NCBI RefSeq assembly: GCF_001882345.1
Contig: NZ_MINL01000001.1
Location: forward strand, 1,821,705 to 1,885,704
Direction of reading: 5' to 3'
DNA length: 64,000 nucleotides
Source: Halomonas sp. QHL1
GTDB taxonomy: Bacteria; Pseudomonadota; Gammaproteobacteria; Pseudomonadales; Halomonadaceae
Shown piece by piece: positions 1-64,000 of this stretch (positions are counted from its first letter, which is position 1; every line of letters begins with the position of its first letter). The position numbers and the translations under genes were made by a program. Under the pieces are notes generated by a model that was not told the DNA's origin, ran no database searches, and saw only the letters and a program-made list of their open reading frames with translations.

Positions 1-1229
1 AGGGCGCCACCTGGGTCAAAACCTACGCCGATCAATATCCCGAGATTGAGTGGTGTTTCGAGTACACCCCGGAAAGTTTTTCCAGCACCGAGATCGATTT
101 CTCGCTTGAGATCTGCGAGGCGGTGATGGACGTCTGGCAGCCAACGCCGGACAACAAATGCATTCTCAACCTGCCTACCACGGTGGAAGTGGCGGGCCCC
201 CATCATCACGCCGACCAGATCGAATACTTCTGCCAGCACATCAGCCGCCGCGACAGCGTGATTATCTCGGTGCACACCCACAATGACCGCGGTGGCGCGG
301 TCGCCTCCGCCGAGCTCGCCCTGCTGGCGGGCGCCGAGCGAGTGGAAGGCACCCTGCTGGGCAATGGCGAGCGCACCGGCAATATGGATATCGTCACCCT
401 GGCGATGAACCTCTACAGCCAGGGCATCGATCCTGAATTGGATCTCTCCAATCCTGATGAAATTATTCAGGTGGCCAACGAGTGCACCGGTATCGCCATG
501 CACCCGCGCCACCCCTGGGTGGGCGAGATGGTCTACACCGCCTTCTCGGGTAGCCACCAGGATGCGATCCGCAAATCCCTCAAGCACCAGAAGCCTGATG
601 AGCCCTGGCAAGTCGCCTATTTGCCGATTGATCCGCATGATATTGGCCGCGACTACCAGGCGGTGATTCGCGTCAATAGTCAGTCCGGCAAGGGCGGCAT
701 GGCTTTCCTGCTTGAGCGCGATTACGGCATCAACCTGCCGCGCTGGATGATGCTGGCCTTGGCGCCTTACGTGCAGCGGGAGAGCGAACAGCGCGCCAGC
801 GAACTCTCCAGTAAAATGATTCGCCAGGTGATGTTCGATAATTTCACCCAGGAAGCGCCATTGTCTCTGGTGGATTACCAGCTCTCCAAAGGCCAGCAGG
901 AAGGTATTGAGCTGACGCTGCAACAGGGTGACAAAACGCTGCGCCTTTCTGGCAAAGGCAACGGTGCGATGTCTGCATTTACCGATGCGTGGCAACGCCA
1001 CTCCGGCAGCAGTGTAGGGATTATCGATTACAGCGAGCACTCCCTCGGGGCCAGCAGTGAAGCCAATGCCATTGCCTTCGTTCAGCTCAATATCGATGGC
1101 CAGCGGCTCTGCGCAGTGGCCGAGGATAGCGACACCGTGAGTGCATCGCTTAAGGCGCTGCTGTCAGGCATTAACGCAGCCCAGGCAACTGAGCTGCACC
1201 AGCAGAAAGAAGCTGCCGCCGAGGCTTAA
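1..1229 (+). CDS. leuA: 2-isopropylmalate synthase, C-terminal part (5' end outside window)
   Basis: LeuA condenses acetyl-CoA with 2-ketoisovalerate in the first committed step of leucine synthesis. The frame is open from base 3 to the stop, about 408 residues, so the N-terminal part of the barrel lies before the window. Seen: the catalytic-barrel segment with the metal-binding VHTHNDRGGA motif followed by the GTLLGNGERTGN stretch, then a linker, then a C-terminal domain (about the last 120 residues) with the SGKGNGAMSAF and SSEANAIAFVQL signatures of the leucine-responsive LeuA dimer domain. This matches the long (about 560 residue) LeuA class of proteobacteria. The first ATG inside the window is internal to the domain and is not a start. 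No leucine operon partner follows; the next 800 bp hold gene remnants. Confidence 0.95.
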   Translation, partial: GATWVKTYADQYPEIEWCFEYTPESFSSTEIDFSLEICEAVMDVWQPTPDNKCILNLPTTVEVAGPHHHADQIEYFCQHISRRDSVIISVHTHNDRGGAVASAELALLAGAERVEGTLLGNGERTGNMDIVTLAMNLYSQGIDPELDLSNPDEIIQVANECTGIAMHPRHPWVGEMVYTAFSGSHQDAIRKSLKHQKPDEPWQVAYLPIDPHDIGRDYQAVIRVNSQSGKGGMAFLLERDYGINLPRWMMLALAPYVQRESEQRASELSSKMIRQVMFDNFTQEAPLSLVDYQLSKGQQEGIELTLQQGDKTLRLSGKGNGAMSAFTDAWQRHSGSSVGIIDYSEHSLGASSEANAIAFVQLNIDGQRLCAVAEDSDTVSASLKALLSGINAAQATELHQQKEAAAEA

Positions 1230-1279
1230 ATTTCAGTTAGAAATACAACTCTCGTTAACGTGCTGCCAAGGCATGTTGA

Positions 1280-1633
1280 CCCACTTGGGTAACACGCGCC
1301 ATCGCTATGCTAATGGCGCTAACCATCGGCGGGAATATCACTATTTGGGTACTAATGGTCGGCGGCGGACTGGTCATGGGCGCGCAAGAGCTAATTGCCT
1401 CAGGCCTGCTGATTAAGCTGTAGGGTGCTGCACATCTAGGCCGGGTACGTTCCGCGCTTAGCGCAGCCATGGTGTTCTCCACCGGCATCGCGCCTGCGGT
1501 ACTGGGGTTGGCCATCAGCGCAGGCGCTCCGTTTCATGCGCTGCTATTGGGCATGCTGGGGTTTATCATCGCCGGATGGCTACTGGCCCAGCGAGTACTG
1601 TGGGAAGCCTCCAACATCACGGCTGAGCCATAA
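1280..1633 (+). pseudogene. Remnant of a membrane transporter C-terminus (probably MFS)
   Basis: One frame from 1280 to the TAA at 1631 encodes about 117 residues rich in hydrophobic helices, broken by a single in-frame TAG at about 1421 directly before GAAHLGRVRSALSAA. Replacing that stop with a tyrosine codon would restore a continuous segment resembling the last helices of an MFS carrier: an HLGRVRS loop, then helices with STGIAPAVLGLAIS and GMLGFIIAGWLLAQ. There is no start codon or ribosome site for a whole gene, and an in-frame stop lies just upstream at 1277. I infer a decayed 3' fragment; the exact family is uncertain. Its end overlaps the remnant uspA on the other strand. Confidence 0.6.
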
Positions 1634-2030
1634 AAGTGCCGCAATCAGCGCAAAATAAAATTAGCACCGGCAGCTGGGCTTTACGCAACATCGTGGTGGT
1701 AGTGCTGCCGATCAAAAGGTGGCGAATGCGCGAGTGGCTGTAGGCACCCATCACCAACATATCGATATTATGCTCTTGCTTATAGCTACGCAGCGTCTCT
1801 TCCACTTCGCCCGCGCGAATAGCCCCTTCGGCGGTGTGGCCAGCCTCGCGTAAGGTTTCCAGTGCCCAAGTTAGCTGCGAGCGATTTTCAGCGGTTTCCG
1901 CGCCCACAATCACGACATGGCAGGTGGCGCCCTCAAACAGTGGGCTTTTGGCCAGCATCTCCACGCCTTTGCGGGCCGTTTTACTGCCCCCTAAAACATT
2001 TTTGCCTTCTTCGGACGCTATAAAACGCAC
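1617..2030 (-). pseudogene. Truncated universal stress protein, second USP domain only
   Basis: The translation closely matches the second half of the intact two-domain UspA encoded at 5366-6223. Shared stretches include GSKTARKGVEMLA, VIVGAETAE, TLREAGHTAEGAIRAG and LLVMGAY-HSRIRHLL-GSTTT. The first USP domain is absent, the sequence before GGSKTARKG no longer resembles the family, the best start is a GTG without a good ribosome site, and the C-terminus reads about ten residues past the point where the intact copy stops (VLILR). The GSTTT phosphate-binding motif survives. I read this as a decayed partial duplicate rather than a working single-domain USP. Confidence 0.65.
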
Positions 2031-2040
2031 ATGCTAAACT

Positions 2041-2066
2041 TAGCGGCCTATTGAAGTGGCCGCCTA
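2041..2066 (+). promoter_or_regulatory. Hairpin directly ahead of the crcB ribosome site
   Basis: GCGGCC at 2043-2048 pairs with GGCCGC at 2058-2063 around a 9-nt loop. The stem extends by three more pairs (TAG/CTA) with a one-base bulge. The purine-rich ribosome site of the first crcB gene (AAGGGGGAAA) follows immediately. A structure here could influence translation. It does not match the conserved core of the fluoride (crcB) riboswitch as I know it, so its role is inference. Confidence 0.4.
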
Positions 2067-2077
2067 AGGGGGAAAGC

Positions 2078-2479
2078 ATGGGAAATGGCTTAACAAGCGT
2101 ACTGTTAGTCGCACTAGGCGGCGCGTTGGGTGGTATGGGCCGGTTCGCGGTCTCAAACCTACTCGCACGCTACCTCGGTAAGGCCTTTCCCTGGGGAACC
2201 CTGGCGGTTAACGCCAGCGGCGCATTTCTAGCGGGCTGGCTGCTCGGCAGCCTAGGTATCACCAGCGCCCCCTCGCCTTTATGGCTGTTCACCGTCGCCG
2301 GTTTACTGGGTGGCTACACCACCGTTTCCTCTTTTAGCTTGCAGACCATTGAGCTATGGCAGGGCGGCCAGCAATTCCAAGCTAGCGTTAACGTGGGTAC
2401 CACGCTGCTACTTGGCTTAGCCATGGTCACGCTTGGCTGGGTGTTGTCAGGCGCTTCGCTGTCAGGAGCAACCTTATGA
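2078..2479 (+). CDS. crcB: Fluoride channel CrcB/Fluc, first subunit
   Basis: Small four-helix membrane protein of 133 residues that exports fluoride. Seen: GGALGGMGRF near the N-terminus, FPWGTLAVNASGAFLAGWL with the conserved pore asparagine, and GGYTTVSSFSLQT in the third helix. The start ATG at 2078 has an AAGGGGG ribosome site; the longer frame from 2051 begins with TTG and has no such support. The stop overlaps the next crcB start by four bases (ATGA), so the two are translationally coupled. In the third-helix motif the usual TTFS is TTVS, so one of the conserved phenylalanines is replaced. Paired crcB genes can form heterodimers in some bacteria; here that is inference. Confidence 0.93.
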   Translation: MGNGLTSVLLVALGGALGGMGRFAVSNLLARYLGKAFPWGTLAVNASGAFLAGWLLGSLGITSAPSPLWLFTVAGLLGGYTTVSSFSLQTIELWQGGQQFQASVNVGTTLLLGLAMVTLGWVLSGASLSGATL

Positions 2480-2862
2480 GCGCCTGGAAGGCTTACCTTG
2501 CGGTGGGTATCGGTAGCGGCGTGGGCAGCGCACTGCGCTATGGCATTTCGCTATTATCTCAATCGGCGTTAGGGGGTTATTTCCCCTGGGGTACACTCAT
2601 CGTTAACGTACTGGGTTCCTGTCTAATCGGCTGGTTGGCCGCCACCCTCTCGCGATACCCCAACGGCCTGCTAGCTCATTTCCAACCGTTATTAGTCGCC
2701 GGGTTTTGCGGCGGTTTTACCACTTTTTCGCTGTTTAGCTTAGAGACCTTGCATCTAGTGCAATTGGGCCGACCAGGGATGGCGCTGGTTTATATTGTGG
2801 TCAGCCTACCGCTTTGGCTGGGCGCCGCTGTGGTGGGTGAGCGCATGGCGCTTTCTCGTTAG
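2476..2862 (+). CDS. crcB: Fluoride channel CrcB/Fluc, second subunit
   Basis: 128-residue Fluc-family membrane protein, start overlapping the upstream crcB stop by four bases. Seen: GIGSGVGSALRYG (the GxxxRY/F motif), FPWGTLIVNVLGSCLIGWL with the pore asparagine, and GGFTTFSLFSLE, an intact phenylalanine-containing motif, unlike its partner. Four hydrophobic helices are evident. Together the two genes look like a two-subunit fluoride exporter protecting against environmental fluoride. The next gene starts 23 bp downstream on the same strand and may be in the same transcript. Confidence 0.93.
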   Translation: MSAWKAYLAVGIGSGVGSALRYGISLLSQSALGGYFPWGTLIVNVLGSCLIGWLAATLSRYPNGLLAHFQPLLVAGFCGGFTTFSLFSLETLHLVQLGRPGMALVYIVVSLPLWLGAAVVGERMALSR

Positions 2863-2885
2863 CAAAAGTCACCCAAGGAAGCCAC

Positions 2886-3842
2886 ATGCGCGATCAGATG
2901 GAAAAGCATCAGTCTTGGCTCTACCTGATTTTCATTGGCTTAGGCCTAGCGTTAGGCATCGGAGCACCGCAACTCGCTGAGCCGCTAGCGCATTTTTTAT
3001 GGCCGCTGTTAGCGGTGCTGCTTTATGCGACCTTTACGCAAATTCCTTTGCTGCACGTTGCCCGTAGCTTTGCTGATACACGCTTTATGGCCGCGCTGAT
3101 GGTCGGTAACTTTATTGCCATTCCGGCCTTTTTAGCCCTTACCGTTATTTGGCTGCCGCTTTCTCCCGCCGTAATGGCAGGCGTTTTACTGGTACTGCTG
3201 GTGCCCTGCACCGATTGGTTTATTACATTTACGCATTTAGGTAAGGGGGATACCGCTCGGGCGGTAGCCGCCACCCCGCTACTGCTGCTGGTACAGATGA
3301 TCGCGTTACCCATTTATTTGTGGCTATTCTTGGGCAGTGAGTGGTTTGGACTTACGCTCTCTAAAGAGCTGCTTAGTGCTTTTGCAGGACTTATTCTCAC
3401 GCCTTTAGCACTCGCTTGGTTAACCGAGTACATGGCCCAGCGCCACAAGGCAGTTAAACACACCATGCATTACCTGGGTTTACTTCCAGTGCCCTTACTG
3501 GCCTTGGTGGTGTTTATGATTGCCGCCTCCCAGGTCAACACTGTGTTCGGACTTAGCCGCGTGTTGATTCAAGTGGTATTTATCTTTATCGGCTTTTTAC
3601 TCTTTGCGGCACTGTTGGGTAAGGGGCTTGGCAAGTTGTTTAAACTGCCCACCGCCAGCGCTAGAACGCTAGCGTTTAGCTTTGGGACGCGTAACTCCTT
3701 TGTGATGTTGCCCATCGCCCTAACGCTACCTAGCGCCTGGCAAGCAGCGGTCGTGGTGGTGGTGTTTCAATCCCTGGTAGAGCTATTTGGAATGGTGGCA
3801 CTGTTACGCTGGGTACCCAGTAAGTTACTGCCGGATCCCTAA
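2886..3842 (+). CDS. BASS-superfamily transporter (ACR3 / arsenic-resistance-like)
   Basis: 318-residue protein with about nine or ten hydrophobic helices. The segment LLVPCTDWFITFTHLGKGDTARAVAATP is the type of cysteine-containing signature seen in the arsenite-permease branch of the bile acid:sodium symporter superfamily; ACR3 carriers have an essential cysteine in the equivalent helix. The second repeat carries SFGTRNSFVMLPIALTLP, typical of the BASS core. Start ATG at 2886 follows AAGGAAGCC. No arsR, arsC or other arsenic gene is nearby, and the neighbours are fluoride channels, so the substrate could be arsenite or another anion. The stop codon merges with the left end of the inverted-repeat element at 3841. 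Confidence 0.8.
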   Translation: MRDQMEKHQSWLYLIFIGLGLALGIGAPQLAEPLAHFLWPLLAVLLYATFTQIPLLHVARSFADTRFMAALMVGNFIAIPAFLALTVIWLPLSPAVMAGVLLVLLVPCTDWFITFTHLGKGDTARAVAATPLLLLVQMIALPIYLWLFLGSEWFGLTLSKELLSAFAGLILTPLALAWLTEYMAQRHKAVKHTMHYLGLLPVPLLALVVFMIAASQVNTVFGLSRVLIQVVFIFIGFLLFAALLGKGLGKLFKLPTASARTLAFSFGTRNSFVMLPIALTLPSAWQAAVVVVVFQSLVELFGMVALLRWVPSKLLPDP

Positions 3843-3987
3843 GCTTTGTACGAAAACTGCCTGCGCTCGGGCATGCATGCTGCGTTAAAAAAAGGCTCAA
3901 AATGCTCATTTACACTCCGTAAACTCCGCTTTTTCGCCGTTTTTTGCCTTGCCTGACCTTCGCTCGCCGACTTTTCGTACAAAGCTT
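3841..3987. repeat. 147-bp element with perfect 16-bp terminal inverted repeats
   Basis: AAGCTTTGTACGAAAA at 3841-3856 is the exact reverse complement of TTTTCGTACAAAGCTT at 3972-3987. The interior is non-coding, has A-runs and T-runs in opposed positions (AAAAAAA near 3890, TTTTTT near 3940), and a small hairpin TTTAC-ACTCC-GTAAA near 3910-3925. Just inside the ends the arms stay weakly complementary. It sits between two convergent genes and ends within 15 bp of each stop codon. The structure is that of a MITE-like or large REP-like repeat that could also end transcription from both sides. There is no second full copy in this window. Confidence 0.75.
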
Positions 3988-4000
3988 AGCTTGATAGCAA

Positions 4001-5161
4001 TTAGCTAACACGGGGGTATCCTCCCAGCACACCCTGCTTACTCATCACCAGTTGCCAAAGATGAATTTCCCTGGCCCGGAAAGCACCGGCACAGATAAGC
4101 AAGTAGTAGCGCCACATACGATAGAAACGCTCGCCATACTGGCTTACAAATGTCGGCCAGTGCCTCTCAAAGTTATCGTGCCACGCCATTAGGGTGCGGT
4201 CGTAATCAGCCCCAAAATTATGCACATCCTCCACCACAAACAGTGCTTCAGCGGCTTCCGCGATTTGCCCCAAGGTGGGCAGCTCGCCATTGGGGAAAAT
4301 ATACTTATCAATCCAAGGGTCAGTCACTGTGTTGCTTAAGTTTTTGCCGATGGTATGCAGCAAAAACAGCCCATCATCTTTTAAGCAGCGGTTAACGACG
4401 CCCATATACTCGCGATAATTTTTATGCCCTACATGCTCGAACATGCCGATGCTGACAATACGATCAAACTGCTCGCTTTCATTTCGGTAATCCTGCAGTC
4501 GAAACTCTACCGGCAAGCCCTTTTTGAGCAACCGCTGCCCAAAGTCCGCTTGCTCTTTGGAGATAGTCAGGCCTACACACTCAACACCATAGTGCTCCGC
4601 CGCGTAGGCCATAAAGCTACCCCAGCCGCAGCCAATATCGAGTACCTGCATACCTGGCTTTAATTGCAATTTACGGCAGACGAGATCGAGCTTGGCTTCC
4701 TGGGCTTCGTCCAGGGTTTGGGCATCCTTCCAATAACCGCAGGTGTAGGTCATGCGCTGATCGAGCATGGCCGCGTAGAAGTCATTACCCAGATCGTAAT
4801 GCTTTTCGCCCACCTCCCAGGCTCGCTTCGCTGTTTGACGATTCAACAGGCGCGAACGCAGCGAGTGATAAACCAATTGAGTGGGTTTGATACGCTGCCC
4901 GAGCCGGGCACGCATTAAGCGGTAAAACAACTCGTCAAGCCGGTCAGCGTCCCAGTCACCCTTCATATAGCTTTCGCCAAGCCCAAGATTGCCTCGCGAA
5001 AGAGCGCTATCGATAACGCCGGGAGCATTCAACTGCATATCCCATGGGCGACTGCCATCGAGCTGAATATCGGCTTGGGTCAGTAGCTCGGCAACAAAAC
5101 GGTGGGAAGTCGAAGCTTCATCGAAGCCAACAGGCGGTTTTTCCATCAAGGGCATGTTCAC
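4001..5161 (-). CDS. cfa: Cyclopropane-fatty-acyl-phospholipid synthase
   Basis: Cfa adds a methylene group from S-adenosylmethionine to unsaturated acyl chains of membrane phospholipids, a stress adaptation of membranes. The 386-residue product has an N-terminal lipid-binding region (GNLGLGESYMKGDWD) and a methyltransferase domain with the SAM-binding VLDIGCGWGSFMAYAAEHYG motif, preceded by RMTYTCGYW and followed by GLTISKEQ and SIGMFEHVGHKNY, all typical of the family. The GTG at 5161 lies six bases after AGGAG; an ATG two codons later is an alternative. It is a single-gene unit, convergent with the BASS transporter across the repeat element. Confidence 0.95.
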   Translation of the reverse strand: MNMPLMEKPPVGFDEASTSHRFVAELLTQADIQLDGSRPWDMQLNAPGVIDSALSRGNLGLGESYMKGDWDADRLDELFYRLMRARLGQRIKPTQLVYHSLRSRLLNRQTAKRAWEVGEKHYDLGNDFYAAMLDQRMTYTCGYWKDAQTLDEAQEAKLDLVCRKLQLKPGMQVLDIGCGWGSFMAYAAEHYGVECVGLTISKEQADFGQRLLKKGLPVEFRLQDYRNESEQFDRIVSIGMFEHVGHKNYREYMGVVNRCLKDDGLFLLHTIGKNLSNTVTDPWIDKYIFPNGELPTLGQIAEAAEALFVVEDVHNFGADYDRTLMAWHDNFERHWPTFVSQYGERFYRMWRYYLLICAGAFRAREIHLWQLVMSKQGVLGGYPRVS

Positions 5162-5280
5162 AGCAGGCTCCTCGCGCTATTCCAGTGAGTGAATAGGTCA
5201 CAACCTGACTATTAGCATAGAAGCGCATTGCAACATTAGCATCATTTGATGGAGATCAATTTTATGCACTACAGGTACTA

Positions 5281-5314
5281 AAAAGCCGGCACACTCAAGA
5301 AGTGAGGGCCGGCT
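5281..5314 (-). terminator. Rho-independent terminator of the SulP-UspA operon
   Basis: AGCCGGC at 5284-5290 and GCCGGCT at 5308-5314 form a stem. Read on the minus strand the stem is followed by TTTTT. It lies about 50 bp past the uspA stop. Confidence 0.7.
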
Positions 5315-5365
5315 GCGAAGGTACTACGCAAAGCGAGCTAAACGGTTATGTGCTGCTGTTGAGTT

Positions 5366-6223
5366 TTAGCGCAAAATCAGCACTGGTATGCGGCTACCAC
5401 GTAGCATGGCCGTTGTGGTGCTACCGACCAGCAGGTGGCGAATACGCGAGTGCCCGTAGGCGCCCATCACCAGCAGGTCAATGCTGTGCTCTTTTTCGTA
5501 GGCTTGTAGGGCTTCGTCTACATCGCCAGCACGAATAGCGCCTTCAGCTTGATGGCCCGCTTCGCGCAACGTGCTTAACGCCCAATCAAGCTCGGAGCGG
5601 CGTTCGGCCGTTTCCGCACCGACGATCAGTACGTGGCACTCGGTGCCTGCGAATAGCGGTGAACGAGCCAGCATTTCAACGCCTTTACGGGCGGTTTTGC
5701 TACCGTCAAAGGCCATCAGGATTTTTTCAGGTCGCTTGAAGGTTTTCGGCACCATCAGGATCGGACGGTGCAGTTCACGCACCACCCGTTCAAGGTTAGA
5801 GCCAAGATGACCACTGGCCTGGTGGGCGGTTTCACCGCGCTTTCCCACCACCAGCAAACGCATCTCTTTTTCAAGCTCTAACAGGCTCTCTACCAGGGTG
5901 CCATTGCGCTGACGAGTAACGGGGTCGCTGACCCCATCCTCAATTGCACGCTCTTTGGCGGCTTCCAGCATCAGCTTGCCCTGCTCGCGATTCACCTTGG
6001 CGCGCTGCTCATCAAGCTCGGAAAGCTCTTTCATCAGTCGTTCGCGGGCACCAAAATGCAGGTTGCCGGAAAGATTCTGCTCTTCGGGTACTTCCGAGTG
6101 GTTGTCGACCACATGCACTAAGGTCAACGGTGCATCCATGGCCAAGCTGGCCCAGGCGGCGTAATCACATACGCCTTCAGAAAACTGGGAGCCATCAATC
6201 GCGGCTAATACTTGATCTGTCAT
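5366..6223 (-). CDS. Universal stress protein with two tandem USP domains
   Basis: About 285-residue cytoplasmic protein with two UspA folds. Domain 1 (about 1-145) begins VLAAIDGSQFSEG and ends with GKRGETAHQASGHLGSNLERVV, the G-2x-G-9x-G(S/T) type nucleotide site. Domain 2 (about 150-285) begins KILMAFDGSKTARKG and ends MGAYGHSRIRHLLVGSTTT. The ATG at 6223 has GGAGAG at a good distance; the ATG four codons earlier is less well placed. It begins about 20 bp after the SulP stop, so it is probably co-transcribed and may modulate the carrier, as proposed for other transporter-linked USPs. A decayed copy of domain 2 lies at 1617-2030. Confidence 0.9.
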   Translation of the reverse strand: MTDQVLAAIDGSQFSEGVCDYAAWASLAMDAPLTLVHVVDNHSEVPEEQNLSGNLHFGARERLMKELSELDEQRAKVNREQGKLMLEAAKERAIEDGVSDPVTRQRNGTLVESLLELEKEMRLLVVGKRGETAHQASGHLGSNLERVVRELHRPILMVPKTFKRPEKILMAFDGSKTARKGVEMLARSPLFAGTECHVLIVGAETAERRSELDWALSTLREAGHQAEGAIRAGDVDEALQAYEKEHSIDLLVMGAYGHSRIRHLLVGSTTTAMLRGSRIPVLILR

Positions 6224-6243
6224 ATCGCTCTCCATGCCCTGGT

Positions 6244-7734
6244 TTAGTGGTCGCCCATCAGCTTTTCAACCGCTTCGGGATCGTTGTGTACTGCATAGCG
6301 ATCCACTACCGTTGCGCTGGCTTCACTCAAGCCAACAAGCTCTACCTCAGTGCCTTCACGGCGGAATTTAATCACGATCCGATCCAGGGCCTGGACAGCA
6401 GTCACATCCCAGAAGTGTGCCCGGGAAAGATCAATCCTCACCTTCTCAATACTTTCCTTGAGATCGAAAGCGGCCGTAAAGCGCTCGGAAGAGGCGAAGA
6501 ATACTTGACCTACCACTTGGTATTCACGCTCCTTGCCAGCCTCTATCTCTCTTGAACCGATGTAGAGAATGTTGCCCACTTTGTTAGCAAAGAACAGCGC
6601 AGCAAGCAGTACACCGACAAATACACCAATAGCTAAGTTGTGCGTACTAACGGTAACCGCCACCGTTGCCAGCATGACAATATTGGTGCTTATCGGATGC
6701 TTTTTAAGATCCCGGATCGATTCCCAGCTAAAGGTACCAATCGACACCATGATCATCACCGCTACCAGCGCCGCCATGGGAATTTGTGATACCCAATCGG
6801 CTAAAAAGACCACCATTAGCAGCAACACAACACCTGCTATGAGTGTCGAAAGGCGCGTACGTCCACCGGATTTAATATTGATCACCGATTGACCAATCAT
6901 GGCACAGCCCGCCATACCGCCCATAAGGCCTGAGCCAATATTGGCAATACCTTGCCCTTTACACTCGCGGTTCTTATTACTCGGCGTGTCGGTGAGATCA
7001 TCGACAATGGTGGCAGTCATCATCGACTCAAGCAGGCCAACCACAGTCAGCATCAACGCGTAAGGTAAAATGATCCATAGCGTTTCCAGGTTCAGCGGCA
7101 CACTGGGCCACAGAAAAACAGGCAGCGTATCAGGCAGTTCACCCATATCGCCGACACTGCGGATATCCATCCCACTGATCATATAAACCGCGGTAAGCAC
7201 CACAATGCAGACCAACGGTGAAGGAATCGATTTACCGATGACCGGTAAATAGGGGAATAGATAGATAATGCCCAAGCCCGCCAATGTCATGGCATAAACA
7301 TGCCAGGTCACGTCGGTCAATTCCGGTAGTTGCGCCATAAAAATCAGAATCGCCAGCGCGTTAACGAACCCAGTCACCACTGAGCGCGATACAAAGCGCA
7401 TGAGTTCAGCTAGCTTTAAGTAGCCCGCAATGATCTGCAGTACACCCGTCAGCAGCGTGGCTGCCAGCAAGTATTCAAGACCGTGATCACGAACCAGCGT
7501 TACCATCAGCAGTGCCATGGCGCCGGTAGCGGCAGAAATCATGCCAGGACGACCACCAGTGAAGGCGATGACTACCGCAATACAGAAAGACGCGTAGAGG
7601 CCGACTTTAGGGTCGACACCGGCAATAATCGAGAAGGCAATCGCCTCGGGAATCAATGCGAGCGCTACTACAATGCCCGAGAGCGTGTCGCCCTTTATAT
7701 TGGAAAACCACTCATGCTTACTGAAAAGAGACAT
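6244..7734 (-). CDS. SulP/SLC26 anion transporter with STAS domain (BicA-like)
   Basis: 496-residue inner-membrane carrier. The N-terminal 380 residues hold the SulP core with [31 protein letters not shown] and [11 protein letters not shown], then [26 protein letters not shown], typical of SLC26. The last 100 residues form a STAS domain ([24 protein letters not shown]). The short loops and the EAIAFS and GAMALLM sequences are closer to the bicarbonate-transporting BicA branch than to classical sulfate permeases; that substrate assignment is inference. It is followed on the same strand by a UspA gene, pointing to stress-linked control of anion uptake. A second, different SulP gene lies at 46652. 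Confidence 0.88.
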
Positions 7735-8237
7735 TCAGAGAGTCCTGGTTGGAGATTGATAGAGTAAAAACGACATAACCAAACCTTGGACGCAACGCAG
7801 CGACGCATTTATGGCGCGCAATAAAAGACAAATAAGTCAGTGCTGGAGCAATCAAATGTTTGGTTCGCCAATCGGCGGAAGAGTGGCGATAGCGAGCCGT
7901 AACGCCGTGACAACGCAATGAACGTGTCCGACGTATCGCTTGAGGAGGGGAAAAACCTAGGGCGGAGTCATCAGCCCTGAAACTGAAATAAGTGTGAAAA
8001 GGTCATTACCGTTATGCCTTGCTGTCAGTAAAACGCGAATCGACATCGTGTCGTTATAAGCCGCAGGAGTCTATCAGCAATTCCAGCTGGTTGCACCCCG
8101 TGCTACTCCCTTTGCAGGGTGCCCTCTAGGTTCAATTTGGCGTACCATTACGCTCGAAAACGACGCCTTATCAGGTCCCAACTATTTACGTTGAAGCGGC
8201 AAGCGCAACCCGCCTGCCGATCAAAGAGGAGCAGCAC
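7735..8237. other. 503-bp divergent intergenic region
   Basis: This separates the SulP operon (minus) from the isocitrate dehydrogenase gene (plus) and must hold both promoters. I see no convincing gene: the short minus-strand frame at 7718-7918 overlaps the SulP start and has no family features. Small hairpins occur, such as CGACA-TCG-TGTCG at 8041-8053 and GCACCC/GGGTGC near 8095-8120, none clearly functional. An AAAGAGGAG ribosome site precedes the plus-strand gene. Confidence 0.5.
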
Positions 8238-9254
8238 ATGAGCCAATCTATTGCAGTCATCAAGGGCGACGGTATCGGCCCAGAAATTATGGAGGCCACG
8301 CTGCGTGTACTCGACGCGTTAGATTGCGGCTTAACCTACCAGCATATTGACGCTGGCCTAGGCGCCCTTGAAAAGCATGGCACGCTGATTCCACAAGAAT
8401 CACTGGATGCCATTGAAAAATATGGCATCGCGCTGAAAGGCCCGCTCACCACGCCGATTGGCAAAGGCTTCTCTTCGATTAACGTACAGCTACGCCGCCA
8501 CTTTGATCTCTACGCCAACGTGCGCCCGGCGATTAGTTTCCCCGGCACCCGTTCACGCTACGATGGCATCGATATGATCACCGTGCGCGAAAACACCGAA
8601 GGCGCGTATCTTTCCGACGGCCAGGAGATGATCGACGACGGTGAGACGGGCATTTCGGTGATCAAAGTCACTCGCAAAGGCTCCGAGCGTATCGTGCGCT
8701 ACGCCTTTGAGCTGGCCAAAAACAACGGTCGCAAAAAAGTCACCGCAGTACATAAAGCCAACATCATCAAAACCAGCTCTGGGCTGTTCTTGGACGTGGC
8801 TCGCGAAATAGCCAAAGAGTACCCCGAGATTGAATTCCAGGAGATGATCGTTGATAACGCCTGCATGCAGCTGGTAATGAACCCGCATCAGTTTGATGTG
8901 ATGGTCACCACCAACCTGTTCGGCGATATTCTCTCTGACCTTTGCGCTGGCTTAGTCGGTGGCTTGGGCCTGGCACCTGGTGCCAACATCGGCGAAAAAG
9001 CGGCGATTTTTGAGGCCGTGCACGGCTCTGCACCGGATATCGAAGGCAAAAACATCGCCAACCCCTGCGCTTTACTGCTGGCCGCGGCACAAATGCTGGA
9101 TCACCTGGGCATGAATGAAAAGGGTGACGCAATCCGCCAGGGCATTCGTACCGTACTGGAAACCCGCCGCGATATGGTCACCCCCGATATGGGCGGCACT
9201 GGCAGCACCGACTCCTTCGCCCAGGCGCTGGTCGAATACGTTCAGAGCCACTAG
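8238..9254 (+). CDS. NAD-dependent isocitrate dehydrogenase (short, homomeric type)
   Basis: 338-residue member of the isocitrate/isopropylmalate dehydrogenase family. Seen: [13 protein letters not shown] at the N-terminus, the substrate loop [30 protein letters not shown] with the serine and arginines that bind the isocitrate carboxylates, [12 protein letters not shown], the [15 protein letters not shown] helix, the metal-binding DNACMQLV and [23 protein letters not shown] segments, and [25 protein letters not shown] with ENTEG favours isocitrate over isopropylmalate, and the short length fits the NAD-type enzyme rather than the 415-residue E. coli Icd. It acts in the TCA cycle. Start ATG at 8238 follows AAAGAGGAG. 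It converges on the metal ATPase across a small tandem repeat. Confidence 0.88.
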
Positions 9255-9300
9255 TCGACTCTTTCTAGCCGATCGCTTTCTAGTCGATCGTTTTCTAGTC
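9251..9300. repeat. Three-and-a-half copies of a 14-15 bp tandem repeat between convergent stops
   Basis: Units CTAGTCGACTCTTT (9251-9264), CTAGCCGATCGCTTT (9265-9279), CTAGTCGATCGTTTT (9280-9294) and a partial CTAGTC at 9295. The first CTAG supplies the TAG stop of the isocitrate dehydrogenase and the last supplies, on the other strand, the TAG stop of the metal ATPase. It probably arose by local slippage; no other role is evident. Confidence 0.7.
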
Positions 9301-11514
9301 AATGTCATTAAAGCGGTAGCGTAATAAGTGTAGTGCATTGAGGGTGACCAACACGGTCGCCCCAGTGTCCGCCATTACCGCGACCCACATCCCCGTGATC
9401 CCTAGCGCCGTTGAGACCAAAAACAGCGCTTTGAAGCCAAGCGCCAGGGCCACGTTGGTTTTTACATTGCGCATGGTGGCCCTGGAGAGCGCGATCATCT
9501 CGGCTATCCCGCCCACTCGGTTTTTAAGCAGCGCGGCATCAGCGGTTTCAAGCGCTACATCGGTGCCACTGCCCATAGCGATACCCACTTCTGCCGCTGC
9601 AAGCGCCGGCGCATCGTTAATACCATCCCCAACCTTGCCCACCGGCCCAAGCCCTTGTGCCTGCCACTTGCGCACACGCTGGGCTTTGTCTTCCGGCATT
9701 AGCTCGCCCTCTGCTTCAATGCCTAGCTGCTCACCAATGGCAGCCACGGTGCGGGCATTGTCTCCGCTGAGCATCACGGCCTGAACGCCTAGGCGTTCTA
9801 GTGCTTGAAGGCCCTTGCGAGCATCTTCACGGGGCTCATCCCGCAAGGCGATCAGTCCTAAAGGGCGCTCGTTATCTATCTCTATTTCAATTAATACGGC
9901 TACGCTTTTACCCTGCGCTTCCAGCGCTGCAATGCGGGCTTCTATCTCACTGGTGTGCTGGGTAAAGGATTGCAGATAGCGCGGGCTAACCAGTATTAAC
10001 TCTCGCCCTTCCACCTGCCCGGCAACGCCCTGCCCCGCTAGCGCACGTGCGTCTTGTACGGCGGGGAGCCTCACACCTTGGGGCTGAGCACTGCCAGTAC
10101 GAAAATATTCACTAATTGCTACAGCGAGAGGGTGGCTGGAGCTCTGCTCCAGAGCGGCAGCAAGACGCACTATTTCATCGATAAGGTTTTTATCAAGACG
10201 GCTACCAGCTTCGAAGCTCTCCACGTCCGTCACCGTGGGTTTGCCAGCGGTTAGGGTACCGGTTTTATCCAGTGCGACCCGTTTGAGCTTGCCTAACTGC
10301 TCTAATACCGCCCCACCTTTCATCAACAGGCCGTTGCGAGCGCCAACCGATAACCCGGCCGCAATAGCCGCGGGAGTCGAGATCACCAGTGCACAGGGGC
10401 AGGCAATAAGCAGAAGCGCTAGGGCGCGATAGATGGATTCAGACCACAGCATCGTCGACACCAGCGGCGGCACGATCGCGACCAGCAGCGCCACCCCGAC
10501 GACCGCCGGCATATAATAAAAGGCAAAGCGGTCAATAAAACGCGCCACCGGTGCTTTGGCCGCCTGAGCCTCCTCCACGAGCTTAATCACACGGGCGATG
10601 GTGTTGTTTTCAGCGCTGCGGGTTACCTCGACCTCAAGCACACCATCTAAGTTGACGGTGCCAGCAAACACCGTTTCGCCCTCCCCACGCTCCCGCGGCA
10701 CCGACTCGCCGTTGACCGGCGATTCATCGATTGAGGAGTGACCGGCAATAATTTGCCCATCGCAGGGTAGCCGGTCACCGGGGCGTAACTGCACCTTCTG
10801 CCCCGGCTGAAGCGAGGCGGCGGCTATCTCGCGCACTTCGCCCTGTTCCAGTAACCGCGCGGTGGAGGGCGTCAGCTTGGAAAGCGCTGAAATACTGCGG
10901 CGCGCTTGAGCGGCGGCGACGCCTTCCAGCATCTCCCCCACCGCAAATAGAAACACCACCACCGCCGCTTCGGCGGCGGCGTTTATCGCCAGCGCCCCTA
11001 GGGCTGCAATGCTCATCAGCATTTCGATGGTGAAGGGGTTGCCCATCTTAAGCGCCTGCCATGCACGCTGAATAACCGGCACAAGCCCAACGACCGTCGC
11101 GGCAATAAACGGCCAACTGCCCAGAGCGGGCCAGGCGAACTTAAGCCCCCAAGCAAGCGTCAGCAATACACCACTGACAATCACCAAACGCCCTTTAGGC
11201 GACTGCCACCAAGGGGTCGGTTTTTTCGATTCAGCCGTGGCCACCGATTCATCAATCACTTGGTAGCCCAGTGCTGTAATCGTCGACTCAATTTCGGAAT
11301 GTGGCAGCATTTTTCCCGGTGGAGCGGTTAATCGCAACGAGCCGGTGACAGAACTCGCGGAGACTTCTTCGACATGATTTAAACGCGTTAGCGCCGCTTC
11401 GACTTTGCGTTCGCAACCGCCGCAGTCCATGCCCTGCACGCGCAGGGTGGTCGGTGTGTTCGTCGCTTGTGGAGCCTGGTGTTGTGTCGTTTTAGCAGGG
11501 GTGGTGTCACTCAT
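9295..11514 (-). CDS. zntA: Heavy-metal P1B-type ATPase (Zn/Cd/Pb exporter, ZntA-like)
   Basis: 739-residue inner-membrane pump exporting divalent soft metals. In order: a low-complexity head, an HMA metal-binding domain with GMDCGGC (CxxC), paired helices, the actuator domain (ESPVNGESVP), the transmembrane CPC motif in LLIACPCALVIS, the phosphorylation site DKTGTLTAGK, the SSSHPLA motif of the nucleotide domain and the hinge GDGINDAPALAAAEVG. CPC plus a single N-terminal CxxC fits the ZntA/CadA class. The ATG at 11514 has GGAGCGAAGAG upstream; the longer frame starts with TTG. It is transcribed away from a MerR regulator and shares with it a short region carrying a MerR-type dyad. Confidence 0.93.
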   Translation of the reverse strand: MSDTTPAKTTQHQAPQATNTPTTLRVQGMDCGGCERKVEAALTRLNHVEEVSASSVTGSLRLTAPPGKMLPHSEIESTITALGYQVIDESVATAESKKPTPWWQSPKGRLVIVSGVLLTLAWGLKFAWPALGSWPFIAATVVGLVPVIQRAWQALKMGNPFTIEMLMSIAALGALAINAAAEAAVVVFLFAVGEMLEGVAAAQARRSISALSKLTPSTARLLEQGEVREIAAASLQPGQKVQLRPGDRLPCDGQIIAGHSSIDESPVNGESVPRERGEGETVFAGTVNLDGVLEVEVTRSAENNTIARVIKLVEEAQAAKAPVARFIDRFAFYYMPAVVGVALLVAIVPPLVSTMLWSESIYRALALLLIACPCALVISTPAAIAAGLSVGARNGLLMKGGAVLEQLGKLKRVALDKTGTLTAGKPTVTDVESFEAGSRLDKNLIDEIVRLAAALEQSSSHPLAVAISEYFRTGSAQPQGVRLPAVQDARALAGQGVAGQVEGRELILVSPRYLQSFTQHTSEIEARIAALEAQGKSVAVLIEIEIDNERPLGLIALRDEPREDARKGLQALERLGVQAVMLSGDNARTVAAIGEQLGIEAEGELMPEDKAQRVRKWQAQGLGPVGKVGDGINDAPALAAAEVGIAMGSGTDVALETADAALLKNRVGGIAEMIALSRATMRNVKTNVALALGFKALFLVSTALGITGMWVAVMADTGATVLVTLNALHLLRYRFNDID

Positions 11515-11556
11515 CGCTCTTCGCTCCAAGTTCGTCTATCTTAAGAGCAGCGTAAT

Positions 11557-11575
11557 ACCTATAGTCACTAGAGGT
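11557..11575. promoter_or_regulatory. MerR-family operator between zntA and its regulator
   Basis: ACCTATAGTCACTAGAGGT is an imperfect dyad (8-bp arms around TCA or TGA, one mismatch). On the minus strand it lies between TTGAAC and TACGCT separated by 19 bp, the overlong spacing typical of MerR-activated promoters. It is placed correctly to drive zntA and to sit within 10 bp of the regulator's own start. Confidence 0.7.
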
Positions 11576-11582
11576 TCAAGTA

Positions 11583-12062
11583 ATGAACGATCAAAACCCT
11601 GAGCCAGCCACCACTGAGCACTATATCGGCATTGGCGAGCTGGCGCGGGAGTCCGGCTGCAAGCCAGAAACGGTGCGCTACTACGAACAGATTGGGCTAC
11701 TGCCTTCAGCCCCGCGCAATGAAGGTAACCAGCGACGCTACACCACAGCCACCATCCGCCGTTTGACGTTTATTCGCCATGCGCGGGATTTTGGCTTTTC
11801 GGTGGAGGCGGTAAGGGAGCTTTTACAAATGGCGGATTATCCCGCCATGCCCTGCGAGGAGGTTGATACGCTGGCAAAACGTCACCTAGCCGAGGTCGAA
11901 GCACGACTCGCGCGACTCACCTCAGTGCGCGATGAGCTTCAGCGCATGATCAATCAGTGCGCGGGAGGCAGTGTTGGCCAGTGCCATATTATTGATGTGC
12001 TTAGCGACCACCGTCTGTGTCATCAAACGGGGCCTCACGGTGGCGCCGATGTCATCGGTTAA
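11583..12062 (+). CDS. MerR-family metal-responsive regulator (CadR/ZntR/PbrR type)
   Basis: 159-residue activator. The N-terminal winged helix contains IGELARESGCKPETVRYYEQIGLLP and EGNQRRYT, then a long dimerisation helix, and a metal-binding tail with cysteines at MPCEEVD, GQCHIIDVL and DHRLCH, the arrangement of Cd/Pb/Zn sensors. On metal binding such proteins remodel the overlong promoter of the cognate ATPase. The gene is divergent from the ATPase and the intergenic dyad fits that role. The C-terminus has one cysteine pair with histidines rather than a long cysteine-rich tail, so the preferred metal (Cd, Pb or Zn) cannot be decided by eye. Confidence 0.9.
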   Translation: MNDQNPEPATTEHYIGIGELARESGCKPETVRYYEQIGLLPSAPRNEGNQRRYTTATIRRLTFIRHARDFGFSVEAVRELLQMADYPAMPCEEVDTLAKRHLAEVEARLARLTSVRDELQRMINQCAGGSVGQCHIIDVLSDHRLCHQTGPHGGADVIG

Positions 12063-12069
12063 CGCGCGA

Positions 12070-12855
12070 TTAACCCAGCCATACATCTAAAAACAGCATA
12101 ATCACTAGACCCATCGCCAAACCAAAAGTGGCTTTTTTCTGGTGCCCGCGGCGGTGAGTTTCGGGAATGATTTCGTGGCTGATCACATACAACATGGCAC
12201 CGGCGGCGAATGCCAGCCCCCAGGGCAGCAGTATTTGTGAAACGCTGACAATACTGGCACCAAACAGCCCACCGATGGGCTCAATTAGGCCGGTTAGCGC
12301 GGCAATCGACCAGGAGCGCCACTTTGAGTAGCCCTCACCCATTAAGGCAACCGCAACGGCGAGCCCTTCTGGCATATTCTGCAGCCCAATACCGATGGCC
12401 AGCGGCATGCCGCCTTCCAACCCATAAGCCCCAAAGCCGACGCCCACCGCCATGCCTTCCGGCAGGTTGTGTATGGCAATAGCGAATACAAACAGCCACA
12501 CCCGACGCAGCGATGCCGCTTCCGGCCCTTCACGGCCCTGGGCAAAATGCTCATGGGGAAGATGCTCGTTAAGCAGCGCAATTGCGCCCATCCCGAGCAG
12601 AATCGCGATACACACAATCGCGGCGGGCACGGGGCCACCGGCATAATAGATTTCCGCGGCATCAAGCGCTGGAATAATCAGCGAGAAGAACGACGCCGCC
12701 AGCATTACTCCCGCTGCAAAACCCAACGCCAGATCGCGAAAGCTACGACTGGGCGTTTTACCTAGCAGCACCGGTAGCGCGCCGACAGCAGTGAGCAACC
12801 CGGCGGTTAGGCTGCCCAAAAACCCTAGTAACAACGTATTTTCCATGGACAGCAT
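12070..12855 (-). CDS. ZIP-family divalent metal transporter (ZupT-like)
   Basis: About 261-residue membrane protein with eight hydrophobic helices. The two diagnostic ZIP helices are present: HNLPEGMAVGVGFG (helix IV) and NMPEGLAVAVAL (helix V), which hold the metal-binding histidine, asparagine and glutamates. A histidine-containing loop (NEHLPHEHFAQGREGP) lies between helices III and IV, and SHEIIPETHRRGHQ comes near the end. The ATG at 12855 or 12846 is likely; the upstream TTG at 12870 has no ribosome site. Its stop lies 7 bp from the convergent MerR gene, so the region groups an exporter, a sensor and a probable importer of the same metals. Confidence 0.88.
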   Translation of the reverse strand: MLSMENTLLLGFLGSLTAGLLTAVGALPVLLGKTPSRSFRDLALGFAAGVMLAASFFSLIIPALDAAEIYYAGGPVPAAIVCIAILLGMGAIALLNEHLPHEHFAQGREGPEAASLRRVWLFVFAIAIHNLPEGMAVGVGFGAYGLEGGMPLAIGIGLQNMPEGLAVAVALMGEGYSKWRSWSIAALTGLIEPIGGLFGASIVSVSQILLPWGLAFAAGAMLYVISHEIIPETHRRGHQKKATFGLAMGLVIMLFLDVWLG

Positions 12856-13019
12856 AAACTCGGTTGGCAATTAGAAAGGCATCAATGAAAACAACACGTT
12901 GTTGTCTAACGTGGTATCAACACATACTTTAACGCACTAACGCCTAATGAATAAATAATGACGGTCTTCATCAGCACGATGTCAGTGTGCGCCCTGGAGG
13001 CATTAATAAAGGGACCCTC

Positions 13020-13246
13020 GTGCCTCTTTCCGCTACATTAGCCGCCACCCACTTTACCCAGCTGCAACCTCGCTTAGAGGCCTGATCGCCTTACCAGAGA
13101 GCATCGCACGCGTATTCACCCTGTGTATTCATCTGTCGATGTGCCAAGCCTGCCGCATCTGCGCGCTCCAATTCGACCTGTTGCATCAAGCTGGCAAGCT
13201 TCATCCCGCCGCCCTGCTTAATTTTCGCCAAACACTAGACTATTAG
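13020..13246 (+). pseudogene. Small gene broken by a one-base frameshift (unknown function)
   Basis: A GTG at 13020, preceded by AAAGGGA, opens a frame reading PLSATLAATHFTQLQPRLEA and stopping at about 13086. One base out of register, the sequence continues as LIALPESIARVFTLCIHL, then SMCQACRICALQFDLL and HQAGKLHPAALLNFRQTLDY, to a TAG at 13244. Restoring one C at about 13084 would join both halves into a 76-residue protein with a CxxCxxC cluster. I do not recognise the family. The join fits a simple deletion, but without homologues the reading is inference; an intact 35-residue ORF from the ATG at 13139 is the alternative. Confidence 0.4.
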
Positions 13247-13641
13247 CCCTTTCAGCTAGGCACTGCGAACCACCTCACCGCTCCCCGCTGGCTCTCCACA
13301 AACCGGATTATTTTGCACCAAGAACTAAACACTGTACTACCTATGTACAAAAAGTGATTTTGCATTTAATCTGAATTAAGCTATACAAAACCTATACGAT
13401 TGAGAAAACATCCTCACGTGATATGCGCCTTGTCATTTGCTTCGTTGGCATGACGCCATCCACTTTTCTCGTTAAAAAATGGCTGAACGTCGCATTCATT
13501 GGACGTAACTGGATGTCTAAAATACTCAAAACACAATAATTGAAGCATTTTGATACCTATAGATGCTCGTAATTACTTCTACACCAAGACTGCTCCAACC
13601 TTATACGCAAGACTTTAATAGAACCGTTGACAGGATTAGCA
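13247..13641. other. 395-bp AT-richer non-coding stretch
   Basis: The region upstream of the PAS-PAS-MCP gene is clearly AT-richer than its surroundings and has no convincing frame on either strand. It should hold the promoter of that gene; I cannot single out one pair of boxes with confidence. Confidence 0.4.
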
Positions 13642-14910
13642 ATGCTCACTTTTCTAGCTTCTAATGGTTTACATAGTGCAATTTATCAACATACCGCTTG
13701 CATCTCTTTTACCCCAGAAGGGTTTATCAAGGAGGCAAGTGAGCAATTCCTAACCGCCGTCGGTTACACCCTTGAGCAAGTGAAGGGGCAGCACCACCGG
13801 GTTTTCTGCTTTCCTGAAGAGAGCAGTAGTCTTGAGTACCGTACTTTTTGGGAAACACTGGCCGCTGGGCATAGCCAGCAAGGGCGCTTTCGGCGTTCAA
13901 ATGCTCTGGGCGATGAGATTTGGCTAGAGGCCACCTACCTACCGATCAGTAACCGGCGAGGGAAGGTTGTCGAGATACTCAAAATTGCCAATGACGTTAC
14001 CGCCGCGCACCAAGAAGCAGAGCGCAAAAATGCTGTCTTAGAAGCGTTAAATAGCTCCATGGCGGTGATTGAATTTACGCCCAACGGTGAGATTCTTAAC
14101 GCCAACACGAACTTTGAGCAGGCGATGGGCTATCGAAATGAAGAATTAGTAGGTGCGCACCATCGAATGTTTTGTCCCGCCGATTTCTCACAAACCAATC
14201 CACGTTTCTGGGAGCGTCTGGCTCAGGGCGAGTACATGCAAGGCAAGTTTGAGCGCTTGGATTCTCGTGGTGCCAGCGTCTGGCTAGAGGCGACTTACAA
14301 CCCGATTCAAGATGGCCATGGAAAGGTAGTTAAAGTAGTTAAGTTTGCCACCGATATCACCCGCTCCGTTGAGGCCGCTGAATCCGCGACACGCGCTGTC
14401 ACTGCCGCCCAGAGCACCTCCTCGCAGACAGAACAAATCGCCCAAAACGGCCTTATCCACCTGCAGCGCGTTGTTCGTGATTCTGAACAAGCGGCATTAA
14501 CATTGGCAGAAGCGCAGCAGCTAATCTCCGCGCTTAACAATCAGGCACAGAGTATTAATAGCATTACCGAGTCGATTGCACTTATCGCTAACCAGACCAA
14601 CCTACTCTCGCTTAATGCCGCGATAGAAGCAGCACGTGCGGGTGAACAGGGTCGCGGATTTGCGGTAGTGGCTAACGAAGTGCGCCGTTTGGCCAAAGGC
14701 TCTAGTGAAGCGGTGGATGAAATTACTAAGGTGCTGAAAGAGAACAGCGCCTTGGTGGAGCGCACTACTCAAGCGATGCAGCAGGTAGTAGAGCAAGGAA
14801 AATCCAGCCAGACTAGCGTCGGGGAAATTGAGATCATCGTAAACGAGATACTCACCGGGGCTCGCAGTGTTTCCACGTCTATTGAGCAGCTAGCGCTGGA
14901 AGCTTCTTGA
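13642..14910 (+). CDS. Soluble PAS-PAS methyl-accepting chemotaxis-type protein (BdlA-like)
   Basis: 422-residue protein without transmembrane segments. Two PAS domains (about residues 15-120 and 135-240) share near-repeats such as [16 protein letters not shown] / [16 protein letters not shown] and [11 protein letters not shown] / [11 protein letters not shown]. The last 170 residues form an MCP signalling domain with the hairpin tip [38 protein letters not shown]. The PAS-PAS-MCP order, size and lack of membrane anchor match Pseudomonas BdlA, which links redox or nutrient cues to biofilm dispersal, and related cytoplasmic energy sensors. The ATG at 13642 has AGGA seven bases upstream. No che genes are near, so its array partners are elsewhere. 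Confidence 0.88.
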
Positions 14911-14916
14911 TTCAAT

Positions 14917-14948
14917 GCAAAAGCCAGCGCATCGGCGCTGGCTTTTGC
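14917..14948. terminator. Strong hairpin between convergent genes
   Basis: GCAAAAGCCAGCGC (14917-14930) pairs perfectly with GCGCTGGCTTTTGC (14935-14948) around a 4-nt loop, followed by CTCTTT. The U-tract is weak. It lies between the stops of the MCP-type gene and the convergent peroxiredoxin gene and may serve both. Confidence 0.65.
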
Positions 14949-14965
14949 CTCTTTACACCACTCTA

Positions 14966-15616
14966 TTAACGCAGTGGTGTCTTACGCAGGTATGGCAGCA
15001 CAGTTTCGTATTCGCCATACTTCTGTTTGGCATCGGCGTCGGAAACGCTAGGCGGAATAATCACGTCCTGACCTATCGTCCAATCAGCCGGGGTGGCAAC
15101 GCCGTGTTTCGACGTGGTTTGCAGGGCATCCAAGGCGCGTAGGATTTCTGCAAAGTTGCGCCCTACGGTCATCGGATAGGTCATGGAAAGCTTTAACTGC
15201 TTATCCGGCCCGATAATAAATACCGAGCGCACCGTCGCGCTGTCTGCCGGTGTGCGGCCATCGGGCAGGTAGGCATCTTCCGGCAGCATGTCATAAAGCT
15301 TTGACACCGTTAGGCCGTCGTCGGCGATGATCGGAAAATCGACCTCGCTGCCGCTGACGGTTTGGATATCATTGCCCCAGCGTTTGTGATCTTCAACGCC
15401 ATCCACGGAAACACCGATTACTTTGGTGCCGCGTTTCTTCCACTCTGCGCTCAGCTGCGCGACGGCGCCGAATTCCGTTGTGCAAACCGGGGTAAAATCT
15501 TTCGGGTGCGAAAACAGGATCGCCCAGCTATCGCCAATCCAGTCATGAAAGCGAATCGGCCCTTGGCTCGTCTCCGCTGCGAAATCAGGCACGACGGCAT
15601 TAATACGTAATGACAT
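14966..15616 (-). CDS. 1-Cys (Prx6-type) peroxiredoxin
   Basis: 216-residue thiol peroxidase. The peroxidatic cysteine is C45 in HPKDFTPVCTTEFG, the PxxxTxxC signature. The C-terminal extension (VTMGRNFAEILRALDALQ-like stretch, then WTIGQDVIIPPSVSDADAKQKYG) is that of the Prx6 subfamily, which uses one catalytic cysteine. It reduces hydrogen peroxide and alkyl hydroperoxides in the cytoplasm. The ATG at 15616 follows TAAGGAGGAAAG, a near-ideal ribosome site. It appears to be transcribed alone; no OxyR gene is adjacent. Confidence 0.94.
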   Translation of the reverse strand: MSLRINAVVPDFAAETSQGPIRFHDWIGDSWAILFSHPKDFTPVCTTEFGAVAQLSAEWKKRGTKVIGVSVDGVEDHKRWGNDIQTVSGSEVDFPIIADDGLTVSKLYDMLPEDAYLPDGRTPADSATVRSVFIIGPDKQLKLSMTYPMTVGRNFAEILRALDALQTTSKHGVATPADWTIGQDVIIPPSVSDADAKQKYGEYETVLPYLRKTPLR

Positions 15617-15778
15617 GCTTTCCTCCTTAATGGGCGTTAGACGCCCTAATATCTTATTGGACTTTCAACACCTTCACTATAGATCATTTAGCGCTAAGAC
15701 AGCGAGTACCCAGACAACGTTCACTGTCGCTCATTTAGCACCCTCTAAAGCAAAAGCGCTTGATTATACAAAGTAGAA

Positions 15779-15796
15779 CGGCGCCCTTAGGCGCCG
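15779..15796 (-). terminator. Candidate terminator after the CNNM gene
   Basis: CGGCGCC (15779-15785) and GGCGCCG (15790-15796) form a 7-bp all-GC stem with a CTTA loop. On the minus strand it is followed by TTCTACTTTG, a weak U-tract. It lies 27 bp past the stop of the CNNM gene. Confidence 0.45.
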
Positions 15797-15822
15797 ATCA
15801 ACATCAGTGAGGCTGGCTGGGA

Positions 15823-16860
15823 TTACTCCACCGTTTTGGTGACTTTATCTTCCCGCTTAACTCGTTTGATCCACTGCTGTTTCGCATAGTGGCGTAAATT
15901 GGCCACATTGTCGGTCTCATCGACAATATCTTGCCCCAGAATGGTTTCGATAATGTCTTCTAACGTGATTAAACCTACAAAGGTACCGTGCTCGTCGTAG
16001 ACAACCCGCATGTGCAGGTGATCTTTCAGCATGGAGGTAAACACCTGCTCAACGTTATGTGAGACGTCAACGCTGCCGATCGGATGCATCAACTCACGCA
16101 TCGTTTTGGCATCGTCAGCGTGGTACATATCCGCTTTATGCACATAGCCAAAGGCCTGCTCACCGTTGTCCATTACCGGGAAGCGCGTGAACGGCGCTTT
16201 ACCATACTGCTCATCAAACGTTTTCACGGTCATATCAGGCAAAACGGTTTCACACACAGTACGCGGCGTCATTGCTTTGCTTACGACGATATCGTGCAAG
16301 TTGAGCATATTGATAATGGTGCGCGACTCGTCCGCGTCCAATACCTTCTCTTCCAGGCCGACCCGGGCCAGCACTTTAATTTCATCGCGCAGATCGACAT
16401 CGTGTTCCGACTTACCTAAACGGCGGGTGATCTGCTCCGACATCCAGATAAAAGGCAGCAGGCCTATAATCATCGGATTTAAAAAGCGCGGCAAAAACGG
16501 CGACAAACCGCGCCAGTAAGTTGCACCAATGGTCTTTGGAATAATTTCCGACAGTATCAAGATCAGCATCGTCATCACCGCCGAGACGATGGCGATCGAA
16601 GCTTCGCCAAACACTATCGCGGCTTGGGCACCTACCGCTGTTGCCCCCACGGTATGGGCAATCGTATTCAGCGTCAAAATTGCGGCCAATGGCCGGTCGA
16701 TGTTGGTTTTAAGCTTGGTAAGCGCGGCGTGTAACTTTGGCTTCTCTTCCTTCTGCTTAGCAATATAGCTAGGCGTAATAGAAAGAAGCGCTGCTTCAAG
16801 GATGGAACACAAAAAAGAGAGGGCGATCGAAAGCGTGGCAATCGAGATCAGGAGGAACAT
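15823..16860 (-). CDS. CNNM/CorC-family membrane protein with CBS pair
   Basis: 345-residue protein with an N-terminal DUF21/CNNM membrane domain (about 1-180, three or four helices, with LCSILEAALLSITPSYIA and LILSEIIPKTIGA motifs) and a CBS pair (about 195-320, SKAMTPRTVCETVLPD and HMRVVYDEHGTFVGLITLEDIIETILGQDI). This organisation belongs to the magnesium/cobalt transporters related to eukaryotic CNNM proteins. The C-terminal CorC_HlyC domain of longer homologues is missing and is replaced by a short charged tail (KQQWIKRVKREDKVTKTVE), as in the shorter 'hemolysin-like' members. It is likely involved in divalent-cation efflux or homeostasis; direct transport is inference. Confidence 0.85.
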   Translation of the reverse strand: MFLLISIATLSIALSFLCSILEAALLSITPSYIAKQKEEKPKLHAALTKLKTNIDRPLAAILTLNTIAHTVGATAVGAQAAIVFGEASIAIVSAVMTMLILILSEIIPKTIGATYWRGLSPFLPRFLNPMIIGLLPFIWMSEQITRRLGKSEHDVDLRDEIKVLARVGLEEKVLDADESRTIINMLNLHDIVVSKAMTPRTVCETVLPDMTVKTFDEQYGKAPFTRFPVMDNGEQAFGYVHKADMYHADDAKTMRELMHPIGSVDVSHNVEQVFTSMLKDHLHMRVVYDEHGTFVGLITLEDIIETILGQDIVDETDNVANLRHYAKQQWIKRVKREDKVTKTVE

Positions 16861-16959
16861 GGGCGCCTAAGGTAATGGGTTGTCCCGCGTTTATAGGGGC
16901 ATCATAAGTAGAAGTCAATGGTTATCTATCGCGCACTCGCCAAGTGCGCAAACCTGAAT

Positions 16960-17571
16960 TCATGCACGCAGAGGCAGCGCGGCACCGATGGCAACGAAGA
17001 TACCGCCGCAGGTGCGATTGAACCCTCGGCCAACGCGCTTCAACCAGTGACGAATGCGGTTCGCCATATTGGCGAGCAGGCCTTCCACCAAACATTCGAT
17101 AGCCACAAAGGTGCCCGACAAAACAAAAAATTGCAGCATCAAGCTGCGCTGTGGGTCGATAAACTGAGGTAGAAAAGCGCTGAAAAACAGCAGCACCTTG
17201 GGATTGGTAATCGATGCCAGCCCCCCTTGGCGATACAGGTGCCACCCGCTCGCTTGGCTTGCGCTCACATCCACCTCACCCGTAATCGGCGGCGAGCGCC
17301 ATACCTGGATACCCAACCAAATAAGATACCCCCCGCCGACCCATTTCAGCACTGTCAGCCACACCACCGACGATTTAAGCAGCGCACCAATGCCAAACAT
17401 GCACAGGGCAATAATCAGCATAAATCCTGTGGCACCACCTACGATGGTAAACAGAGTTCTACGGCTGCCATGCAACACGCCGTGGGTCAACGCCAGCAGG
17501 CCGTTTGGCCCAGGTGAAAGCGACAGGCCAATGCAGGCGATTAGGTATAAAAGCCAAGTGTCTAACAGCAT
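16960..17571 (-). CDS. LysE/RhtB-family amino acid exporter
   Basis: 203-residue inner-membrane protein with about six helices. The N-terminal LIACIGLSLSPGPNGLLALTHGVLHGSRRTL is the SPGPN signature of the LysE/RhtB family, followed by GGATGFMLIIALCMFGIGALL and GGGYLIWLGIQVWRSPP. Such carriers export amino acids such as homoserine, threonine, leucine or lysine; the substrate is not deducible here. It sits alone between the CNNM gene and luxS, all on the same strand. Confidence 0.88.
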   Translation of the reverse strand: MLLDTWLLYLIACIGLSLSPGPNGLLALTHGVLHGSRRTLFTIVGGATGFMLIIALCMFGIGALLKSSVVWLTVLKWVGGGYLIWLGIQVWRSPPITGEVDVSASQASGWHLYRQGGLASITNPKVLLFFSAFLPQFIDPQRSLMLQFFVLSGTFVAIECLVEGLLANMANRIRHWLKRVGRGFNRTCGGIFVAIGAALPLRA

Positions 17572-17663
17572 AGTAATGCCTCACCCATGGGAAATTGCCC
17601 TCAATGCGTCAGCATGTCACCGTTGGTGGGCGTTTTCCATCCGTTAATGCACAGGCAATAAAA

Positions 17664-17700
17664 ACGCCTCCCCTTGCTATAAGTAACACCGGGGAGGCGT
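17664..17700 (-). terminator. Terminator after luxS
   Basis: ACGCCTCCCC (17664-17673) pairs with GGGGAGGCGT (17691-17700). Read on the minus strand it ends in TTTTATT. It lies 33 bp past the luxS stop. Confidence 0.75.
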
Positions 17701-17733
17701 CTGGCTAACTACCTGCGTACTGTCATATAACGC

Positions 17734-18201
17734 TTAAGCGAACACTTCAGTCCATTCGCTGCGCTTGGCCAGCAGGTTGCGGGCCAGTTCCTGGGCGCCT
17801 TCCAGGCTGTGGCTGGCGGCCCAGCCGCACTGCATTTCGTTGCAGGCGGGTACTTCAGTAGCTTCTAGCACATCGTTCAGGGTTTGTTCGATGATGGTGA
17901 TCACGCCATCATAGTCGTCGTGGTTGATCATCGCGATGTAGAAGCCGGTTTGGCAGCCCATGGGGCTGATATCGACCACTTTATCGGTGTGATTACGCGA
18001 CAGCTCAGCCATCAAGTGCTCAAGGGAGTGCAGCGCCGGCATCTCCATGTGATCTTTATTGGGCTGGCAGATACGCAGGTCGTATTTATGAATACGGTCG
18101 CCGTTCTGGCCTTCTTTAATATCGGCTAACCGAACGTACGGGGCTTTTACCTTGGTGTGATCCAGGTTAAAGCTCTCGACGTTCATCTTTTTATCGGTCA
18201 T
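17734..18201 (-). CDS. luxS: S-ribosylhomocysteine lyase (autoinducer-2 synthase)
   Basis: 155-residue LuxS. It cleaves S-ribosylhomocysteine to homocysteine and DPD, the precursor of autoinducer-2, in the activated methyl cycle. The metal ligands are visible in [10 protein letters not shown] (H58 and H62 with E61) and in the distal [13 protein letters not shown] segment; [10 protein letters not shown] carries the catalytic cysteine region. Length and motifs are canonical. Upstream, only 30 bp away on the same strand, is an antibiotic-biosynthesis-monooxygenase-fold gene, so the two are probably co-transcribed. A terminator follows. Confidence 0.96.
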
Positions 18202-18231
18202 GTTGGCTCCTTTTCACTTTAATCTTTTCGC

Positions 18232-18579
18232 TTACACCTTGGGCGCGTCAAAATTCCATGGCTCATCGGTGTAAACACACACGTTGGCATCTTCGATATC
18301 GCCATCCGGCGCTTCAACGTGCTTGGCAAAGAAGTCTTGAATCTCTTTGCGCTGGCAGTGGGCTTCAAACTCTTCGCGACTGGCCCATATTTCATGAAAC
18401 ACAATCGGATAACCGGTGCCCTGGGCGAAGGGGTTATCGATCTGCCGGGTCACGGTGTAGTGAATGCAGGCATCTTCCCGGTGGGTGTTCGGCTCTAACG
18501 ACTGAAGCGCTTTGAATACCGCTTCTTCTTTGCCTGGCTTGGGCTTAAAACCGGCAACACAGTAAATCTTCTCTGACAT
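18232..18579 (-). CDS. Antibiotic biosynthesis monooxygenase (ABM)-fold protein
   Basis: 115-residue protein of the dimeric alpha-beta barrel (ABM) family: IYCVAGFKPKPGKEEAVFKALQSL and CIHYTVTRQIDNPFAQGTGYPIVFHEIWASREEFEAHCQRKEIQDFF. These show the conserved YxV/HEIW pattern with 'EEFEAHCQ' typical of the fold. Members include quinol oxygenases and LsrG, which processes phospho-AI-2. The ATG at 18579 has AAGG at the right distance; the ATG two codons earlier is too close to it. Placement directly ahead of luxS suggests a role in the fate of the LuxS product or in quinone metabolism; this is inference. Confidence 0.8.
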   Translation of the reverse strand: MSEKIYCVAGFKPKPGKEEAVFKALQSLEPNTHREDACIHYTVTRQIDNPFAQGTGYPIVFHEIWASREEFEAHCQRKEIQDFFAKHVEAPDGDIEDANVCVYTDEPWNFDAPKV

Positions 18580-18665
18580 TTTCATACCTTAGATCGTTAA
18601 ACGTTCTCTATTATGCGCTGCCATACGGCTCGTTGACAGCCTCACAAAGCTAACGTTCAGCGCGT

Positions 18666-19124
18666 TTATTGGGCAGCGCTCTCTGCCACAGCGTTCAATG
18701 CGCCCGAAATATTGTCTAGCGGGAGGTCACACTCTTGCAAACCATGTCGTTCAGCCAGGTAGTGCGGATCATTCCACTCGATCCGAACGCCCTCACCCGT
18801 TTCACGCACAACCATTTTTTGCGGCAAGTCGAGGGCGACGCTGCCCTGACACTGCATCATCGGAGTGCCCGCCTTGGGATTACCAAATATAAACGTTGTA
18901 GTAGGCGGCAGTTCCAGATCGTTATTTGTTGCGTTTTCGGCATGATCCACCGTCGCCATTAGATTGAGCCCCTTTTCTTCCAAGGCGGCATTGAGCTGTT
19001 CAACCACCGTATCGAAGTCGGACTGGCTCATTAAGTGTTCGATACCATTGTCGTTTGCCGCGAATAGCGACGGGCTTAACAATCCGCATGCCATTGCCAT
19101 ACCGAAGAGAGGTGAAAAGCGCAT
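18666..19124 (-). CDS. Secreted DUF302-domain protein
   Basis: 152-residue protein with a clear Sec signal peptide (MRFSPLFGMAMACGLLSPSLFA, cleavage about residue 22-23) followed by a DUF302 domain. Conserved features include ATVDHAENA, TTTFIFGNPKAGTPMM and ALDLPQKMVV, which match the family (FGNP.aGT.lm). The protein is predicted to be periplasmic; the family has no firmly established reaction. It precedes luxS and its partner on the same strand but is separated from them by 80 bp and may be independent. Confidence 0.85.
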   Translation of the reverse strand: MRFSPLFGMAMACGLLSPSLFAANDNGIEHLMSQSDFDTVVEQLNAALEEKGLNLMATVDHAENATNNDLELPPTTTFIFGNPKAGTPMMQCQGSVALDLPQKMVVRETGEGVRIEWNDPHYLAERHGLQECDLPLDNISGALNAVAESAAQ

Positions 19125-19188
19125 GTCGCTTCCTTATGTTTGTTTAAATTATGCTTGCCTAACCATGTTTGTTTTAATCTTCACGTGT

Positions 19189-19866
19189 TTATTTAATTAA
19201 ACGTTCGGCCAATGCTTCTAGATCGGTCACCGTCATATCCGGCTCGACGCCCCAAGGGTCGAAAGGCGCGTCGGAACTGCGCCGTATCCAGGCACTGCGT
19301 AGGCCTGCGTGGGTGGCGCCAATCACATCGAAGGGGTTACTGGAAACCAGCCACGTCTGCTCGGGGCGTGTTTCTAAGCGGCTACGTAAATGAGAGTACA
19401 CCGCCGGGTCTGGCTTAAAGCGTTTTACCTCATCGGCGCTGATCACATCGTCCATATGGCTCTCTACACCTGCGCGGGAGAGCAGCTTGGAAACGGCATC
19501 CGCTGTGCCGTTCGAAAATGCCACGCAGCGTATGCCCGCATCGCGAAGCTGATCTAGCGCAGGCACTACATCCTCAAAAGCAGGCAGTTCAGCGTATACC
19601 GCCATCAGATGATCTTGGTCGTTATCCGAAAGCCCTGTTTGCAGTGCGCGGTCAATAAACACCAGCGCTTCACGGGTACACTCCGAGAACGGCACGTAAG
19701 CGCCCATCAGGCCGTGGCGAAAGCTGTACTCAAGTTGCTTATCACGCCAGCGGCGAGCGAATTCGCCTGCTTTGGAGGCATCCGTTAGGCGGCGTTCAAG
19801 CTCAACGGTAACCCCTTGGGTATCGATCAACGTACCGTATACATCGAAGGCTAAGACCGGTTGCAT
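19189..19866 (-). CDS. Haloacid dehalogenase, type II (HAD superfamily)
   Basis: 225-residue HAD hydrolase. Motif I is LAFDVYGTLID with nucleophile D8, the (S/T)-motif is CVAFSNGTADAV, and the motif III/IV region is KRFKPDPAVYSHL and SSNPFDVIGATHAGLRSAWIRR. These match L-2-haloacid dehalogenases (L-DEX), which hydrolyse 2-haloalkanoic acids; many homologues act on other substrates. The ATG at 19866 follows AAGGAGTAGCC. It is unlinked to the unrelated alpha/beta-fold dehalogenase-like gene at 32323. A terminator separates it from doeD upstream. Confidence 0.85.
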   Translation of the reverse strand: MQPVLAFDVYGTLIDTQGVTVELERRLTDASKAGEFARRWRDKQLEYSFRHGLMGAYVPFSECTREALVFIDRALQTGLSDNDQDHLMAVYAELPAFEDVVPALDQLRDAGIRCVAFSNGTADAVSKLLSRAGVESHMDDVISADEVKRFKPDPAVYSHLRSRLETRPEQTWLVSSNPFDVIGATHAGLRSAWIRRSSDAPFDPWGVEPDMTVTDLEALAERLIK

Positions 19867-19948
19867 CGTTGGCTACTCCTTAACTTTCAATTAATTGTGG
19901 CCTGAGTTCAGCTTATATCTTTAGCATAGACGACACCTTCAATAACAA

Positions 19949-19976
19949 AAGCGCCGCTGCACAGGCAGCGGCGCTT
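19949..19976 (-). terminator. Terminator of the doe operon
   Basis: AAGCGCCGCTGC (19949-19960) pairs with GCAGCGGCGCTT (19965-19976), a 12-bp perfect stem with a 4-nt loop. The minus strand then reads TTTTGTTATTG. It is 20 bp past the doeD stop. Confidence 0.85.
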
Positions 19977-19995
19977 AGAAGGCTAAAACAGGCGA

Positions 19996-21429
19996 TCAAA
20001 CCGTAAACGCGGCCTCTTTTTCACCACTTTTCAGGTCGCCAGAGCGCACCAGTTCATCGGTAACCCGGTCAATGGCGCGCTTGGCGCGACCAATCATGTC
20101 ATCCACTTCACCACGGTTGATGGTCAGCGGCGGCGCGAAGCCGAGAATATCGCCTTGGGGCATGGCGCGAGCAATCAGACTCTCTTCCATGGCAGCCGCC
20201 GCCACGCGGGGTCCGACTTTGAGGGCCGGGTCGAAGTGCAGGCGCTGCTTGGCATCCGGCGAGAACTCCAGTGCCGCCATCAGGCCAACGCCGCGTACGT
20301 CGCCCAACAGCGGGTGGCCTTCAAAGTTAGCCTTTAGCTGCTGTTGGAAATAAGCACCGGTTTCGGCGGCGTTGCCCACCAGATTTTCACGCTCGATGAT
20401 ATCCAGGTTAGCAAGCCCTGCCGCACAGCCCAGGGCGTGGCCGGAGTAAGTCCAGCCGTGGCCGATGGGGCCATACTCACCGGTGCCCTGCTCCAGCACC
20501 TGCCACACCTTCTCGCCAACAATCACGCCGGAGAGCGGCTGGTAGGCGCTAGTTAAGCCCTTGGCGATGGTGACCAGATCAGGCTTCATATTGTAGTGAT
20601 GGCTGCCGAAATCGGAGCCGGTACGGCCGAAGCCACAGACCACTTCATCGGCAATCAGCAGCACGTCGTACTTCGCCAGCACGGCTTGAATCGCATCCCA
20701 GTAGCCTTCCGGCGGCGGTACGATACCGCCAGTGCCCAGCACCGGCTCGCCGATAAAGGCGGCCACGGTATCCGGGCCCTCTTCCAGAATCATTGCTTCC
20801 AGCTTGTCGGCGCAGTAAGCGGAGAATTCAAGCTCGGTCATGCCGTGCTGTTCGGCGGCGCGTAGATAGTAGTGCGGCGCTTCGGTATGACGAATAGTGT
20901 CAATCGGCAGATCGAAGTGGTCGTGGAATGCTTTCAAACCGGTCAACGAGCCCGAGGCGATGCCGGAACCGTGGTAGCCGCGCATGCGTGAGATGACCTT
21001 TTTCTTCTGCGGGCGGCCGAGCACGTTGTTGTAGTAGCGCACGATCTTGAGCTGGGTTTCGTTGGCGTCCGAGCCGGACATGCCGTAGTAGACCTTGGAC
21101 ATGTTCATGCCCGCGATCTTCAGAATGCGCTCGGAAAGCTCAATCTGCGGCTCGTTCGAGTGACCCACGTAGGTGTGGTAGTAAGAGAGCTCTAGCGCTT
21201 GCTTATAGATCGCCTCGGCGACTTCGGTGCGCCCGTAGCCGATGTTGACGCAGTAAAGCCCGGCGAAGCCGTCGATAAATTCACGGCCGTCCTTATCCAC
21301 GATATTGATGCCTTTGCCGCCGGTAATCACGCGGCCCGGCGCATCGCCGTGGGCGAAATCGCGCAGGTGGGTAGAGGCGTGGAAAGTGACTTTACGGTCG
21401 CGTTCGATCAAATCCTGATGCAAGCTCAT
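19996..21429 (-). CDS. doeD: L-2,4-diaminobutyrate transaminase (ectoine degradation)
   Basis: 477-residue class III PLP aminotransferase. Seen: the entry loop GFAGLYCVNIGYGRTEVAEA, YYGMSGSDANETQLKI, the FIGEPVLGTGGIVPPPEGYW segment, LIADEVVCGFGRTG and the PLP lysine in TIAKGLTSAYQPLSGVIV. In ectoine breakdown DoeD converts L-2,4-diaminobutyrate to L-aspartate semialdehyde. The gene order doeA-B-X-C-D on one strand supports the name over other omega-transaminases. The ATG at 21429 with GAGAGAA upstream is preferred to the frame's earlier start at 21462, which would read through a hairpin. It is the last gene of the cluster and is followed by a terminator. Confidence 0.92.
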   Translation of the reverse strand: MSLHQDLIERDRKVTFHASTHLRDFAHGDAPGRVITGGKGINIVDKDGREFIDGFAGLYCVNIGYGRTEVAEAIYKQALELSYYHTYVGHSNEPQIELSERILKIAGMNMSKVYYGMSGSDANETQLKIVRYYNNVLGRPQKKKVISRMRGYHGSGIASGSLTGLKAFHDHFDLPIDTIRHTEAPHYYLRAAEQHGMTELEFSAYCADKLEAMILEEGPDTVAAFIGEPVLGTGGIVPPPEGYWDAIQAVLAKYDVLLIADEVVCGFGRTGSDFGSHHYNMKPDLVTIAKGLTSAYQPLSGVIVGEKVWQVLEQGTGEYGPIGHGWTYSGHALGCAAGLANLDIIERENLVGNAAETGAYFQQQLKANFEGHPLLGDVRGVGLMAALEFSPDAKQRLHFDPALKVGPRVAAAAMEESLIARAMPQGDILGFAPPLTINRGEVDDMIGRAKRAIDRVTDELVRSGDLKSGEKEAAFTV

Positions 21430-21449
21430 AGCGTTCTCTCTATACGGTA

Positions 21450-21474
21450 ACCCTCCCCGCATTGCGGGGAGGGT
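21450..21474. terminator. Hairpin between doeC and doeD
   Basis: ACCCTCCCCGC (21450-21460) pairs with GCGGGGAGGGT (21464-21474) around ATT. On the minus strand no U-tract follows (TTACCG). It is therefore more likely an mRNA stability or processing hairpin, or a weak attenuator, than a full terminator. Confidence 0.5.
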
Positions 21475-21501
21475 GTTTTAAAATTATTTTCAACTTAGCG
21501 A

Positions 21502-22998
21502 CTAGCTGCCAGAGACTGAACCCAGCGCACCCAGGCAGTAATATTTCGTTTCCAGGTATTCATCGATACCCGTAGCGCCACCTTCACGGCCAAGGCCGGA
21601 CTGCTTCACACCGCCGAAGGGTACCGGCGGGCCGGTCATTTTCACCGAGTTGACGCTAACCATGCCGTACTCCAGGGCGCGCATCAGCTTCCAGATACGG
21701 CGGATATCGTGGGTGTAGATGTACGCGGCCAGGCCGTACTCGGTGTCGTTGGCCATTTCAATCACTTCGTCGTCGGTGCTGTAGGCGGTGATACCAGCCA
21801 CCGGCGCGAAGTTCTCTTCCCGCCACACTTTCATTTTTGGCGTTACGCCGGTCAGCATCACCGGCATAAAGAAGTTCTCACCGGGCGCTTGGCTTTGATC
21901 ACCACCGATCACGGTGGCGCCTTTAGAGATGGCGTCATCGACAATCGCGGCGGCTTTTTCTACCGCCTGACGGTGAATCAGCGGGCCAAGGTCTACCTCG
22001 CTTTGGAGGCCATTGCCCACGGTAAGCGCCGCCATACGCTCGCTGAAATGCTCGACGAATGCATCGTGGATGGATTCGTGAACCAGAATGCGGTTGGCTG
22101 CCAGACAGTCCTGCCCGGCCGTTTGGAACTTGGCATCTATTGCCGCAAAGGCCGCCTCTTTAGGATCCATGTCGGGCCCAACGATAAACGGCGCATTGCC
22201 GCCTAATTCCAACGAGAGCCGCTTAACGGTGTTAGCGCTCTGCTCGATCAGCAGACGACCCACACGGGTGGAACCGGTGAACGACAACGCCCGAATGCGC
22301 GACTCGCTGCAGAGGATCTTTGAGACTTCCGCTGGGTCGCCCAGCACCACATTGAAAATCCCTGCGGGAATCCCCGCACGCTCGGCCAACTCTGCGAGCG
22401 CCAATGCAGAGTAAGGCGTTTCATTGGCGGGTTTGACGATCACCGGGCAGCCCGCTGCCAGCGCCGCCGCGGCTTTGCGGGTAATCATCGCCAGCGGAAA
22501 GTTCCACGGCGTAATCATCGCCGCGATACCCACCGGCTCTTTAATGGTGCCCAGTGATGCGTTGGGGATATGGCTAGGGATAGTTTCGCCATAGGTACGT
22601 TTGCCTTCTTCGGCGAACCAGCGCACGAAGCTGGCACCGTACTGCACCTCACCACGGGCATCGGGCAGGGGTTTGCCCTGCTCCAGCGTCATGATGGTCG
22701 CAAGGTCTTCACGATTGGCTTGAATCAGGTCGTACCAGGCCAGCAAGCGCTCGCAGCGTTCGTCAGCGCGTAGTGCACGCCACTGTACAAAAGCGTCTTC
22801 AGCGGCATCTACGGCGGCGGTAATCTGCTCGGCTTCCAGCAACGGGATATGGCCAATGGCTTCATTGGTGGCTGGGTCATAGACAGCCTCTTCGCGACCG
22901 CCTTCCCCGTGGGTCCACTTACCGTTCACGTAGGCGTACTGCCGGAACAGACGCGGATCTTCCAGGCGCTTGGCGAGCGTGGTCGATAGTGTGGTCAT
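21502..22998 (-). CDS. doeC: Aspartate-semialdehyde dehydrogenase of ectoine degradation
   Basis: 498-residue aldehyde dehydrogenase. Seen: the cofactor site ITPWNFPLAMITRKAAAALAAGCPVIVKPA, SFTGSTRVG, the catalytic glutamate in LSLELGGNAPFIV and the catalytic cysteine in FQTAGQDCLAANRI, ending with GGVKQSGLGREGG. It resembles succinate-semialdehyde dehydrogenases, but its position in the doe cluster supports DoeC, which oxidises aspartate semialdehyde to aspartate. The ATG at 22998 follows GAGGAGAGG. It starts a second transcription block (doeCD), separated from doeX by 220 bp of AT-rich sequence that probably holds its promoter. Confidence 0.92.
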   Translation of the reverse strand: MTTLSTTLAKRLEDPRLFRQYAYVNGKWTHGEGGREEAVYDPATNEAIGHIPLLEAEQITAAVDAAEDAFVQWRALRADERCERLLAWYDLIQANREDLATIMTLEQGKPLPDARGEVQYGASFVRWFAEEGKRTYGETIPSHIPNASLGTIKEPVGIAAMITPWNFPLAMITRKAAAALAAGCPVIVKPANETPYSALALAELAERAGIPAGIFNVVLGDPAEVSKILCSESRIRALSFTGSTRVGRLLIEQSANTVKRLSLELGGNAPFIVGPDMDPKEAAFAAIDAKFQTAGQDCLAANRILVHESIHDAFVEHFSERMAALTVGNGLQSEVDLGPLIHRQAVEKAAAIVDDAISKGATVIGGDQSQAPGENFFMPVMLTGVTPKMKVWREENFAPVAGITAYSTDDEVIEMANDTEYGLAAYIYTHDIRRIWKLMRALEYGMVSVNSVKMTGPPVPFGGVKQSGLGREGGATGIDEYLETKYYCLGALGSVSGS

Positions 22999-23222
22999 GG
23001 GAACCTCTCCTCAAATGCAGTCTGGCTAACCGAGCGCTGCAGTCACTGTGTGGCATTGTCAGCAAGCGCTCTTATTAGCCTTGCCATCGAATGCCCCCAG
23101 GTTAACGGAGAGGAGCCACGAAGTGTTTTTGAAAACCGAGCCTTATCGCACGACTTTTTTTGTCAGTGGGCGTTTAGCAGTGATTTTTTTTGGTTGTACT
23201 TGGTAATAGCTTTTGGTGGGGC

Positions 23223-23699
23223 CTAAAGAAGGTCGTCAGTATCGATACCTATGGGAACGCGCTTGACGGTTTTGGTCACAATATAGGTGAAGTAGCGCTC
23301 AATACCGGCCTCGGAAACCAGCCACTTATCCATCAGGCGTTGATAGCTATCGATGGTGCGCGCTTCAAACTTCACCAGGTAATCTACTCCGCCCCCCACC
23401 GCCACGCACTCGGTGACTTCCGGAGTTTGCATGACCAGGGCTTCAAAGCGGGTGAAGCTATCGGCGTTGTGCTGTTTGAGCTCGATTTGCACCCATACAG
23501 GGTTGCGCGGTACCAATACCTCGCTATTGATGCGCGCGCTGTAGCCCTGGATAACGCCGGCTTTCTCCAGGCGTTTTACCCGCTCCCAGCAGGGGCTGAC
23601 CGAGAGGTTGATCGCCTCGGCCAGCTTCGACTTGGTGATTCGCCCATCGCGGGAGAGGATGTCGAGAATTTTCAGATCGTAACGGTCAAGTTTCATCAT
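23223..23699 (-). CDS. doeX: Lrp/AsnC-family regulator of ectoine degradation
   Basis: 158-residue Lrp/AsnC regulator: an N-terminal helix-turn-helix (LDRYDLKILDILSRDGRITKSKLAEAINLSVSPCWERVKRLEKAGVI) and a C-terminal ligand-binding RAM domain (LVMQTPEVTECVAVGGGVDYLVKFEARTIDSYQRLM). It starts 8 bp after doeB, matching the doeABX operon described in Halomonas elongata, where DoeX binds upstream of doeA. Two adjacent ATG codons (23699 and 23696) are possible starts. A 220-bp intergenic region separates it from doeC. Confidence 0.92.
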   Translation of the reverse strand: MMKLDRYDLKILDILSRDGRITKSKLAEAINLSVSPCWERVKRLEKAGVIQGYSARINSEVLVPRNPVWVQIELKQHNADSFTRFEALVMQTPEVTECVAVGGGVDYLVKFEARTIDSYQRLMDKWLVSEAGIERYFTYIVTKTVKRVPIGIDTDDLL

Positions 23700-23707
23700 G
23701 CCGAGGA

Positions 23708-24739
23708 CTAAGCCTCCAGGCGTTCAACAACATCGGCAATCACCGCCAGGGTATCCCCCATATTGATGAGCGAGGGCGCGCGGCGAGCCATCAGAATGCC
23801 ATCGCGCTCCGCTTTGTAAGCAACCGGGTCGGTGCCACTGCGGGTCATGTCGTACACATAGGCGATGGTTTGTCCCTTTTTCACTTCGTCGCCCAGCGCT
23901 ACCAATAGCTCTAACACGCCGGAGTGCTGGCTCTGAACGTAACAGCTGGCGTCGGGCATATCGAGATACATCTGCCCGCCAGCGGGCATTTCCACTTCGC
24001 CTTTTACCAGGCCGTAGTGAATCAGGAAATTGCGCACGCCGCGCTCTGCAATAGCAATGCTTTGTGGGGTGGAAGTGCCGCCGCCGCCAAGCTCAGTGGC
24101 GACAAAGACTTTGCCCTGGCGCTCGCAGGCGGTGTCGAAGAGTTTTTCCGCATCCAGCTCAAACATCACCATGGCGTAGGGGGCGCCAAACGCTTTAGCG
24201 CCTTCCAGTGCAGACTGCTGCTGCGCTTTATTATCCAATACGTGGGAAGCGCCGAAGGGCAGAATATCCAGCGTTCTCCCACCAGAGTGAAGGTCGAGGA
24301 CCACGTCGCTCATCGGCACCAATACGCGGGTGAAGTAGTCGGCAATTTGCGGCGTGACGCTGCCGTTGGGGTCGCCTGGAAAGCTACGATTGAGGTTGCC
24401 CTTGTCCATCGGCGAGGTGCGCTTGCCTGCCATGACCGCAGGGGTATTCATGCACGGCACGATAATCACCCGTCCTGTCACATCCTCTGCCTTAAGCGTT
24501 GATGAGAGTTTCAGCAGCGAGGTGATGCCCTCATATTCATCGCCGTGGTTGCCGCCGGTCAGCAGTGCCGTGGGGCCGTCGCCGTTTTTAACCACGGTCA
24601 CGGGGATCATCACCGCGCCCCAGGCAGACTCATCAGTAGAGATCGGCAGCTTTAAAAAGCCGTGCTGCACGCCATCGGCATCAAAATCAACGGTGGCGGA
24701 AATCGGGCTAGGCCGCAGTTGGCTTGGTTGATCGGTCAT
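23708..24739 (-). CDS. doeB: N2-acetyl-L-2,4-diaminobutyrate deacetylase
   Basis: 343-residue zinc hydrolase of the AstE/AspA (M14-like) family. Zinc ligands are visible in LLTGGNHGDEYEG and in VLDLHSGGRTLDI; ATELGGGGTSTPQS and a C-terminal barrel (GVLELLVALGDEVKKGQTIAYVYD) follow. DoeB deacetylates N-acetyl-diaminobutyrate released by DoeA. The ATG at 24739 follows AAAGGAACATCC. It begins 25 bp after doeA and ends 8 bp before doeX. Confidence 0.93.
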   Translation of the reverse strand: MTDQPSQLRPSPISATVDFDADGVQHGFLKLPISTDESAWGAVMIPVTVVKNGDGPTALLTGGNHGDEYEGITSLLKLSSTLKAEDVTGRVIIVPCMNTPAVMAGKRTSPMDKGNLNRSFPGDPNGSVTPQIADYFTRVLVPMSDVVLDLHSGGRTLDILPFGASHVLDNKAQQQSALEGAKAFGAPYAMVMFELDAEKLFDTACERQGKVFVATELGGGGTSTPQSIAIAERGVRNFLIHYGLVKGEVEMPAGGQMYLDMPDASCYVQSQHSGVLELLVALGDEVKKGQTIAYVYDMTRSGTDPVAYKAERDGILMARRAPSLINMGDTLAVIADVVERLEA

Positions 24740-24764
24740 TGGATGTTCCTTTGTTTACAAACCA

Positions 24765-25979
24765 CTACTTTACAAACAGCTGGCGCGGAAAATTGGCCAG
24801 GGTTTCGCAGCCATCTTCGGTAATCAAGATGCTTTCGGTAATTTCCAAGCCCCAGTTTTCTTCCCAGAGCCCCGGCATAAAGTGGAATGTCATGCCCGGC
24901 TCCAGAATAGTGTCATCCGAGGGGCGTAGGCTCATGGTACGCTCACCCCAGTCGGGCGGGTACGAAATACCGATGGGATAACCACAGCGGGCACCGCCGC
25001 GGTCAAAGCCGTATTTATCCATCGCCGCACCCAGCGCCATGGCGATATCCGCCGTGCGGTTACCGGGTTTGGCCACTGCCAAGCCGTTTTCGATGCCTTC
25101 GAGTAGTGCTGATTCCGCACGAATAAAATCCGTCGGCGGTGTGCCCAAAAATACAGTGCGCGACATCGGTGCGTGGTAGCGCTTAAACACCCCGGCAATC
25201 TCAAAGAAAGTGCCTTCACCTTTGCGAAATGGCGTGTCGTCCCAGGTCAGGTGCGGCGCGGCAGCATCTTTACCGGTGGGCAGCATGGGCACAATAGCGG
25301 GATAGTCGCCGCCGAATACTTTGCCATTCTCATCCACAAAACCTTCGATGCCAACGCGGTAAATCTCTGACACCAGCTTACTCTTGGGCAAGCCTGGCTC
25401 AATCACTTCCAGAATACGCGTATGCATGCCTTCCACGATCTTGGCGGCAATGCGCATATAGGCCACTTCTTGCGGCGATTTGATCGCCCGGCACCAGTTC
25501 ACCAGCGAATTAGCATCCATAAAGCGCGCATGGGGTAGCTCGCGCAACAGGCTTAGATAGGCTTTGGCGGAGAAGTAGTAGTTATCCATCTCCATGCCCA
25601 CTACCCCCAGATGCCAGCCGCGATCGGGCATGATCGACTGAGCCAGATACTCCATCGGGTGCATGTCCGGATTCTGTACGTAGTAATCCGGATAGTAGGT
25701 AATGTTGTCGGGATCAATCCAGCAGGTGCGCAGGGCACCATTGGCGTCCATGCGCCGTCCGAACCATACCGGCTCGCCCTCAAGGCCCACCAGCACACAC
25801 TGATGCACATAAAAAGACCAACCGTCGTAGCCGGTTAGCCAAGCCATATTGGAAGGGTCACTGACGATCAGAACGTCAATGCCACGACTGGCCATTTCAG
25901 CGCGCACTTTCCACAGGCGGGTAGCGTACTCTTCGCGCGTGAAAGGCAGGGAAACCTGAGTCATCGGGCAACTCGCCAT
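24765..25979 (-). CDS. doeA: Ectoine hydrolase
   Basis: 404-residue pita-bread-fold protein of the creatinase/M24 type: an N-terminal domain (about 1-165) with IDVLIVSDPSNMAWLTGYDGWSFYVHQ, and a catalytic domain with PHLTWDDTPFRKGEGTFFEIAGV, GGARCGYPIGISYPPDWGE and LEPGMTFHFMPGLWEENWGLEITESILIT. DoeA opens the ectoine ring to give N-acetyl-diaminobutyrate isomers. The ATG at 25979 has GGTGATC, complementary to the 16S 3' end, four bases upstream and overlaps a short upstream reading frame as TAATG; an in-frame ATG at 25964 would give the 399-residue form. No ectABC or hydroxyectoine gene is in the window. Confidence 0.94.
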   Translation of the reverse strand: MASCPMTQVSLPFTREEYATRLWKVRAEMASRGIDVLIVSDPSNMAWLTGYDGWSFYVHQCVLVGLEGEPVWFGRRMDANGALRTCWIDPDNITYYPDYYVQNPDMHPMEYLAQSIMPDRGWHLGVVGMEMDNYYFSAKAYLSLLRELPHARFMDANSLVNWCRAIKSPQEVAYMRIAAKIVEGMHTRILEVIEPGLPKSKLVSEIYRVGIEGFVDENGKVFGGDYPAIVPMLPTGKDAAAPHLTWDDTPFRKGEGTFFEIAGVFKRYHAPMSRTVFLGTPPTDFIRAESALLEGIENGLAVAKPGNRTADIAMALGAAMDKYGFDRGGARCGYPIGISYPPDWGERTMSLRPSDDTILEPGMTFHFMPGLWEENWGLEITESILITEDGCETLANFPRQLFVK

Positions 25980-26122
25980 TAAAGATCACCAAGAACCAGC
26001 GCTCTGCCTACTAAATGCACACAACGCTGGGCCACAGGATCGACCTGGCCACCACCGATCAGGCGTCGGGGTTGCATCTGCCACGCTTGCAGCAGGCCCG
26101 CCAATGTCGTCTTGACCCGATA
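25979..26122 (-). other. Short upstream reading frame or gene remnant joined to doeA by TAATG
   Basis: One minus-strand frame, open from a TAG at about 26123 to the TAA at 25979-25981, encodes about 47 residues including KTTLAGLLQAWQMQPRRL and DPVAQRCVHLVGRALVLGDL, with natural-looking composition. Its stop overlaps the doeA ATG as TAATG. It has no good start of its own. It may be the tail of a decayed gene or a leader frame coupled to doeA. I do not recognise it. Confidence 0.3.
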
Positions 26123-26270
26123 CTAGCACCGACCCTTGGTTAGCGGTCAAAGGCTTTATGACAAAAAGTGTATACAGCACCGTTATTTGCACTAAACGAG
26201 CTTGCAACGACCTTGTGTGCTCACCATGATAGTTTGCAGTAATGACACTTTTATCAAGAGGGGAAAAAAG

Positions 26271-27206
26271 ATGAAAATTATTGTGCATATTGATGAGGCT
26301 GAACAGTGGCAAGCGGCGCTTGCTGAAGCGCTACCCCACGCCACCGTACTCACCAGTGAAGCGCCAGCTGATGAACGTAAAAATGCTGACTATCTCGCCA
26401 TCTGGAAAGCCCCCGCCCATTTGCTGCAAGAGCAGACCCAGCTCAAAGGCATCATCAATTTAGGCGCTGGGGTGGATTACCTACTGAAAACCCCAGGCCT
26501 GCCCAGCGACGTGCCGATTGTAAAATTGCGCGATGCGGGCATGGGCGAGCTGATGGCCGATTACGTCCTGTATGGCGTGCTGCACTTCTACCGCAGCATG
26601 GATCGTTACGTAGAGCAGCAGCAAAGCGTTACTTGGAAGCCGCAAGAGGTGGAGGAAAAATCGCAGTGGCCGGTTGGCGTATTAGGCTTAGGGGCTATAG
26701 GCAGCTTCGTGGCCAGCGCCCTACAGCAAGCAGGCTTCCCAGTGCTGGGCTGGAGCCGCTCCCCCAAGCAGATCAGCGGCGTGGAGTGCTTTCATGGCGA
26801 TGATGGGCTAACCGAACTGCTCGGCCAAGTACAAAGCCTTATCACTATTCTCCCCGACACGGCGGCGACTCAACATATTCTCAACGCCGAGCGGCTGGCT
26901 CAACTTCCCCTAGGCGCTAGCGTGATTAACCCTGGACGGGGCAGTTTGATCGATGAACAGGCGCTATTGGAAGCGCTGGGGAACGGCAATCAGCCTGGCC
27001 ACTTGCGGGGTGCCCTGCTGGATGTATTCCATGAAGAGCCCCTGCCCACTGACAATACGCTATGGCAGCATCCCAAGGTAATTGTCACACCCCATATGGC
27101 AGCACCTACCCCGCTTAACGATGCCATCGACCAGGTAATCTCTTACCTGCAGGCCTTTGAATCGGGCGAGAAACTCTCCACGATCAACCCGGAGGCTGGC
27201 TACTGA
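26271..27206 (+). CDS. ghrA: Glyoxylate/hydroxypyruvate reductase A-type 2-hydroxyacid dehydrogenase
   Basis: 311-residue D-2-hydroxyacid dehydrogenase. Seen: INLGAGVDYLLKTPGLP near the substrate domain, the Rossmann motif VGVLGLGAIGSFVASALQQAGFPVLGWSRSPK, SLITILPDTAATQHILN, the arginine-containing INPGRGSLIDEQAL, DVFHEEPLP with the catalytic glutamate and VTPHMAAPT with the catalytic histidine. These match GhrA, which reduces glyoxylate and hydroxypyruvate with NADPH. The ATG at 26271 follows GAGGGGAAAAAAG; the longer frame has no ribosome site. It is divergent from doeA across about 290 bp. Confidence 0.9.
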   Translation: MKIIVHIDEAEQWQAALAEALPHATVLTSEAPADERKNADYLAIWKAPAHLLQEQTQLKGIINLGAGVDYLLKTPGLPSDVPIVKLRDAGMGELMADYVLYGVLHFYRSMDRYVEQQQSVTWKPQEVEEKSQWPVGVLGLGAIGSFVASALQQAGFPVLGWSRSPKQISGVECFHGDDGLTELLGQVQSLITILPDTAATQHILNAERLAQLPLGASVINPGRGSLIDEQALLEALGNGNQPGHLRGALLDVFHEEPLPTDNTLWQHPKVIVTPHMAAPTPLNDAIDQVISYLQAFESGEKLSTINPEAGY

Positions 27207-27283
27207 CGCCACACCCTGCCCCGGTTATACTAGGCGGCTGGAGAACCAAGTGCTCATTAAAGGCTCTTAGGAAGATACCGTTT

Positions 27284-28018
27284 ATGGAGGAAGAGCCTTT
27301 GGTCAATGTAATAGCACGACTGCCAGGCCGCGTGCTTGCAGGTATGGGATTGAGTCTCGCCGCCTTCTGTTTTAGTGACATGGTGTTAGCCGCAGACACA
27401 CTCAAAGAGCCGCAGCCCTTTGAAGCCCAGTACCGGCTTGAGGTTCGTGATTGGCCTGGGGCTACCATTACCCATAGCCTCTCTAACGAAGGAAATCACT
27501 GGCTAAGCGATATGCGCTTTTCGATCACCGTGGCGCGCGGCCAGGAGTTCAGCCGTTTTTCTCTTGATGGCAATGATACTCACGCACTGCTCTTTAACAG
27601 CAGCTATTCAGTGCTGGGCGTGGGTGATAGCTACCAATTAAACGAGAACGATATCCCTAGCTTGGACCGTCAAACGGCGCTGTTTGACCTCTCGCGCCGG
27701 GCCGGTCAAGAGAACTGCACAGAGAGCGCCCCCTGCACGATTGAGTTTGTCGACCAAAAAGGGCGCGACGAGCACTTCCAATACTATGTAAGTGGAAAGA
27801 ATGTTTATGCACCAGCGACCATCAGCGTACCTGCCGGTGAGTTTGAAACGCTGAATGTATCGCTGATCGATACAGAGAAACCTGATCGCGTGCTACAGAT
27901 TAACTTTCACCCTGACTGGCCTGGGCTGATTCTCTCCGCGGTGTACCAAAAAGAGGGTCGCCGGGAAACGCAGCTGACTTTAACTAACTTCAACCCAAAC
28001 GGTGGCGCGACGCCTTAA
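27284..28018 (+). CDS. DUF3108 family secreted protein
   Basis: About 244 residues: an N-terminal signal sequence (hydrophobic VLAGMGLSLAAFCFSDMVLA, cleavage near AADT) and a DUF3108-type beta-rich domain (FEAQYRLEVRDWPGATITHSLSNEGN, FDLSRRAGQEN, VPAGEFETLNVSL and a C-terminal LILSAVYQKEGRRETQLTL). The ATG at 27284 has AGGAAG upstream; a TTG five codons later sits behind GGAGGAAGAG and would give a shorter signal peptide. The stop abuts the next ATG (TAAATG), so it is coupled to lysO. The function of the family is unknown; an outer-membrane or periplasmic role is inference. Confidence 0.75.
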   Translation: MEEEPLVNVIARLPGRVLAGMGLSLAAFCFSDMVLAADTLKEPQPFEAQYRLEVRDWPGATITHSLSNEGNHWLSDMRFSITVARGQEFSRFSLDGNDTHALLFNSSYSVLGVGDSYQLNENDIPSLDRQTALFDLSRRAGQENCTESAPCTIEFVDQKGRDEHFQYYVSGKNVYAPATISVPAGEFETLNVSLIDTEKPDRVLQINFHPDWPGLILSAVYQKEGRRETQLTLTNFNPNGGATP

Positions 28019-28951
28019 ATGCTTTCTGGTTTATTGATTGTTCTACTCCCGCTTTTTCTTGGCTATCTGATCCGCGTTCGTTCCCAACAGTTACAGAACT
28101 TGATCAACCGAGCAGTTAATAGCTCGGTTTATCTGATTCTACTGTTCATGGGGGTAAGTCTGGCCGGGCTTGATAACCTGACCAGCCAGCTTTCCCGCTT
28201 GGGCGGTAATGCCTTGCTGTTATTTAGCATTACCACGCTGTTCAACTTAGCAGCGCTATGGTGGCTATCGCGTCGTTTATCCCTTAAAGCAGGCAACTCA
28301 CCAGTGGTGAAGAATGCTCCTACCAGTAAACTGGCGGCCATGCAGGGGTCGCTTTTATTGGTCGCTGTGGTGGCTGGGGGCGTTATCCTCGGCCTGCTGC
28401 TGGGGCCACAGCTGGGTGAAAGGCTTTTCAATACCGCGGATTTACTGGCCGAATGGGTGCTCTACCTGCTGCTGGCACTGATCGGCTGTCAGCTACGCAA
28501 TTCCGGCATGCCACTCAGGCAAATCTTACTCAACCGCATGGGGCTGGCAATTGCGGTGACGCTGGCAATCAGTTCGCTGCTGGCAGGTTTAGCTGCCGCC
28601 CCACTGCTCTCGCTAAGCTGGAACGAAGGTCTGGCGATGGCGTCAGGCTTTGGCTGGTACTCGCTTTCGGCGATTCTAATTGGTGACCAACTAGGCCCGC
28701 TGATGGGCGGAGTGGCGTTCTTCAACGACCTCACTCGGGAGCTGCTGGCGTTTATCCTGATTCCGCTGGTCATCCACCGCCACACGGCGCTTGCGATTGG
28801 TTACGGCGGCGCTACTTCCATGGATTTCACCCTACCGGTGATTCAGCAGCACGGCGGTGTGGCCTGCGTACCTATTGCGGTAGTCAGCGGGTTTATTCTC
28901 TCACTACTCTCCCCACCACTGATTCTGTTCTTTCTCTCGCTTTCGGGCTAG
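28019..28951 (+). CDS. lysO: Lysine exporter LysO family
   Basis: 310-residue inner-membrane protein with about eight or nine helices, matching LysO (YbjE, formerly DUF340). It carries GYLIRVRSQQLQNLINRAVNSSVYLILLFMGVSLAG, the conserved second half FGWYSLSAILIGDQLGPLMGGVAFFNDLTRELLAFILIP and GGATSMDFTLPVIQQHGG. LysO exports L-lysine and toxic analogues such as thialysine. It starts directly on the stop codon of the DUF3108 gene. A loop of about 30 residues between helices 3 and 4 (SLKAGNSPVVKNAPTSKLAA) appears somewhat longer than in E. coli. Confidence 0.9.
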   Translation: MLSGLLIVLLPLFLGYLIRVRSQQLQNLINRAVNSSVYLILLFMGVSLAGLDNLTSQLSRLGGNALLLFSITTLFNLAALWWLSRRLSLKAGNSPVVKNAPTSKLAAMQGSLLLVAVVAGGVILGLLLGPQLGERLFNTADLLAEWVLYLLLALIGCQLRNSGMPLRQILLNRMGLAIAVTLAISSLLAGLAAAPLLSLSWNEGLAMASGFGWYSLSAILIGDQLGPLMGGVAFFNDLTRELLAFILIPLVIHRHTALAIGYGGATSMDFTLPVIQQHGGVACVPIAVVSGFILSLLSPPLILFFLSLSG

Positions 28952-29104
28952 GGGGCTTTCGCTCACTGGGCCCAGCGTCTACCTTTCAGGGAAGCCACAT
29001 AGAGATCTACAGGCAGTAGGTCAGGAGCCATCGCTAAACAGTGGAAATACGTTTAAACATTCGTTGCTCCCGAGTGTTTACCGTTCAAGGACGAAAGGTG
29101 AAAT

Positions 29105-29977
29105 ATGGCAGGCGCAAGCAGTATATTGATAGCGCTAGCGGCCTTCTGCTGGGGGATATCCGGGGGAATCGCAGGCATCTTGTTAGACAACGGCTGGGAT
29201 GCAGCTGTCGTGTCGTTTTATCGCGGGTTCGTGGGACTTCTCTTTGCACTTATGTGGCTGCTGCTTCAACGTCGGCATAGCGGCCTGAACAGCAGGCGAC
29301 TTTGGTTCTGGTCGGTGGTTGCAGGCCTGGGCGTAGCTGGCAATTTTACGTTCTATTTTCTTAGTATTGAGTATGGCAACGTTGCGGTCGCTGCCACCCT
29401 GATGTACTGCGCCCCTGTTTTTGTCTATCTCGTCTCATTTGCTCTCAAGCTTGAGCGTCCCACCGCTGCCAAGTGGCTGGCCATTGCGCTGGTCATGGTG
29501 GGTATCGTGCTGTTAACCAAGCTGTATGCCATCAGCGCCAGTGGCCTCTCGTTACTTGGCGTAGGCACCGGGCTGCTTGCCGGGCTTTCATACGCCGTCT
29601 TCATTTTTGGTTTCAAATATGCCGCGCCCCATGGCAGTCCACAGGCAATTCTTTCGGTTGCCTTCACCGTGCTGGCCATCGCCCTGCTGTTGCCAACCGA
29701 TATTAACCAGGCTGTCAGCGTCATCAGCGCACCGGAGCTGCCGCTATTTGTAGCGCTGGGCATTCTCGGCGCTGGGCTATCTTTTCTGCTCTACGTGGTG
29801 GGTATCAAGCATACGGCGCCTGCGCTGGCCTCCATGATTGCCATGGTCGAGCCGATCACCGCCACCCTGTTTGGGGTAGCGGTGTTAAACGAAAGCCTGG
29901 GCGTTATACAAATGGTAGGCATGGGGTTGATATTAGTCACCGTGACAACGCTAAGCGTTATTTCAAGCAAGTCATAG
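29105..29977 (+). CDS. EamA/DMT-superfamily transporter
   Basis: 290-residue drug/metabolite transporter with ten helices in two EamA repeats: LIALAAFCWGISGGIAGILLDNGWDAAVVSFYRGFVGLLFALM in the first and GLSYAVFIFGFKYAAPHGSPQAILSV to IKHTAPALASMIAMVEPITATLFGVAVLNE in the second, the latter being the family signature. These carriers export amino acids, metabolites or drugs; the substrate is unknown. An AAGGTGAAAT ribosome site precedes the ATG. It is convergent with the OsmC-YcaO gene. Confidence 0.88.
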   Translation: MAGASSILIALAAFCWGISGGIAGILLDNGWDAAVVSFYRGFVGLLFALMWLLLQRRHSGLNSRRLWFWSVVAGLGVAGNFTFYFLSIEYGNVAVAATLMYCAPVFVYLVSFALKLERPTAAKWLAIALVMVGIVLLTKLYAISASGLSLLGVGTGLLAGLSYAVFIFGFKYAAPHGSPQAILSVAFTVLAIALLLPTDINQAVSVISAPELPLFVALGILGAGLSFLLYVVGIKHTAPALASMIAMVEPITATLFGVAVLNESLGVIQMVGMGLILVTVTTLSVISSKS

Positions 29978-30005
29978 CCAACCATCAGAATATATTGATA
30001 AACAC

Positions 30006-32189
30006 TTAGAGGGCCGCTTTAGCTGCCCGAGCAGCGTGGAGCTTTTTATAGCTTTCAATCAAGCGCTGGTGACGTTCCAGCCCTTCCAACTGCATGTTAG
30101 TCGGCGTTAGCCCGTGGAAGCGCACCTCGCCACTTACCGAGCCAACCACCGCCGCCATGGTGGCTTCACCAAACATGCGCTGGAAATTGTATAGGTAATC
30201 GTTCAGTTCCAGCTCATCATCCAGCGCAATTTCCAGCACCGCGTTTACCGCCTGGTAGAAAAGGCCGCGCTCGACGGTGTTGTCGTTGTACTGCAGGAAC
30301 ATCTGTACGCAGTCCAGCGCCTCTTCATGACGCTGCAGCGCTAGGTAGACCAGTAGCTTCAGTTCCAGAATGGTCAGCTGACCCAACTCGGTGTTTTCAT
30401 CAAACTCGATACCGATTAGCGTGATGATATCGGTGTGGTCATCCATCTGGCTCTCTTCCAGCCGCTCGACCAGATCAGTGAGTTGATCATCGTCAAGCCG
30501 GTGCAGGTTGAGAATATCCTCGCGGTAATCCAGCGCCTTATTGGTGTTATCCCAGATCAAATCTTCAATGGGGTACACCTCGGAGTAGCCCGGCACCAGA
30601 ATGCGGCAGACCGCCGCGCCTAAGTCCTCGTGTACCGCCATATAGACTTCCGCGCCTAGCTCCTCAAAGATGCCGAACAGGGTCTCGGCCTCTTCATCAT
30701 TGCTGCCAGAGAAGACCCACTCGCTGAACTCGAAGTCAGGCTTGGCGCTAAAGAAGCGCCAGGAGACCACGCCTACCGAGTCGATAAAGTGCTCAACAAA
30801 GTTATTAGGCTCGGAGACGGTTTGTGAGTTAAACGTCGGCAGCGGCAGGTCGTTCAGGCCTTCGAAGCTGCGGCCTTGCAGCAACTCGGTCAAGCTACGC
30901 TCCAGCGCCACTTCAAAGCTCGGGTGGGCACCAAAGGAGGCAAACACGCCGCCGGTGCGCGGGTTCATCAGCGTGACGCACATCACCGGGAACTGACCGC
31001 CCATGGAGGCATCTTTGACCAGCACCGGGAACCCCTGGGCTTCCAGGGCGTTAATGCCTTCGACAATGCTGGGGTATTTTGCCAGCACCTCCTGGGGCAC
31101 ATCCGGCAGGGTTAGCTCCTGCTCAAGGATTTCACGCTTCACCGCCCGCTCGAAAATTTCCGACAGGCACTGCACCTGGGCTTCCACCAGGGTATTGCCC
31201 GCGCTCATGCCGTTGCTGAGGAACAGGTTTTCAATCAGGTTGGAGGGGAAATAGACCGTTTCGCCGTCGGATTGGCGTACAAACGGCAGCGATACAATGC
31301 CCCGATCTTCACGACCCGAGTTGGTATCAATCAGGTTGGAGCCGCACAGTTCGCCTTCCGGGTTGTAGATCGCAAGGCAGTGCTCGTCGAGAATTTCTGC
31401 GGGCAGCTCGTCGTTCGGTCCCGGCTTGAACCACTTTTCATTGGGGTAGTGAACGAATGCGCTGTTGGCAATCTCTTCACCAAAGAACTGGTCGTTATAG
31501 AAGAAGTTGCAGCTCAAGCGCTCGATAAACTCGCCCAGCGCCGAACAAAGGGCGCTCTCCTTGGTCGCGCCTTTGCCGTTGGTGAAGCACATCGGCGAGG
31601 CCGCATCGCGAACATGCAGCGACCAAACGTGGGGAACGATATTGCGCCAGGAGGCGATCTCGATTTTCATGCCCAGATCAGCCAGGATCGCGCTCATATT
31701 GGCGATGGTCTGCTCCAGTGGCAGGTCTTTGCCCTCGATATAGGTGCTGCCACCTTCCGGTGTGCCCATGAGCAACGCCTGGGCGTCCTCATCTATGTTC
31801 TCTACCGTTTCGATTTGGAAATCTGGGCCGGTTTGCACCACTTTCTTAACCGTACAGCGGTCGATGGAGCGCAGAATGCCCTGGCGATCTTTTTCCGAGA
31901 TATCTTCCGGCAGCTCGACCTGGATTTTGAAGATTTGCTTATAGCGGTCTTCCGGGTCGACGATATTATTCTGGGAAAGACGAATATTTTCGGTAGGGAT
32001 ATCGCGGGCGTTGCAGTACACCTTCACGAAGTAGGCCGCGCACATGGCAGAGGACGCCAGGAAGTAGTCGAACGGCCCTGGTGCCGAGCCGTCGCCTTTG
32101 TAGCGAATTGGCTGGTCGGAGATAACCGTAAAATCGTCGAACTTGGCCTCCAGGCGGAGGTTGTCGAGATAGTTAACTTTGATTTCCAT
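30006..32189 (-). CDS. OsmC-YcaO fusion protein
   Basis: 727 residues. Residues 1-140 form an OsmC/Ohr domain that keeps both cysteines of the redox pair (SSAMCAAYF and SIDRCTVKK). Residues 145-727 correspond to the whole E. coli YcaO protein: SWRNIVPHVWSLHVRDAASPMCFTNGKGATKESALCSALGEFIERL, the ATP-binding GNTLVEAQVQCLSEIFERAVK, FASFGAHPSFEVALERSLTELLQGR, and a C-terminal helical (TPR-like) region. E. coli YcaO affects RimO-dependent methylthiolation of ribosomal protein S12; YcaO enzymes activate amide backbones with ATP. The fusion suggests a redox or peroxide-linked input. A dyad lies 35 bp upstream of the start. No precursor peptide gene is adjacent. Confidence 0.9.
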   Translation of the reverse strand: MEIKVNYLDNLRLEAKFDDFTVISDQPIRYKGDGSAPGPFDYFLASSAMCAAYFVKVYCNARDIPTENIRLSQNNIVDPEDRYKQIFKIQVELPEDISEKDRQGILRSIDRCTVKKVVQTGPDFQIETVENIDEDAQALLMGTPEGGSTYIEGKDLPLEQTIANMSAILADLGMKIEIASWRNIVPHVWSLHVRDAASPMCFTNGKGATKESALCSALGEFIERLSCNFFYNDQFFGEEIANSAFVHYPNEKWFKPGPNDELPAEILDEHCLAIYNPEGELCGSNLIDTNSGREDRGIVSLPFVRQSDGETVYFPSNLIENLFLSNGMSAGNTLVEAQVQCLSEIFERAVKREILEQELTLPDVPQEVLAKYPSIVEGINALEAQGFPVLVKDASMGGQFPVMCVTLMNPRTGGVFASFGAHPSFEVALERSLTELLQGRSFEGLNDLPLPTFNSQTVSEPNNFVEHFIDSVGVVSWRFFSAKPDFEFSEWVFSGSNDEEAETLFGIFEELGAEVYMAVHEDLGAAVCRILVPGYSEVYPIEDLIWDNTNKALDYREDILNLHRLDDDQLTDLVERLEESQMDDHTDIITLIGIEFDENTELGQLTILELKLLVYLALQRHEEALDCVQMFLQYNDNTVERGLFYQAVNAVLEIALDDELELNDYLYNFQRMFGEATMAAVVGSVSGEVRFHGLTPTNMQLEGLERHQRLIESYKKLHAARAAKAAL

Positions 32190-32223
32190 GAGCGGGCGTC
32201 CAGAATAATGAGTGTGGCTAAGC

Positions 32224-32247
32224 TTTTACAAACCCTAGGTTGTAAAA
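32224..32247. promoter_or_regulatory. AT-rich dyad upstream of the OsmC-YcaO gene
   Basis: TTTTACAA (32224-32231) and TTGTAAAA (32240-32247) are perfect inverted arms around 8 bp (ACCCTAGG), 35 bp before the OsmC-YcaO ATG. Low GC and lack of a U-tract favour a protein-binding operator over a terminator. The cognate regulator is unknown. Confidence 0.5.
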
Positions 32248-32322
32248 CAAAAGCCAGTAGGCGAATTGCGGCCCATTATCCAGTTTTTTACCCGCTTCGT
32301 CTTGGTCAGTCTCCCGAATTGT

Positions 32323-33207
32323 CTATTCGGCGTCGAGAAGAAACGGTAGCGCTTCATCCAGTAGCATTTCGGGAATCTCTTCGGCGATATAGTGGCCGCA
32401 AGGAAGCGCCTTGCCTTCTATATCAATGGCAACTTTTCGCCATTCAGCCAAGGCATCAAAGCAGGCTTCAATAGCGCCTTCAGCGCCCCACATCACTTTT
32501 AATGGGCAGGTGAGCTTTACGCCCGTATCGATATCGGCCTGATCGTGCTCCAAGTCGATGGTGGCGCTGGCGCGGTAGTCGCCGCAAATACCGGTAGCCG
32601 TACCGGGGAGCGCGAGGCAGCGCTCGTACTCTACCAGCGCTTCTGGGGAGAAAGGCGCCATCCCGGCACTGCGGGCACCCATCACGCTTTTGAGGTATTG
32701 AGCGGGATCACTCTGGATCAGCATTTCTGGCAGCGGCTGGGGACGAATCAGGAAGAACCAGTGCCAGTAGCTGCGCGCGAAGGCCTCGTTGGTGCCGCGA
32801 TACATGGCCAGCGTCGGGGCAATATCCAGAAGCACCATACGCTTTACTCGCTCTGCGTGGTCAACGCCTAAACGGTGGGCGACTCGAGCCCCGCGATCAT
32901 GGGCCAACACTTTAAATCGCTCAAAACCCAGCCCGGTCATTAGCTCCGCCATGTCCGTCGCCATAGTGCGCTTGGAGTAATGAAGGTGTTCGGGATCGTC
33001 GTCGGGTTTACTGCTGTCGCCGTAGCCGCGCAGATCCGCTGCGATTACGGTGAAGTGCCGGGCGAGCTCCACCGCGACTTTGTGCCAAATCACATGGGTC
33101 TGAGGGTGGCCATGAAGTAGCAGCAGTGCCGGGCCGTTGCCCCCCATTCGAAAAGCGATCTCGACGCCGTTAACGTGGCGCGTCTGTTTTTCAAACCCAT
33201 GAAACAT
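32323..33207 (-). CDS. Alpha/beta hydrolase, fluoroacetate/haloacetate dehalogenase-like
   Basis: 294-residue alpha/beta hydrolase. Seen: the oxyanion loop LLHGHPQTHVIWHK, nucleophile aspartate in AHDRGARVAHRLGVDH with the two arginines that hold the carboxylate in fluoroacetate dehalogenases, the acid region and the catalytic histidine in LPCGHYIAEEIPE. This set fits the FAc-DEX/DehH1 family, not a generic esterase. Actual activity on haloacetates is unproven, since some homologues lack it. The ATG at 33207 follows AGGAGAACACC; the longer frame (to 33273) has no ribosome site. A perfect dyad lies at 33261-33282. The LysR gene upstream is on the same strand. Confidence 0.8.
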   Translation of the reverse strand: MFHGFEKQTRHVNGVEIAFRMGGNGPALLLLHGHPQTHVIWHKVAVELARHFTVIAADLRGYGDSSKPDDDPEHLHYSKRTMATDMAELMTGLGFERFKVLAHDRGARVAHRLGVDHAERVKRMVLLDIAPTLAMYRGTNEAFARSYWHWFFLIRPQPLPEMLIQSDPAQYLKSVMGARSAGMAPFSPEALVEYERCLALPGTATGICGDYRASATIDLEHDQADIDTGVKLTCPLKVMWGAEGAIEACFDALAEWRKVAIDIEGKALPCGHYIAEEIPEMLLDEALPFLLDAE

Positions 33208-33260
33208 GGTGTTCTCCTGGTCTGCTGGCAATGTCACTAACACAACGTCATCGCGTAACG

Positions 33261-33282
33261 CTGTTATAAACACCTATAACAG
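33261..33282. promoter_or_regulatory. Operator-like dyad upstream of the dehalogenase-like gene
   Basis: CTGTTATA (33261-33268) and TATAACAG (33275-33282) form perfect 8-bp arms around AACACC, 54 bp upstream of the ATG at 33207 and 43 bp past the LysR stop. The AT-rich half-sites suit a repressor operator overlapping the promoter. Confidence 0.5.
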
Positions 33283-33324
33283 TGATTCGCAATACAAGTA
33301 GATGTTAAACCCTGACCTCAGTCG

Positions 33325-34209
33325 CTAGCGGCTGTAACCTTTTAACCGCTCGATAAGAAAGTCTTTTAACGCTATCACGGCAGGCGTCAATGAAAGGCGA
33401 TGCGGGCATACAAGATAGAGCGGCGTTGGCTCACTGGGAAACTCTTCCAGCATTGCCACTAAGCGACCATTTCGAAGATCTTCTTCAACGTCTAGCCGTG
33501 ATTTGTAAGCAATGCCCTCGCCGGCCATTGCCCAGCGCCGCACACACTCGGCATCGTCGCTCACCCGATTACCTTTTACGCTGATGTTGTCACTACCGAA
33601 CTTCCACTGGTTATGAACACGTTCGCCAAGCACGAAACATAGACAGTTGTGCTGATGTAAATCGTCGGGGTAAACAGGACTGCCATGGCGCGTAATATAG
33701 TCCGGAGAGGCACAGACAACGCGATGGTTATCGCTTTTAAGCGGCAGTGCGACGAGGCTGGAGTCTTCCGGAACGCCGTATCGCAGGGCGATTTCTACGG
33801 GTTGGCGGAACAAGTCACTCACGCGGTCACTTACTCGCAGGCGTAAATGCAGCTGCGGGTGCTGGGTCATAAAGGTGTCCAACCAGCCCAGCAGCACATT
33901 GCGCCCCAGGTCGGAAGGCACCGCAAGACTGAGCTCTCCGGCGATCTCTTGACGCTCACGGTGAAGTTCTTTCTCGCCTTGGTTGAGAGCATTAAGCGCC
34001 GCTTTAGCGTGCACAAGATAGTGCGCGCCCGCGGTGGTTAGCCGCAAACTGCGGGTGGAGCGCACCAATAGCCGCGTGCCTAGCGCGTCTTCCAAACGTT
34101 TGATGGCCACACTGGCCACCGCTGGAGTAATCGCTAGCTCCCGCGCAGCGGCAGAAAGGCTGCCGTGCTCGGCGGCATAGATCAGCACTTTTAGATCATC
34201 GACACGCAT
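33325..34209 (-). CDS. LysR-family transcriptional regulator
   Basis: 294-residue LTTR: an N-terminal winged helix (MRVDDLKVLIYAAEHGSLSAAARELAITPAVASVAIKRLEDALGTRLLVRSTRSLRLT) and a periplasmic-binding-like effector domain (GELSLAVPSDLGRNVLLGWL onward). The ATG at 34209 follows AGGGGTTTGAA and is preferred over the ATG ten codons earlier. It is divergent from the zinc-type oxidoreductase gene with 124 bp between, the usual layout for an LTTR controlling its neighbour. The effector is unknown; the dehalogenase-like gene downstream on the same strand is another possible target. Confidence 0.9.
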   Translation of the reverse strand: MRVDDLKVLIYAAEHGSLSAAARELAITPAVASVAIKRLEDALGTRLLVRSTRSLRLTTAGAHYLVHAKAALNALNQGEKELHRERQEIAGELSLAVPSDLGRNVLLGWLDTFMTQHPQLHLRLRVSDRVSDLFRQPVEIALRYGVPEDSSLVALPLKSDNHRVVCASPDYITRHGSPVYPDDLHQHNCLCFVLGERVHNQWKFGSDNISVKGNRVSDDAECVRRWAMAGEGIAYKSRLDVEEDLRNGRLVAMLEEFPSEPTPLYLVCPHRLSLTPAVIALKDFLIERLKGYSR

Positions 34210-34333
34210 TTCAAACCCCTGCCGCCTGCAATTTTTCAAAATTTATTAGAAACTGTTAGCAAGATTACCCCTCTTTTTAGCAAAAAAGCATCCAGGCATG
34301 ATGGTGCAACCTAAACTCATGAGACTATCCATT

Positions 34334-35266
34334 ATGAAAGCGATTGCTTTTACCCCAAGCCTGCCTATTGATCATCCTGATGCACTTCAAGAGATTGAGT
34401 TACCCACCCCAACACCAGAAGCCCACGATATTCGCGTTGCGGTGAGCGCCATTTCCGTAAACCCCGTTGACGCCAAAGTGCGCAACAGCGCCCTGCCGGA
34501 AACCGGCGAGCCGCGAGTGCTGGGTTACGATGCAGTAGGCATTGTAGATGCCGTTGGTAGCGCCGTTACGCGCTTTCAGCCGGGTGACCGGGTGTGGTAC
34601 GCGGGCAATATTGCCCGTCAAGGCTCTAATGCCGAGTTTCAGTTGGTCGATGAGCGTATTGCCAGCCTAGCGCCGAAAAGCCTGTCTGATACTGAAGCTG
34701 CTGCTCTGCCTTTAACTGCCATTACAGCCTGGGAACTGCTGTTTGACCGCCTAGAGCTGGGCATGCGCGATACAAAAGGCAAAAGCCTATTGGTGATTGG
34801 CGCAGCGGGGGGAGTGGGCTCAATCCTGGTGCAACTCGCGAAACAGCTCACCGATATTACCGTCATTGGTACGGCGTCTCGGCCCGAAAGCCAAGTCTGG
34901 GTGAAGTCGCTTGGCGCCGACGCGGTGATTGATCACCACCAGCCACTTGATCAAGAACTCAAAGCGGCGGGGTTTGACGGGGTGGATATGGTGATTAGCC
35001 TTAATCAGACTGGCCATCACTTTGACGCCATTATTGAAGCCCTCAAACCCCAGGGTAAGCTTGCACTGATTGATGATCCGGAGCTGATTGATGTGCGTAA
35101 GCTCAAAATGAAAAGCCTGTCGCTGCATTGGGAGCTGATGTTTACCCGCCCGTTATTCACCACTGACGATCTCGCCAAGCAGCATGATCTGCTCACAGAG
35201 GTAGCGGCCCTAGTCGATGATGGCCGACTAAAAACCACAGTAGGTGAGGTGTTAGGCCCTACCTAA
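34334..35266 (+). CDS. Zinc-type alcohol dehydrogenase-like / quinone oxidoreductase, C-terminally truncated
   Basis: 310-residue medium-chain oxidoreductase of the ZADH/quinone-reductase branch: VSAISVNPVDAKVRNS, VLGYDAVGIVDAVGSAVTRFQPGDRVWYAG, ALPLTAITAWELLFDRL and the NADP-binding LLVIGAAGGVGSILVQLAKQL. No catalytic zinc ligands are obvious. The frame ends LVDDGRLKTTVGEVLGPT, where homologues go on about 27 residues. The missing tail is present one frame over, immediately downstream (35263-35331), so a small deletion near 35262 has shifted the frame. The ATG at 34334 is chosen because the conserved KAIAF start follows. Divergent from the LysR gene and convergent with the TetR gene. Confidence 0.85.
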   Translation: MKAIAFTPSLPIDHPDALQEIELPTPTPEAHDIRVAVSAISVNPVDAKVRNSALPETGEPRVLGYDAVGIVDAVGSAVTRFQPGDRVWYAGNIARQGSNAEFQLVDERIASLAPKSLSDTEAAALPLTAITAWELLFDRLELGMRDTKGKSLLVIGAAGGVGSILVQLAKQLTDITVIGTASRPESQVWVKSLGADAVIDHHQPLDQELKAAGFDGVDMVISLNQTGHHFDAIIEALKPQGKLALIDDPELIDVRKLKMKSLSLHWELMFTRPLFTTDDLAKQHDLLTEVAALVDDGRLKTTVGEVLGPT

Positions 35267-35331
35267 AACGCGCGCACGCACTTATCGAGAGCAATCGCAC
35301 GATCGGCAAACTGGTCTTGGAAGGTTTTTAA
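35263..35331 (+). pseudogene. Out-of-frame C-terminal tail of the oxidoreductase
   Basis: Frame starting CTA at 35263 reads LKRAHALIESNRTIGKL then VLEGF and a TAA at 35329. This is the usual C-terminal end of the oxidoreductase family (about xNLKRAHxLIESGxxxGKxVLEGF). It is offset by one frame from the gene that ends at 35266. The family normally has about five residues between GP and LKR, but only two bases remain, which fits a deletion of about 13 bp. Confidence 0.75.
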
Positions 35332-35368
35332 TTCTAGAAAGGCTTTAACAATATCGTCCATCGCTAGA

Positions 35369-35962
35369 TTATGGCGATGGGCGGGCTAACACTTGCTGGA
35401 ACAGAATCGTTTCGAATTGCTCCATGGGCTCGACAGATTTCAACGTCTTGGCGCGTAGAATAGCGCCTTCCCAGCCGGTAAGAATAAAACTGGCGAGCGC
35501 TTCTGGCGCCGTGTGGGTGGCAATATCTCCTCGCGCTTGGGCATCTTGCAAGCAGCGAACAAAGCGCTGCTCCCAGCGCTGAAACACCAGATTTAGCGCA
35601 TCCCGGAAGGTATCACTCTGCCCCGAAAGCTCTTGACCAAGGTTGCCGATCAAACAGCCCGTGGCGTGGTCGCACTCATGCATATGCTCCCGGCCAGCCG
35701 CGAAGTAGCGTTTTAGGCGCTCAAGCGGCGGCGTGTCACTATCTTCTAGCAGCGACACCAGCGTTTCATCATAGGTGGTGGCAAAGCGCTCGATCACCGC
35801 CAGCCCGAAATCTTCTTTGCTGGAAAAGTAGTGATAAAAAGAGCCTTTAGGCACACCGCACGTTTTTAAAACGGCATTTATGCCCGTCGCATTGTAACCT
35901 TGCTGACTAATCAGCTGGGCGCCGCTATCAATTAATTTGTCGCGCGTTGCGGTATTTTTCAT
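35369..35962 (-). CDS. TetR-family repressor (AcuR/NemR-like)
   Basis: 197-residue TetR regulator: TRDKLIDSGAQLISQQGYNATGINAVLKTCGVPKGSFYHYFSSKEDFGLAVIERF is the DNA-binding domain, followed by a C-terminal ligand domain with CDHATGCLIGNLGQELSGQS, a cysteine-bearing segment common in the AcuR/NemR branch, whose members sense acrylate or reactive electrophiles. A NemR-box-like dyad sits 11 bp upstream of its ATG, so autoregulation is likely. Candidate targets are the neighbouring oxidoreductase and, across 236 bp, the RND efflux operon. Confidence 0.88.
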   Translation of the reverse strand: MKNTATRDKLIDSGAQLISQQGYNATGINAVLKTCGVPKGSFYHYFSSKEDFGLAVIERFATTYDETLVSLLEDSDTPPLERLKRYFAAGREHMHECDHATGCLIGNLGQELSGQSDTFRDALNLVFQRWEQRFVRCLQDAQARGDIATHTAPEALASFILTGWEGAILRAKTLKSVEPMEQFETILFQQVLARPSP

Positions 35963-35972
35963 ATGCTTAAAG

Positions 35973-35988
35973 TAGACCAGTCAGTCTA
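35973..35988. promoter_or_regulatory. NemR-box-like operator of the TetR gene
   Basis: TAGACCAGTCAGTCTA: arms TAGAC and GTCTA around six bases, one base away from the TAGACCnnnnGGTCTA box I recall for E. coli NemR. It lies 11 bp before the TetR start codon. Confidence 0.6.
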
Positions 35989-36000
35989 TTGCTTTCAAGT

Positions 36001-36082
36001 GAGAGAAAGCCAAGTGAATGAAAGCCAATTTGTAAGGAAACCAGATTGCAATAAAAACAAGTTGCAAGAAAGCTAAGTTAAG
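36001..36082. repeat. Degenerate 15-18 bp tandem repeats
   Basis: Five imperfect units built on GAAAGCCAAGTTG-like sequence (GAAAGCCAAGTGAAT, GAAAGCCAATTTGTAA, GGAAACCAGATTGCAA, TAAAAACAAGTTGCAA, GAAAGCTAAGTTAAGT). They lie between the TetR operator and the RND operon. Their even spacing could reflect decayed slippage or a multi-site binding array. Confidence 0.45.
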
Positions 36083-36198
36083 TGGCAATTGCATGTTATT
36101 TGCACATTGTTTGACTAATGGCTGCTTAACAATGCGCGATGCTAGCATCATACGCTTATTTTTCTGGAATTTTCGCTCCCAATGGATGAAGTGCGGTA

Positions 36199-37413
36199 AT
36201 GACTCTTTCTCGCTATTACGCTACGAAACAACAAGGCCGCATTCGCTTGGGTGCCATAGTTGCATTATTGATTCTTGTTGCCACATTGGCGCTTGCCTGG
36301 TGGATTATTACCCAACCGCCTCGTATAGAGCGTACCCCACCGCCAGAGCCCCTGCCTACTATGGTAGACGTCGTTACGGTGAACGCTAGCTCACAGGCTC
36401 CTAATCTGTACGCCTTTGGGCGCGTTGAGGCGGAGCAGGAAACAATGCTGGCCAGCCGAGTGGCGGGCCAGCTCGAGCGTTTTGCCGAGGGCGTTGTGCC
36501 CGGCCAAGTGGTCGGGCAAGACACGGCTGTGGCCTTTATTGATCAAGCCGACTTAGCGTTGACGCTTGAAGATGCCCAAGCGCAATTGGCCAATGCCCAG
36601 GCGCTGCTTGCTTTAGAGCAGGCAGAGCAGCAGCGCGCCCGCAGTGAGTACGAATCCTTTGGTCGCCAGCTTTCCGCCGAACGCCAAGCCCTGGTGTTGC
36701 GTGAACCACAGCTGCGCCAAGCGCAAGCTGAGCTCACCCAGGCACGTGTCGCGCGCGATCAGGCTGCATTAAATGTAGAGCGTGCCACTCTAAAAGCCCC
36801 CTGGCGGGCCATGGTGCAAGAGCGCTTGGTGGGGGCCGGCAGCCTGCTCAGCCAGGGTACAGAAGTAGTGCACTTGGTGGGCGTTGAACAGTTTTGGGTG
36901 CGCGCCTCGCTACCCGGTGAATGGACGGAGTGGCTGGAAGCGGGCAGCAGCGTTACGTTAACCAGCCGGGGCTGGCCCGAAGGCGCGACACGCGAAGGGA
37001 CTCTCGTCTCGATGCTACCCAGCCTTGAAGAGAATGGCCTGCAGGCGCAGCTGTTGATTGCCGTTAATGACCCACTCGCCCTAGAGACCGACGGCCCTGC
37101 CCTGCGCCTGGGCGATGTCCTACGCGCCTCTTTTCAACCGGCTATTCAGGAGCAGCTTATTTCACTGCCTTCTGCGGCTCTTCGCCCAGGTGACGTAGCG
37201 TGGCGGGTAGATGAAGACAATCGCCTACGCCGGACGTCGGTCACCCTGGCTTATCGCGGGGAAGATGACGCTTTGATTCGTAGCGGCTTGGAAACCGGCC
37301 AGCAGGTCGTCACCGCGGGCTTAGCCCAACCCAGGGAAGGCCAGCTAGTGCGCATTCGTCGCCCCAACGACACCCCGGCTCAAGCAGGAGATGAACCGGG
37401 AGATGAATCATGA
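36199..37413 (+). CDS. RND efflux periplasmic adaptor (membrane fusion protein)
   Basis: 404-residue HlyD-type adaptor. One N-terminal membrane helix (LGAIVALLILVATLALAWWII) is followed by the lipoyl/barrel-sandwich half VDVVTVNASSQAPNLYAFGRVEAEQETMLASRVAGQL, a long alpha-hairpin (residues about 115-195, rich in Q, A, E and R), the second half LKAPWRAMVQERLVGAGSLLSQGTEVVHLVG, and beta-barrel domains. It bridges the inner-membrane pump to an outer-membrane channel; no TolC-like gene is present here. The ATG at 36199 is used. Its stop overlaps the pump gene by four bases. Confidence 0.9.
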   Translation: MTLSRYYATKQQGRIRLGAIVALLILVATLALAWWIITQPPRIERTPPPEPLPTMVDVVTVNASSQAPNLYAFGRVEAEQETMLASRVAGQLERFAEGVVPGQVVGQDTAVAFIDQADLALTLEDAQAQLANAQALLALEQAEQQRARSEYESFGRQLSAERQALVLREPQLRQAQAELTQARVARDQAALNVERATLKAPWRAMVQERLVGAGSLLSQGTEVVHLVGVEQFWVRASLPGEWTEWLEAGSSVTLTSRGWPEGATREGTLVSMLPSLEENGLQAQLLIAVNDPLALETDGPALRLGDVLRASFQPAIQEQLISLPSAALRPGDVAWRVDEDNRLRRTSVTLAYRGEDDALIRSGLETGQQVVTAGLAQPREGQLVRIRRPNDTPAQAGDEPGDES

Positions 37414-40400
37414 AGGTACCACGCGGCCCATTGGCATGGATGGTGGATCACGGGGTAGCCCCCAATTTACTGATGGTGCTGTTTATCGTTGGCGGCCTAA
37501 TGGCCTCGCTAGCGATTAAAAAGGAAGTGTTTCCTGAATTCGACATCGAAGTGGTGCAAGTCACTATCAGCTACCCTGGTGCCACGCCGGAGGATGTGGA
37601 ACAGAGCCTGCTGCTACCGGTAGAAGCCGCTATTGCCGATGTAGAGGGCATCGACGAGCTGACCGCCACGGCCAGCGAAGGCAGCGCCAGCGTCAACGCA
37701 ACGCTGATTGATGGTGTGGATGTGATGCGCGCCTATCAGGATATCCAGCAGGCAGTGAACGCCATCACTACCCTACCCAGCGCTGCCGATCCACCGCGTT
37801 TCACCCTCGCGGGGCGCTCCCGAAGCGTGTTGAGCCTACAGGTTTACGGCCAAGTCGGTCTGGAGGCGCTGCACAACGCGGCCGAAGATGTGCGTGGTGA
37901 GCTGCAAGCCACTTCCGGCATCTCCCGTGCGGAGCTATCCGGCAACCGCGAGCGGGAGATTCAAGTCCACTTGGACGAAGAGGCCATTGAGCGCTATGGC
38001 CTCGATCACCAGGAACTGGCCAGCCGCATTGCCGAAGAAGCGCTAGATCTTGCTAGCGGCCAGCTCACAACGGAAGAAGGTGAATGGCTGATTCGCTATC
38101 AGGGGCGACGTAACAGCGCCGAGGCCTTTGCCGAACTGCCGATTCTGACCAGCACCCAGGGGGCGCCGATTACTCTGGGCGAGATCGCCAGGGTCAGCGA
38201 TGGCTTTGCCGAAACCGACCGAGAGGAGTTTTATAACGGCCAGCCCGGCCTCTCTGTGGATGTTTACCAGATTGGTGACCAAACCCCGACCAGTATCTCA
38301 GAAGCGGTCAACGGTGAGCTTGAGCGCCTGCGCGCAGGGATGCCCGAAGGCGTTAGCCTGGATATTTCCCGCGATAGCTCAGAAGTTTACGAAGATCGTC
38401 TTAGCCTGCTATTGAAAAATGCCTGGATGGGCCTAGCGCTGGTATTGGTGCTCATGGCGCTGTTTTTGGAAGCTCGGTTGGCGTTCTGGGTCACCCTGGG
38501 CATCCCCACGGCGTTTCTGGGCGCGATGCTGTTTCTGCCCTGGATCGGCGTCTCGCTCAACATGATGTCAATGTTCGCCTTTATTATTGCCCTAGGGATC
38601 GTGGTAGATGACGCCATTATCGTGGGCGAGAATATCTACAGCTACCGGGAAGAGGGTTATTCGCTGCGCGATGCGGCGGTCAAAGGCGCCAGCGAAATTG
38701 CCACCCCGCTCACCTTTGCCATTCTGTCCAATATCGTTGCGTTCCTGCCGCTGCTATTTTTGCCCGGCTTTTTGGGGCTGATTTTTGCCACCGTGCCGGT
38801 CGTAGTAGTGACCGTCTTTTTAATCTCCTGGCTGGAAGCCTTGGTGATTCTGCCCGCCCACCTGGCGCATAGCCGCAAGCCCCGCCAAACCCAGGCGTGG
38901 CAACGGCCCCTTGAAGCGCTACGCCAACGCCTTCAGGGCGGCCTACACCACTTTACTTATCGCCAGTTCGAGCCGTTTTTGCAACGCGCCCTCAATCAGC
39001 GCCTGCTCAGTATTTCGCTGGGTATCGCGATTCTGTTGATCGCGCTCTCCTGGGCGATGAGTGGGCGTTTGGGCTTTTCGCTGATGCCCCGGGTCGAATC
39101 GGATCAGGTACAGGCCACGGTCACCCTGCCCATTGGCAGCAACATCAGCGTTAGCCGCGAGCTTAGCCAACAGCTGCTCGACGCCGCCGATGTTCTCAGC
39201 GAGCGTGAAGAGACGCTAAGCTTCAGCAGTTCACGCAGCCGCCTGGACGGCGAAAGTTTGGAAGTACGTTTGGATATTGCCAGCGAGAGCCTTGAAGCGT
39301 GGCCACCCTCGCGTATCGCCCGGGAGTGGCGCGAGCTAACCGGCGATTTGCTCGGCGCCCAGTCGGTGCGTTTTGAAGCCGACGTCGGCGGGCCCGGTAG
39401 TGGCGCGGCGCTAAGCCTGCGCCTTTCGCACCCGGATACTCAGGTGCTGGAAGCCGCCGCCGAACGCTTAGCGGAAACGCTGGGCGGCTATGGCCTCACC
39501 GATATCGACAGCGGCCTGGGCGACGGCAAACCGCAGTTAGAGATGCGCCTTTCGGCCGAGGGACGCGCCTTGGGACTCACGGGTAATAACCTGGCCCAAG
39601 CCCTGCGCGGGCCACTCCAGGGCGCCACCGCGCTTGAACAGTACGTAGGGCGCAGCGAAATCAGCGTTGAAGTACGCTTACCCACCGACAACCGCGACAG
39701 TTTGAACGAGCTCTACCGCATGCCGGTGCGCACACCTGACGGGCTAAGTGTGCCGCTATCGCGGGTGGCCGACATTACCATTAGCCAGGCCTCTAGCAGC
39801 CTTGAACGCATTAACGGGCGGCGAATTATTACCGTCACCGCCGACTCGGAAAGCGATCTGGCCATCAATCAAGTGCTCGCCACGCTCCAGGAAGAGGAGT
39901 TTCCCAATCTGGAAGCGACCTGGCCGGGGCTGGAAGTCAGCATGGGTGGCCGTCAGCAGGACACCGCCGACAACTTAGCCACGCTGAAAACTTCCATGTG
40001 GTTAATGATTGCCGCGCTCTATGCGTTGCTGGCTATCCCGTTTAGAAGCTACCTACAGCCACTGCTGGTGCTGGCCGCGATACCGTTTGGCATTGTGGGC
40101 GCCGTCGCTGGGCATATGATCATGGGCTTCGGGTTATCCATCATTAGCCTACTGGGGATGCTGGCGCTTTCAGGCGTGGTGATTAATGATGCCCTGGTGC
40201 TGATCGACTACGCCAACCGAAAACGCCGTGAGGGCATGGCCGCCCGGGAGGCCATTGTGGCAGCAGCCACCCGCCGCTTACGGCCGATTATGATGACCAC
40301 GCTGACGACCTTTCTAGGCCTGGCGCCTATGATCTTGGAAACGTCCAGGCAGGCGCGCTTTATGATTCCCATGGCGATCTCGCTCGGCTTCGGCATGCTT

Positions 40401-40532
40401 TTCGCCACCGTGATACTGCTGATCCTGGTGCCCTGCCTCTATCTAGGCATGGAGAATGTTCGCGAGCGGCTCAGCGCGCCGCGCCAGCCCGCACTCGATA
40501 AAAAACCTAGCCAAGAAGAAGGAGCCCTCTGA
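37410..40532 (+). CDS. RND efflux pump, inner-membrane transporter subunit
   Basis: 1040-residue AcrB/HAE-type pump driven by protons. Seen: VFPEFDIEVVQVTISYPGATPEDVEQSLLLPVEAAI at the porter start, the paired transmembrane aspartates in GIVVDDAIIVGENIYSYREEG, and the second-half helix block LSGVVINDALVLIDYANRKRREG and RPIMMTTLTTFLGLAPMI. Two large periplasmic loops are present. It resembles the single-adaptor HAE pumps of proteobacteria rather than metal-exporting CusA; substrates are probably drugs or lipophilic compounds. The ATG overlaps the adaptor stop, and its own stop overlaps the kinase gene by one base (TGATG), so the four-gene unit is tightly coupled. Confidence 0.93.
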   Translation: MKVPRGPLAWMVDHGVAPNLLMVLFIVGGLMASLAIKKEVFPEFDIEVVQVTISYPGATPEDVEQSLLLPVEAAIADVEGIDELTATASEGSASVNATLIDGVDVMRAYQDIQQAVNAITTLPSAADPPRFTLAGRSRSVLSLQVYGQVGLEALHNAAEDVRGELQATSGISRAELSGNREREIQVHLDEEAIERYGLDHQELASRIAEEALDLASGQLTTEEGEWLIRYQGRRNSAEAFAELPILTSTQGAPITLGEIARVSDGFAETDREEFYNGQPGLSVDVYQIGDQTPTSISEAVNGELERLRAGMPEGVSLDISRDSSEVYEDRLSLLLKNAWMGLALVLVLMALFLEARLAFWVTLGIPTAFLGAMLFLPWIGVSLNMMSMFAFIIALGIVVDDAIIVGENIYSYREEGYSLRDAAVKGASEIATPLTFAILSNIVAFLPLLFLPGFLGLIFATVPVVVVTVFLISWLEALVILPAHLAHSRKPRQTQAWQRPLEALRQRLQGGLHHFTYRQFEPFLQRALNQRLLSISLGIAILLIALSWAMSGRLGFSLMPRVESDQVQATVTLPIGSNISVSRELSQQLLDAADVLSEREETLSFSSSRSRLDGESLEVRLDIASESLEAWPPSRIAREWRELTGDLLGAQSVRFEADVGGPGSGAALSLRLSHPDTQVLEAAAERLAETLGGYGLTDIDSGLGDGKPQLEMRLSAEGRALGLTGNNLAQALRGPLQGATALEQYVGRSEISVEVRLPTDNRDSLNELYRMPVRTPDGLSVPLSRVADITISQASSSLERINGRRIITVTADSESDLAINQVLATLQEEEFPNLEATWPGLEVSMGGRQQDTADNLATLKTSMWLMIAALYALLAIPFRSYLQPLLVLAAIPFGIVGAVAGHMIMGFGLSIISLLGMLALSGVVINDALVLIDYANRKRREGMAAREAIVAAATRRLRPIMMTTLTTFLGLAPMILETSRQARFMIPMAISLGFGMLFATVILLILVPCLYLGMENVRERLSAPRQPALDKKPSQEEGAL

Positions 40533-41938
40533 TGGCCTTGCTCACAGCCATACGTCAATGGCGGCCCTCTCGGCTGGGGCTCAAGCTGTTCGTGATCATT
40601 CTCAGCGTCAATGTTGCGATCTCAGCCAGTATGTTTCTGGCGGTCTCGTACAGCATTGATCGCGGTTTTCTCGACTACCTCAACCAGGCCCAGGAACGCC
40701 GTGCCACCCTGCTAGCTGACGGACTTATCACTCGCTGGGAGACCCAGCAGAGCTGGGAGTGGCTGGAGCAGTCACCGGAACGCTGGCCGTTTATTGTCCG
40801 CTTTGAGCTGGGTCAGGAGCACCGTGACCGCCCCTCGCCACTCGGCGAAGCGCGGGATTTCACCCTGCGCGCAGCGGATGACCGCTTTGTGGTGCCGCCT
40901 CACAGCGGGCGCGAAAACTCGGGGAGTTGGCATTGGCTGACGCTACGTAGCGGCGATATCCATATCGGCTCGTTGGGTTTTCGGCCGCCCCGGGAAATGA
41001 TGGAGCGCATGGAGAGTCGCTTCCTTGAGCGCCAGCAGCGTAATCTGGTGCTTATCGTGGTATCGCTCTGCGTTGCTTCGCTGCTCTTGGCGGGCGGACT
41101 TTCCTGGTGGCTGGGACGACGCACACGGGCGCTGGCGGGCGCCACGCTTCGGCTTACCGAGGGCGACTATCGCACTCGACTGCCTGAACGCGGTCGCGAT
41201 GAGCTATCGCGTCTGGCGCGCGACTTCAACGTATTGGCGGCAACCCTGGAAGCCAGCCGCGATGCCCGAGCCCGCTGGGTGTCTGATACCGCCCACGAGC
41301 TGCGCACGCCGCTGGCGGTGCTGCGCGGCGAGATCGAAGCCATGCAGGATGGCATTCGCCCGTTGAACCAGGAGAACCTTAGCTCCCTCGCACAGGAAGT
41401 AGGGCAGCTAGAGCGCTTAGTGGCAGATTTACGCTTGCTATCGCAAAGCGACGCAGGCGCGCTGGATATTCAACTGGCCCCGATGGATCTTAGCGACTGC
41501 CTTGCTAACCGCCTGACCGACGCCGACCGCTGGTTAGTCGACAGCGGTTTAACGCTGACCGAACAGATCGAGCCTGGCATTATGATTCGGGGCGATGCCC
41601 AACGTCTTCGCCAATTGTGGAATAACCTGCTGGATAACAGCTGCGCCTACACCCAACCGCCGGGCGAGCTGCATGTCACGCTCACCGCCCAGCAGGGGAT
41701 GGCAGTGGTCACCTGGGAAGACAGTGCGCCTGGCGTGCCGGAAAGTGAGTTGGCGCGCTTGACCGAGCGGCTATATCGCGTGGAAGGCTCGCGCAGCCGT
41801 GCCAGCGGAGGCAGCGGTTTGGGGCTCTCCATTGCCAGCGCCCTGGTCAATGCACATGGCGCAACGCTGACACCCTCTATCTCAACGCTAGGTGGGCTAC
41901 GCTGGACGCTGCGTTTTCCGCTGTTGGCTGCTGATTAA
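40532..41938 (+). CDS. BaeS-like sensor histidine kinase
   Basis: 468-residue inner-membrane kinase: TM1 at about 20-40, a periplasmic domain of about 120 residues, TM2 (LVLIVVSLCVASLLLAGGLSWWLG), HAMP domain, HisKA with the phosphoacceptor in VSDTAHELRTPLAVLRGEIEAM, and an HATPase with NNLLDNSCAYT and GSGLGLSIASALVNAHG. The architecture and its coupling to an RND pump match BaeS, which senses envelope stress and efflux substrates. It starts inside the pump stop codon and is followed 87 bp later by its partner regulator. Confidence 0.88.
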   Translation: MALLTAIRQWRPSRLGLKLFVIILSVNVAISASMFLAVSYSIDRGFLDYLNQAQERRATLLADGLITRWETQQSWEWLEQSPERWPFIVRFELGQEHRDRPSPLGEARDFTLRAADDRFVVPPHSGRENSGSWHWLTLRSGDIHIGSLGFRPPREMMERMESRFLERQQRNLVLIVVSLCVASLLLAGGLSWWLGRRTRALAGATLRLTEGDYRTRLPERGRDELSRLARDFNVLAATLEASRDARARWVSDTAHELRTPLAVLRGEIEAMQDGIRPLNQENLSSLAQEVGQLERLVADLRLLSQSDAGALDIQLAPMDLSDCLANRLTDADRWLVDSGLTLTEQIEPGIMIRGDAQRLRQLWNNLLDNSCAYTQPPGELHVTLTAQQGMAVVTWEDSAPGVPESELARLTERLYRVEGSRSRASGGSGLGLSIASALVNAHGATLTPSISTLGGLRWTLRFPLLAAD

Positions 41939-42025
41939 TATTTTCGGGATTAATGTCTCCAGAGCTGATACTACAAGAATCGTTAAGCCATTCCTTCACG
42001 TTCACTGTTAAGCGAGTCTACTTCT

Positions 42026-42721
42026 ATGTCTCATGCTGCCTCTTTGCTGATTGTCGAGGATGAACCTAAGATTGCCCGCCTAATGGCGGACTACTTAACC
42101 ACCCACGGTTTTGAGGTAACCACCCTGGGCCACGGCGACGAAGTAATGCCGTGGCTGGAGCAGCACTCCCCTGCGCTGGTGCTGCTCGATATCATGCTAC
42201 CGGGTAAAGATGGCCTCACCCTGAGTCGAGAGATTCGTCAGCACTGGCCAACCATCGCCATCATTATGGTCACCGCCAAAGTAGAAGAGGTCGACCGCTT
42301 GCTGGGGCTGGAACTAGGCGCCGACGACTATATCTGCAAGCCGTTTAGCCCCAGGGAAGTCGTCGCCCGGGTCAAGGCGGTACTACGTCGTAGCCAAGCG
42401 GCGGCCGATGCCCCAGCCGAGGTACAAAACGCAGCGGTGGTATTAAACGAAGATGGCTGGCAGGCGCTCGCCCACGGGCAGGATTTAGGCCTAACGGCGG
42501 TTGAGTTCCAGCTATTGCGGGTGATGATGCAGGCGCCGGGGCGAATTTTCAACCGCGAACAGCTAATGGATCATATGTACCGCGACAACCGCATAGTCTC
42601 GGAGCGCACCGTGGACAGCCACATCAAAAAGCTGCGCAAGAAGATCCACGAAGCGCTGCCGGAACTGGAGATCATTCGCTCGGTATATGGCGTCGGCTAT
42701 AAGTACCAGCCGGAGGGTTAG
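42026..42721 (+). CDS. BaeR-like OmpR-family response regulator
   Basis: 231-residue regulator: receiver domain with acidic DEP, phosphorylation aspartate in LVLLDIMLPGKDG, MVTAKVEEVDRLLGLELGADDYICKPFSPREVVARVKAVLRR, and an OmpR-type winged helix with LTAVEFQLLRVMMQAPGRIFNREQLMDHMYRD and VDSHIKKLRKKI. Together with the preceding kinase it likely regulates the RND operon and, by analogy with E. coli BaeR, possibly the Spy-like gene downstream. The stop overlaps the convergent esterase stop by four bases (42718-42721). Confidence 0.9.
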   Translation: MSHAASLLIVEDEPKIARLMADYLTTHGFEVTTLGHGDEVMPWLEQHSPALVLLDIMLPGKDGLTLSREIRQHWPTIAIIMVTAKVEEVDRLLGLELGADDYICKPFSPREVVARVKAVLRRSQAAADAPAEVQNAAVVLNEDGWQALAHGQDLGLTAVEFQLLRVMMQAPGRIFNREQLMDHMYRDNRIVSERTVDSHIKKLRKKIHEALPELEIIRSVYGVGYKYQPEG

Positions 42722-43668
42722 GGTTTAACCTGCCGATTGAGAAACGCGATGCCCGCATCTATGGCGCCGCCACGCAGCAAGAAGCTAGTAATGTGGCCAC
42801 GCCAGCGCTGCAGATACAGCTCGCTCTCGATGTTGTTGTCCTGCAGGGCTTGATAGAAGTCAGTGGCATGATCCACCGGCACCAGATGGTCCCACTTGCC
42901 GTGGAACAGGAAAAACGGTGGCGCCTGCGGGGTAATTTGCCGTGCAGGTGAAGCTAGGCGATACGCTTCGTTTTCTTCAGCGCGTGTACCGCCGATAAAG
43001 TCGACTACCAAGCGTCCATCATCAAATTTGAGTAAATCGCTGGGCAGCCCTCCAGCCAATACCGCGGCTAAGCGGCTCTGCTCACCGCCGTAGGGTTCGG
43101 CCAGCGGGCCTTCTGCTCCCGCCACCGCCAATAAACTTACTAGATGCGCGCCGGATGAGAATCCAACGCCTACAATGCGGTTTATATCCACCTGCCACTC
43201 GTCGGCATTAGCGTGAATCCAGGTCATCGCCTGCTGCAAATCATGCAGTTGGCTAGGGAAGCGATATTCAGGCGCAAAGCGGTACTCAATATTCACCGCT
43301 ACGTAGCCCTGGCCCGCTAGCTGTTCAGCGATGCCCTGCATATCTTCCGGCGTACGATTGCGCCAGCCGCCGCCATGCACTACCAAGGCAGCGGGTCGCA
43401 ACACACCGCTCGGCTCGTCAGGTAGATAAACGTCAGCCGTTAACGCCTGGGGCCACTCTTCGGGCGTATAGACGCTTGGCGCCAAGCGCGTAAAGGGCTG
43501 GGGTTCACGTAGCGCACTGTTTTCAATGGCGGGGGCACCTTCACTAACGTGTTGAGAAGCGCTACAGCCACTCAGCATTAAGGCAATTGCTCCCAGGCCG
43601 GTAGCGCGGCAGAGGGTGGTAAACGCGCGACGCTGTTGGCACACGGGAAGTTGCTCGGTTCGCGACAT
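42718..43668 (-). CDS. Lipoprotein alpha/beta hydrolase (BD-FAE-like esterase)
   Basis: 316 residues. A lipoprotein signal peptide ends in the lipobox LSGC (LGAIALMLSGCSASQ), so the protein is membrane-anchored and exported. The hydrolase domain has the oxyanion motif VVHGGGWRNRTPEDMQGIAEQL, the nucleophile serine in IVGVGFSSGAHLVSLLAVAG and a C-terminal catalytic histidine region (HGKWDHLVPVDHATDF ... WRGHITSF). This resembles carboxylesterase and feruloyl-esterase-type lipases. Natural substrate unknown. Convergent with the BaeR-like gene; divergent from the Spy-like gene. A perfect 7-bp-arm hairpin lies 20 bp upstream. Confidence 0.82.
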   Translation of the reverse strand: MSRTEQLPVCQQRRAFTTLCRATGLGAIALMLSGCSASQHVSEGAPAIENSALREPQPFTRLAPSVYTPEEWPQALTADVYLPDEPSGVLRPAALVVHGGGWRNRTPEDMQGIAEQLAGQGYVAVNIEYRFAPEYRFPSQLHDLQQAMTWIHANADEWQVDINRIVGVGFSSGAHLVSLLAVAGAEGPLAEPYGGEQSRLAAVLAGGLPSDLLKFDDGRLVVDFIGGTRAEENEAYRLASPARQITPQAPPFFLFHGKWDHLVPVDHATDFYQALQDNNIESELYLQRWRGHITSFLLRGGAIDAGIAFLNRQVKP

Positions 43669-43687
43669 TATATTTCTCCTTGATGAT

Positions 43688-43705
43688 TAGGTGACCCCTC
43701 ACCTA
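43688..43705. promoter_or_regulatory. Perfect dyad in the esterase/Spy divergent region
   Basis: TAGGTGA (43688-43694), CCCC, TCACCTA (43699-43705): perfect arms with a 4-bp centre, 20 bp upstream of the esterase ATG and 113 bp from the Spy-like start. It is an operator or a 5'-leader hairpin; the binding protein is unknown. Confidence 0.5.
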
Positions 43706-43817
43706 CCGACTACGACCTGCAACAAGCCAATATGATCATGATTGTTGCACACTATCTGCAAACGGTTTACACACCACCTAGAGATACTGTCATCGTCAAC
43801 TCAACAGGAGAGAACTT

Positions 43818-44237
43818 ATGAAAATTTCAAGTGCTAAGAAACTGTCAATTCGCCAACTGTTTGCCCCTGCCCTGCTGGCTATTGCTATTGCACCGCTAGC
43901 GCTTACCGCTCAAGCATATAGCCACGGGGACCATGAAGGCCAAGGCCCTGATCGCGAGCGTATGGAAGAGCGCATGGAGGAGCGCCGCCAAGAAATATAT
44001 CAGCGCGCCGAAATCTCTGAAGAGAAGCAGGCCGAACTCAACGAAGCACACGACGAACATCGCGAGGCCATGCACGCGCTGCGTGAAGAACACCATGAGC
44101 GAGTAGCTGAGATTCTCACCGAAGAAGAGCAGGAAGCGCTACGCAGCGCCATGCAAGAAGCTCATAAAGAGTATCGTGGTAAGCACGGCAAACGCGGTCA
44201 CCACGGTGACAATGAAGACAGCGCCGATAGTGAATAA
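43818..44237 (+). CDS. Spy/CpxP-like periplasmic protein
   Basis: 139 residues with a signal peptide (LFAPALLAIAIAPLALTAQA, cleavage about residue 34) and a mature part that is nearly all charged alpha helix (EERMEERRQEIYQRAEISEEKQAELNEAHDEHREAMHALREEHHERV), followed by LTEEEQEALRSAM, an LTxxQ-like motif, and a His/Lys tail. This fits the Spy/CpxP/CnrX group of periplasmic chaperone-sensors; the exact LTxxQ signature is degenerate. In E. coli, spy is activated by BaeR and CpxR, so the position just beyond a BaeSR-like pair is suggestive. The histidine-rich tail could bind metal. AACAGGAGAG precedes the ATG. Confidence 0.75.
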   Translation: MKISSAKKLSIRQLFAPALLAIAIAPLALTAQAYSHGDHEGQGPDRERMEERMEERRQEIYQRAEISEEKQAELNEAHDEHREAMHALREEHHERVAEILTEEEQEALRSAMQEAHKEYRGKHGKRGHHGDNEDSADSE

Positions 44238-44269
44238 GCGTTAAATACTTTTTAAACGTTAATTTTAAT

Positions 44270-44291
44270 GCCCGGCTTGCCGGGCTTTTTT
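44270..44291 (+). terminator. Rho-independent terminator of the Spy-like gene
   Basis: GCCCGGC (44270-44276), TT, GCCGGGC (44279-44285) followed by six T. It starts 33 bp past the stop. Confidence 0.9.
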
Positions 44292-44382
44292 GCGTCTCTC
44301 TTTGCGTTTTTCTCACCGCTCGCTCCACGCTCATTCAACTCACTAAAGGGAGGTTAACTTGAAGGGGGACGCGTAATCGCGT

Positions 44383-44413
44383 ATTTTATTTGAACGTTCA
44401 TTCAAAATAAAAT
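44383..44413. promoter_or_regulatory. BetI-like operator upstream of betT
   Basis: A 31-bp inverted repeat with arms ATTTTATTTGAA (44383-44394) and TTCAAAATAAAAT (44401-44413), differing by one T, centred on TTGAACGTTCATTCAA. The core resembles BetI operators, which contain a TTGAACGTTCAA-type palindrome in choline-betaine operons. It lies 37 bp before the betT start. Confidence 0.7.
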
Positions 44414-44449
44414 CTTGTCTTTATCTTTCAACAACAGGAGTCCGCCTGC

Positions 44450-46498
44450 ATGGCGAAGGACAACCCCATCCTCCCCTCCCGCGACCGCCTCAATCCCGTG
44501 GTTTTCCACGGCAGTGTGGCGGGTATCGTTATCTTTCTTGTGCTCACCATGCTGTTCACCGAACAGGCAGGCGCTTTTTTTGATGCGGGGCTCGCCTGGG
44601 TAAGCAAAACCTTTGGCTGGTATTACATGCTGGCCATTGTTGCCTATTTAGTATTCGTGATCGCTATTGGCATGTCACGCTTTGGCAGCATCCGCCTGGG
44701 CCCCGATCACTCACGCCCCGAGTTTTCGCTACTCTCCTGGTCGGCCATGCTGTTTGCCGCGGGTATCGGTATCGATCTGCTGTTCTTTAGCGTTGCCGAG
44801 CCGGTAGCTCACTATTTGGCACCGCCGGATTTAACCCCGGAAAGCCAGGAAGCGATGCGTAACGCCGTCGTTCAAACCTATCTGCACTGGGGGCTCTCTG
44901 GCTGGGGGCTGTACGTGTTGATGGGTATGGCGCTGGCCTACTTCAGCTACCGTCACCGTTTACCGCTGGCGATTCGCAGTGCGCTCTATCCAATCCTCGG
45001 TAAGCGTATCCACGGCCCCATTGGTAACGCGGTGGACATTACCGCGGTGATCTCTACCGTGTTCGGCATTGCCACCAGCCTGGGTATTGGGGTGATGCAG
45101 CTCAACTATGGCCTCACCTATATGTTTGGTGTGCCGGAAACCCTCACCGTACAGGTGATCTTGATTGTGCTGGTGGTCGTATTAGCAACGATTTCAGTGG
45201 TGACCGGCGTTGAGAAAGGTATTCGCCGCCTCTCAGAGTTCAACATGCTGCTGGCATTGGCGCTGATGCTGTTTGTACTCTTTTCAGGCGACACCCTGGT
45301 ACTGCTGGATAAAGTGGTCAATAACGCCGGCGACTACTTCTCTGGCTTTGTCGGTGCCAGCTTTGACACCTACGCCTTTGCCGATGAAGGCGCACAAGAG
45401 TGGAAGATGTGGTGGACGATCTTCTTCTGGGGCTGGTGGATTGCCTGGACCCCGTTCGTCGGTCTGTTCCTGGCGCGTATCTCCCGTGGACGTACCATTC
45501 GTGAGTTTGTCGCCGGTGCCTTGTTTATTCCGCTGGCCTTTATGATGGTGTGGATGTCGGTATTCGGTAACAGCGGTATTGAATTGGTCGCTAATCAAGG
45601 CGTTGCCGAGCTGGGTGAACAGGCGCTCAACACCCCGCAAACCACGCTTTACACGCTGCTTGAGTACTACCCTTACGTTGGCCTTACCGCGGCAGTCGTC
45701 ACCGTGCTGGGTATCGTGTTCTTTATTACCTCTGCGGATTCCGGTGCGCTGGTACTGGCTAACTTCACGTCTATTTTGAGCGACGTGAACCATGATGCGC
45801 CGGTGAAGCTGCGTATTTTCTGGTCAGCCATGATCGGTTTAATCACCATTGCTCTGCTGATGGCCGGTGGCTTAAATGCACTGCAGAGTGCAGTGGTCAT
45901 CACTGCACTGCCCTTCTCGCTGGTTATTTTCGCGGTCATGGTAGGCATGTATAAAGCACTGAAAATGGAAGGCAGTAAGGCAGATGCACGCCGCATGATT
46001 GCCGGTAGTGCCCCCGGTGGCGACTGGAAGGAGCGTTTGGATCGCGCCCTGGACACTTCTAACCGTGCAGGTGCCGCTGCTACGATTGAGCACTCTATTC
46101 GCCCGGCGATGACCCAGTTCGCCCAGGAGCTTGAAAGCCGAGGCCAAACCGCCAATGTGACCGAAGAGCACATTGAGGGCGAGTCGCTACCTAACCTGAT
46201 GCTCCAGGTCGACTTCGGCGAAGCCACCAGCTTTGTCTATCAGGTGTGCCCGCACCGCATGCGAACGCCAAGTTTCATCCCGGCTGATGATGACTTTTAC
46301 GTGCGTTTGGACGTCTATCTGGCGGAAGGTGGACAAGATAAGGATCTTAACGGCTATACCCGTGGTCAGGTGATTGGTGATTTGGTAGCCGAGTATGAAC
46401 GCCATCTACACTTCCTCACCTTGGCCGGTCAACAGATGGGCCATGTGCAGGCAATGCCTGGCACTATCGGCGAACCGCCGGAAGATTCCCAAATGTAA
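44450..46498 (+). CDS. betT: BCCT-family high-affinity choline transporter
   Basis: 682-residue carrier with 12 predicted helices (about 1-500) and a long cytoplasmic C-terminal domain of about 170 residues. Seen: MLFAAGIGIDLLFFSVAEPVAHYLAPP, HWGLSGWGLYVLMGMALAYFSYRHRLPL, the substrate aromatic region WWTIFFWGWWIAWTPFVGLFLARISRGRTIREFV and FFITSADSGALVLANFTSI. AAGIGIDLxFFSVAEP and the long C-terminal domain identify the BetT branch rather than BetP or OpuD. BetT imports choline for conversion to glycine betaine; the C-terminal domain sets osmotic response. No betIBA genes are in the window; a BetI-like operator precedes it. The ATG follows AACAGGAG. Confidence 0.92.
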   Translation: MAKDNPILPSRDRLNPVVFHGSVAGIVIFLVLTMLFTEQAGAFFDAGLAWVSKTFGWYYMLAIVAYLVFVIAIGMSRFGSIRLGPDHSRPEFSLLSWSAMLFAAGIGIDLLFFSVAEPVAHYLAPPDLTPESQEAMRNAVVQTYLHWGLSGWGLYVLMGMALAYFSYRHRLPLAIRSALYPILGKRIHGPIGNAVDITAVISTVFGIATSLGIGVMQLNYGLTYMFGVPETLTVQVILIVLVVVLATISVVTGVEKGIRRLSEFNMLLALALMLFVLFSGDTLVLLDKVVNNAGDYFSGFVGASFDTYAFADEGAQEWKMWWTIFFWGWWIAWTPFVGLFLARISRGRTIREFVAGALFIPLAFMMVWMSVFGNSGIELVANQGVAELGEQALNTPQTTLYTLLEYYPYVGLTAAVVTVLGIVFFITSADSGALVLANFTSILSDVNHDAPVKLRIFWSAMIGLITIALLMAGGLNALQSAVVITALPFSLVIFAVMVGMYKALKMEGSKADARRMIAGSAPGGDWKERLDRALDTSNRAGAAATIEHSIRPAMTQFAQELESRGQTANVTEEHIEGESLPNLMLQVDFGEATSFVYQVCPHRMRTPSFIPADDDFYVRLDVYLAEGGQDKDLNGYTRGQVIGDLVAEYERHLHFLTLAGQQMGHVQAMPGTIGEPPEDSQM

Positions 46499-46525
46499 CG
46501 CCGTTAGCGTTTAACCCAAAAGACG

Positions 46526-46555
46526 AATCCCGGCCTGCGCGCCGGGATTTTTTAT
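46526..46555 (+). terminator. Rho-independent terminator of betT
   Basis: AATCCCGGC (46526-46534), loop CTGCGC, GCCGGGATT (46541-46549), then TTTTAT. It lies 28 bp past the betT stop. Confidence 0.88.
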
Positions 46556-46651
46556 ACTCGAACGTCCCACGCGACTAACGCCTTGTTGTGCAAATTTCAG
46601 CGCAGGCGTAGCGTAATGGCTTGTTTTCCCTATTTTTAGGAGGCTGGCCCC

Positions 46652-48379
46652 ATGTCCCGTGACCATCGATCTTCGGGATACGTCTTCCCGATGCCTGGCA
46701 GCGCGTTAGTCCATGCCTGGCGTGAAGGGTATACGCTGGCCAAATTAAAGCGCGATGTGATGGCCGGACTGACGATTGGCGTGGTGGCAGTACCGCTTTC
46801 CATGGCGCTGGCAATCGCCACCGGCGTGCCGCCCCAGCATGGGCTTTACACTGCCATCGTAGCGGGTGCGGTGATCGCCTTAACCGGCGGCTCACGGTTT
46901 AATATCTCTGGCCCTACCGCCGCCTTTGTGGTCATTCTTTTTCCTATTGTGGCCAATCACGGTCTGGGTGGGCTGCTGATTGCTACCTTTATGGCAGGCG
47001 CTATTTTGGTCGCGCTGGGGCTTTCGCGGCTGGGCAGCCTGATTCAGTACGTGCCCTACCCGGTCATTCTCGGCTTTACAGCGGGCATTGGCGTGGTGAT
47101 TGCGCTGCTGCAACTACCTGACTTTTTTGGCTTGGCCGGCGTGGAGCTAGGCGATAGCACGCTGCATAACCTAATGCTGATTGGCCAAGCGCTGCCAAGC
47201 CTTTCACCAGCAGAGGTTAGCGTGGGCCTTGTCACCTTGGCGGCGCTATTAGTCTGGCCACTTTTAAACACCCCGATTCCTGCCCCACTAGTTGGCCTGG
47301 CGGTGGGCACCTTGGCTGCCGCGCTGCTGCTGTTGGGTGGTGTTGAGGTCGACACCATTGCCTCGCGGTTTAGCTGGGAGTTCGAGGGTGAAATTGGCAA
47401 CGGTATTCCGCCTTTTGCACCTAGCTTTACCCCGCCATGGCATTTTCCTGGCGCGGATGGCAGACCGCTTGAGATCAACTTTGCGCTGATTCAGGCGCTG
47501 CTCGGCCCGGCACTGGCGATTGCACTGCTGGCTGCGATTGAATCGCTGCTCTGCGCCGTTGTCGCGGACGGCTTAACCCGCACCCGCCATGATCCCAACG
47601 CCGAACTGATTGGCCAAGGGCTCGGTAATCTTGTGGTGCCCTTCTTTGGTGGCATTACAGCTACGGCGGCCCTTGCCCGCACCGCGACCAATATCAAAAG
47701 CGGGGCTTTCTCACCTGTCGCCGCCTTAGTGCACTCGTTAGTGGTGCTGCTGGCCGTCGTCGCACTGGCGGGCGTACTCGGGTATGTACCTATGGCTGCG
47801 TTGGCCGCGCTGCTGTTTATTATTGCCTGGAACATGAGTGAAGCACGTCACTTTATGCATACGCTTAAAAGCGCCCCCGCCAGCGATGTTTGGGTGCTGG
47901 TGATCTGCTTCGCACTCACGGTTGTGTTCGACATGGTGATCGCCGTGGCTGTGGGTATTGGCCTGGCCGCCGCGCTGTTTATTCGTCGTATGGCGCAGTT
48001 GACTCATACCCAACGCTTAGCCGCACCCGACAGCGGCGAACACTTCCCGCCGGAAGTGGCACTTTATAAAATCAGTGGCCCGCTGTTTTTTGGCGCCGCA
48101 GAAAAGGCCATTGCCACACTCAGAGTGATTGATCACAGCGTACGGATTGTCGTCCTGGATATGCGCGATGTTCCCAGCCTGGATACCACCGCCATGGTGG
48201 CGCTGGATGCGCTGCGCCGCGAACTGGGCGAGCAAGACGTCGGGGTGATGTTTGTGGGGCTACCGCCGCGCATGGCACTGAAAATTAAACGTGCGGGTAT
48301 TCGTCGCGAAGTGGGTAAATTAGCCGTGATTAACAACCTTGCCCACGCCGAGCGTATGGCGCGCCGTTGGCTGAACTGA
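46652..48379 (+). CDS. SulP/SLC26 anion transporter with STAS domain (DauA-like)
   Basis: 575-residue inner-membrane carrier. SulP signature: VMAGLTIGVVAVPLSMALAIATGVPPQHGLYTAIVAGAVIALTGGSRFNISGPTAAFVVIL, then GNLVVPFFGGITATAALARTATNIKSGAFSPVAALVHSL. The C-terminal STAS domain (about 460-575) has VRIVVLDMRDVPSLDTTAMVALDALRREL. Length and STAS fit the DauA (YchM) group, which moves C4-dicarboxylates in E. coli, or sulfate permeases; the substrate is not certain. It is only distantly similar to the SulP at 6244. TAGGAGGCTGG precedes the ATG at 46652. Confidence 0.9.
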   Translation: MSRDHRSSGYVFPMPGSALVHAWREGYTLAKLKRDVMAGLTIGVVAVPLSMALAIATGVPPQHGLYTAIVAGAVIALTGGSRFNISGPTAAFVVILFPIVANHGLGGLLIATFMAGAILVALGLSRLGSLIQYVPYPVILGFTAGIGVVIALLQLPDFFGLAGVELGDSTLHNLMLIGQALPSLSPAEVSVGLVTLAALLVWPLLNTPIPAPLVGLAVGTLAAALLLLGGVEVDTIASRFSWEFEGEIGNGIPPFAPSFTPPWHFPGADGRPLEINFALIQALLGPALAIALLAAIESLLCAVVADGLTRTRHDPNAELIGQGLGNLVVPFFGGITATAALARTATNIKSGAFSPVAALVHSLVVLLAVVALAGVLGYVPMAALAALLFIIAWNMSEARHFMHTLKSAPASDVWVLVICFALTVVFDMVIAVAVGIGLAAALFIRRMAQLTHTQRLAAPDSGEHFPPEVALYKISGPLFFGAAEKAIATLRVIDHSVRIVVLDMRDVPSLDTTAMVALDALRRELGEQDVGVMFVGLPPRMALKIKRAGIRREVGKLAVINNLAHAERMARRWLN

Positions 48380-48443
48380 CTTGACGAGCTGAATAGAGTG
48401 AGGCGAGGATTAAATTGCGGCTGTGCAGTGACAACTTCGACAT

Positions 48444-48468
48444 TAAAAAGGGGGAGTTTTGTCCCCCT
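48444..48468 (-). terminator. Terminator after adhP
   Basis: AGGGGGA (48449-48455) and TCCCCCT (48462-48468) pair. On the minus strand the stem is followed by TTTTT (48448-48444). It lies 25 bp past the adhP stop. Confidence 0.8.
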
Positions 48469-48492
48469 GGCGCGACACCCACTGGCTGGCTG

Positions 48493-49521
48493 TTAGCTAG
48501 CCATATCCAACACGATGCGGCCTTCGATTTTTCCGTCGATCATGCGCTGGAAAACGTCGTTGATATTATCCAGCGTATCGGTCGCTACCGTAGCCTTAAC
48601 CTTACCTTCGGCAGCGAAATCCAGCGCTTCCTGCAGGTCACTGCGCGTGCCAACGATAGAGCCACGTATGGTAATACCGTTGAGCACTGTGCTAAAGATT
48701 GGCAGCGGGAAGTCGCCGGGTGGTAGGCCATTAAGCACCAGTGTGCCGCCACGGCGTAGCATATTCTGCGCTTGATCAAACGCCTTCGGCGACACTGCTG
48801 TCACCAAGGCACCGTGAGCGCCACCAATGGTTTTCTTCAAGTAGGCCGCTGGGTCGGTTTTCATGGCGTTAACGGTTACCGTTGCGCCTAAACGCTCGGC
48901 CAGGGCTAGCTTGCCGTCGTCGATATCGACTGCGGCAACGTTAAGTCCCATGGCTTTTGCGTACTGCACCGCCATATGGCCCAGGCCACCTATGCCCGAA
49001 ATCACCACCCACTGGCCGGGACGGGTATCGGTCATTTTTAAGCCTTTATAAACCGTTACCCCTGCACAAAGCACCGGGGCTATTTCTATAAAATCAACGG
49101 CATCCGGCAAGCGCCCGACATAGCCTGCATCAGCTAAGGTGTAATCCGCGAACCCGCCGTTAACGCTGTAGCCGGTATTCTGCTGGGATTCGCACAGCGT
49201 CTCCCAACCGCCTAAACAGTGCTCGCAGTAGCCGCAGGCCGAGTAAAGCCAGGGCACACCAATACGATCACCCTCTTTCACATGGGAGACACCTTCACCC
49301 ACCGCCACGATATGGCCAACGCCTTCGTGCCCAGGAATAAACGGCGGCGAGGGTTTTACCGGCCAATCGCCGTGGGCAGCGTGTAAATCGGTATGACAAA
49401 CCCCAGAGGCCGCCACTTTCATCAATACTTCTCCCTGCTTAGGGCGAGGTACGTCGACTTCTTCTATAACCAACGGCTGGCCAAACTCACGAACGACCGC
49501 CGCGCGCATTGTGCTATCCAT
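48493..49521 (-). CDS. adhP: Zinc-dependent alcohol dehydrogenase (AdhP type)
   Basis: 342-residue medium-chain ADH. Catalytic zinc: [16 protein letters not shown] and [15 protein letters not shown]. Structural zinc: the four-cysteine lobe [21 protein letters not shown] site: [32 protein letters not shown]. This matches AdhP-type ethanol/propanol dehydrogenases. The ATG at 49521 has AGGAGTTG at eight bases; an ATG four codons later begins the conserved core. It lies just downstream of the acetaldehyde dehydrogenase on the same strand, so the pair would convert ethanol to acetate via acetaldehyde. A terminator between the two genes suggests partly separate transcripts. Confidence 0.94.
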
Positions 49522-49602
49522 GATGCAACTCCTAATAGTTTTCGATACGGCCATTTAAGAACGGCTCTTATCGGTAGAGTCAGCGTCAGGGGGACTGACA
49601 AT

Positions 49603-49626
49603 ACCGCCCGGCTGTTGCCGGGCGGT
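49603..49626 (-). terminator. Hairpin between the aldehyde dehydrogenase and adhP
   Basis: ACCGCCCGG (49603-49611) and CCGGGCGGT (49618-49626) around CTGTTG, 18 bp past the aldehyde dehydrogenase stop. On the minus strand it is followed by ATTGTCAG, so the U-tract is poor. It may allow partial read-through to adhP. Confidence 0.55.
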
Positions 49627-49643
49627 GTAGCTAGCAAAGCAGG

Positions 49644-51164
49644 TTAAAAGAAGCCCAGCGGATTGATGTCGTAGCTGACCAGCAGGTTTTTGGTTTGCTG
49701 GTAGTGTTCAAGGGCGACTTTGTGGGTTTCGCGGCCAACGCCGGACTTCTTGTAGCCACCAAACGCGGCGTGGGCGGGATACTGGTGGTAGCAGTTGGTC
49801 CATACGCGCCCGGCTTGGATGCCACGGCCCATGCGGAAGGCGACGTTGATATCGCGGCTCCACACGCCTGCGCCCAAACCAAACTCGGTGTCGTTGGCAA
49901 TCGCCAGGGCTTCCTCTTCGTCTTTGAACGTAGTGACTGCCACGACCGGGCCAAAGATTTCTTCCTGGAAGACACGCATCTGGTTGGTACCCTTCAGCAG
50001 CGTGGGCTGAATGTAGTAACCATCGTTGATGCTGTCGTCCATGGTCTCTTTATTGCCGCCGGTGAGGAATTCCGCACCTTCGTCGCGAGCAATATCCATG
50101 TACGACATGATCTTATCGAACTGCTCTTGGGAAGCCTGGGCACCCACCTGAACATCGGTATCCAGCGGATTGCCGCGTTTGATGGTTTGGGTTCGCTCGA
50201 TCACCTTGGCCATAAACTCGTCGTACATGCTCTCTTGAATCAGCGCGCGAGAGGGACAGGTACACACTTCGCCCTGGTTAAAGAACGCCAGCACCAAGCC
50301 TTCTACCGCTTTATCAATAAACGTCGGTTCGGCGTTCATGATGTCGGCAAAGTAGATGTTGGGGGATTTACCGCCAAGCTCTACGGTGGAGGGGATAATA
50401 TTTTCCGCCGCGCACTTAAGAATATGCGAGCCCACGGGAGTGGAACCGGTAAAGGCGATTTTGGCGATGCGCTTGCTGCTCGCCAACGCTTGCCCTGCCT
50501 CGGCACCAAAGCCGTTGACGATATTGAGTACCCCAGGTGGCAGCAGATCACCAATCACTTCCATTACTTTCAAAATCGACGCGGGGGTTTGTTCCGCAGG
50601 CTTCAAGACCACGCAGTTACCCGCCGCTAGTGCAGGCGCCAGCTTCCAGGTGGCCATTAGAATTGGGAAGTTCCAGGGGATAATCTGCCCTACCACGCCC
50701 AATGGCTCGTGGAAGTGGTAGGAGACGGTGTTAGCATCGATATCCGCCGCGGTGCCTTCTTGCGAACGCAGACAGCCCGCGAAGTAGCGGAAGTGGTCAA
50801 CGGCCAGCGGGAGATCCGCATTGAGGGTTTCGCGCACGGCTTTGCCGTTATCCCAGGTTTCCGCGACGGCAAGCATTTCCAAATTTTGCTCAATGCGGTC
50901 GGCAATTTTCAGCAAAATATTGCTGCGCTCTTGAACTGAGGTTTTACCCCAGGCAGGTGCCGCTTTGTGGGCCGCGTCCAGCGCTTTATCGATATCTTCT
51001 GCCGTCGAGCGGGGGATTTCGCAAAACACATGCCCATTGACGGGGCTAATATTGTCGAAGTACTGGCCTTTCACCGGGGCAACAAATTCGCCGCCGATAT
51101 AGTTGCCATAGCGTTTTTCAAATGACACCAAAGAGCCGGTATCACCAGGGTTGGCGTAGATCAT
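49644..51164 (-). CDS. exaC: NAD-dependent acetaldehyde dehydrogenase (ExaC/AldB type)
   Basis: 506-residue aldehyde dehydrogenase. Seen: [50 protein letters not shown], the catalytic glutamate in [14 protein letters not shown], the catalytic cysteine in [17 protein letters not shown], and the end [32 protein letters not shown]. The CTCPSR motif and the ending are typical of ExaC/AldB/AcoD enzymes that oxidise acetaldehyde. It is divergent from an ErdR-like response regulator over 115 bp and upstream of adhP, so the locus is an alcohol oxidation module with its regulator. Confidence 0.94.
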
Positions 51165-51200
51165 TGTAGTGCTCCTGAGTATTATGATTATTTAGGTGCA

Positions 51201-51229
51201 TTGACAGTGTTGTTCACTAAAGCAAATGG
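51201..51229 (+). promoter_or_regulatory. Candidate sigma-70 promoter of the response regulator
   Basis: TTGACA at 51201-51206 is a perfect -35 match. The best -10 at 17-bp spacing (AAATGG) is poor, so activation by a regulator would be expected. It lies about 50 bp before the regulator start. Confidence 0.35.
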
Positions 51230-51279
51230 CGATATAGCCCGATGGCAGGATTAGCCCTCATCCCTTGGTAGGAGACGCC

Positions 51280-51957
51280 ATGTATTCCCTGATGGTGGCG
51301 GATGACCATCCGCTGTTCCGCGACGCACTACAAACCGTGATTAGCGGGGGCTTGGCAGGCAGCCAGCTATTGGAAGCGGAAAGCCTCGCAGAGGCGATAA
51401 CGCTGATTGAAGCGCACACACAGTTAGATCTACTGCTGTTGGATTTGAGCCTGCCGGATGCAGAGGGATTAGAAGGGCTGACAACACTGCGGGAGGCATT
51501 TCCCTGGTTGCCGGTGGCAATTGTCTCTGCGCATCAAGAACGTCAGCTGGTACTCGATGCCATTACCCTCGGCGCGGTGGGCTATATTCCCAAATCCACG
51601 CCTCGGGAAACGCTGCTGGCCGCGTTAACGCAGATTCTTGAAGGCCAGCTTTACTTGCCGCCCGATGTCATGCGTCGCCCTGCACCGCGCGCTTCTTCAC
51701 CGCTGCCAACGACCAGCACTTCATCAACCAGCGAGCGATTGGCGCGTTTAACCGATAAGCAATTAGAGGTGTTGGCTTGCATGACAACAGGCATGTCGAA
51801 CAAGCATATTGCCCGGGAGTTGTTGATTGCCGAAACCACCGTTAAGACCCATGTTTCGGCGATTTTGCGCAAACTGAATGCCACTAGCCGAGTTCACGCC
51901 ATTGTTATCGCCGGCGAAGAGGATCTGAGTTTTTACCGGGCCAACCGCAATCGTTAG
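51280..51957 (+). CDS. erdR: NarL/LuxR-type response regulator (ErdR/EraR-like)
   Basis: 225-residue regulator. The receiver domain has VADDHPLFRDAL, phosphorylation aspartate in LLLLDLSLPDAEGL, and GYIPKSTPRETLLAAL. The LuxR-type helix-turn-helix reads LTDKQLEVLACMTTGMSNKHIARELLIAETTVKTHVSAILRKL. The sequence and its position beside an ExaC-type aldehyde dehydrogenase match ErdR/EraR, which controls ethanol and acetate oxidation genes in Pseudomonas and related bacteria. The ATG at 51280 follows TAGGAGACG. It converges on the hybrid kinase gene with only 10 bp between the stops. Confidence 0.85.
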   Translation: MYSLMVADDHPLFRDALQTVISGGLAGSQLLEAESLAEAITLIEAHTQLDLLLLDLSLPDAEGLEGLTTLREAFPWLPVAIVSAHQERQLVLDAITLGAVGYIPKSTPRETLLAALTQILEGQLYLPPDVMRRPAPRASSPLPTTSTSSTSERLARLTDKQLEVLACMTTGMSNKHIARELLIAETTVKTHVSAILRKLNATSRVHAIVIAGEEDLSFYRANRNR

Positions 51958-51967
51958 TCGGCACGCG

Positions 51968-53344
51968 TTAGGCTTTATTGAGCAGTGTGGCTAGCAGCAT
52001 GCGCAGCCTCAGGGGCTTGAGCGGTTTTAGTAAACAGTGCATACCCGCTTCACGGGTAGCCCGCTTAATCTCCGCCTCGTGATTGGCAGTAATCACCACC
52101 GCTGCCAAGCCTGGATAACGGCGCTGCAATCGCGCGGCCAGATCAATACCGGTTTCGCGGTGATCGCCCAAGTGATAATCCACCAATAGCACCCCAGGGC
52201 GCTCACCGTCGCTGGCGGCCTCCAACGCACTCACCGTGGCGGCGGCGCGCACTCGACAACCCCAGCTGCCCAGCAGCGCCTGCATGCCTTCTATAATCGC
52301 CAGGTCATCATCAATCACCCAAATGACACAGCCGCTTAACGGATCCTCTGCAACGTCAGGCAGCGGAGTGAAACGAGTGCTCGTCACTGCGGGGGCCGCG
52401 GCCGTTGCGTAGGGCACGGTGATCGAAAAAAGCGCACCCACGCCAGGGCGAGAGGAGAGCGAGATCGGCTGTCCCAGCATGGCGCTGATCCGGTCAACGA
52501 TGGCTAACCCCAACCCCAAGCCGCGGCTGTGGGCGCTGCTTGACTGGTTAGCGCGGCGAAACTCCAGAAAGATCGCCTCCCGCTGCTGCTCGGGAATACC
52601 AGGGCCGGTATCGCCCACTATAATTTCCAGACCATTCTGCCGCCGCCGACAGCCCAGCAGTACTCGCCCTTGCTCGGTGTAGCGCACCGCGTTGCTTAAA
52701 AAGTTGCGGATCACTCGCGCCAGCAGCGCCAGATCCGATTCGACCTCCGCACTGGAAGGCACGTAGTGCAGTGCCAGCCCCCGCACCCCGGCCACTTGGC
52801 GGTACTCTTCGGCTAGCACATCCAATAGCGTACTCACCGCGAACGGCGCTTTATCGGCGTGGAGTACGCCAGCGTCCAATCGCGAGATATCCACTAGTGT
52901 TCCTATCAAGCCTTCGACATCCTTTAGCGAGCGACCAATGTGGCTTACTAGCATTTGCGAGTTTTCAGGCAGCGAGTGGGTTTCTAACGCGCTGGCAAAC
53001 AGCCGGGCGGCATTGAGCGGCTGGAGTAGGTCGTGGCTGACCGCCGCCAGGAATTTCGTTTTGGATAGGTTGGCCGCTTCGGCTTCGGCTTTCGCGGCGA
53101 GTAAGCGCGTATTGACTTGGCTTAGTTCGTCGAGGGTACGGTGTAGCGCGTCGGTGCGCTCTCGCACCTGTTCAGCAAGTAACACAGAGCGCTCAAACGC
53201 CGCATAAGGAGCGGGATCAATGCCACCCCCCGTTTCCACCCGCTCCATGAGCGCTTGGCACACTTTACGCAGGCGACGGTTCTCTTCCCGCAGCGCCGCA
53301 ACATCCGCTGCGTCAGTGTTTGTGGTTAGCTGGAAGAGATCCAA
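51968..53344 (-). CDS. Soluble hybrid sensor kinase (NahK/ErcS family)
   Basis: 458 residues, no transmembrane segment. An N-terminal coiled coil (about 12-95, LREENRRLRKVCQALMERV and a heptad-rich segment up to EAEAANLSK) replaces the PAS domains of longer members. HisKA phosphoacceptor H104 lies in FLAAVSHDLLQPLNAARLFASALE; the HATPase has NFLSNAVRYTEQG, GDTGPGIP and HSRGLGLGLAIVDRI. A C-terminal receiver follows with aspartate in VLLVDYHLGDHRETG. H-DLLQPLNAAR is the family hallmark. The start is a TTG at 53344, inside the FIST gene, after GGGGGTGG. Coupling to the FIST gene mirrors NosP-NahK pairs. Confidence 0.87.
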   Translation of the reverse strand: MDLFQLTTNTDAADVAALREENRRLRKVCQALMERVETGGGIDPAPYAAFERSVLLAEQVRERTDALHRTLDELSQVNTRLLAAKAEAEAANLSKTKFLAAVSHDLLQPLNAARLFASALETHSLPENSQMLVSHIGRSLKDVEGLIGTLVDISRLDAGVLHADKAPFAVSTLLDVLAEEYRQVAGVRGLALHYVPSSAEVESDLALLARVIRNFLSNAVRYTEQGRVLLGCRRRQNGLEIIVGDTGPGIPEQQREAIFLEFRRANQSSSAHSRGLGLGLAIVDRISAMLGQPISLSSRPGVGALFSITVPYATAAAPAVTSTRFTPLPDVAEDPLSGCVIWVIDDDLAIIEGMQALLGSWGCRVRAAATVSALEAASDGERPGVLLVDYHLGDHRETGIDLAARLQRRYPGLAAVVITANHEAEIKRATREAGMHCLLKPLKPLRLRMLLATLLNKA

Positions 53345-54479
53345 ACGCCACCCCCGTAAACGTTTGATTCACATGCATGCCGTGATGCTGTTCGCCGTAG
53401 GTATTGAACCCCACCACGCCTGCTTGGCGCAGGAGCTGCGACGCCTGATCTAACTGTTGTAACGCCTCGAGTTCCATGCGGCGCAGAAAACAGTCGCAGC
53501 CAATAATCATACTAGGCGCCTCCAGCCTTCCGTTCACGCCAGCAAGCATCACTTTGAGATCATCCAGTAGCGGTGTTGGCTGCATGGCGGTTAGCACAAT
53601 GCCGTTTTCCACCGCGCAGTAAAAGCTCAGGCTACTGTCGCTATTAACACGCTGAATAGAGCGCACATAGTGCTGCCCGCCGATGCGTACGGCTAATGGA
53701 TGACGGGCAAAAATGCCAGCGTTGAGCTGCGCAGGGGCAACGCCTACCAGCTCGGCATACACCTGGGCGGCGGGCAAACCATTGAGTTCAATCACCCGCC
53801 TCTGCTCGCGGTCCGCCTCGGTCACCACAAGTTTGTGGGCCAATGGCATTAAGTGGTGGGTTGAAAACACTTCAAAAGGCAGCCGGGTGTTGATCATCAC
53901 CACCACCGCCGCACGGGTATGAAAGCGCCCAGCGGCATACACATGGGTATGGCTAAGGTGATTATCGTCGCCCGCCGAGCCGCCAAAACTGGGGATGCGC
54001 CCTAGCGCGGCATCCAAGGTGGCGAGCACCTGCTCTTCACGGCTGGAGAGGCCATCCAATAAGGTCAGCGCAAAGCTGTGCTCGTTGATCGGCGCGATGG
54101 CTTGTTGGCGGCAACGCTCCAATAGCGTATCGACCAGCGGCTGAGCGCTGGCCAGTTCAAAATGATCCAGGTCGTCGATCAGCGCCGTTTCAATGGCAAA
54201 CAGGCGGCGATCAAACCCAATCGCCACAATAGAGCCGCGGTCGTAGCCTTCAGGGGTTATTTCCCCCGCCGTAGTACAGCCACTTAGCGGCGTGGTGGGG
54301 AAGCTGCTTTCCAACGCGTCCGCTAGTGCGGCTAAATCATACTCCGCGCTGCAGAAGAACAGCACGAAACCCAAGTGTTCGTGCTGTAACACGTCGGCTA
54401 ACTCCGCCGCCGCCCGGCAAGTATTAGTCTGCTGACTGGCCGCAGTGAGAATACCCTGCTCAACCTGGTAAGTGTTCAC
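53313..54479 (-). CDS. FIST-domain signal transduction protein (NosP-like)
   Basis: 388-residue cytoplasmic protein with FIST_N (about 25-215: LGFVLFFCSAEYDLAALADALESSFPTTPLSGCTTAGEITPEGYDRGSIVAIGF, GGSAGDDNHLSHTHVYAAGRFHTRAAVVVMINT) and FIST_C (about 220-365, GVAPAQLNAGIFARHPLAVRIGGQHYVRSIQRVNSD). FIST proteins encoded beside NahK kinases are NosP, a haem-containing nitric oxide sensor that inhibits the kinase. Haem binding here is not demonstrated. The preferred start is GTG at 54479 (GGTGGAG upstream), 20 bp inside the upstream kinase gene. It overlaps the downstream NahK-like gene by 32 bp. This nested arrangement indicates translational coupling. Confidence 0.85.
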   Translation of the reverse strand: MNTYQVEQGILTAASQQTNTCRAAAELADVLQHEHLGFVLFFCSAEYDLAALADALESSFPTTPLSGCTTAGEITPEGYDRGSIVAIGFDRRLFAIETALIDDLDHFELASAQPLVDTLLERCRQQAIAPINEHSFALTLLDGLSSREEQVLATLDAALGRIPSFGGSAGDDNHLSHTHVYAAGRFHTRAAVVVMINTRLPFEVFSTHHLMPLAHKLVVTEADREQRRVIELNGLPAAQVYAELVGVAPAQLNAGIFARHPLAVRIGGQHYVRSIQRVNSDSSLSFYCAVENGIVLTAMQPTPLLDDLKVMLAGVNGRLEAPSMIIGCDCFLRRMELEALQQLDQASQLLRQAGVVGFNTYGEQHHGMHVNQTFTGVAFGSLPANHKH

Positions 54480-56742
54480 GGCTCCACCTCTCCAGCGCGG
54501 AATGCGTATGCGCCGCCGCAAGCCTTAACGTGCCGAACGCTTCATCAAGCTGATTGGATGTGGCGCGTTGCGTTTCAGCTAATATCTCAAGCTGCTTCGC
54601 CAATTCGGCAAGCCGTTCGGCCCCCATACTCAATGATTCGCCGCGCAGTTGATGGGCAAGCCGCACGACCTGCTGTGTCTGCTCTGACGTTAAGGGGGTA
54701 GCGGCCAAACAAGCAGCCAATTGAGCGGAGTAATCGCTTACCTGCTGATGGTATAGCATGATCAGTTGCGTCATGCTCGCCTCCCCTAGCGTCGTTTTCA
54801 GCATGCTAAGGGTGTCGCTGTTAAGCAGTGATTGCTCCTCGGTGAACGGGGGAGAGACCGCTAACGCCTGTGCCTGTAAAGGGGGCGAGTCTGAGGTCGC
54901 AGAAAGCTGCGGTGCCATGTGCTGGGCCAAAACGTTAGTTAACGCCGAGAGCGACAGCGGTTTGGTAATGTAATCATCCATACCCGCCGCCAGGCAGCGT
55001 TGACGGTCATCTTCAGCGCCACCAGCCGTCATGGCAACAATCGGCACACTGGCCAGCCACCCGCCCTGTTCGCGCAAACGCTGGGTGACCGTCAGGCCAT
55101 CCATATCGGGCAACTGAATATCCATAAAGATCAGATGCACCTGTTGGGATTGGGCCATGGCGAGGGCATCATGGCCGTTCTCGGCCCAGATGACATCGCA
55201 ACCCAAGCGCGCCAGTAAGCCCCTCGCGACTTTGCGATTAACGGCATTATCCTCCACCAGCAGCAGCGTTGTGCCGGTAAAATCGCGTTTGGGGGATGAC
55301 GGCAGCGGTCTGGTTACAGGGTCAGCCACGACCAAGGGCAACTCGCACCAGAAGGTGCTGCCTTGGCCTAATTGGCTTTTTACCCCTAACCGCCCCTGCA
55401 TGGCTTCGCTTAACCGTTTGCAAATTGCCAGCCCTAGTCCCGTGCCACCAAACCGACGCGCCACCGACGCATCGGCCTGCTGAAAAGGCTCAAATAGACG
55501 CTGCTGCTGCTGTTCGCTTAGACCACAGCCCGTATCACTGACCTCAAACAGTAACTGCTCCACCGTTGAAGAGACCCGTACACTGACATCACCGTGATCG
55601 GTGAATTTAATCGCATTGGCAATAAGGTTAAGCAGAATTTGCCGCAGCCGGCCTGCATCGACAAGCACCCAGTTAGGCACCAGTGCGTCGACATTAACCG
55701 ATAGCGTCAACCCTTTCATTTTTGCTCGGGGCGCAAATAGCACGACCACACTATCGACCAGCGGCTTGAGTTCCGTGGGCGATGTTTCAAGGGTTAAGTG
55801 CCCTGCTTCGATTTTTGAGAAGTCGAGGATTTCATTGATCATCGCCAGCAATTGGTTGGCACTGTCGTGGATCGTATGAGCGTAATCTTCTACCTGAGCG
55901 GGGCTTGCGGATTCGCGCAGCAGCTCACTCATGCCGATAACACCGTTCAGGGGCGTGCGAATTTCATGGCTGACCATGGCTAAAAAGTCTGACTTTGCCT
56001 GATTCGCCGCCTGAGCTTGTTTGGCGGTGACTTCCAGCTGTCGGCCAAGCTGCTCCTGATTCCGCCTTATCGCCGCGCTCTCGCGCATTTCACGCACCAA
56101 AAAAGCAATCACCAGAAAAGCCGCTAAGCTCATACCCACAATCAGGGTCATGAGCAGCTTGTAGAGCAAGCTGAGCTGGGCACGCTCTTCCGTCGCCGAT
56201 TCGGCTAAGTAGCCGTTAATAGCAATAACCAAACGTTCCGTTAGCCGCGTTAGTGCCTGTAGTTCGTCTTCGAGCGCTGCTATCGGCAGTTGATCAAGCA
56301 CACCGTTGAGCTCGAGTTCATCGTAGGGAGTGAACATAGTATCCAGCAGATCAAGCTGGTGCTGAATTTGGCCCAGTAGCTCCCGAGCGGTATCGATCTG
56401 CTGCAGCAAGTTGCTGACTTCGCCGTCGTTAAGCAGCGTTATACGGCTATACAGTAGCTCAAAGCGAAGATTCAGCTCGTCGTGTGCGCTAGGTGATAAC
56501 GGCTCACGGGTCACTGCCAGCAAATGGTTGAGTAGCTGTACCGCATCGCGATCCAGCTTATAGACAACCCAGGCGGTATCTTCCCGCAGGCTTTGAGTGA
56601 GATTTTCCTGCCGCCAGGCGGCCAAGGTGGCAACGACCAGCGCCGCAGCAAACAGTAACACCGCAACAATGGCAACGAGCTTAAAACGACGAGGATAACG
56701 CAGTAGGCTTGAGGCCTGCGCACTAGGAGCGCTAGAGAACAT
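54460..56742 (-). CDS. Membrane hybrid histidine kinase with receiver and HPt domains
   Basis: 760 residues. TM1 21-43; a helical periplasmic sensor domain about 44-193; TM2 about 194-216; HisKA with H259 in FLAMVSHEIRTPLNGVIGMSELL; HATPase (NLIANAIKFTDHGD, SDTGCGLS, GTGLGLAICKRL); receiver with the aspartate in HLIFMDIQLPDMDG; C-terminal HPt with the histidine in VRLAHQLRGESLSMGAERLAELAKQLE. The kinase is thus a complete phosphorelay able to pass phosphate on to a separate regulator, probably the ErdR-like protein. Its ATG overlaps the upstream periplasmic-protein gene by 11 bp. Confidence 0.9.
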   Translation of the reverse strand: MFSSAPSAQASSLLRYPRRFKLVAIVAVLLFAAALVVATLAAWRQENLTQSLREDTAWVVYKLDRDAVQLLNHLLAVTREPLSPSAHDELNLRFELLYSRITLLNDGEVSNLLQQIDTARELLGQIQHQLDLLDTMFTPYDELELNGVLDQLPIAALEDELQALTRLTERLVIAINGYLAESATEERAQLSLLYKLLMTLIVGMSLAAFLVIAFLVREMRESAAIRRNQEQLGRQLEVTAKQAQAANQAKSDFLAMVSHEIRTPLNGVIGMSELLRESASPAQVEDYAHTIHDSANQLLAMINEILDFSKIEAGHLTLETSPTELKPLVDSVVVLFAPRAKMKGLTLSVNVDALVPNWVLVDAGRLRQILLNLIANAIKFTDHGDVSVRVSSTVEQLLFEVSDTGCGLSEQQQQRLFEPFQQADASVARRFGGTGLGLAICKRLSEAMQGRLGVKSQLGQGSTFWCELPLVVADPVTRPLPSSPKRDFTGTTLLLVEDNAVNRKVARGLLARLGCDVIWAENGHDALAMAQSQQVHLIFMDIQLPDMDGLTVTQRLREQGGWLASVPIVAMTAGGAEDDRQRCLAAGMDDYITKPLSLSALTNVLAQHMAPQLSATSDSPPLQAQALAVSPPFTEEQSLLNSDTLSMLKTTLGEASMTQLIMLYHQQVSDYSAQLAACLAATPLTSEQTQQVVRLAHQLRGESLSMGAERLAELAKQLEILAETQRATSNQLDEAFGTLRLAAAHTHSALERWSREHLPG

Positions 56743-57244
56743 TAATATGCATAACCTGCCATACCGCTCTAAAGCGTATTTTCTCGCTTAACAGCGTTTC
56801 ATCTTGATCAAAGGGGTAGAGCACCCACAAAGGGCCATATTCGCGAATTGGGATCGCTTCACCATCCTTTGCCATGGCTAAAATGACATCGTGATCGTTA
56901 AAGTCACTGACCGGAATTTCGGCTTCGTAGCCATTCAGCGCGGAGACGTGAACTGCATCATATTCTGGGCTTAATAGCGCCAGCAAATCACGCATTAGAG
57001 GGCCACTATAATGGCTGCTACCTTCTGTCCACGGCGTACTGGTCTCAAACTCATGCTGCGGTAAAGCCGCTAGCATGGCCCGGTCAAATTGAGCGTCACT
57101 CCCAACATTCGTATGGTCAATGTTACCGCTGACGGTCAAAATAACGGGCCCATTAGGCACATTAAGGTCATCGGCTGATTCAGCAAGCCCCGCCAGGGGT
57201 GTGCTGAACATCAACACGACCCACCCCATTAACAACGCTTTCAC
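56732..57244 (-). CDS. Periplasmic Oxidored_molyb-fold protein lacking the molybdenum cysteine
   Basis: 170 residues from a GTG at 57244 with GAGGTG at five bases. The signal peptide (VKALLMGWVVLMFSTPLAGLA) is followed by a domain with VILTVSGNI, FETSTPWTEGSSHYSGPLMRDLL, VSALNGYEAEIPVSDF, GPLWVLYPFDQDE and a final RAVWQV. This is the layout of small sulfite-oxidase-like 'Oxidored_molyb' proteins. The mature chain has no cysteine at all, so the ligand that holds molybdenum in true enzymes is missing. It overlaps the hybrid kinase gene by 11 bp. I infer a non-enzymatic periplasmic sensor partner of that kinase. Confidence 0.7.
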   Translation of the reverse strand: MKALLMGWVVLMFSTPLAGLAESADDLNVPNGPVILTVSGNIDHTNVGSDAQFDRAMLAALPQHEFETSTPWTEGSSHYSGPLMRDLLALLSPEYDAVHVSALNGYEAEIPVSDFNDHDVILAMAKDGEAIPIREYGPLWVLYPFDQDETLLSEKIRFRAVWQVMHINVL

Positions 57245-57394
57245 AGTAAACACCTCACGCAAGATCACTCGCTGGCTACAGCACACAGGAGCAAAAAAAG
57301 AAGACAGCGTAAAGGTTACGCCATCTCCTTGAGCAGGTCAGGGCAAATACTGTTTTTTTCGTCACTGAAGCGTTATTAACTGTTCACACTGGCG

Positions 57395-58213
57395 TTACGA
57401 TTTGATTTTCTCGAAGGGTTCGAAGCGCACCAAATCTTCATAGGCGTGCCAACTGGCATGTCCTAGCACGGGCAAAATAAGGGCGAGGCCAATATAAAAC
57501 GTCATGACGCCGACCAGAACGCAAAGGGTAAGAATCACCGCCCATAAAAGCATCACGCGGAAATTACGTGCTACACAGCGTACGCTAGCTTCAATCCCCT
57601 CCATAAAGGTTAGGTCTTGATCCATTAGTGTAGGAATCGCTACAACGCTGATGGCGAAGGCGCCAAAGGCAAGAATGCCGCCCGCGACGGTACCCACCGC
57701 CAGCATACCCAAGCCTTCTGAGGTGGTCAGCAGCGCAGTGTAGAGCGAAGCAGGGCTGGGCACTTCAAAACCGAAAAACAGCGCAAACAGCAGCGTGGCC
57801 AAACGGATCCAAGCGAGGAAGAAGATCATCATCATGACGCCCATCATCGCTAACTGACCGGCATGGGGTTTCCAACTGCCGAACGCATCGCCCAGGTTAG
57901 GCACTTGCCCGCGCTCCAGCGCCCGGCTGATGCCATAGGAGCCTACTGCCACGAGCGGGCCAATAAACATAAACCCGGCAATCATAGGCAGCAACCAGTA
58001 CCAGTACCCCATCGTGAACGCACCTAGGGTAATAGCAATACTCAAACCCACCCAAAACATGCCATAAGAGAGGCTCACTACCGTCGCCCGGCGAAAATCC
58101 TCTACGCCTGCAGCCAGCCACGCCCTTGGTCGATCCAATCCGACCTTATTGATACTAATTTTAACGCTAGGCTGATCCGCATGGTGATTTGTTTTTGTTG
58201 TAGCCGCATTCAT
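57395..58213 (-). CDS. DUF2189 family integral membrane protein
   Basis: 272 residues with six or so hydrophobic helices. Conserved DUF2189 features are RPRAWLAAGVEDFRRATVVSLSYGMFWVGLSIAI, MFIGPLVAVGSYGISRALERGQVPNLGDAFGSWKPH and SVVAIPTLMDQDLTFMEGIEASVRCVARNFRVMLLWAVIL. The last helices and a short cytosolic tail (HASWHAYEDLVRFEPF) complete the family pattern. The function is unknown; many members neighbour respiratory genes. It is a lone gene here, with AACAGGAGTGATGCC before the ATG. Confidence 0.85.
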   Translation of the reverse strand: MNAATTKTNHHADQPSVKISINKVGLDRPRAWLAAGVEDFRRATVVSLSYGMFWVGLSIAITLGAFTMGYWYWLLPMIAGFMFIGPLVAVGSYGISRALERGQVPNLGDAFGSWKPHAGQLAMMGVMMMIFFLAWIRLATLLFALFFGFEVPSPASLYTALLTTSEGLGMLAVGTVAGGILAFGAFAISVVAIPTLMDQDLTFMEGIEASVRCVARNFRVMLLWAVILTLCVLVGVMTFYIGLALILPVLGHASWHAYEDLVRFEPFEKIKS

Positions 58214-58538
58214 GGCATCACTCCTGTTATTCCTGATATAGATCCTGGATTCAGGATTTACCGCTAACGCATCAACACTCGTTACCCGCTAAGATATTAA
58301 TGCCGATTTAATGGCTTAACGTTATTTGTTAATACCCTCTTAATGTAGCTGACCTGAAGACCCGAGGCTTTGACTGAAAGGTTATGCGTACAAAAAATCC
58401 ACGAAAAGGCCTTAAAGCGCCAATTAAATTGCTGCGTTAGAAAAAACAGATATAGTTAAAAAGCGCTATGGACAGCTATAAAAAAACTCCGAGCAACTGC
58501 CCGGAGTTTTTGGTTTTCCTTACGTGACTCTCGATAAG
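58214..58538. other. 325-bp intergenic region with a terminator
   Basis: AT-richer than its neighbours and without a plausible gene. It holds the promoter of the DUF2189 gene and, at 58482-58511, the terminator of the TRAP/UspA operon. Confidence 0.5.
58482..58511 (-). terminator. Terminator after the TeaD-like uspA gene
   Basis: AAAAACTCCG (58482-58491) pairs with CGGAGTTTTT (58502-58511). It works in both directions; on the minus strand it ends in TTTTT. It lies 28 bp past the uspA stop. Confidence 0.85.
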
Positions 58539-58967
58539 CTAGCGCACAATCATTACCGACATTTTGGCATGGTGCACAACGTGCTCTGCATTGGGGCCGA
58601 GCACATAGTCGACAAACTTACGCTTATTGTGTGAGGCCATGACGATTAGATCCACGTCCAGCTTTTTACCCGCTTTGATAATAGCCTCCCAAGGTGAGCC
58701 ATCCACAATAACGCTTTGCACCTGAATATCGTCGGGCACATTCGTCTTGATGAACTCGTGAAGCGCCTCGCTGATCGCCGTATGCGCTTTTTTGGCAAAG
58801 TCCTTGGGGAAATAGGAGCCAACCATGGGCATGCGATAGTCCGGCAGTACCGTCACTACATGAAGCGAGGCGCCGAAGGTTCGACATAGCGTCAGGGCTG
58901 TAGGCAGCGCCTTCGACCAGGAGGACGCCTCGTTCAGATCCACCGGCAACATGATCTTGCTGTACAT
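58539..58967 (-). CDS. Single-domain universal stress protein linked to a TRAP transporter (TeaD-like)
   Basis: 142-residue UspA-type protein: KIMLPVDLNEASSWSKALPTALTLCRTFGASLHVVTVLPDY at the N-terminus and the nucleotide-binding end DLIVMASHNKRKFVDYVLGPNAEHVVHHAKMSVMIV. In Halomonas elongata the ectoine TRAP system TeaABC has a comparable partner, TeaD, which binds ATP and lowers transport. Here the gene follows a TAXI-type TRAP permease by 11 bp. The ATG at 58967 has AAGGAGAG; the upstream ATG overlapping the permease stop does not. Confidence 0.85.
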   Translation of the reverse strand: MYSKIMLPVDLNEASSWSKALPTALTLCRTFGASLHVVTVLPDYRMPMVGSYFPKDFAKKAHTAISEALHEFIKTNVPDDIQVQSVIVDGSPWEAIIKAGKKLDVDLIVMASHNKRKFVDYVLGPNAEHVVHHAKMSVMIVR

Positions 58968-58978
58968 GGCACTCTCCT

Positions 58979-61573
58979 TCATGCGGTGGCGGCAGCTTGC
59001 GTGTTATCACGACGCCGACGCTGCATTAGTACAATCAACCCAAAGAGCAAGAAGGCAGGGATCCACATTAGCTCCTTAGTCCAACGGTCGACGGGGGCCA
59101 AAACCTCGATGATTTCTTGATCGAAGTCGAAACCGAGCTCAGCCGCCTGGCTGCCGTAGGTCACCATATCAACGGTTGCCGTGCCATCCTCAATAAAGAG
59201 CTCCATGCCCAAATTATCGAGCCGCTCCTGGCCCGTTTCTCCATCAGGTACTGGCAGCGTCATGTAGGTGGTCATGGAATCGCCATAATCATCAAGACCG
59301 GCAATCTGCAGGCGCAGGGTGGAGTCTTCGTCCACCTCGCCTAGCGCTTCGACGAATTGCGCGGGCGGGATGGATTCGTAGGGATCATGAATCATGTCCA
59401 TCCAGAAACCGGGGCGGAACAGCGTGAACGCAATCAGCAGCAGCACGATAGACTCATACCAGCGGTTGCGCGTAATCATAAAGCCCTGGGTCGCGGCGGC
59501 GAAGATCAGCATGGCGATAGTCGACACCACAAAGATCAGTACCCCTTGAAGGAAGGTCACATCGATGAGTAGCAGATCAGTATTAAAGATAAACAGGAAC
59601 GGTAGCGCCGCGGTACGAAGGCTGTAATAAAACGCCTGGAAGCCGGTTCGAATAGGGTCACCACCGGATACTGCCGCCGCCGCAAAGGACGCCAGCCCCA
59701 CCGGCGGGGTAACGTCGGCCATGATACCGAAGTAGAAAACGAACAGGTGTACTGCGATTAACGGCACCAGCAGGCCATTTTCTGCCCCCAGCTGCACGAC
59801 GACCGGCGCCAACAACGCAGATACGACGATATAGTTGGCCGTGGTGGGTAAGCCCATGCCGAGAATTAAGCTGAGCACTGCGGTAAGCAGCAAGATCAGC
59901 ATTAAGTTACCCATGGCAAGCGTTTCCACTACCTCGGCCAGTACCAGGCCTACCCCGGTCTGGGATACGGCGCCGACAATGATACCCGCGGTGGCCGTAG
60001 CAATACCGATGCCGATCATGTTGCGGGCACCAGTAACTAGGCCATTCCACAAATCCATCACCCCTTCATTTAGATCCGCCCGCATATCGCTGCGTCCGCG
60101 AAAGATTGACGTAATGGGGCGCTGGGTAAGAATAATGAAAATCATGAAAACAGTGGCCCAGAAAGCCGACAGCCCTGGCGACAAACGCTCCACCATCAGA
60201 CACCAGACCAACACAATAACCGGCAAAATGTACTGCAGGCCGACCAGCACCGTCGGTTTAGTCTGAGGCAGTGAAAAGATCGGTTGGTTAGGGTCATCGA
60301 GCTCAAGCTCTGGGTAACCGGCCGCCAGTTTGAGCAGAGCGATATAAATGGCCGTAAGCCCAACGGCTACCACCCAGGGAGTCGCATCGCCCAGTAGCGG
60401 CTTGAGCCATCCAAGACCGTAATAAACAGCTAAGGCGGTTACCATCATCAGTAGTAAACCACCTAGAAAACCGATCACTTTATTGACCAGCGGCTTAGGT
60501 GGGTTACTGCTTTGCAGCCCCTGCATATTGGCCTTGAGGGCCTCAAGGTGAACGATGTAGACCAGCGCAATATAGGAGATCAATGCGGGCAGGAAGGCAT
60601 GCTTAATCACTTCGACATAAGAGATACCCACATACTCGACCATCAGGAAAGCGGCAGCCCCCATCACCGGCGGCATAATCTGTCCATTGACCGATGACGC
60701 CACTTCAACAGCACCCGCCTTTTCCGCGGAAAAACCAACACGCTTCATCATCGGCACCGTGAAGGTACCCGTGGTTACCACATTGGCAATCGAGGAGCCG
60801 GAAATTAGCCCGGTCATAGCGGAGGCCACCACGGCGGCTTTCGCTGGCCCACCGCGATAGTGACCAAGGAGCGAGAACGCCACCTTGATAAAGTAATTGC
60901 CAGCGCCAGCCTTATCGAGCAGGGCGCCGAATAACACAAATAGGAACACGAAGCTGGTTGATACCCCCAGTGCGATACCGAAGACCCCCTGGGTCGTCAA
61001 CCACTGGTGATTAATCAAGCCGAAGAGGCTCACCCCGCCGTGGGAAAGAATACCCGGCATCCAAGGGCCAGCTAGGCTATAGAGAAGAAACACCGACGCC
61101 ACAATCATTAACGGGGGGCCAAGCGCTCGACGCGTTGCCTCAAGCAGCAGCAGTATCCCGGCTATACCAATAATAACGTCCTGCAGTATTGGAGCGCCGG
61201 GGCGCTGGGATAACTGCTCGTAAAACATAAACATGTAAGCGCCACAAAAGGCCGCTGCCGCTGCAAGTACCCAATCCTGAATCGGAATACGGTCACGAGG
61301 AGAGCGCTTGAGTGCGGGATAGGCCATATACGCTAGAAAAAGCGCAAAGGCCAAGTGAATAGAGCGGGCTTCAGTGGCACTAAATACGCCAAAACCCAGA
61401 ACGAAGGGCACTGGCGATGCAATCCACAATTGAAAAAGAGACCACGCTGCCGCAATGCTTACCAAGAGCTTCCCGGGCATGCCGGCTGGCTTGCGGGCTC
61501 CCGTATCGCTGGAGGCGACCATATCCTCCAAGTCTACTCCGGCTCCCGAAGGCCTGTTCTTATCATCTGTCAT
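58979..61573 (-). CDS. TAXI-TRAP permease, fused small and large subunits (DctQM type)
   Basis: 864-residue membrane protein with about 18-20 helices. The N-terminal part corresponds to the small subunit (LLVSIAAAWSLFQLWIASPVPFVLG); the rest is the large DctM-like subunit (ILLLLEATRRALGPPLMIVASVFLLYSLAGPWMPG; SGSSIANVVTTGTFTVPMMKRVGFSAEKAGAVEVASSVNGQIMPPVMGAAAFLMVEYVG; LTAVLSLILGMGLPTTANYIVVSALLAPVV). The C-terminus carries a DUF3394-type domain (YGSQAAELGFDFDQEIIEVLAPVDRW) and a final helix. These fused permeases work with TAXI receptors, driven by a sodium or proton gradient. The receptor gene is next upstream; a hairpin and a tandem repeat separate them. Confidence 0.93.
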   Translation of the reverse strand: MTDDKNRPSGAGVDLEDMVASSDTGARKPAGMPGKLLVSIAAAWSLFQLWIASPVPFVLGFGVFSATEARSIHLAFALFLAYMAYPALKRSPRDRIPIQDWVLAAAAAFCGAYMFMFYEQLSQRPGAPILQDVIIGIAGILLLLEATRRALGPPLMIVASVFLLYSLAGPWMPGILSHGGVSLFGLINHQWLTTQGVFGIALGVSTSFVFLFVLFGALLDKAGAGNYFIKVAFSLLGHYRGGPAKAAVVASAMTGLISGSSIANVVTTGTFTVPMMKRVGFSAEKAGAVEVASSVNGQIMPPVMGAAAFLMVEYVGISYVEVIKHAFLPALISYIALVYIVHLEALKANMQGLQSSNPPKPLVNKVIGFLGGLLLMMVTALAVYYGLGWLKPLLGDATPWVVAVGLTAIYIALLKLAAGYPELELDDPNQPIFSLPQTKPTVLVGLQYILPVIVLVWCLMVERLSPGLSAFWATVFMIFIILTQRPITSIFRGRSDMRADLNEGVMDLWNGLVTGARNMIGIGIATATAGIIVGAVSQTGVGLVLAEVVETLAMGNLMLILLLTAVLSLILGMGLPTTANYIVVSALLAPVVVQLGAENGLLVPLIAVHLFVFYFGIMADVTPPVGLASFAAAAVSGGDPIRTGFQAFYYSLRTAALPFLFIFNTDLLLIDVTFLQGVLIFVVSTIAMLIFAAATQGFMITRNRWYESIVLLLIAFTLFRPGFWMDMIHDPYESIPPAQFVEALGEVDEDSTLRLQIAGLDDYGDSMTTYMTLPVPDGETGQERLDNLGMELFIEDGTATVDMVTYGSQAAELGFDFDQEIIEVLAPVDRWTKELMWIPAFLLFGLIVLMQRRRRDNTQAAATA

Positions 61574-61622
61574 CTGCCTGCCCCGCTCCGAGTCGATTGA
61601 CGCATCATTGTCATATCGAAAT

Positions 61623-61662
61623 GCCCTATCAACATTCTAAACGCCCTATCAACATTCTAAAC
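61623..61662. repeat. Perfect 20-bp tandem duplication between TAXI and permease genes
   Basis: GCCCTATCAACATTCTAAAC occurs twice in a row (61623-61642 and 61643-61662), directly after a hairpin on the transcribed strand and 50 bp before the permease start. A recent local duplication is likely. Confidence 0.85.
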
Positions 61663-61664
61663 CA

Positions 61665-61697
61665 AAATGCGCGGCACCCTGGGGTAACCGCGCATTT
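61665..61697 (-). terminator. Attenuating terminator between TAXI receptor and permease
   Basis: AAATGCGCGG (61665-61674) and CCGCGCATTT (61688-61697) pair; the minus strand then reads TGGTTTAG after ATTT. It lies 33 bp past the receptor stop and upstream of the permease in the same direction. Partial termination would leave more receptor mRNA than permease mRNA. Confidence 0.65.
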
Positions 61698-61730
61698 CTT
61701 ACTAAGGTAGTAACACCTTAGGCTTCTGGA

Positions 61731-62711
61731 TTACTCGATCCAGCCCTGTTCACGGTAGTAACGCGCCGCACCATCATGCAACGGTGCGGAAAGCCCTTCG
61801 CTTACCATCTCTTCCGGATCAAGATTTTCAAAGGCCGGATGCAGACGCTTGAAACGATCGAAGTTGTCAAAAACCGCCTTGACGGTCTGATAGATCACTT
61901 CTTCGTCAGCCTCAGAGGTGGTGACAAAGGTCGCTGCCACGCCGAAGGTTTCGACATCTTCGTCATTACCGCGATACAGACCACCCGGGATTACCGATGC
62001 GGCGTAGTACGGGTATTCATCGACAATGCCCTGAATGTCTTCGTCGTTCAACGGAATCAAACGAGCATCAACGGTGGTGGTGGCTTCTTGAATGGAGCCA
62101 TTGGGGTGGCCAACCACGTATACCATGGCATCGACGTTATTATCGGCGAGTGCCGCCGCTTGCTCGGCCGCATCAAGCTGAGATGCCAGCGAGAAAGTAT
62201 CTTCAGTCCAGCCCTTGGCTTCCATCACCACTTCCATGGTGTTGCGCTGGCCAGAACCTGGATTACCAATATTGACACGCTTGCCTTCCAGGTCATCGAG
62301 GCTCTCGATACCTGAATCAGCCCGCGCAAGCAGGGTCAACGGCTCACCGTGGACACGGAACACCGCACGCAGCTCTTCGTAGGGCTCGCCTTCGAAATTC
62401 CCAGTGCCATTGTAGGCTTGATACTGAACATCGGATTGAGCAACACCCATGTCCAATTCGCCGGACTTGATGCCATTGATATTGGCGACAGAACCACCGG
62501 TGGAAGGTGCATTACACTTGATATCAGCGTCTTCGAGGCGATTAACCAAACGACAGATCGACTGACCCACGACGTAGTAAACGCCGGTTTGGCCACCGGT
62601 GCCGATGGTGATGAATTGCTCGTCATCCTGTGCCATTGCCGGTGAGGCAAAAGCAGCGGCGGCAAGTAGCGCACCGGAGAAGGCAGTAGTGGAAAATACA
62701 TGGCGTTTCAT
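61731..62711 (-). CDS. TAXI-family TRAP substrate-binding protein
   Basis: 326 residues: a Sec signal peptide (MKRHVFSTTAFSGALLAAAAFASPAMAQ) and a TAXI/NMT1-like receptor domain, with FITIGTGGQTGVYYVVGQSICRLVNRLE, CNAPSTGGSVANINGIKSGELDMGVAQSDVQYQAYNGTG, KRVNIGNPGSGQRNTMEVVMEAKGW and a C-terminal VKAVFDNFDRFKRLHPAFENLDPEEMV. These match TAXI receptors, some of which bind glutamate or 2-oxoglutarate; the ligand here is unknown. The ATG at 62711 has AAAGAGGTG upstream; the longer frame is rejected. The fused permease and a UspA follow. Confidence 0.94.
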   Translation of the reverse strand: MKRHVFSTTAFSGALLAAAAFASPAMAQDDEQFITIGTGGQTGVYYVVGQSICRLVNRLEDADIKCNAPSTGGSVANINGIKSGELDMGVAQSDVQYQAYNGTGNFEGEPYEELRAVFRVHGEPLTLLARADSGIESLDDLEGKRVNIGNPGSGQRNTMEVVMEAKGWTEDTFSLASQLDAAEQAAALADNNVDAMVYVVGHPNGSIQEATTTVDARLIPLNDEDIQGIVDEYPYYAASVIPGGLYRGNDEDVETFGVAATFVTTSEADEEVIYQTVKAVFDNFDRFKRLHPAFENLDPEEMVSEGLSAPLHDGAARYYREQGWIE

Positions 62712-63117
62712 GAACACACCTCTTTGTATTGATGTTATGAGCGTATTTGATGTTACAAACATCGTGCGTTTTGGTCTCACCTAATGAACCGTTCCCTCAG
62801 GTGGACTTGCTCCAAAACGTTTTCAAAACATTCTGTTTTTAAGACAAACTGTTACAGGCGTCCCGTTGGCTGCCTGCTAATACTACTTTAGCGAAAAACT
62901 AAGCCTTTAGCGAAGAAAAGCGTGCTTGACGACATGCCGTAGCATCTAGCGCTATTTAAAACGCATTTCCGCTTCCTAGGATAGTAGTTTAGCGGTTGGT
63001 AACGTTTAGTAAGCGTTAATCCCCATACCGTTTTGGCATAGGGAATAATGATATTCACTGTTTGCTCGACGCGGGCGGCGACTTCTGAGCTATATGCGAC
63101 CAGCCAATCAGTGAGAA
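62712..63117. other. 406-bp intergenic region, promoter area of the TAXI-TRAP operon
   Basis: No gene visible. It holds the promoter of the receptor gene and the 3' end of the next TRAP gene. A short palindrome AAAACGTTTT (62814-62823) lies about 100 bp upstream of the receptor start; I assign no function. Confidence 0.4.
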
Positions 63118-64000
63118 TTAAACGTTATAGCCCAGCACGCTGGGCAGCCAAAGCGCAATAGCCGGGAAGATGGCGACCAGTGCCAAAGCGCAGCCCATCG
63201 CCAGAACAAACAACAGTGCCCAGCCGAGGGTTTGCTCCAAACGAATTTTGGCCACTTCGGTGGTTACCATCAAATTCACTGCCACCGGCGGGGTAAACTG
63301 ACCAATGGCAATGTTCATTGCCAATAGAATCCCAAACCACACCGGGTTCCATTCAAAGTGCTGCATTACGGGGATCAAAATCGGCATCATGATCAGATAA
63401 ATCGAGATCGCATCCAACAGCATTCCTGCGACCAGCACCGCCAGCATCACCAGGATTAGCAGCAGCACGCCGTTATCGGTCAGGCTAATAATCCACTCCG
63501 CTAAATGACGGAAGGTGCCCAGCATGGTCCCCGCCCAGGCAAAAATGCCCGCCAGGGCAATAATCAGCATCACCACCCCGGAGATAATCGCTGCCTCACC
63601 CAATAGCTCCCATAAATCGCGCAGCGACAGCTCACGGGTAAGAAACAATCCGACAATCGCCCCATAAGCCACCGCCACTACTGCCGCTTCGGTGGGAGTA
63701 AACAGACCCGAACGCAAACCGCCCAAAATCAGCACCGGGGCAAAAAGCGCCGGTATCGCCTGTTTAAAAGTCGTGCCTACGCTTAGCCGTTCAGCGCCCT
63801 CTACCGGCGTACCGCCCTCCCAACCGTAGCGCTTGGAAACGATCATGGCGGGCACCAGTAGCGCCAGTCCGGCCAAAATGCCCGGAAATAAACCTGCCGC
63901 GAAAAGTGCGCGTAAATCGACGCCCGGCACCACAATCGAGTAAAGAATCAGCGCCACTGAAGGCGGAATAAGAATCGCCGTCGAGGCAGAGGCCGCAATC
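63118..64000 (-). CDS. TRAP transporter large permease subunit (DctM), N-terminus outside window
   Basis: About 294 residues are visible; the frame is open through the window edge (IAASASTAILIPPSVALILYSIVVPGVDLRALFAAGLFPG), so the start lies beyond 64000. Typical DctM features are AILIPPSVALILYS, LRSGLFTPTEAAVVAVAYGAIVG, LVAGMLLDAISIYLIMMPILIPVMQHFEWNPVWFGILLAMNIAIGQFTPPVAVNLMV, the last being the family signature. It is the second TRAP system here and belongs to the separate-subunit DctPQM class, unlike the fused TAXI permease. DctQ and DctP genes would be expected just outside the window. Confidence 0.92.
   Translation of the reverse strand, partial: IAASASTAILIPPSVALILYSIVVPGVDLRALFAAGLFPGILAGLALLVPAMIVSKRYGWEGGTPVEGAERLSVGTTFKQAIPALFAPVLILGGLRSGLFTPTEAAVVAVAYGAIVGLFLTRELSLRDLWELLGEAAIISGVVMLIIALAGIFAWAGTMLGTFRHLAEWIISLTDNGVLLLILVMLAVLVAGMLLDAISIYLIMMPILIPVMQHFEWNPVWFGILLAMNIAIGQFTPPVAVNLMVTTEVAKIRLEQTLGWALLFVLAMGCALALVAIFPAIALWLPSVLGYNV

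Follow-up and report, generated by a model that had tools for sequence, protein, structure and literature searches.

A predicted PruR-type pterin-sensor pair overlaps a NosP–NahK-type pair beside the alcohol oxidation genes exaC and adhP in Halomonas sp. QHL1

What do four overlapping signalling genes do beside two genes of alcohol oxidation? The locus described here lies in a stretch of 64,000 nucleotides from Halomonas sp. QHL1 (the window) and bears on two questions, namely what DTB kinases do and why NosP and NahK adjoin alcohol oxidation genes. PruR-DTB systems are widespread and the available text of the review PMC13259868 gives no output for them, while the NosP outputs described in the accessible parts of the literature are c-di-GMP-type regulators or RsmA. 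At the locus, NosP is accompanied by a DNA-binding regulator belonging to its own set, and a candidate operator and target genes can be named; in one genus the set overlaps the pterin-sensor pair. A sequence-only reading had reported four overlapping minus-strand genes beside a regulator, and we found all five genes in place: the successive overlaps between the genes for the PruR-like protein, the hybrid kinase, the FIST protein (NosP) and the NahK-type kinase measure 11, 20 and 32 bp, and the LuxR-type regulator (RR) on the plus strand faces this row and is divergent from exaC-adhP. The features are as follows.

56732..57244, minus strand: predicted PruR-type periplasmic pterin-binding protein, 170 aa (phmmer match to 7kos; pterin-site residues)
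54460..56742, minus strand: DTB-type membrane hybrid kinase, HisKA-HATPase-REC-HPt (Pfam domains, kept residues)
53313..54479, minus strand: NosP (FIST and FIST_C), GTG start (NF041558; Pfam)
51968..53344, minus strand: short NahK/ErcS-type hybrid kinase, TTG start (NF041832; Pfam)
51280..51957, plus strand: RR, NarL/LuxR-family response regulator, REC-GerE (Pfam; paralogue of CrbR/ErdR)
51229..51274, minus strand: putative 46-bp bipartite element, likely RR operator (upstream of exaC; family-wide tracking)
49644..51164, minus strand: exaC, acetaldehyde dehydrogenase, likely RR target (NF050026)
48493..49554, minus strand: adhP, alcohol dehydrogenase, likely co-regulated (NF006940; 89 bp after exaC)
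57298..57330, minus strand: terminator-like stem and T run between the DUF2189 gene and the PruR gene (consensus scan)

The terminator-like stem is a possible upstream border of the operon, the same scan giving 16 such sites in the region versus 12.1 ± 3.3 in shuffles. Rfam gave no match at gathering score in 46000-60000.

The outermost gene had been read as coding for a secreted protein of the Oxidored_molyb fold. Pfam does find this domain in the product of 56732..57244 and a hydrophobic N-terminal stretch can be seen by eye, but its identity changes to that of a cysteine-free pterin-binding protein of the PruR type. Using phmmer it matches the solved PruR structures 7kos/7kou (2.3e-31), 7rkb (1.8e-27), 7kp2 (1.7e-18) and 7kom (3.7e-12), with 7kos carrying the title 'Pterin Binding Protein' in the PDB. 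According to the available text of review PMC13259868, PruR proteins have no molybdenum-ligand cysteine, are about 170 aa long, carry a Tyr or Phe plus a Trp and have a partner with a WX7E motif. The protein from the locus has no cysteine in its 170 residues, the molybdenum-ligating one included, and its Tyr106 and Trp162 occupy the positions of the pterin site, equated by eye with Tyr104 and Trp160 from the phmmer alignment. All 38 aligned homologues retain Tyr/Phe and Trp (the residue alignments of PruR and kinase covered 40 loci, two of which lack the gene). The periplasmic signal proposed earlier can thus be made specific as the input of a predicted PruR-type pterin sensor. FolM/PruA-type pteridine reductase is present in 112 of 151 family genomes and in 0 of 25 own-genus genomes, which weighs against the pterin step.

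The membrane hybrid kinase combines HisKA, HATPase, REC and Hpt domains (Pfam) with two hydrophobic segments, which enclose about 145 residues compared with about 190 in the available text of the same review. This predicted periplasmic region contains W58-x7-D66, with Asp in place of Glu in the own genus and WX7E in some other genera. The kinase domains are TorS-like, the top NCBIfam match being TIGR02956 (467 bits, below the equivalog cut-off of 676.5), and the receiver Asp (D541) and the HPt His (H697) are found in 38 of 38 homologues. Judged from their sequences the PruR-like protein and the hybrid kinase are a predicted PruR-DTB pair. The genome holds a second such pair, whose kinase is 36% identical to that of the locus and which adjoins an OmpR-type regulator.

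That the FIST protein stands beside a NahK kinase was also borne out. The FIST protein scores 563 bits against the NosP model NF041558 (cut-off 450), and a sequence comparison at E 0.01 gave no relative of solved structure. Its neighbour reaches 492 bits against NF041832 for the NahK/ErcS C-terminal subfamily (cut-off 400), and only 477 bits against the full-length NahK model NF041831 (cut-off 1500), its N-terminal part being missing. It consists of HisKA, HATPase and REC (Pfam) and ends with this receiver; the sole HPt encoded at the locus (Pfam) is that of the DTB kinase. The NahK-type kinase is 45% identical to the C-terminal half of a CrbS-like kinase of the same genome, which has a receiver and gives no HPt match, and RR is 40% identical to the CrbR/ErdR candidate of the genome; the two are paralogues of that kinase and that candidate, respectively.

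Of 25 own-genus genomes, 18 retain the gene order; V. boliviensis LC1 (L196) also carries the locus. The three overlaps recur in each of the 18 own-genus loci that have every gene of the set, with 11 (once 14), 20 or 23, and 23-32 bp, where start codons were chosen by a script for nearness to those of the window. In 47/80 loci all six genes are found no more than 10 kb from NosP. Here tblastn hits below 40% coverage were dropped unless more than 60% identical, the 80-locus survey also dropped RR below 45% and DTB below 40% identity (the RR of L266 fell out in this way), each genome entered the counts with full weight whatever its descent, and the two locus samples are not independent, DNA of the other one recurring in 21 or more of the 80 loci. 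Because the overlaps recur in 18/18 own-genus loci and the six genes stay together in 47/80 loci, the overlapping arrangement is more than chance. Of 84 family genomes with a NosP match, 78 have a strong one (six with a weak match below 300 bits were left out). From these, at least 47 carry PruR no farther than 30 kb from NosP, in all 47 upstream and on the same strand, and 31 have no PruR within 30 kb among the matches listed. A strong NosP accompanies the close RR in each of the 60 family genomes for which such an RR is among the matches listed. These linkage counts, like those for close RR and element below, refer to the best matches listed, and a PruR scored as absent may have fallen outside this list. 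Beyond the family, 321 genomes of the class (41 with NosP, 12 with PruR) showed no linkage of PruR and NosP; G452 is the one genome besides the own in which both occur, and there they lie on separate contigs.

The two pairs can also be found apart. NosP-NahK-RR-exaC occurs without PruR-DTB at the locus in L132, L098 and L245, and also in G127 and G013, where it is accompanied by the element. L077 and L078 carry PruR-DTB without NosP, NahK and RR and with the HPt His intact, and in G129 the two blocks are about 74 kb apart. In other genera DTB and NosP do not overlap, and 66 bp to 14 kb separate the blocks. We had considered a PQQ/exa cluster between the blocks in other genera, which was rejected for L085, where the gap reads from its translations as a fructose PTS operon. 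In L098 no HPt was seen by eye among the listed ORFs of at least 90 aa between NosP and DUF2189. As the modules are lost separately, one obligatory circuit is disfavoured, and the claimed convergence of both signals on one HPt is reduced to a possible one.

Leaving aside any transfer from the HPt to RR, we consider it probable that the locus holds two predicted sensor modules, NosP-NahK-RR activating exaC and adhP via the element, and a separable PruR-DTB. A nearly even chance has to be given to two strictly independent systems which share an operon, with NosP-NahK-RR acting on exaC/adhP, PruR-DTB on another regulator elsewhere, and the overlap reflecting shared synteny and co-expression. Separability in both directions, the OmpR-type regulator beside the second PruR-DTB pair and the paralogy of RR and NahK to a CrbR/CrbS-like pair that encodes no HPt agree with strict independence; the residual distance correlations of a mirror-tree analysis do not favour DTB-RR (0.59, ten pairs ranging from 0.45 to 0.78; 40 of 89 loci kept, those without any of eight genes being dropped). 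Strict independence is less easily reconciled with the overlap in all 18 own-genus loci, with the constant position and strand of the linked PruR in 47 genomes, and with the finding that neither the window nor the ORFs of the L085 gap show a further response regulator next to PruR-DTB, other loci having been mapped only with window proteins. An obligatory multi-input phosphorelay, in which both kinases would pass through the one HPt of the DTB kinase to RR, is unlikely: a NahK that ends in a receiver, the sole HPt encoded next to it and the conserved receiver Asp and HPt His would suit it, but NosP-NahK-RR-exaC persists together with the element where PruR-DTB is gone from the locus (G127, G013, L245), five Hpt matches besides that of the DTB kinase occur in the own genome, and the CrbS-like relative likewise combines a receiver with no HPt match.

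The link of the probable reading, two modules with NosP-NahK-RR acting on exaC/adhP, to its target genes comes from the DNA upstream of exaC. Both genes were identified by NCBIfam (exaC 976 bits against NF050026, cut-off 900; adhP 374 bits against NF006940, cut-off 344), and exaC is preceded by a bipartite element, CTCCTnCCnAnGGAnGAG-N6-TCCTGCCA, with the halves CTCCTACCAAGGGATGAG at 51257-51274 and TCCTGCCA at 51243-51250 of the window. The 18-mer, for which 0.03 chance matches at up to one mismatch are expected in the window, lies with 0-1 mismatch upstream of exaC in 78 of 80 loci, the other two having no exaC in range. The bipartite pattern occurs in 60/60 family genomes with a close RR among the matches listed and in 3/91 others, or in 62/62 versus 1/89 if G057 and G068, where a related RR is in place, are counted as RR carriers; the reversed pattern as control is found in 0/151. 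Among exaC upstream regions unused in drawing the pattern it was present in 20 of 28 with RR versus 1 of 34 without; all 8 misses belong to diverged RRs (46-51% identity), and genomes with diverged RRs show the element in 0/16. At up to two mismatches the 18-mer gives 27 sites in the genome versus 26 for the reversed control, and in four stretches outside the family (L118-L121, chosen for NosP) there was no bipartite match at up to five mismatches. The element is new here, and in the sampled family it is found almost only in RR-carrying genomes. It remains at exaC in L255, where RR is more than 4 kb away, and in seven loci with adhP between RR and exaC it precedes both genes. Because the element tracks RR, stays with exaC and precedes both rearranged genes, NosP-NahK-RR likely controls exaC and adhP.

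The element lies 5 bp from the ATG of RR in the own genus and there overlaps the ribosome-binding site of this gene, which alone could conserve part of it. That the whole element is just this ribosome-binding site plus a core exaC promoter, with no operator, is very improbable: CTCCT is the complement of the ribosome-binding site in the own genus and the element lies 5-6 bp from the RR start in 37/70 loci, but it lies 18-127 bp from RR in the remaining 33, its behaviour in L255 and in the seven rearranged loci does not fit, and its right half is left unexplained.

From the earlier claim that an ErdR-like regulator sets the alcohol genes, the tie of RR to exaC and adhP stood and the ErdR identity did not. 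That RR is ErdR/CrbR itself and the locus the acetate/ethanol switch of Pseudomonas and Vibrio is hardly tenable, since RR, although the ErdR model NF041830 is its best NCBIfam match, scores 163 bits against a cut-off of 390, and a better candidate elsewhere in the genome, with 268 bits also below the cut-off, adjoins the CrbS-like kinase and acs, upstream of which a motif fits the ACTU letters printed in PMC5715377. This motif and the exaC element both contain TACCAAnG.

What the DNA shows directly is how the genes are ordered and overlap, which domains and catalytic residues they retain, and that the element exists and co-occurs with RR. The following course may be proposed. NosP would bind heme/NO and thereby alter the phosphorylation of NahK, which would phosphorylate RR as in a CrbS-CrbR-like pair; phosphorylated RR would then bind the element and switch on exaC, with adhP behind it. 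PruR would bind a small periplasmic pterin and steer the membrane kinase, and PruR-DTB may feed the same regulator. The weakest step is phosphotransfer from His697 of the DTB HPt to RR, which we regard as possible but doubtful. Only tentatively, and with clearly less than even confidence, do we propose that RR, with its private element, receives both a pterin signal from the periplasm through PruR-DTB and an NO/heme signal from the cytoplasm through NosP-NahK, and so sets acetaldehyde and alcohol oxidation. If true, carbon use would be under a redox gate with two signals, and a PruR-DTB system would have its first metabolic output.

Among known systems, the PruR-DTB systems of Greenwich et al. 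2024, as given in the available text of review PMC13259868, share with the locus a secreted PruR that lacks cysteine and is encoded directly before a TorS-like membrane kinase; W58-x7-D66 is a possible counterpart of the WX7E/D periplasmic motif of these kinases. Here NosP and NahK follow directly with no gap, and where that text names no DTB output the locus points to alcohol/aldehyde oxidation. NosP-NahK beside alcohol oxidation genes has already been described in Pseudomonas, according to the accessible part of PMC12997753, and PA1975-PA1976 of Pseudomonas aeruginosa likewise combine NosP with a NahK/ErcS-type kinase near such genes. In contrast, the NahK of the locus is short, without the long N-terminal part, and the likely output is a DNA-binding regulator with exaC/adhP instead of HptB-RsmA (PMC11784011 and PMC12997753, as far as accessible). 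NosP-NosK-NosR of Burkholderia also encodes NosP, a soluble kinase and a regulator together, but NosR has a (degenerate) HD-GYP output domain according to the available text of PMC12570481, whereas RR has a LuxR-type DNA-binding output. Finally, CrbS-CrbR (MxtR-ErdR) shares with the locus the acetate/ethanol theme, a kinase whose C-terminal half is paralogous (45%) and a paralogous regulator (40%); it differs in that the locus kinase has no SLC5 or PAS part, that NosP is a separate sensor, and that the element is CTCCTnCC.. here and ACTU there.

The four minus-strand genes of the window are joined end to end by overlaps of 11, 20 and 32 bp, the same figures as given by the sequence-only reading, and the plus-strand gene of a response regulator (RR, 51280–51957) adjoins this row and diverges from exaC (49644–51164) and adhP (48493–49554), both on the minus strand. 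The first gene (56732–57244) encodes a protein of 170 amino acids with zero cysteines and, judged by eye, a signal-like N terminus. Its earlier description as a secreted Oxidored_molyb-fold protein agrees with the Pfam assignment, but its nearer identity is that of a predicted pterin-binding protein of the PruR type, as its solved relatives in a sequence search are pterin-binding proteins (7kos/7kou, 2.3e-31; 7kp2, 1.7e-18). According to the passages on this family in PMC13259868, PruR proteins do not have the Mo-ligand cysteine and show a tyrosine (phenylalanine in Halomonas elongata) and a tryptophan at the pterin, while the partner is a membrane protein encoded downstream with a WX7E motif, its further domains being those of c-di-GMP proteins in DcpA and of TorS/BaeS-like kinases in DTB. 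The predicted product of the second gene (54460–56742) fits the description of a DTB kinase, with two hydrophobic segments, W58-x7-D66 and the order HisKA-HATPase-REC-HPt; TorS is its top NCBIfam match, with a score under the cut-off of that model. The tryptophan, the Asp/Glu, the receiver aspartate and the HPt histidine are all kept in 38 aligned homologues out of 40 loci, the gene being absent from two. In a genome of another family (G408, locus L124) a PruR-like gene stands before genes for a CrbS/NahK-type kinase (37%) and a CrbR-like regulator (31%), a hint that CrbR-type regulators can be partners of PruR.

The third gene (53313–54479) passes the NCBIfam model for NosP with 563 bits (cut-off 450), confirming the FIST protein as one of the NosP kind, and the fourth (51968–53344) encodes, as had been read, a NahK/ErcS-type kinase according to NCBIfam, here without the long N-terminal part. 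The RR is of the NarL/LuxR type and its naming as ErdR-like is loose: it reaches 163 bits with the ErdR model against a cut-off of 390, and another gene of the same genome scores higher (268 bits). This CrbR/ErdR candidate (G000:C1:1951240–1951866, L114) is located about 78 kb from the locus beside acs and the gene of a CrbS-like kinase of 1313 amino acids. The RR shares 40% identity with it, and the NahK-type kinase 45% with the C-terminal half of the CrbS-like kinase. Judged from these similarities, kinase and RR look like a second copy of the CrbS-CrbR pair with NosP replacing the fused sensor, which points to the NahK-type kinase as the RR's own kinase.

In the family sample of 151 genomes a PruR-like protein is present in 116 and a NosP-like protein in 84. 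The neighbourhood survey proposed by the sequence-only reading revealed the whole set as contiguous in 18 of the 25 genomes of the own genus, with all three overlaps maintained in these 18. The set is split into two blocks about 74 kb apart in G129, PruR-DTB-exaC occurs without NosP, NahK and RR in G102 and G117, and neither NosP nor a close PruR was found in G138, G142, G146 and G150, the PruR of G142 and G150 being the second copy. Outside the genus the end-to-end overlap stood only in part, as the NosP-NahK overlap is mostly maintained whereas DTB and NosP are 66 bp to 14 kb apart. Among the 78 family genomes in which NosP scores more than 350 bits, a PruR among the matches listed lies within 30 kb of NosP in 47, always upstream and on the same strand, and none listed is so near in 31; no further linked PruR-NosP pair was seen among 321 class genomes. 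Of 80 NosP loci from named organisms, the six genes all lie within 10 kb of NosP in 47, and NosP-NahK-RR-exaC is present in 77. The best named matches belong to Vreelandella (V. boliviensis, V. sedimenti, V. titanicae), which makes this the likely genus of the window.

We propose that heme/NO binding by NosP would affect NahK, as is reported for NosP and NosK of Burkholderia (PMC12570481); NahK would then phosphorylate the RR, which would in turn attach to an element upstream of exaC and increase the expression of exaC and adhP. For the other pair the signal would be a small pterin, bound by PruR, which would thereby control the DTB kinase. Convergence, in which the DTB kinase also feeds the RR, appears possible to us but on balance doubtful: its HPt is the sole one at the locus, the overlap is maintained across the own genus and no other response regulator was found beside PruR-DTB in the window or in the gap of L085, but NosP-NahK-RR-exaC occurs without PruR-DTB in L132 (= G127, also L242), L098 and L245 (Halomonas halodenitrificans), and PruR-DTB without RR in L077 and L078. 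Furthermore, the second PruR-DTB pair of the own genome (G000:C1:3764306–3767000, L115) has a divergent OmpR-type regulator, with a chemoreceptor gene further along, and residual distance correlations do not set the DTB-RR pair apart.

The assumed source of the PruR ligand is a FolM-type pteridine reductase. A FolM/PruA-type reductase was found in 112 of the 151 family genomes, all in other genera (112/126), but the 25 genomes of the own genus, where PruR is common, gave no match (E 1e-20, one E. coli query). The ligand may there be external or made by another enzyme, and the same puzzle is raised for Vibrio cholerae in PMC13259868.

The proposed step from RR to exaC relies on a candidate operator with two half-sites in a 46-bp span (51229–51274, minus strand):

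51257–51274, minus strand: left half of the element, an 18-mer in the RR-exaC gap, CTCCTACCAAGGGATGAG
51243–51250, minus strand: right half of the element, 6 bp beyond the 18-mer in the RR-exaC gap, TCCTGCCA

With one mismatch allowed, chance alone would give 0.03 occurrences of the 18-mer pattern in the window. The RR-exaC site is the only one in the own genome without mismatch and one more site shows one mismatch; at two mismatches the 18-mer shows no excess over its reversed control (27 vs 26 sites in all). The 18-mer occurs in all 70 named loci where RR adjoins exaC, without mismatch in 57 and with one in 13; these loci comprise 49 distinct 46-mers, and the distance to exaC is 92–109 bp in 69 of them and 250 bp in one. 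Among exaC upstream regions unused for drawing the pattern, the element is present in 20 of 28 with RR, the eight misses having diverged RRs (46–51% identity), and in one of 34 RR-less regions; the remaining 33 show at least three mismatches. Family-wide, the bipartite pattern with up to three mismatches gave 71 sites in 63 of the 151 genomes and its reversed control none; judged by coordinates, all sites lie in the RR/exaC/adhP neighbourhood except two, each with three mismatches. The element occurs in 60 of 60 genomes with RR (listed matches of at least 54% identity) and in three of the 91 others (G057, G068, G073). As G057 and G068 carry an RR between NahK and exaC (44 and 49% identical over a longer form), this becomes 62 of 62 against 1 of 89. 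None of the counts for the element are independent, given shared descent and the DNA that 21 or more of the 80 named loci have in common with loci of the genome sample. In G073 exaC is located in a different neighbourhood and no RR was found; its element (G073:C5:47627–47658, L277) lies upstream of exaC with no close RR, NahK or NosP found nearby, perhaps due to a recent loss. Genomes with diverged RRs have the element in 0 of 16 cases. NosP is flanked by two NahK/ErcS-like kinases in L096 and L097, where the gap between NosP and NahK is longer and the regulator has diverged; the exaC upstream regions of both genomes (G111, G119) lack the element.

That the element is merely the ribosome-binding site of the RR would fit the own genus, where it begins 5 bp from the RR ATG and CTCCT is thus the complement of that site, but the distance from RR to element is 18–127 bp in 33 of the 70 named loci, in L255 the RR is more than 4 kb off with the element still 95 bp before exaC, and in seven loci with adhP placed between RR and exaC both adhP and exaC are preceded by a separate copy (0–1 mismatch in the 18-mer), so that the element tracks the dehydrogenase genes. 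Before exaC (51175–51212, minus strand) we also saw by eye an AAnAAnAA-like stretch near its ribosome-binding site and a conserved CAACACTG (51205–51212, minus strand), a possible Crc/Hfq site and core promoter.

Among the papers listed, in a search with subscription literature mostly outside it, none described a locus that combines PruR with NosP, or an action of NosP on exaC. PruR-DTB has already been described as a class, with NosP as just another redox-type example in the relevant part of PMC13259868. The motif upstream of acs in the own genome, TAATACCAATGTCTAAA, matches the ACTU letters printed for CrbR (PMC5715377) and differs from the exaC element; TACCAAnG is found in both. In Pseudomonas, too, NosP-NahK is described as adjoining alcohol-oxidation genes (PMC12997753).
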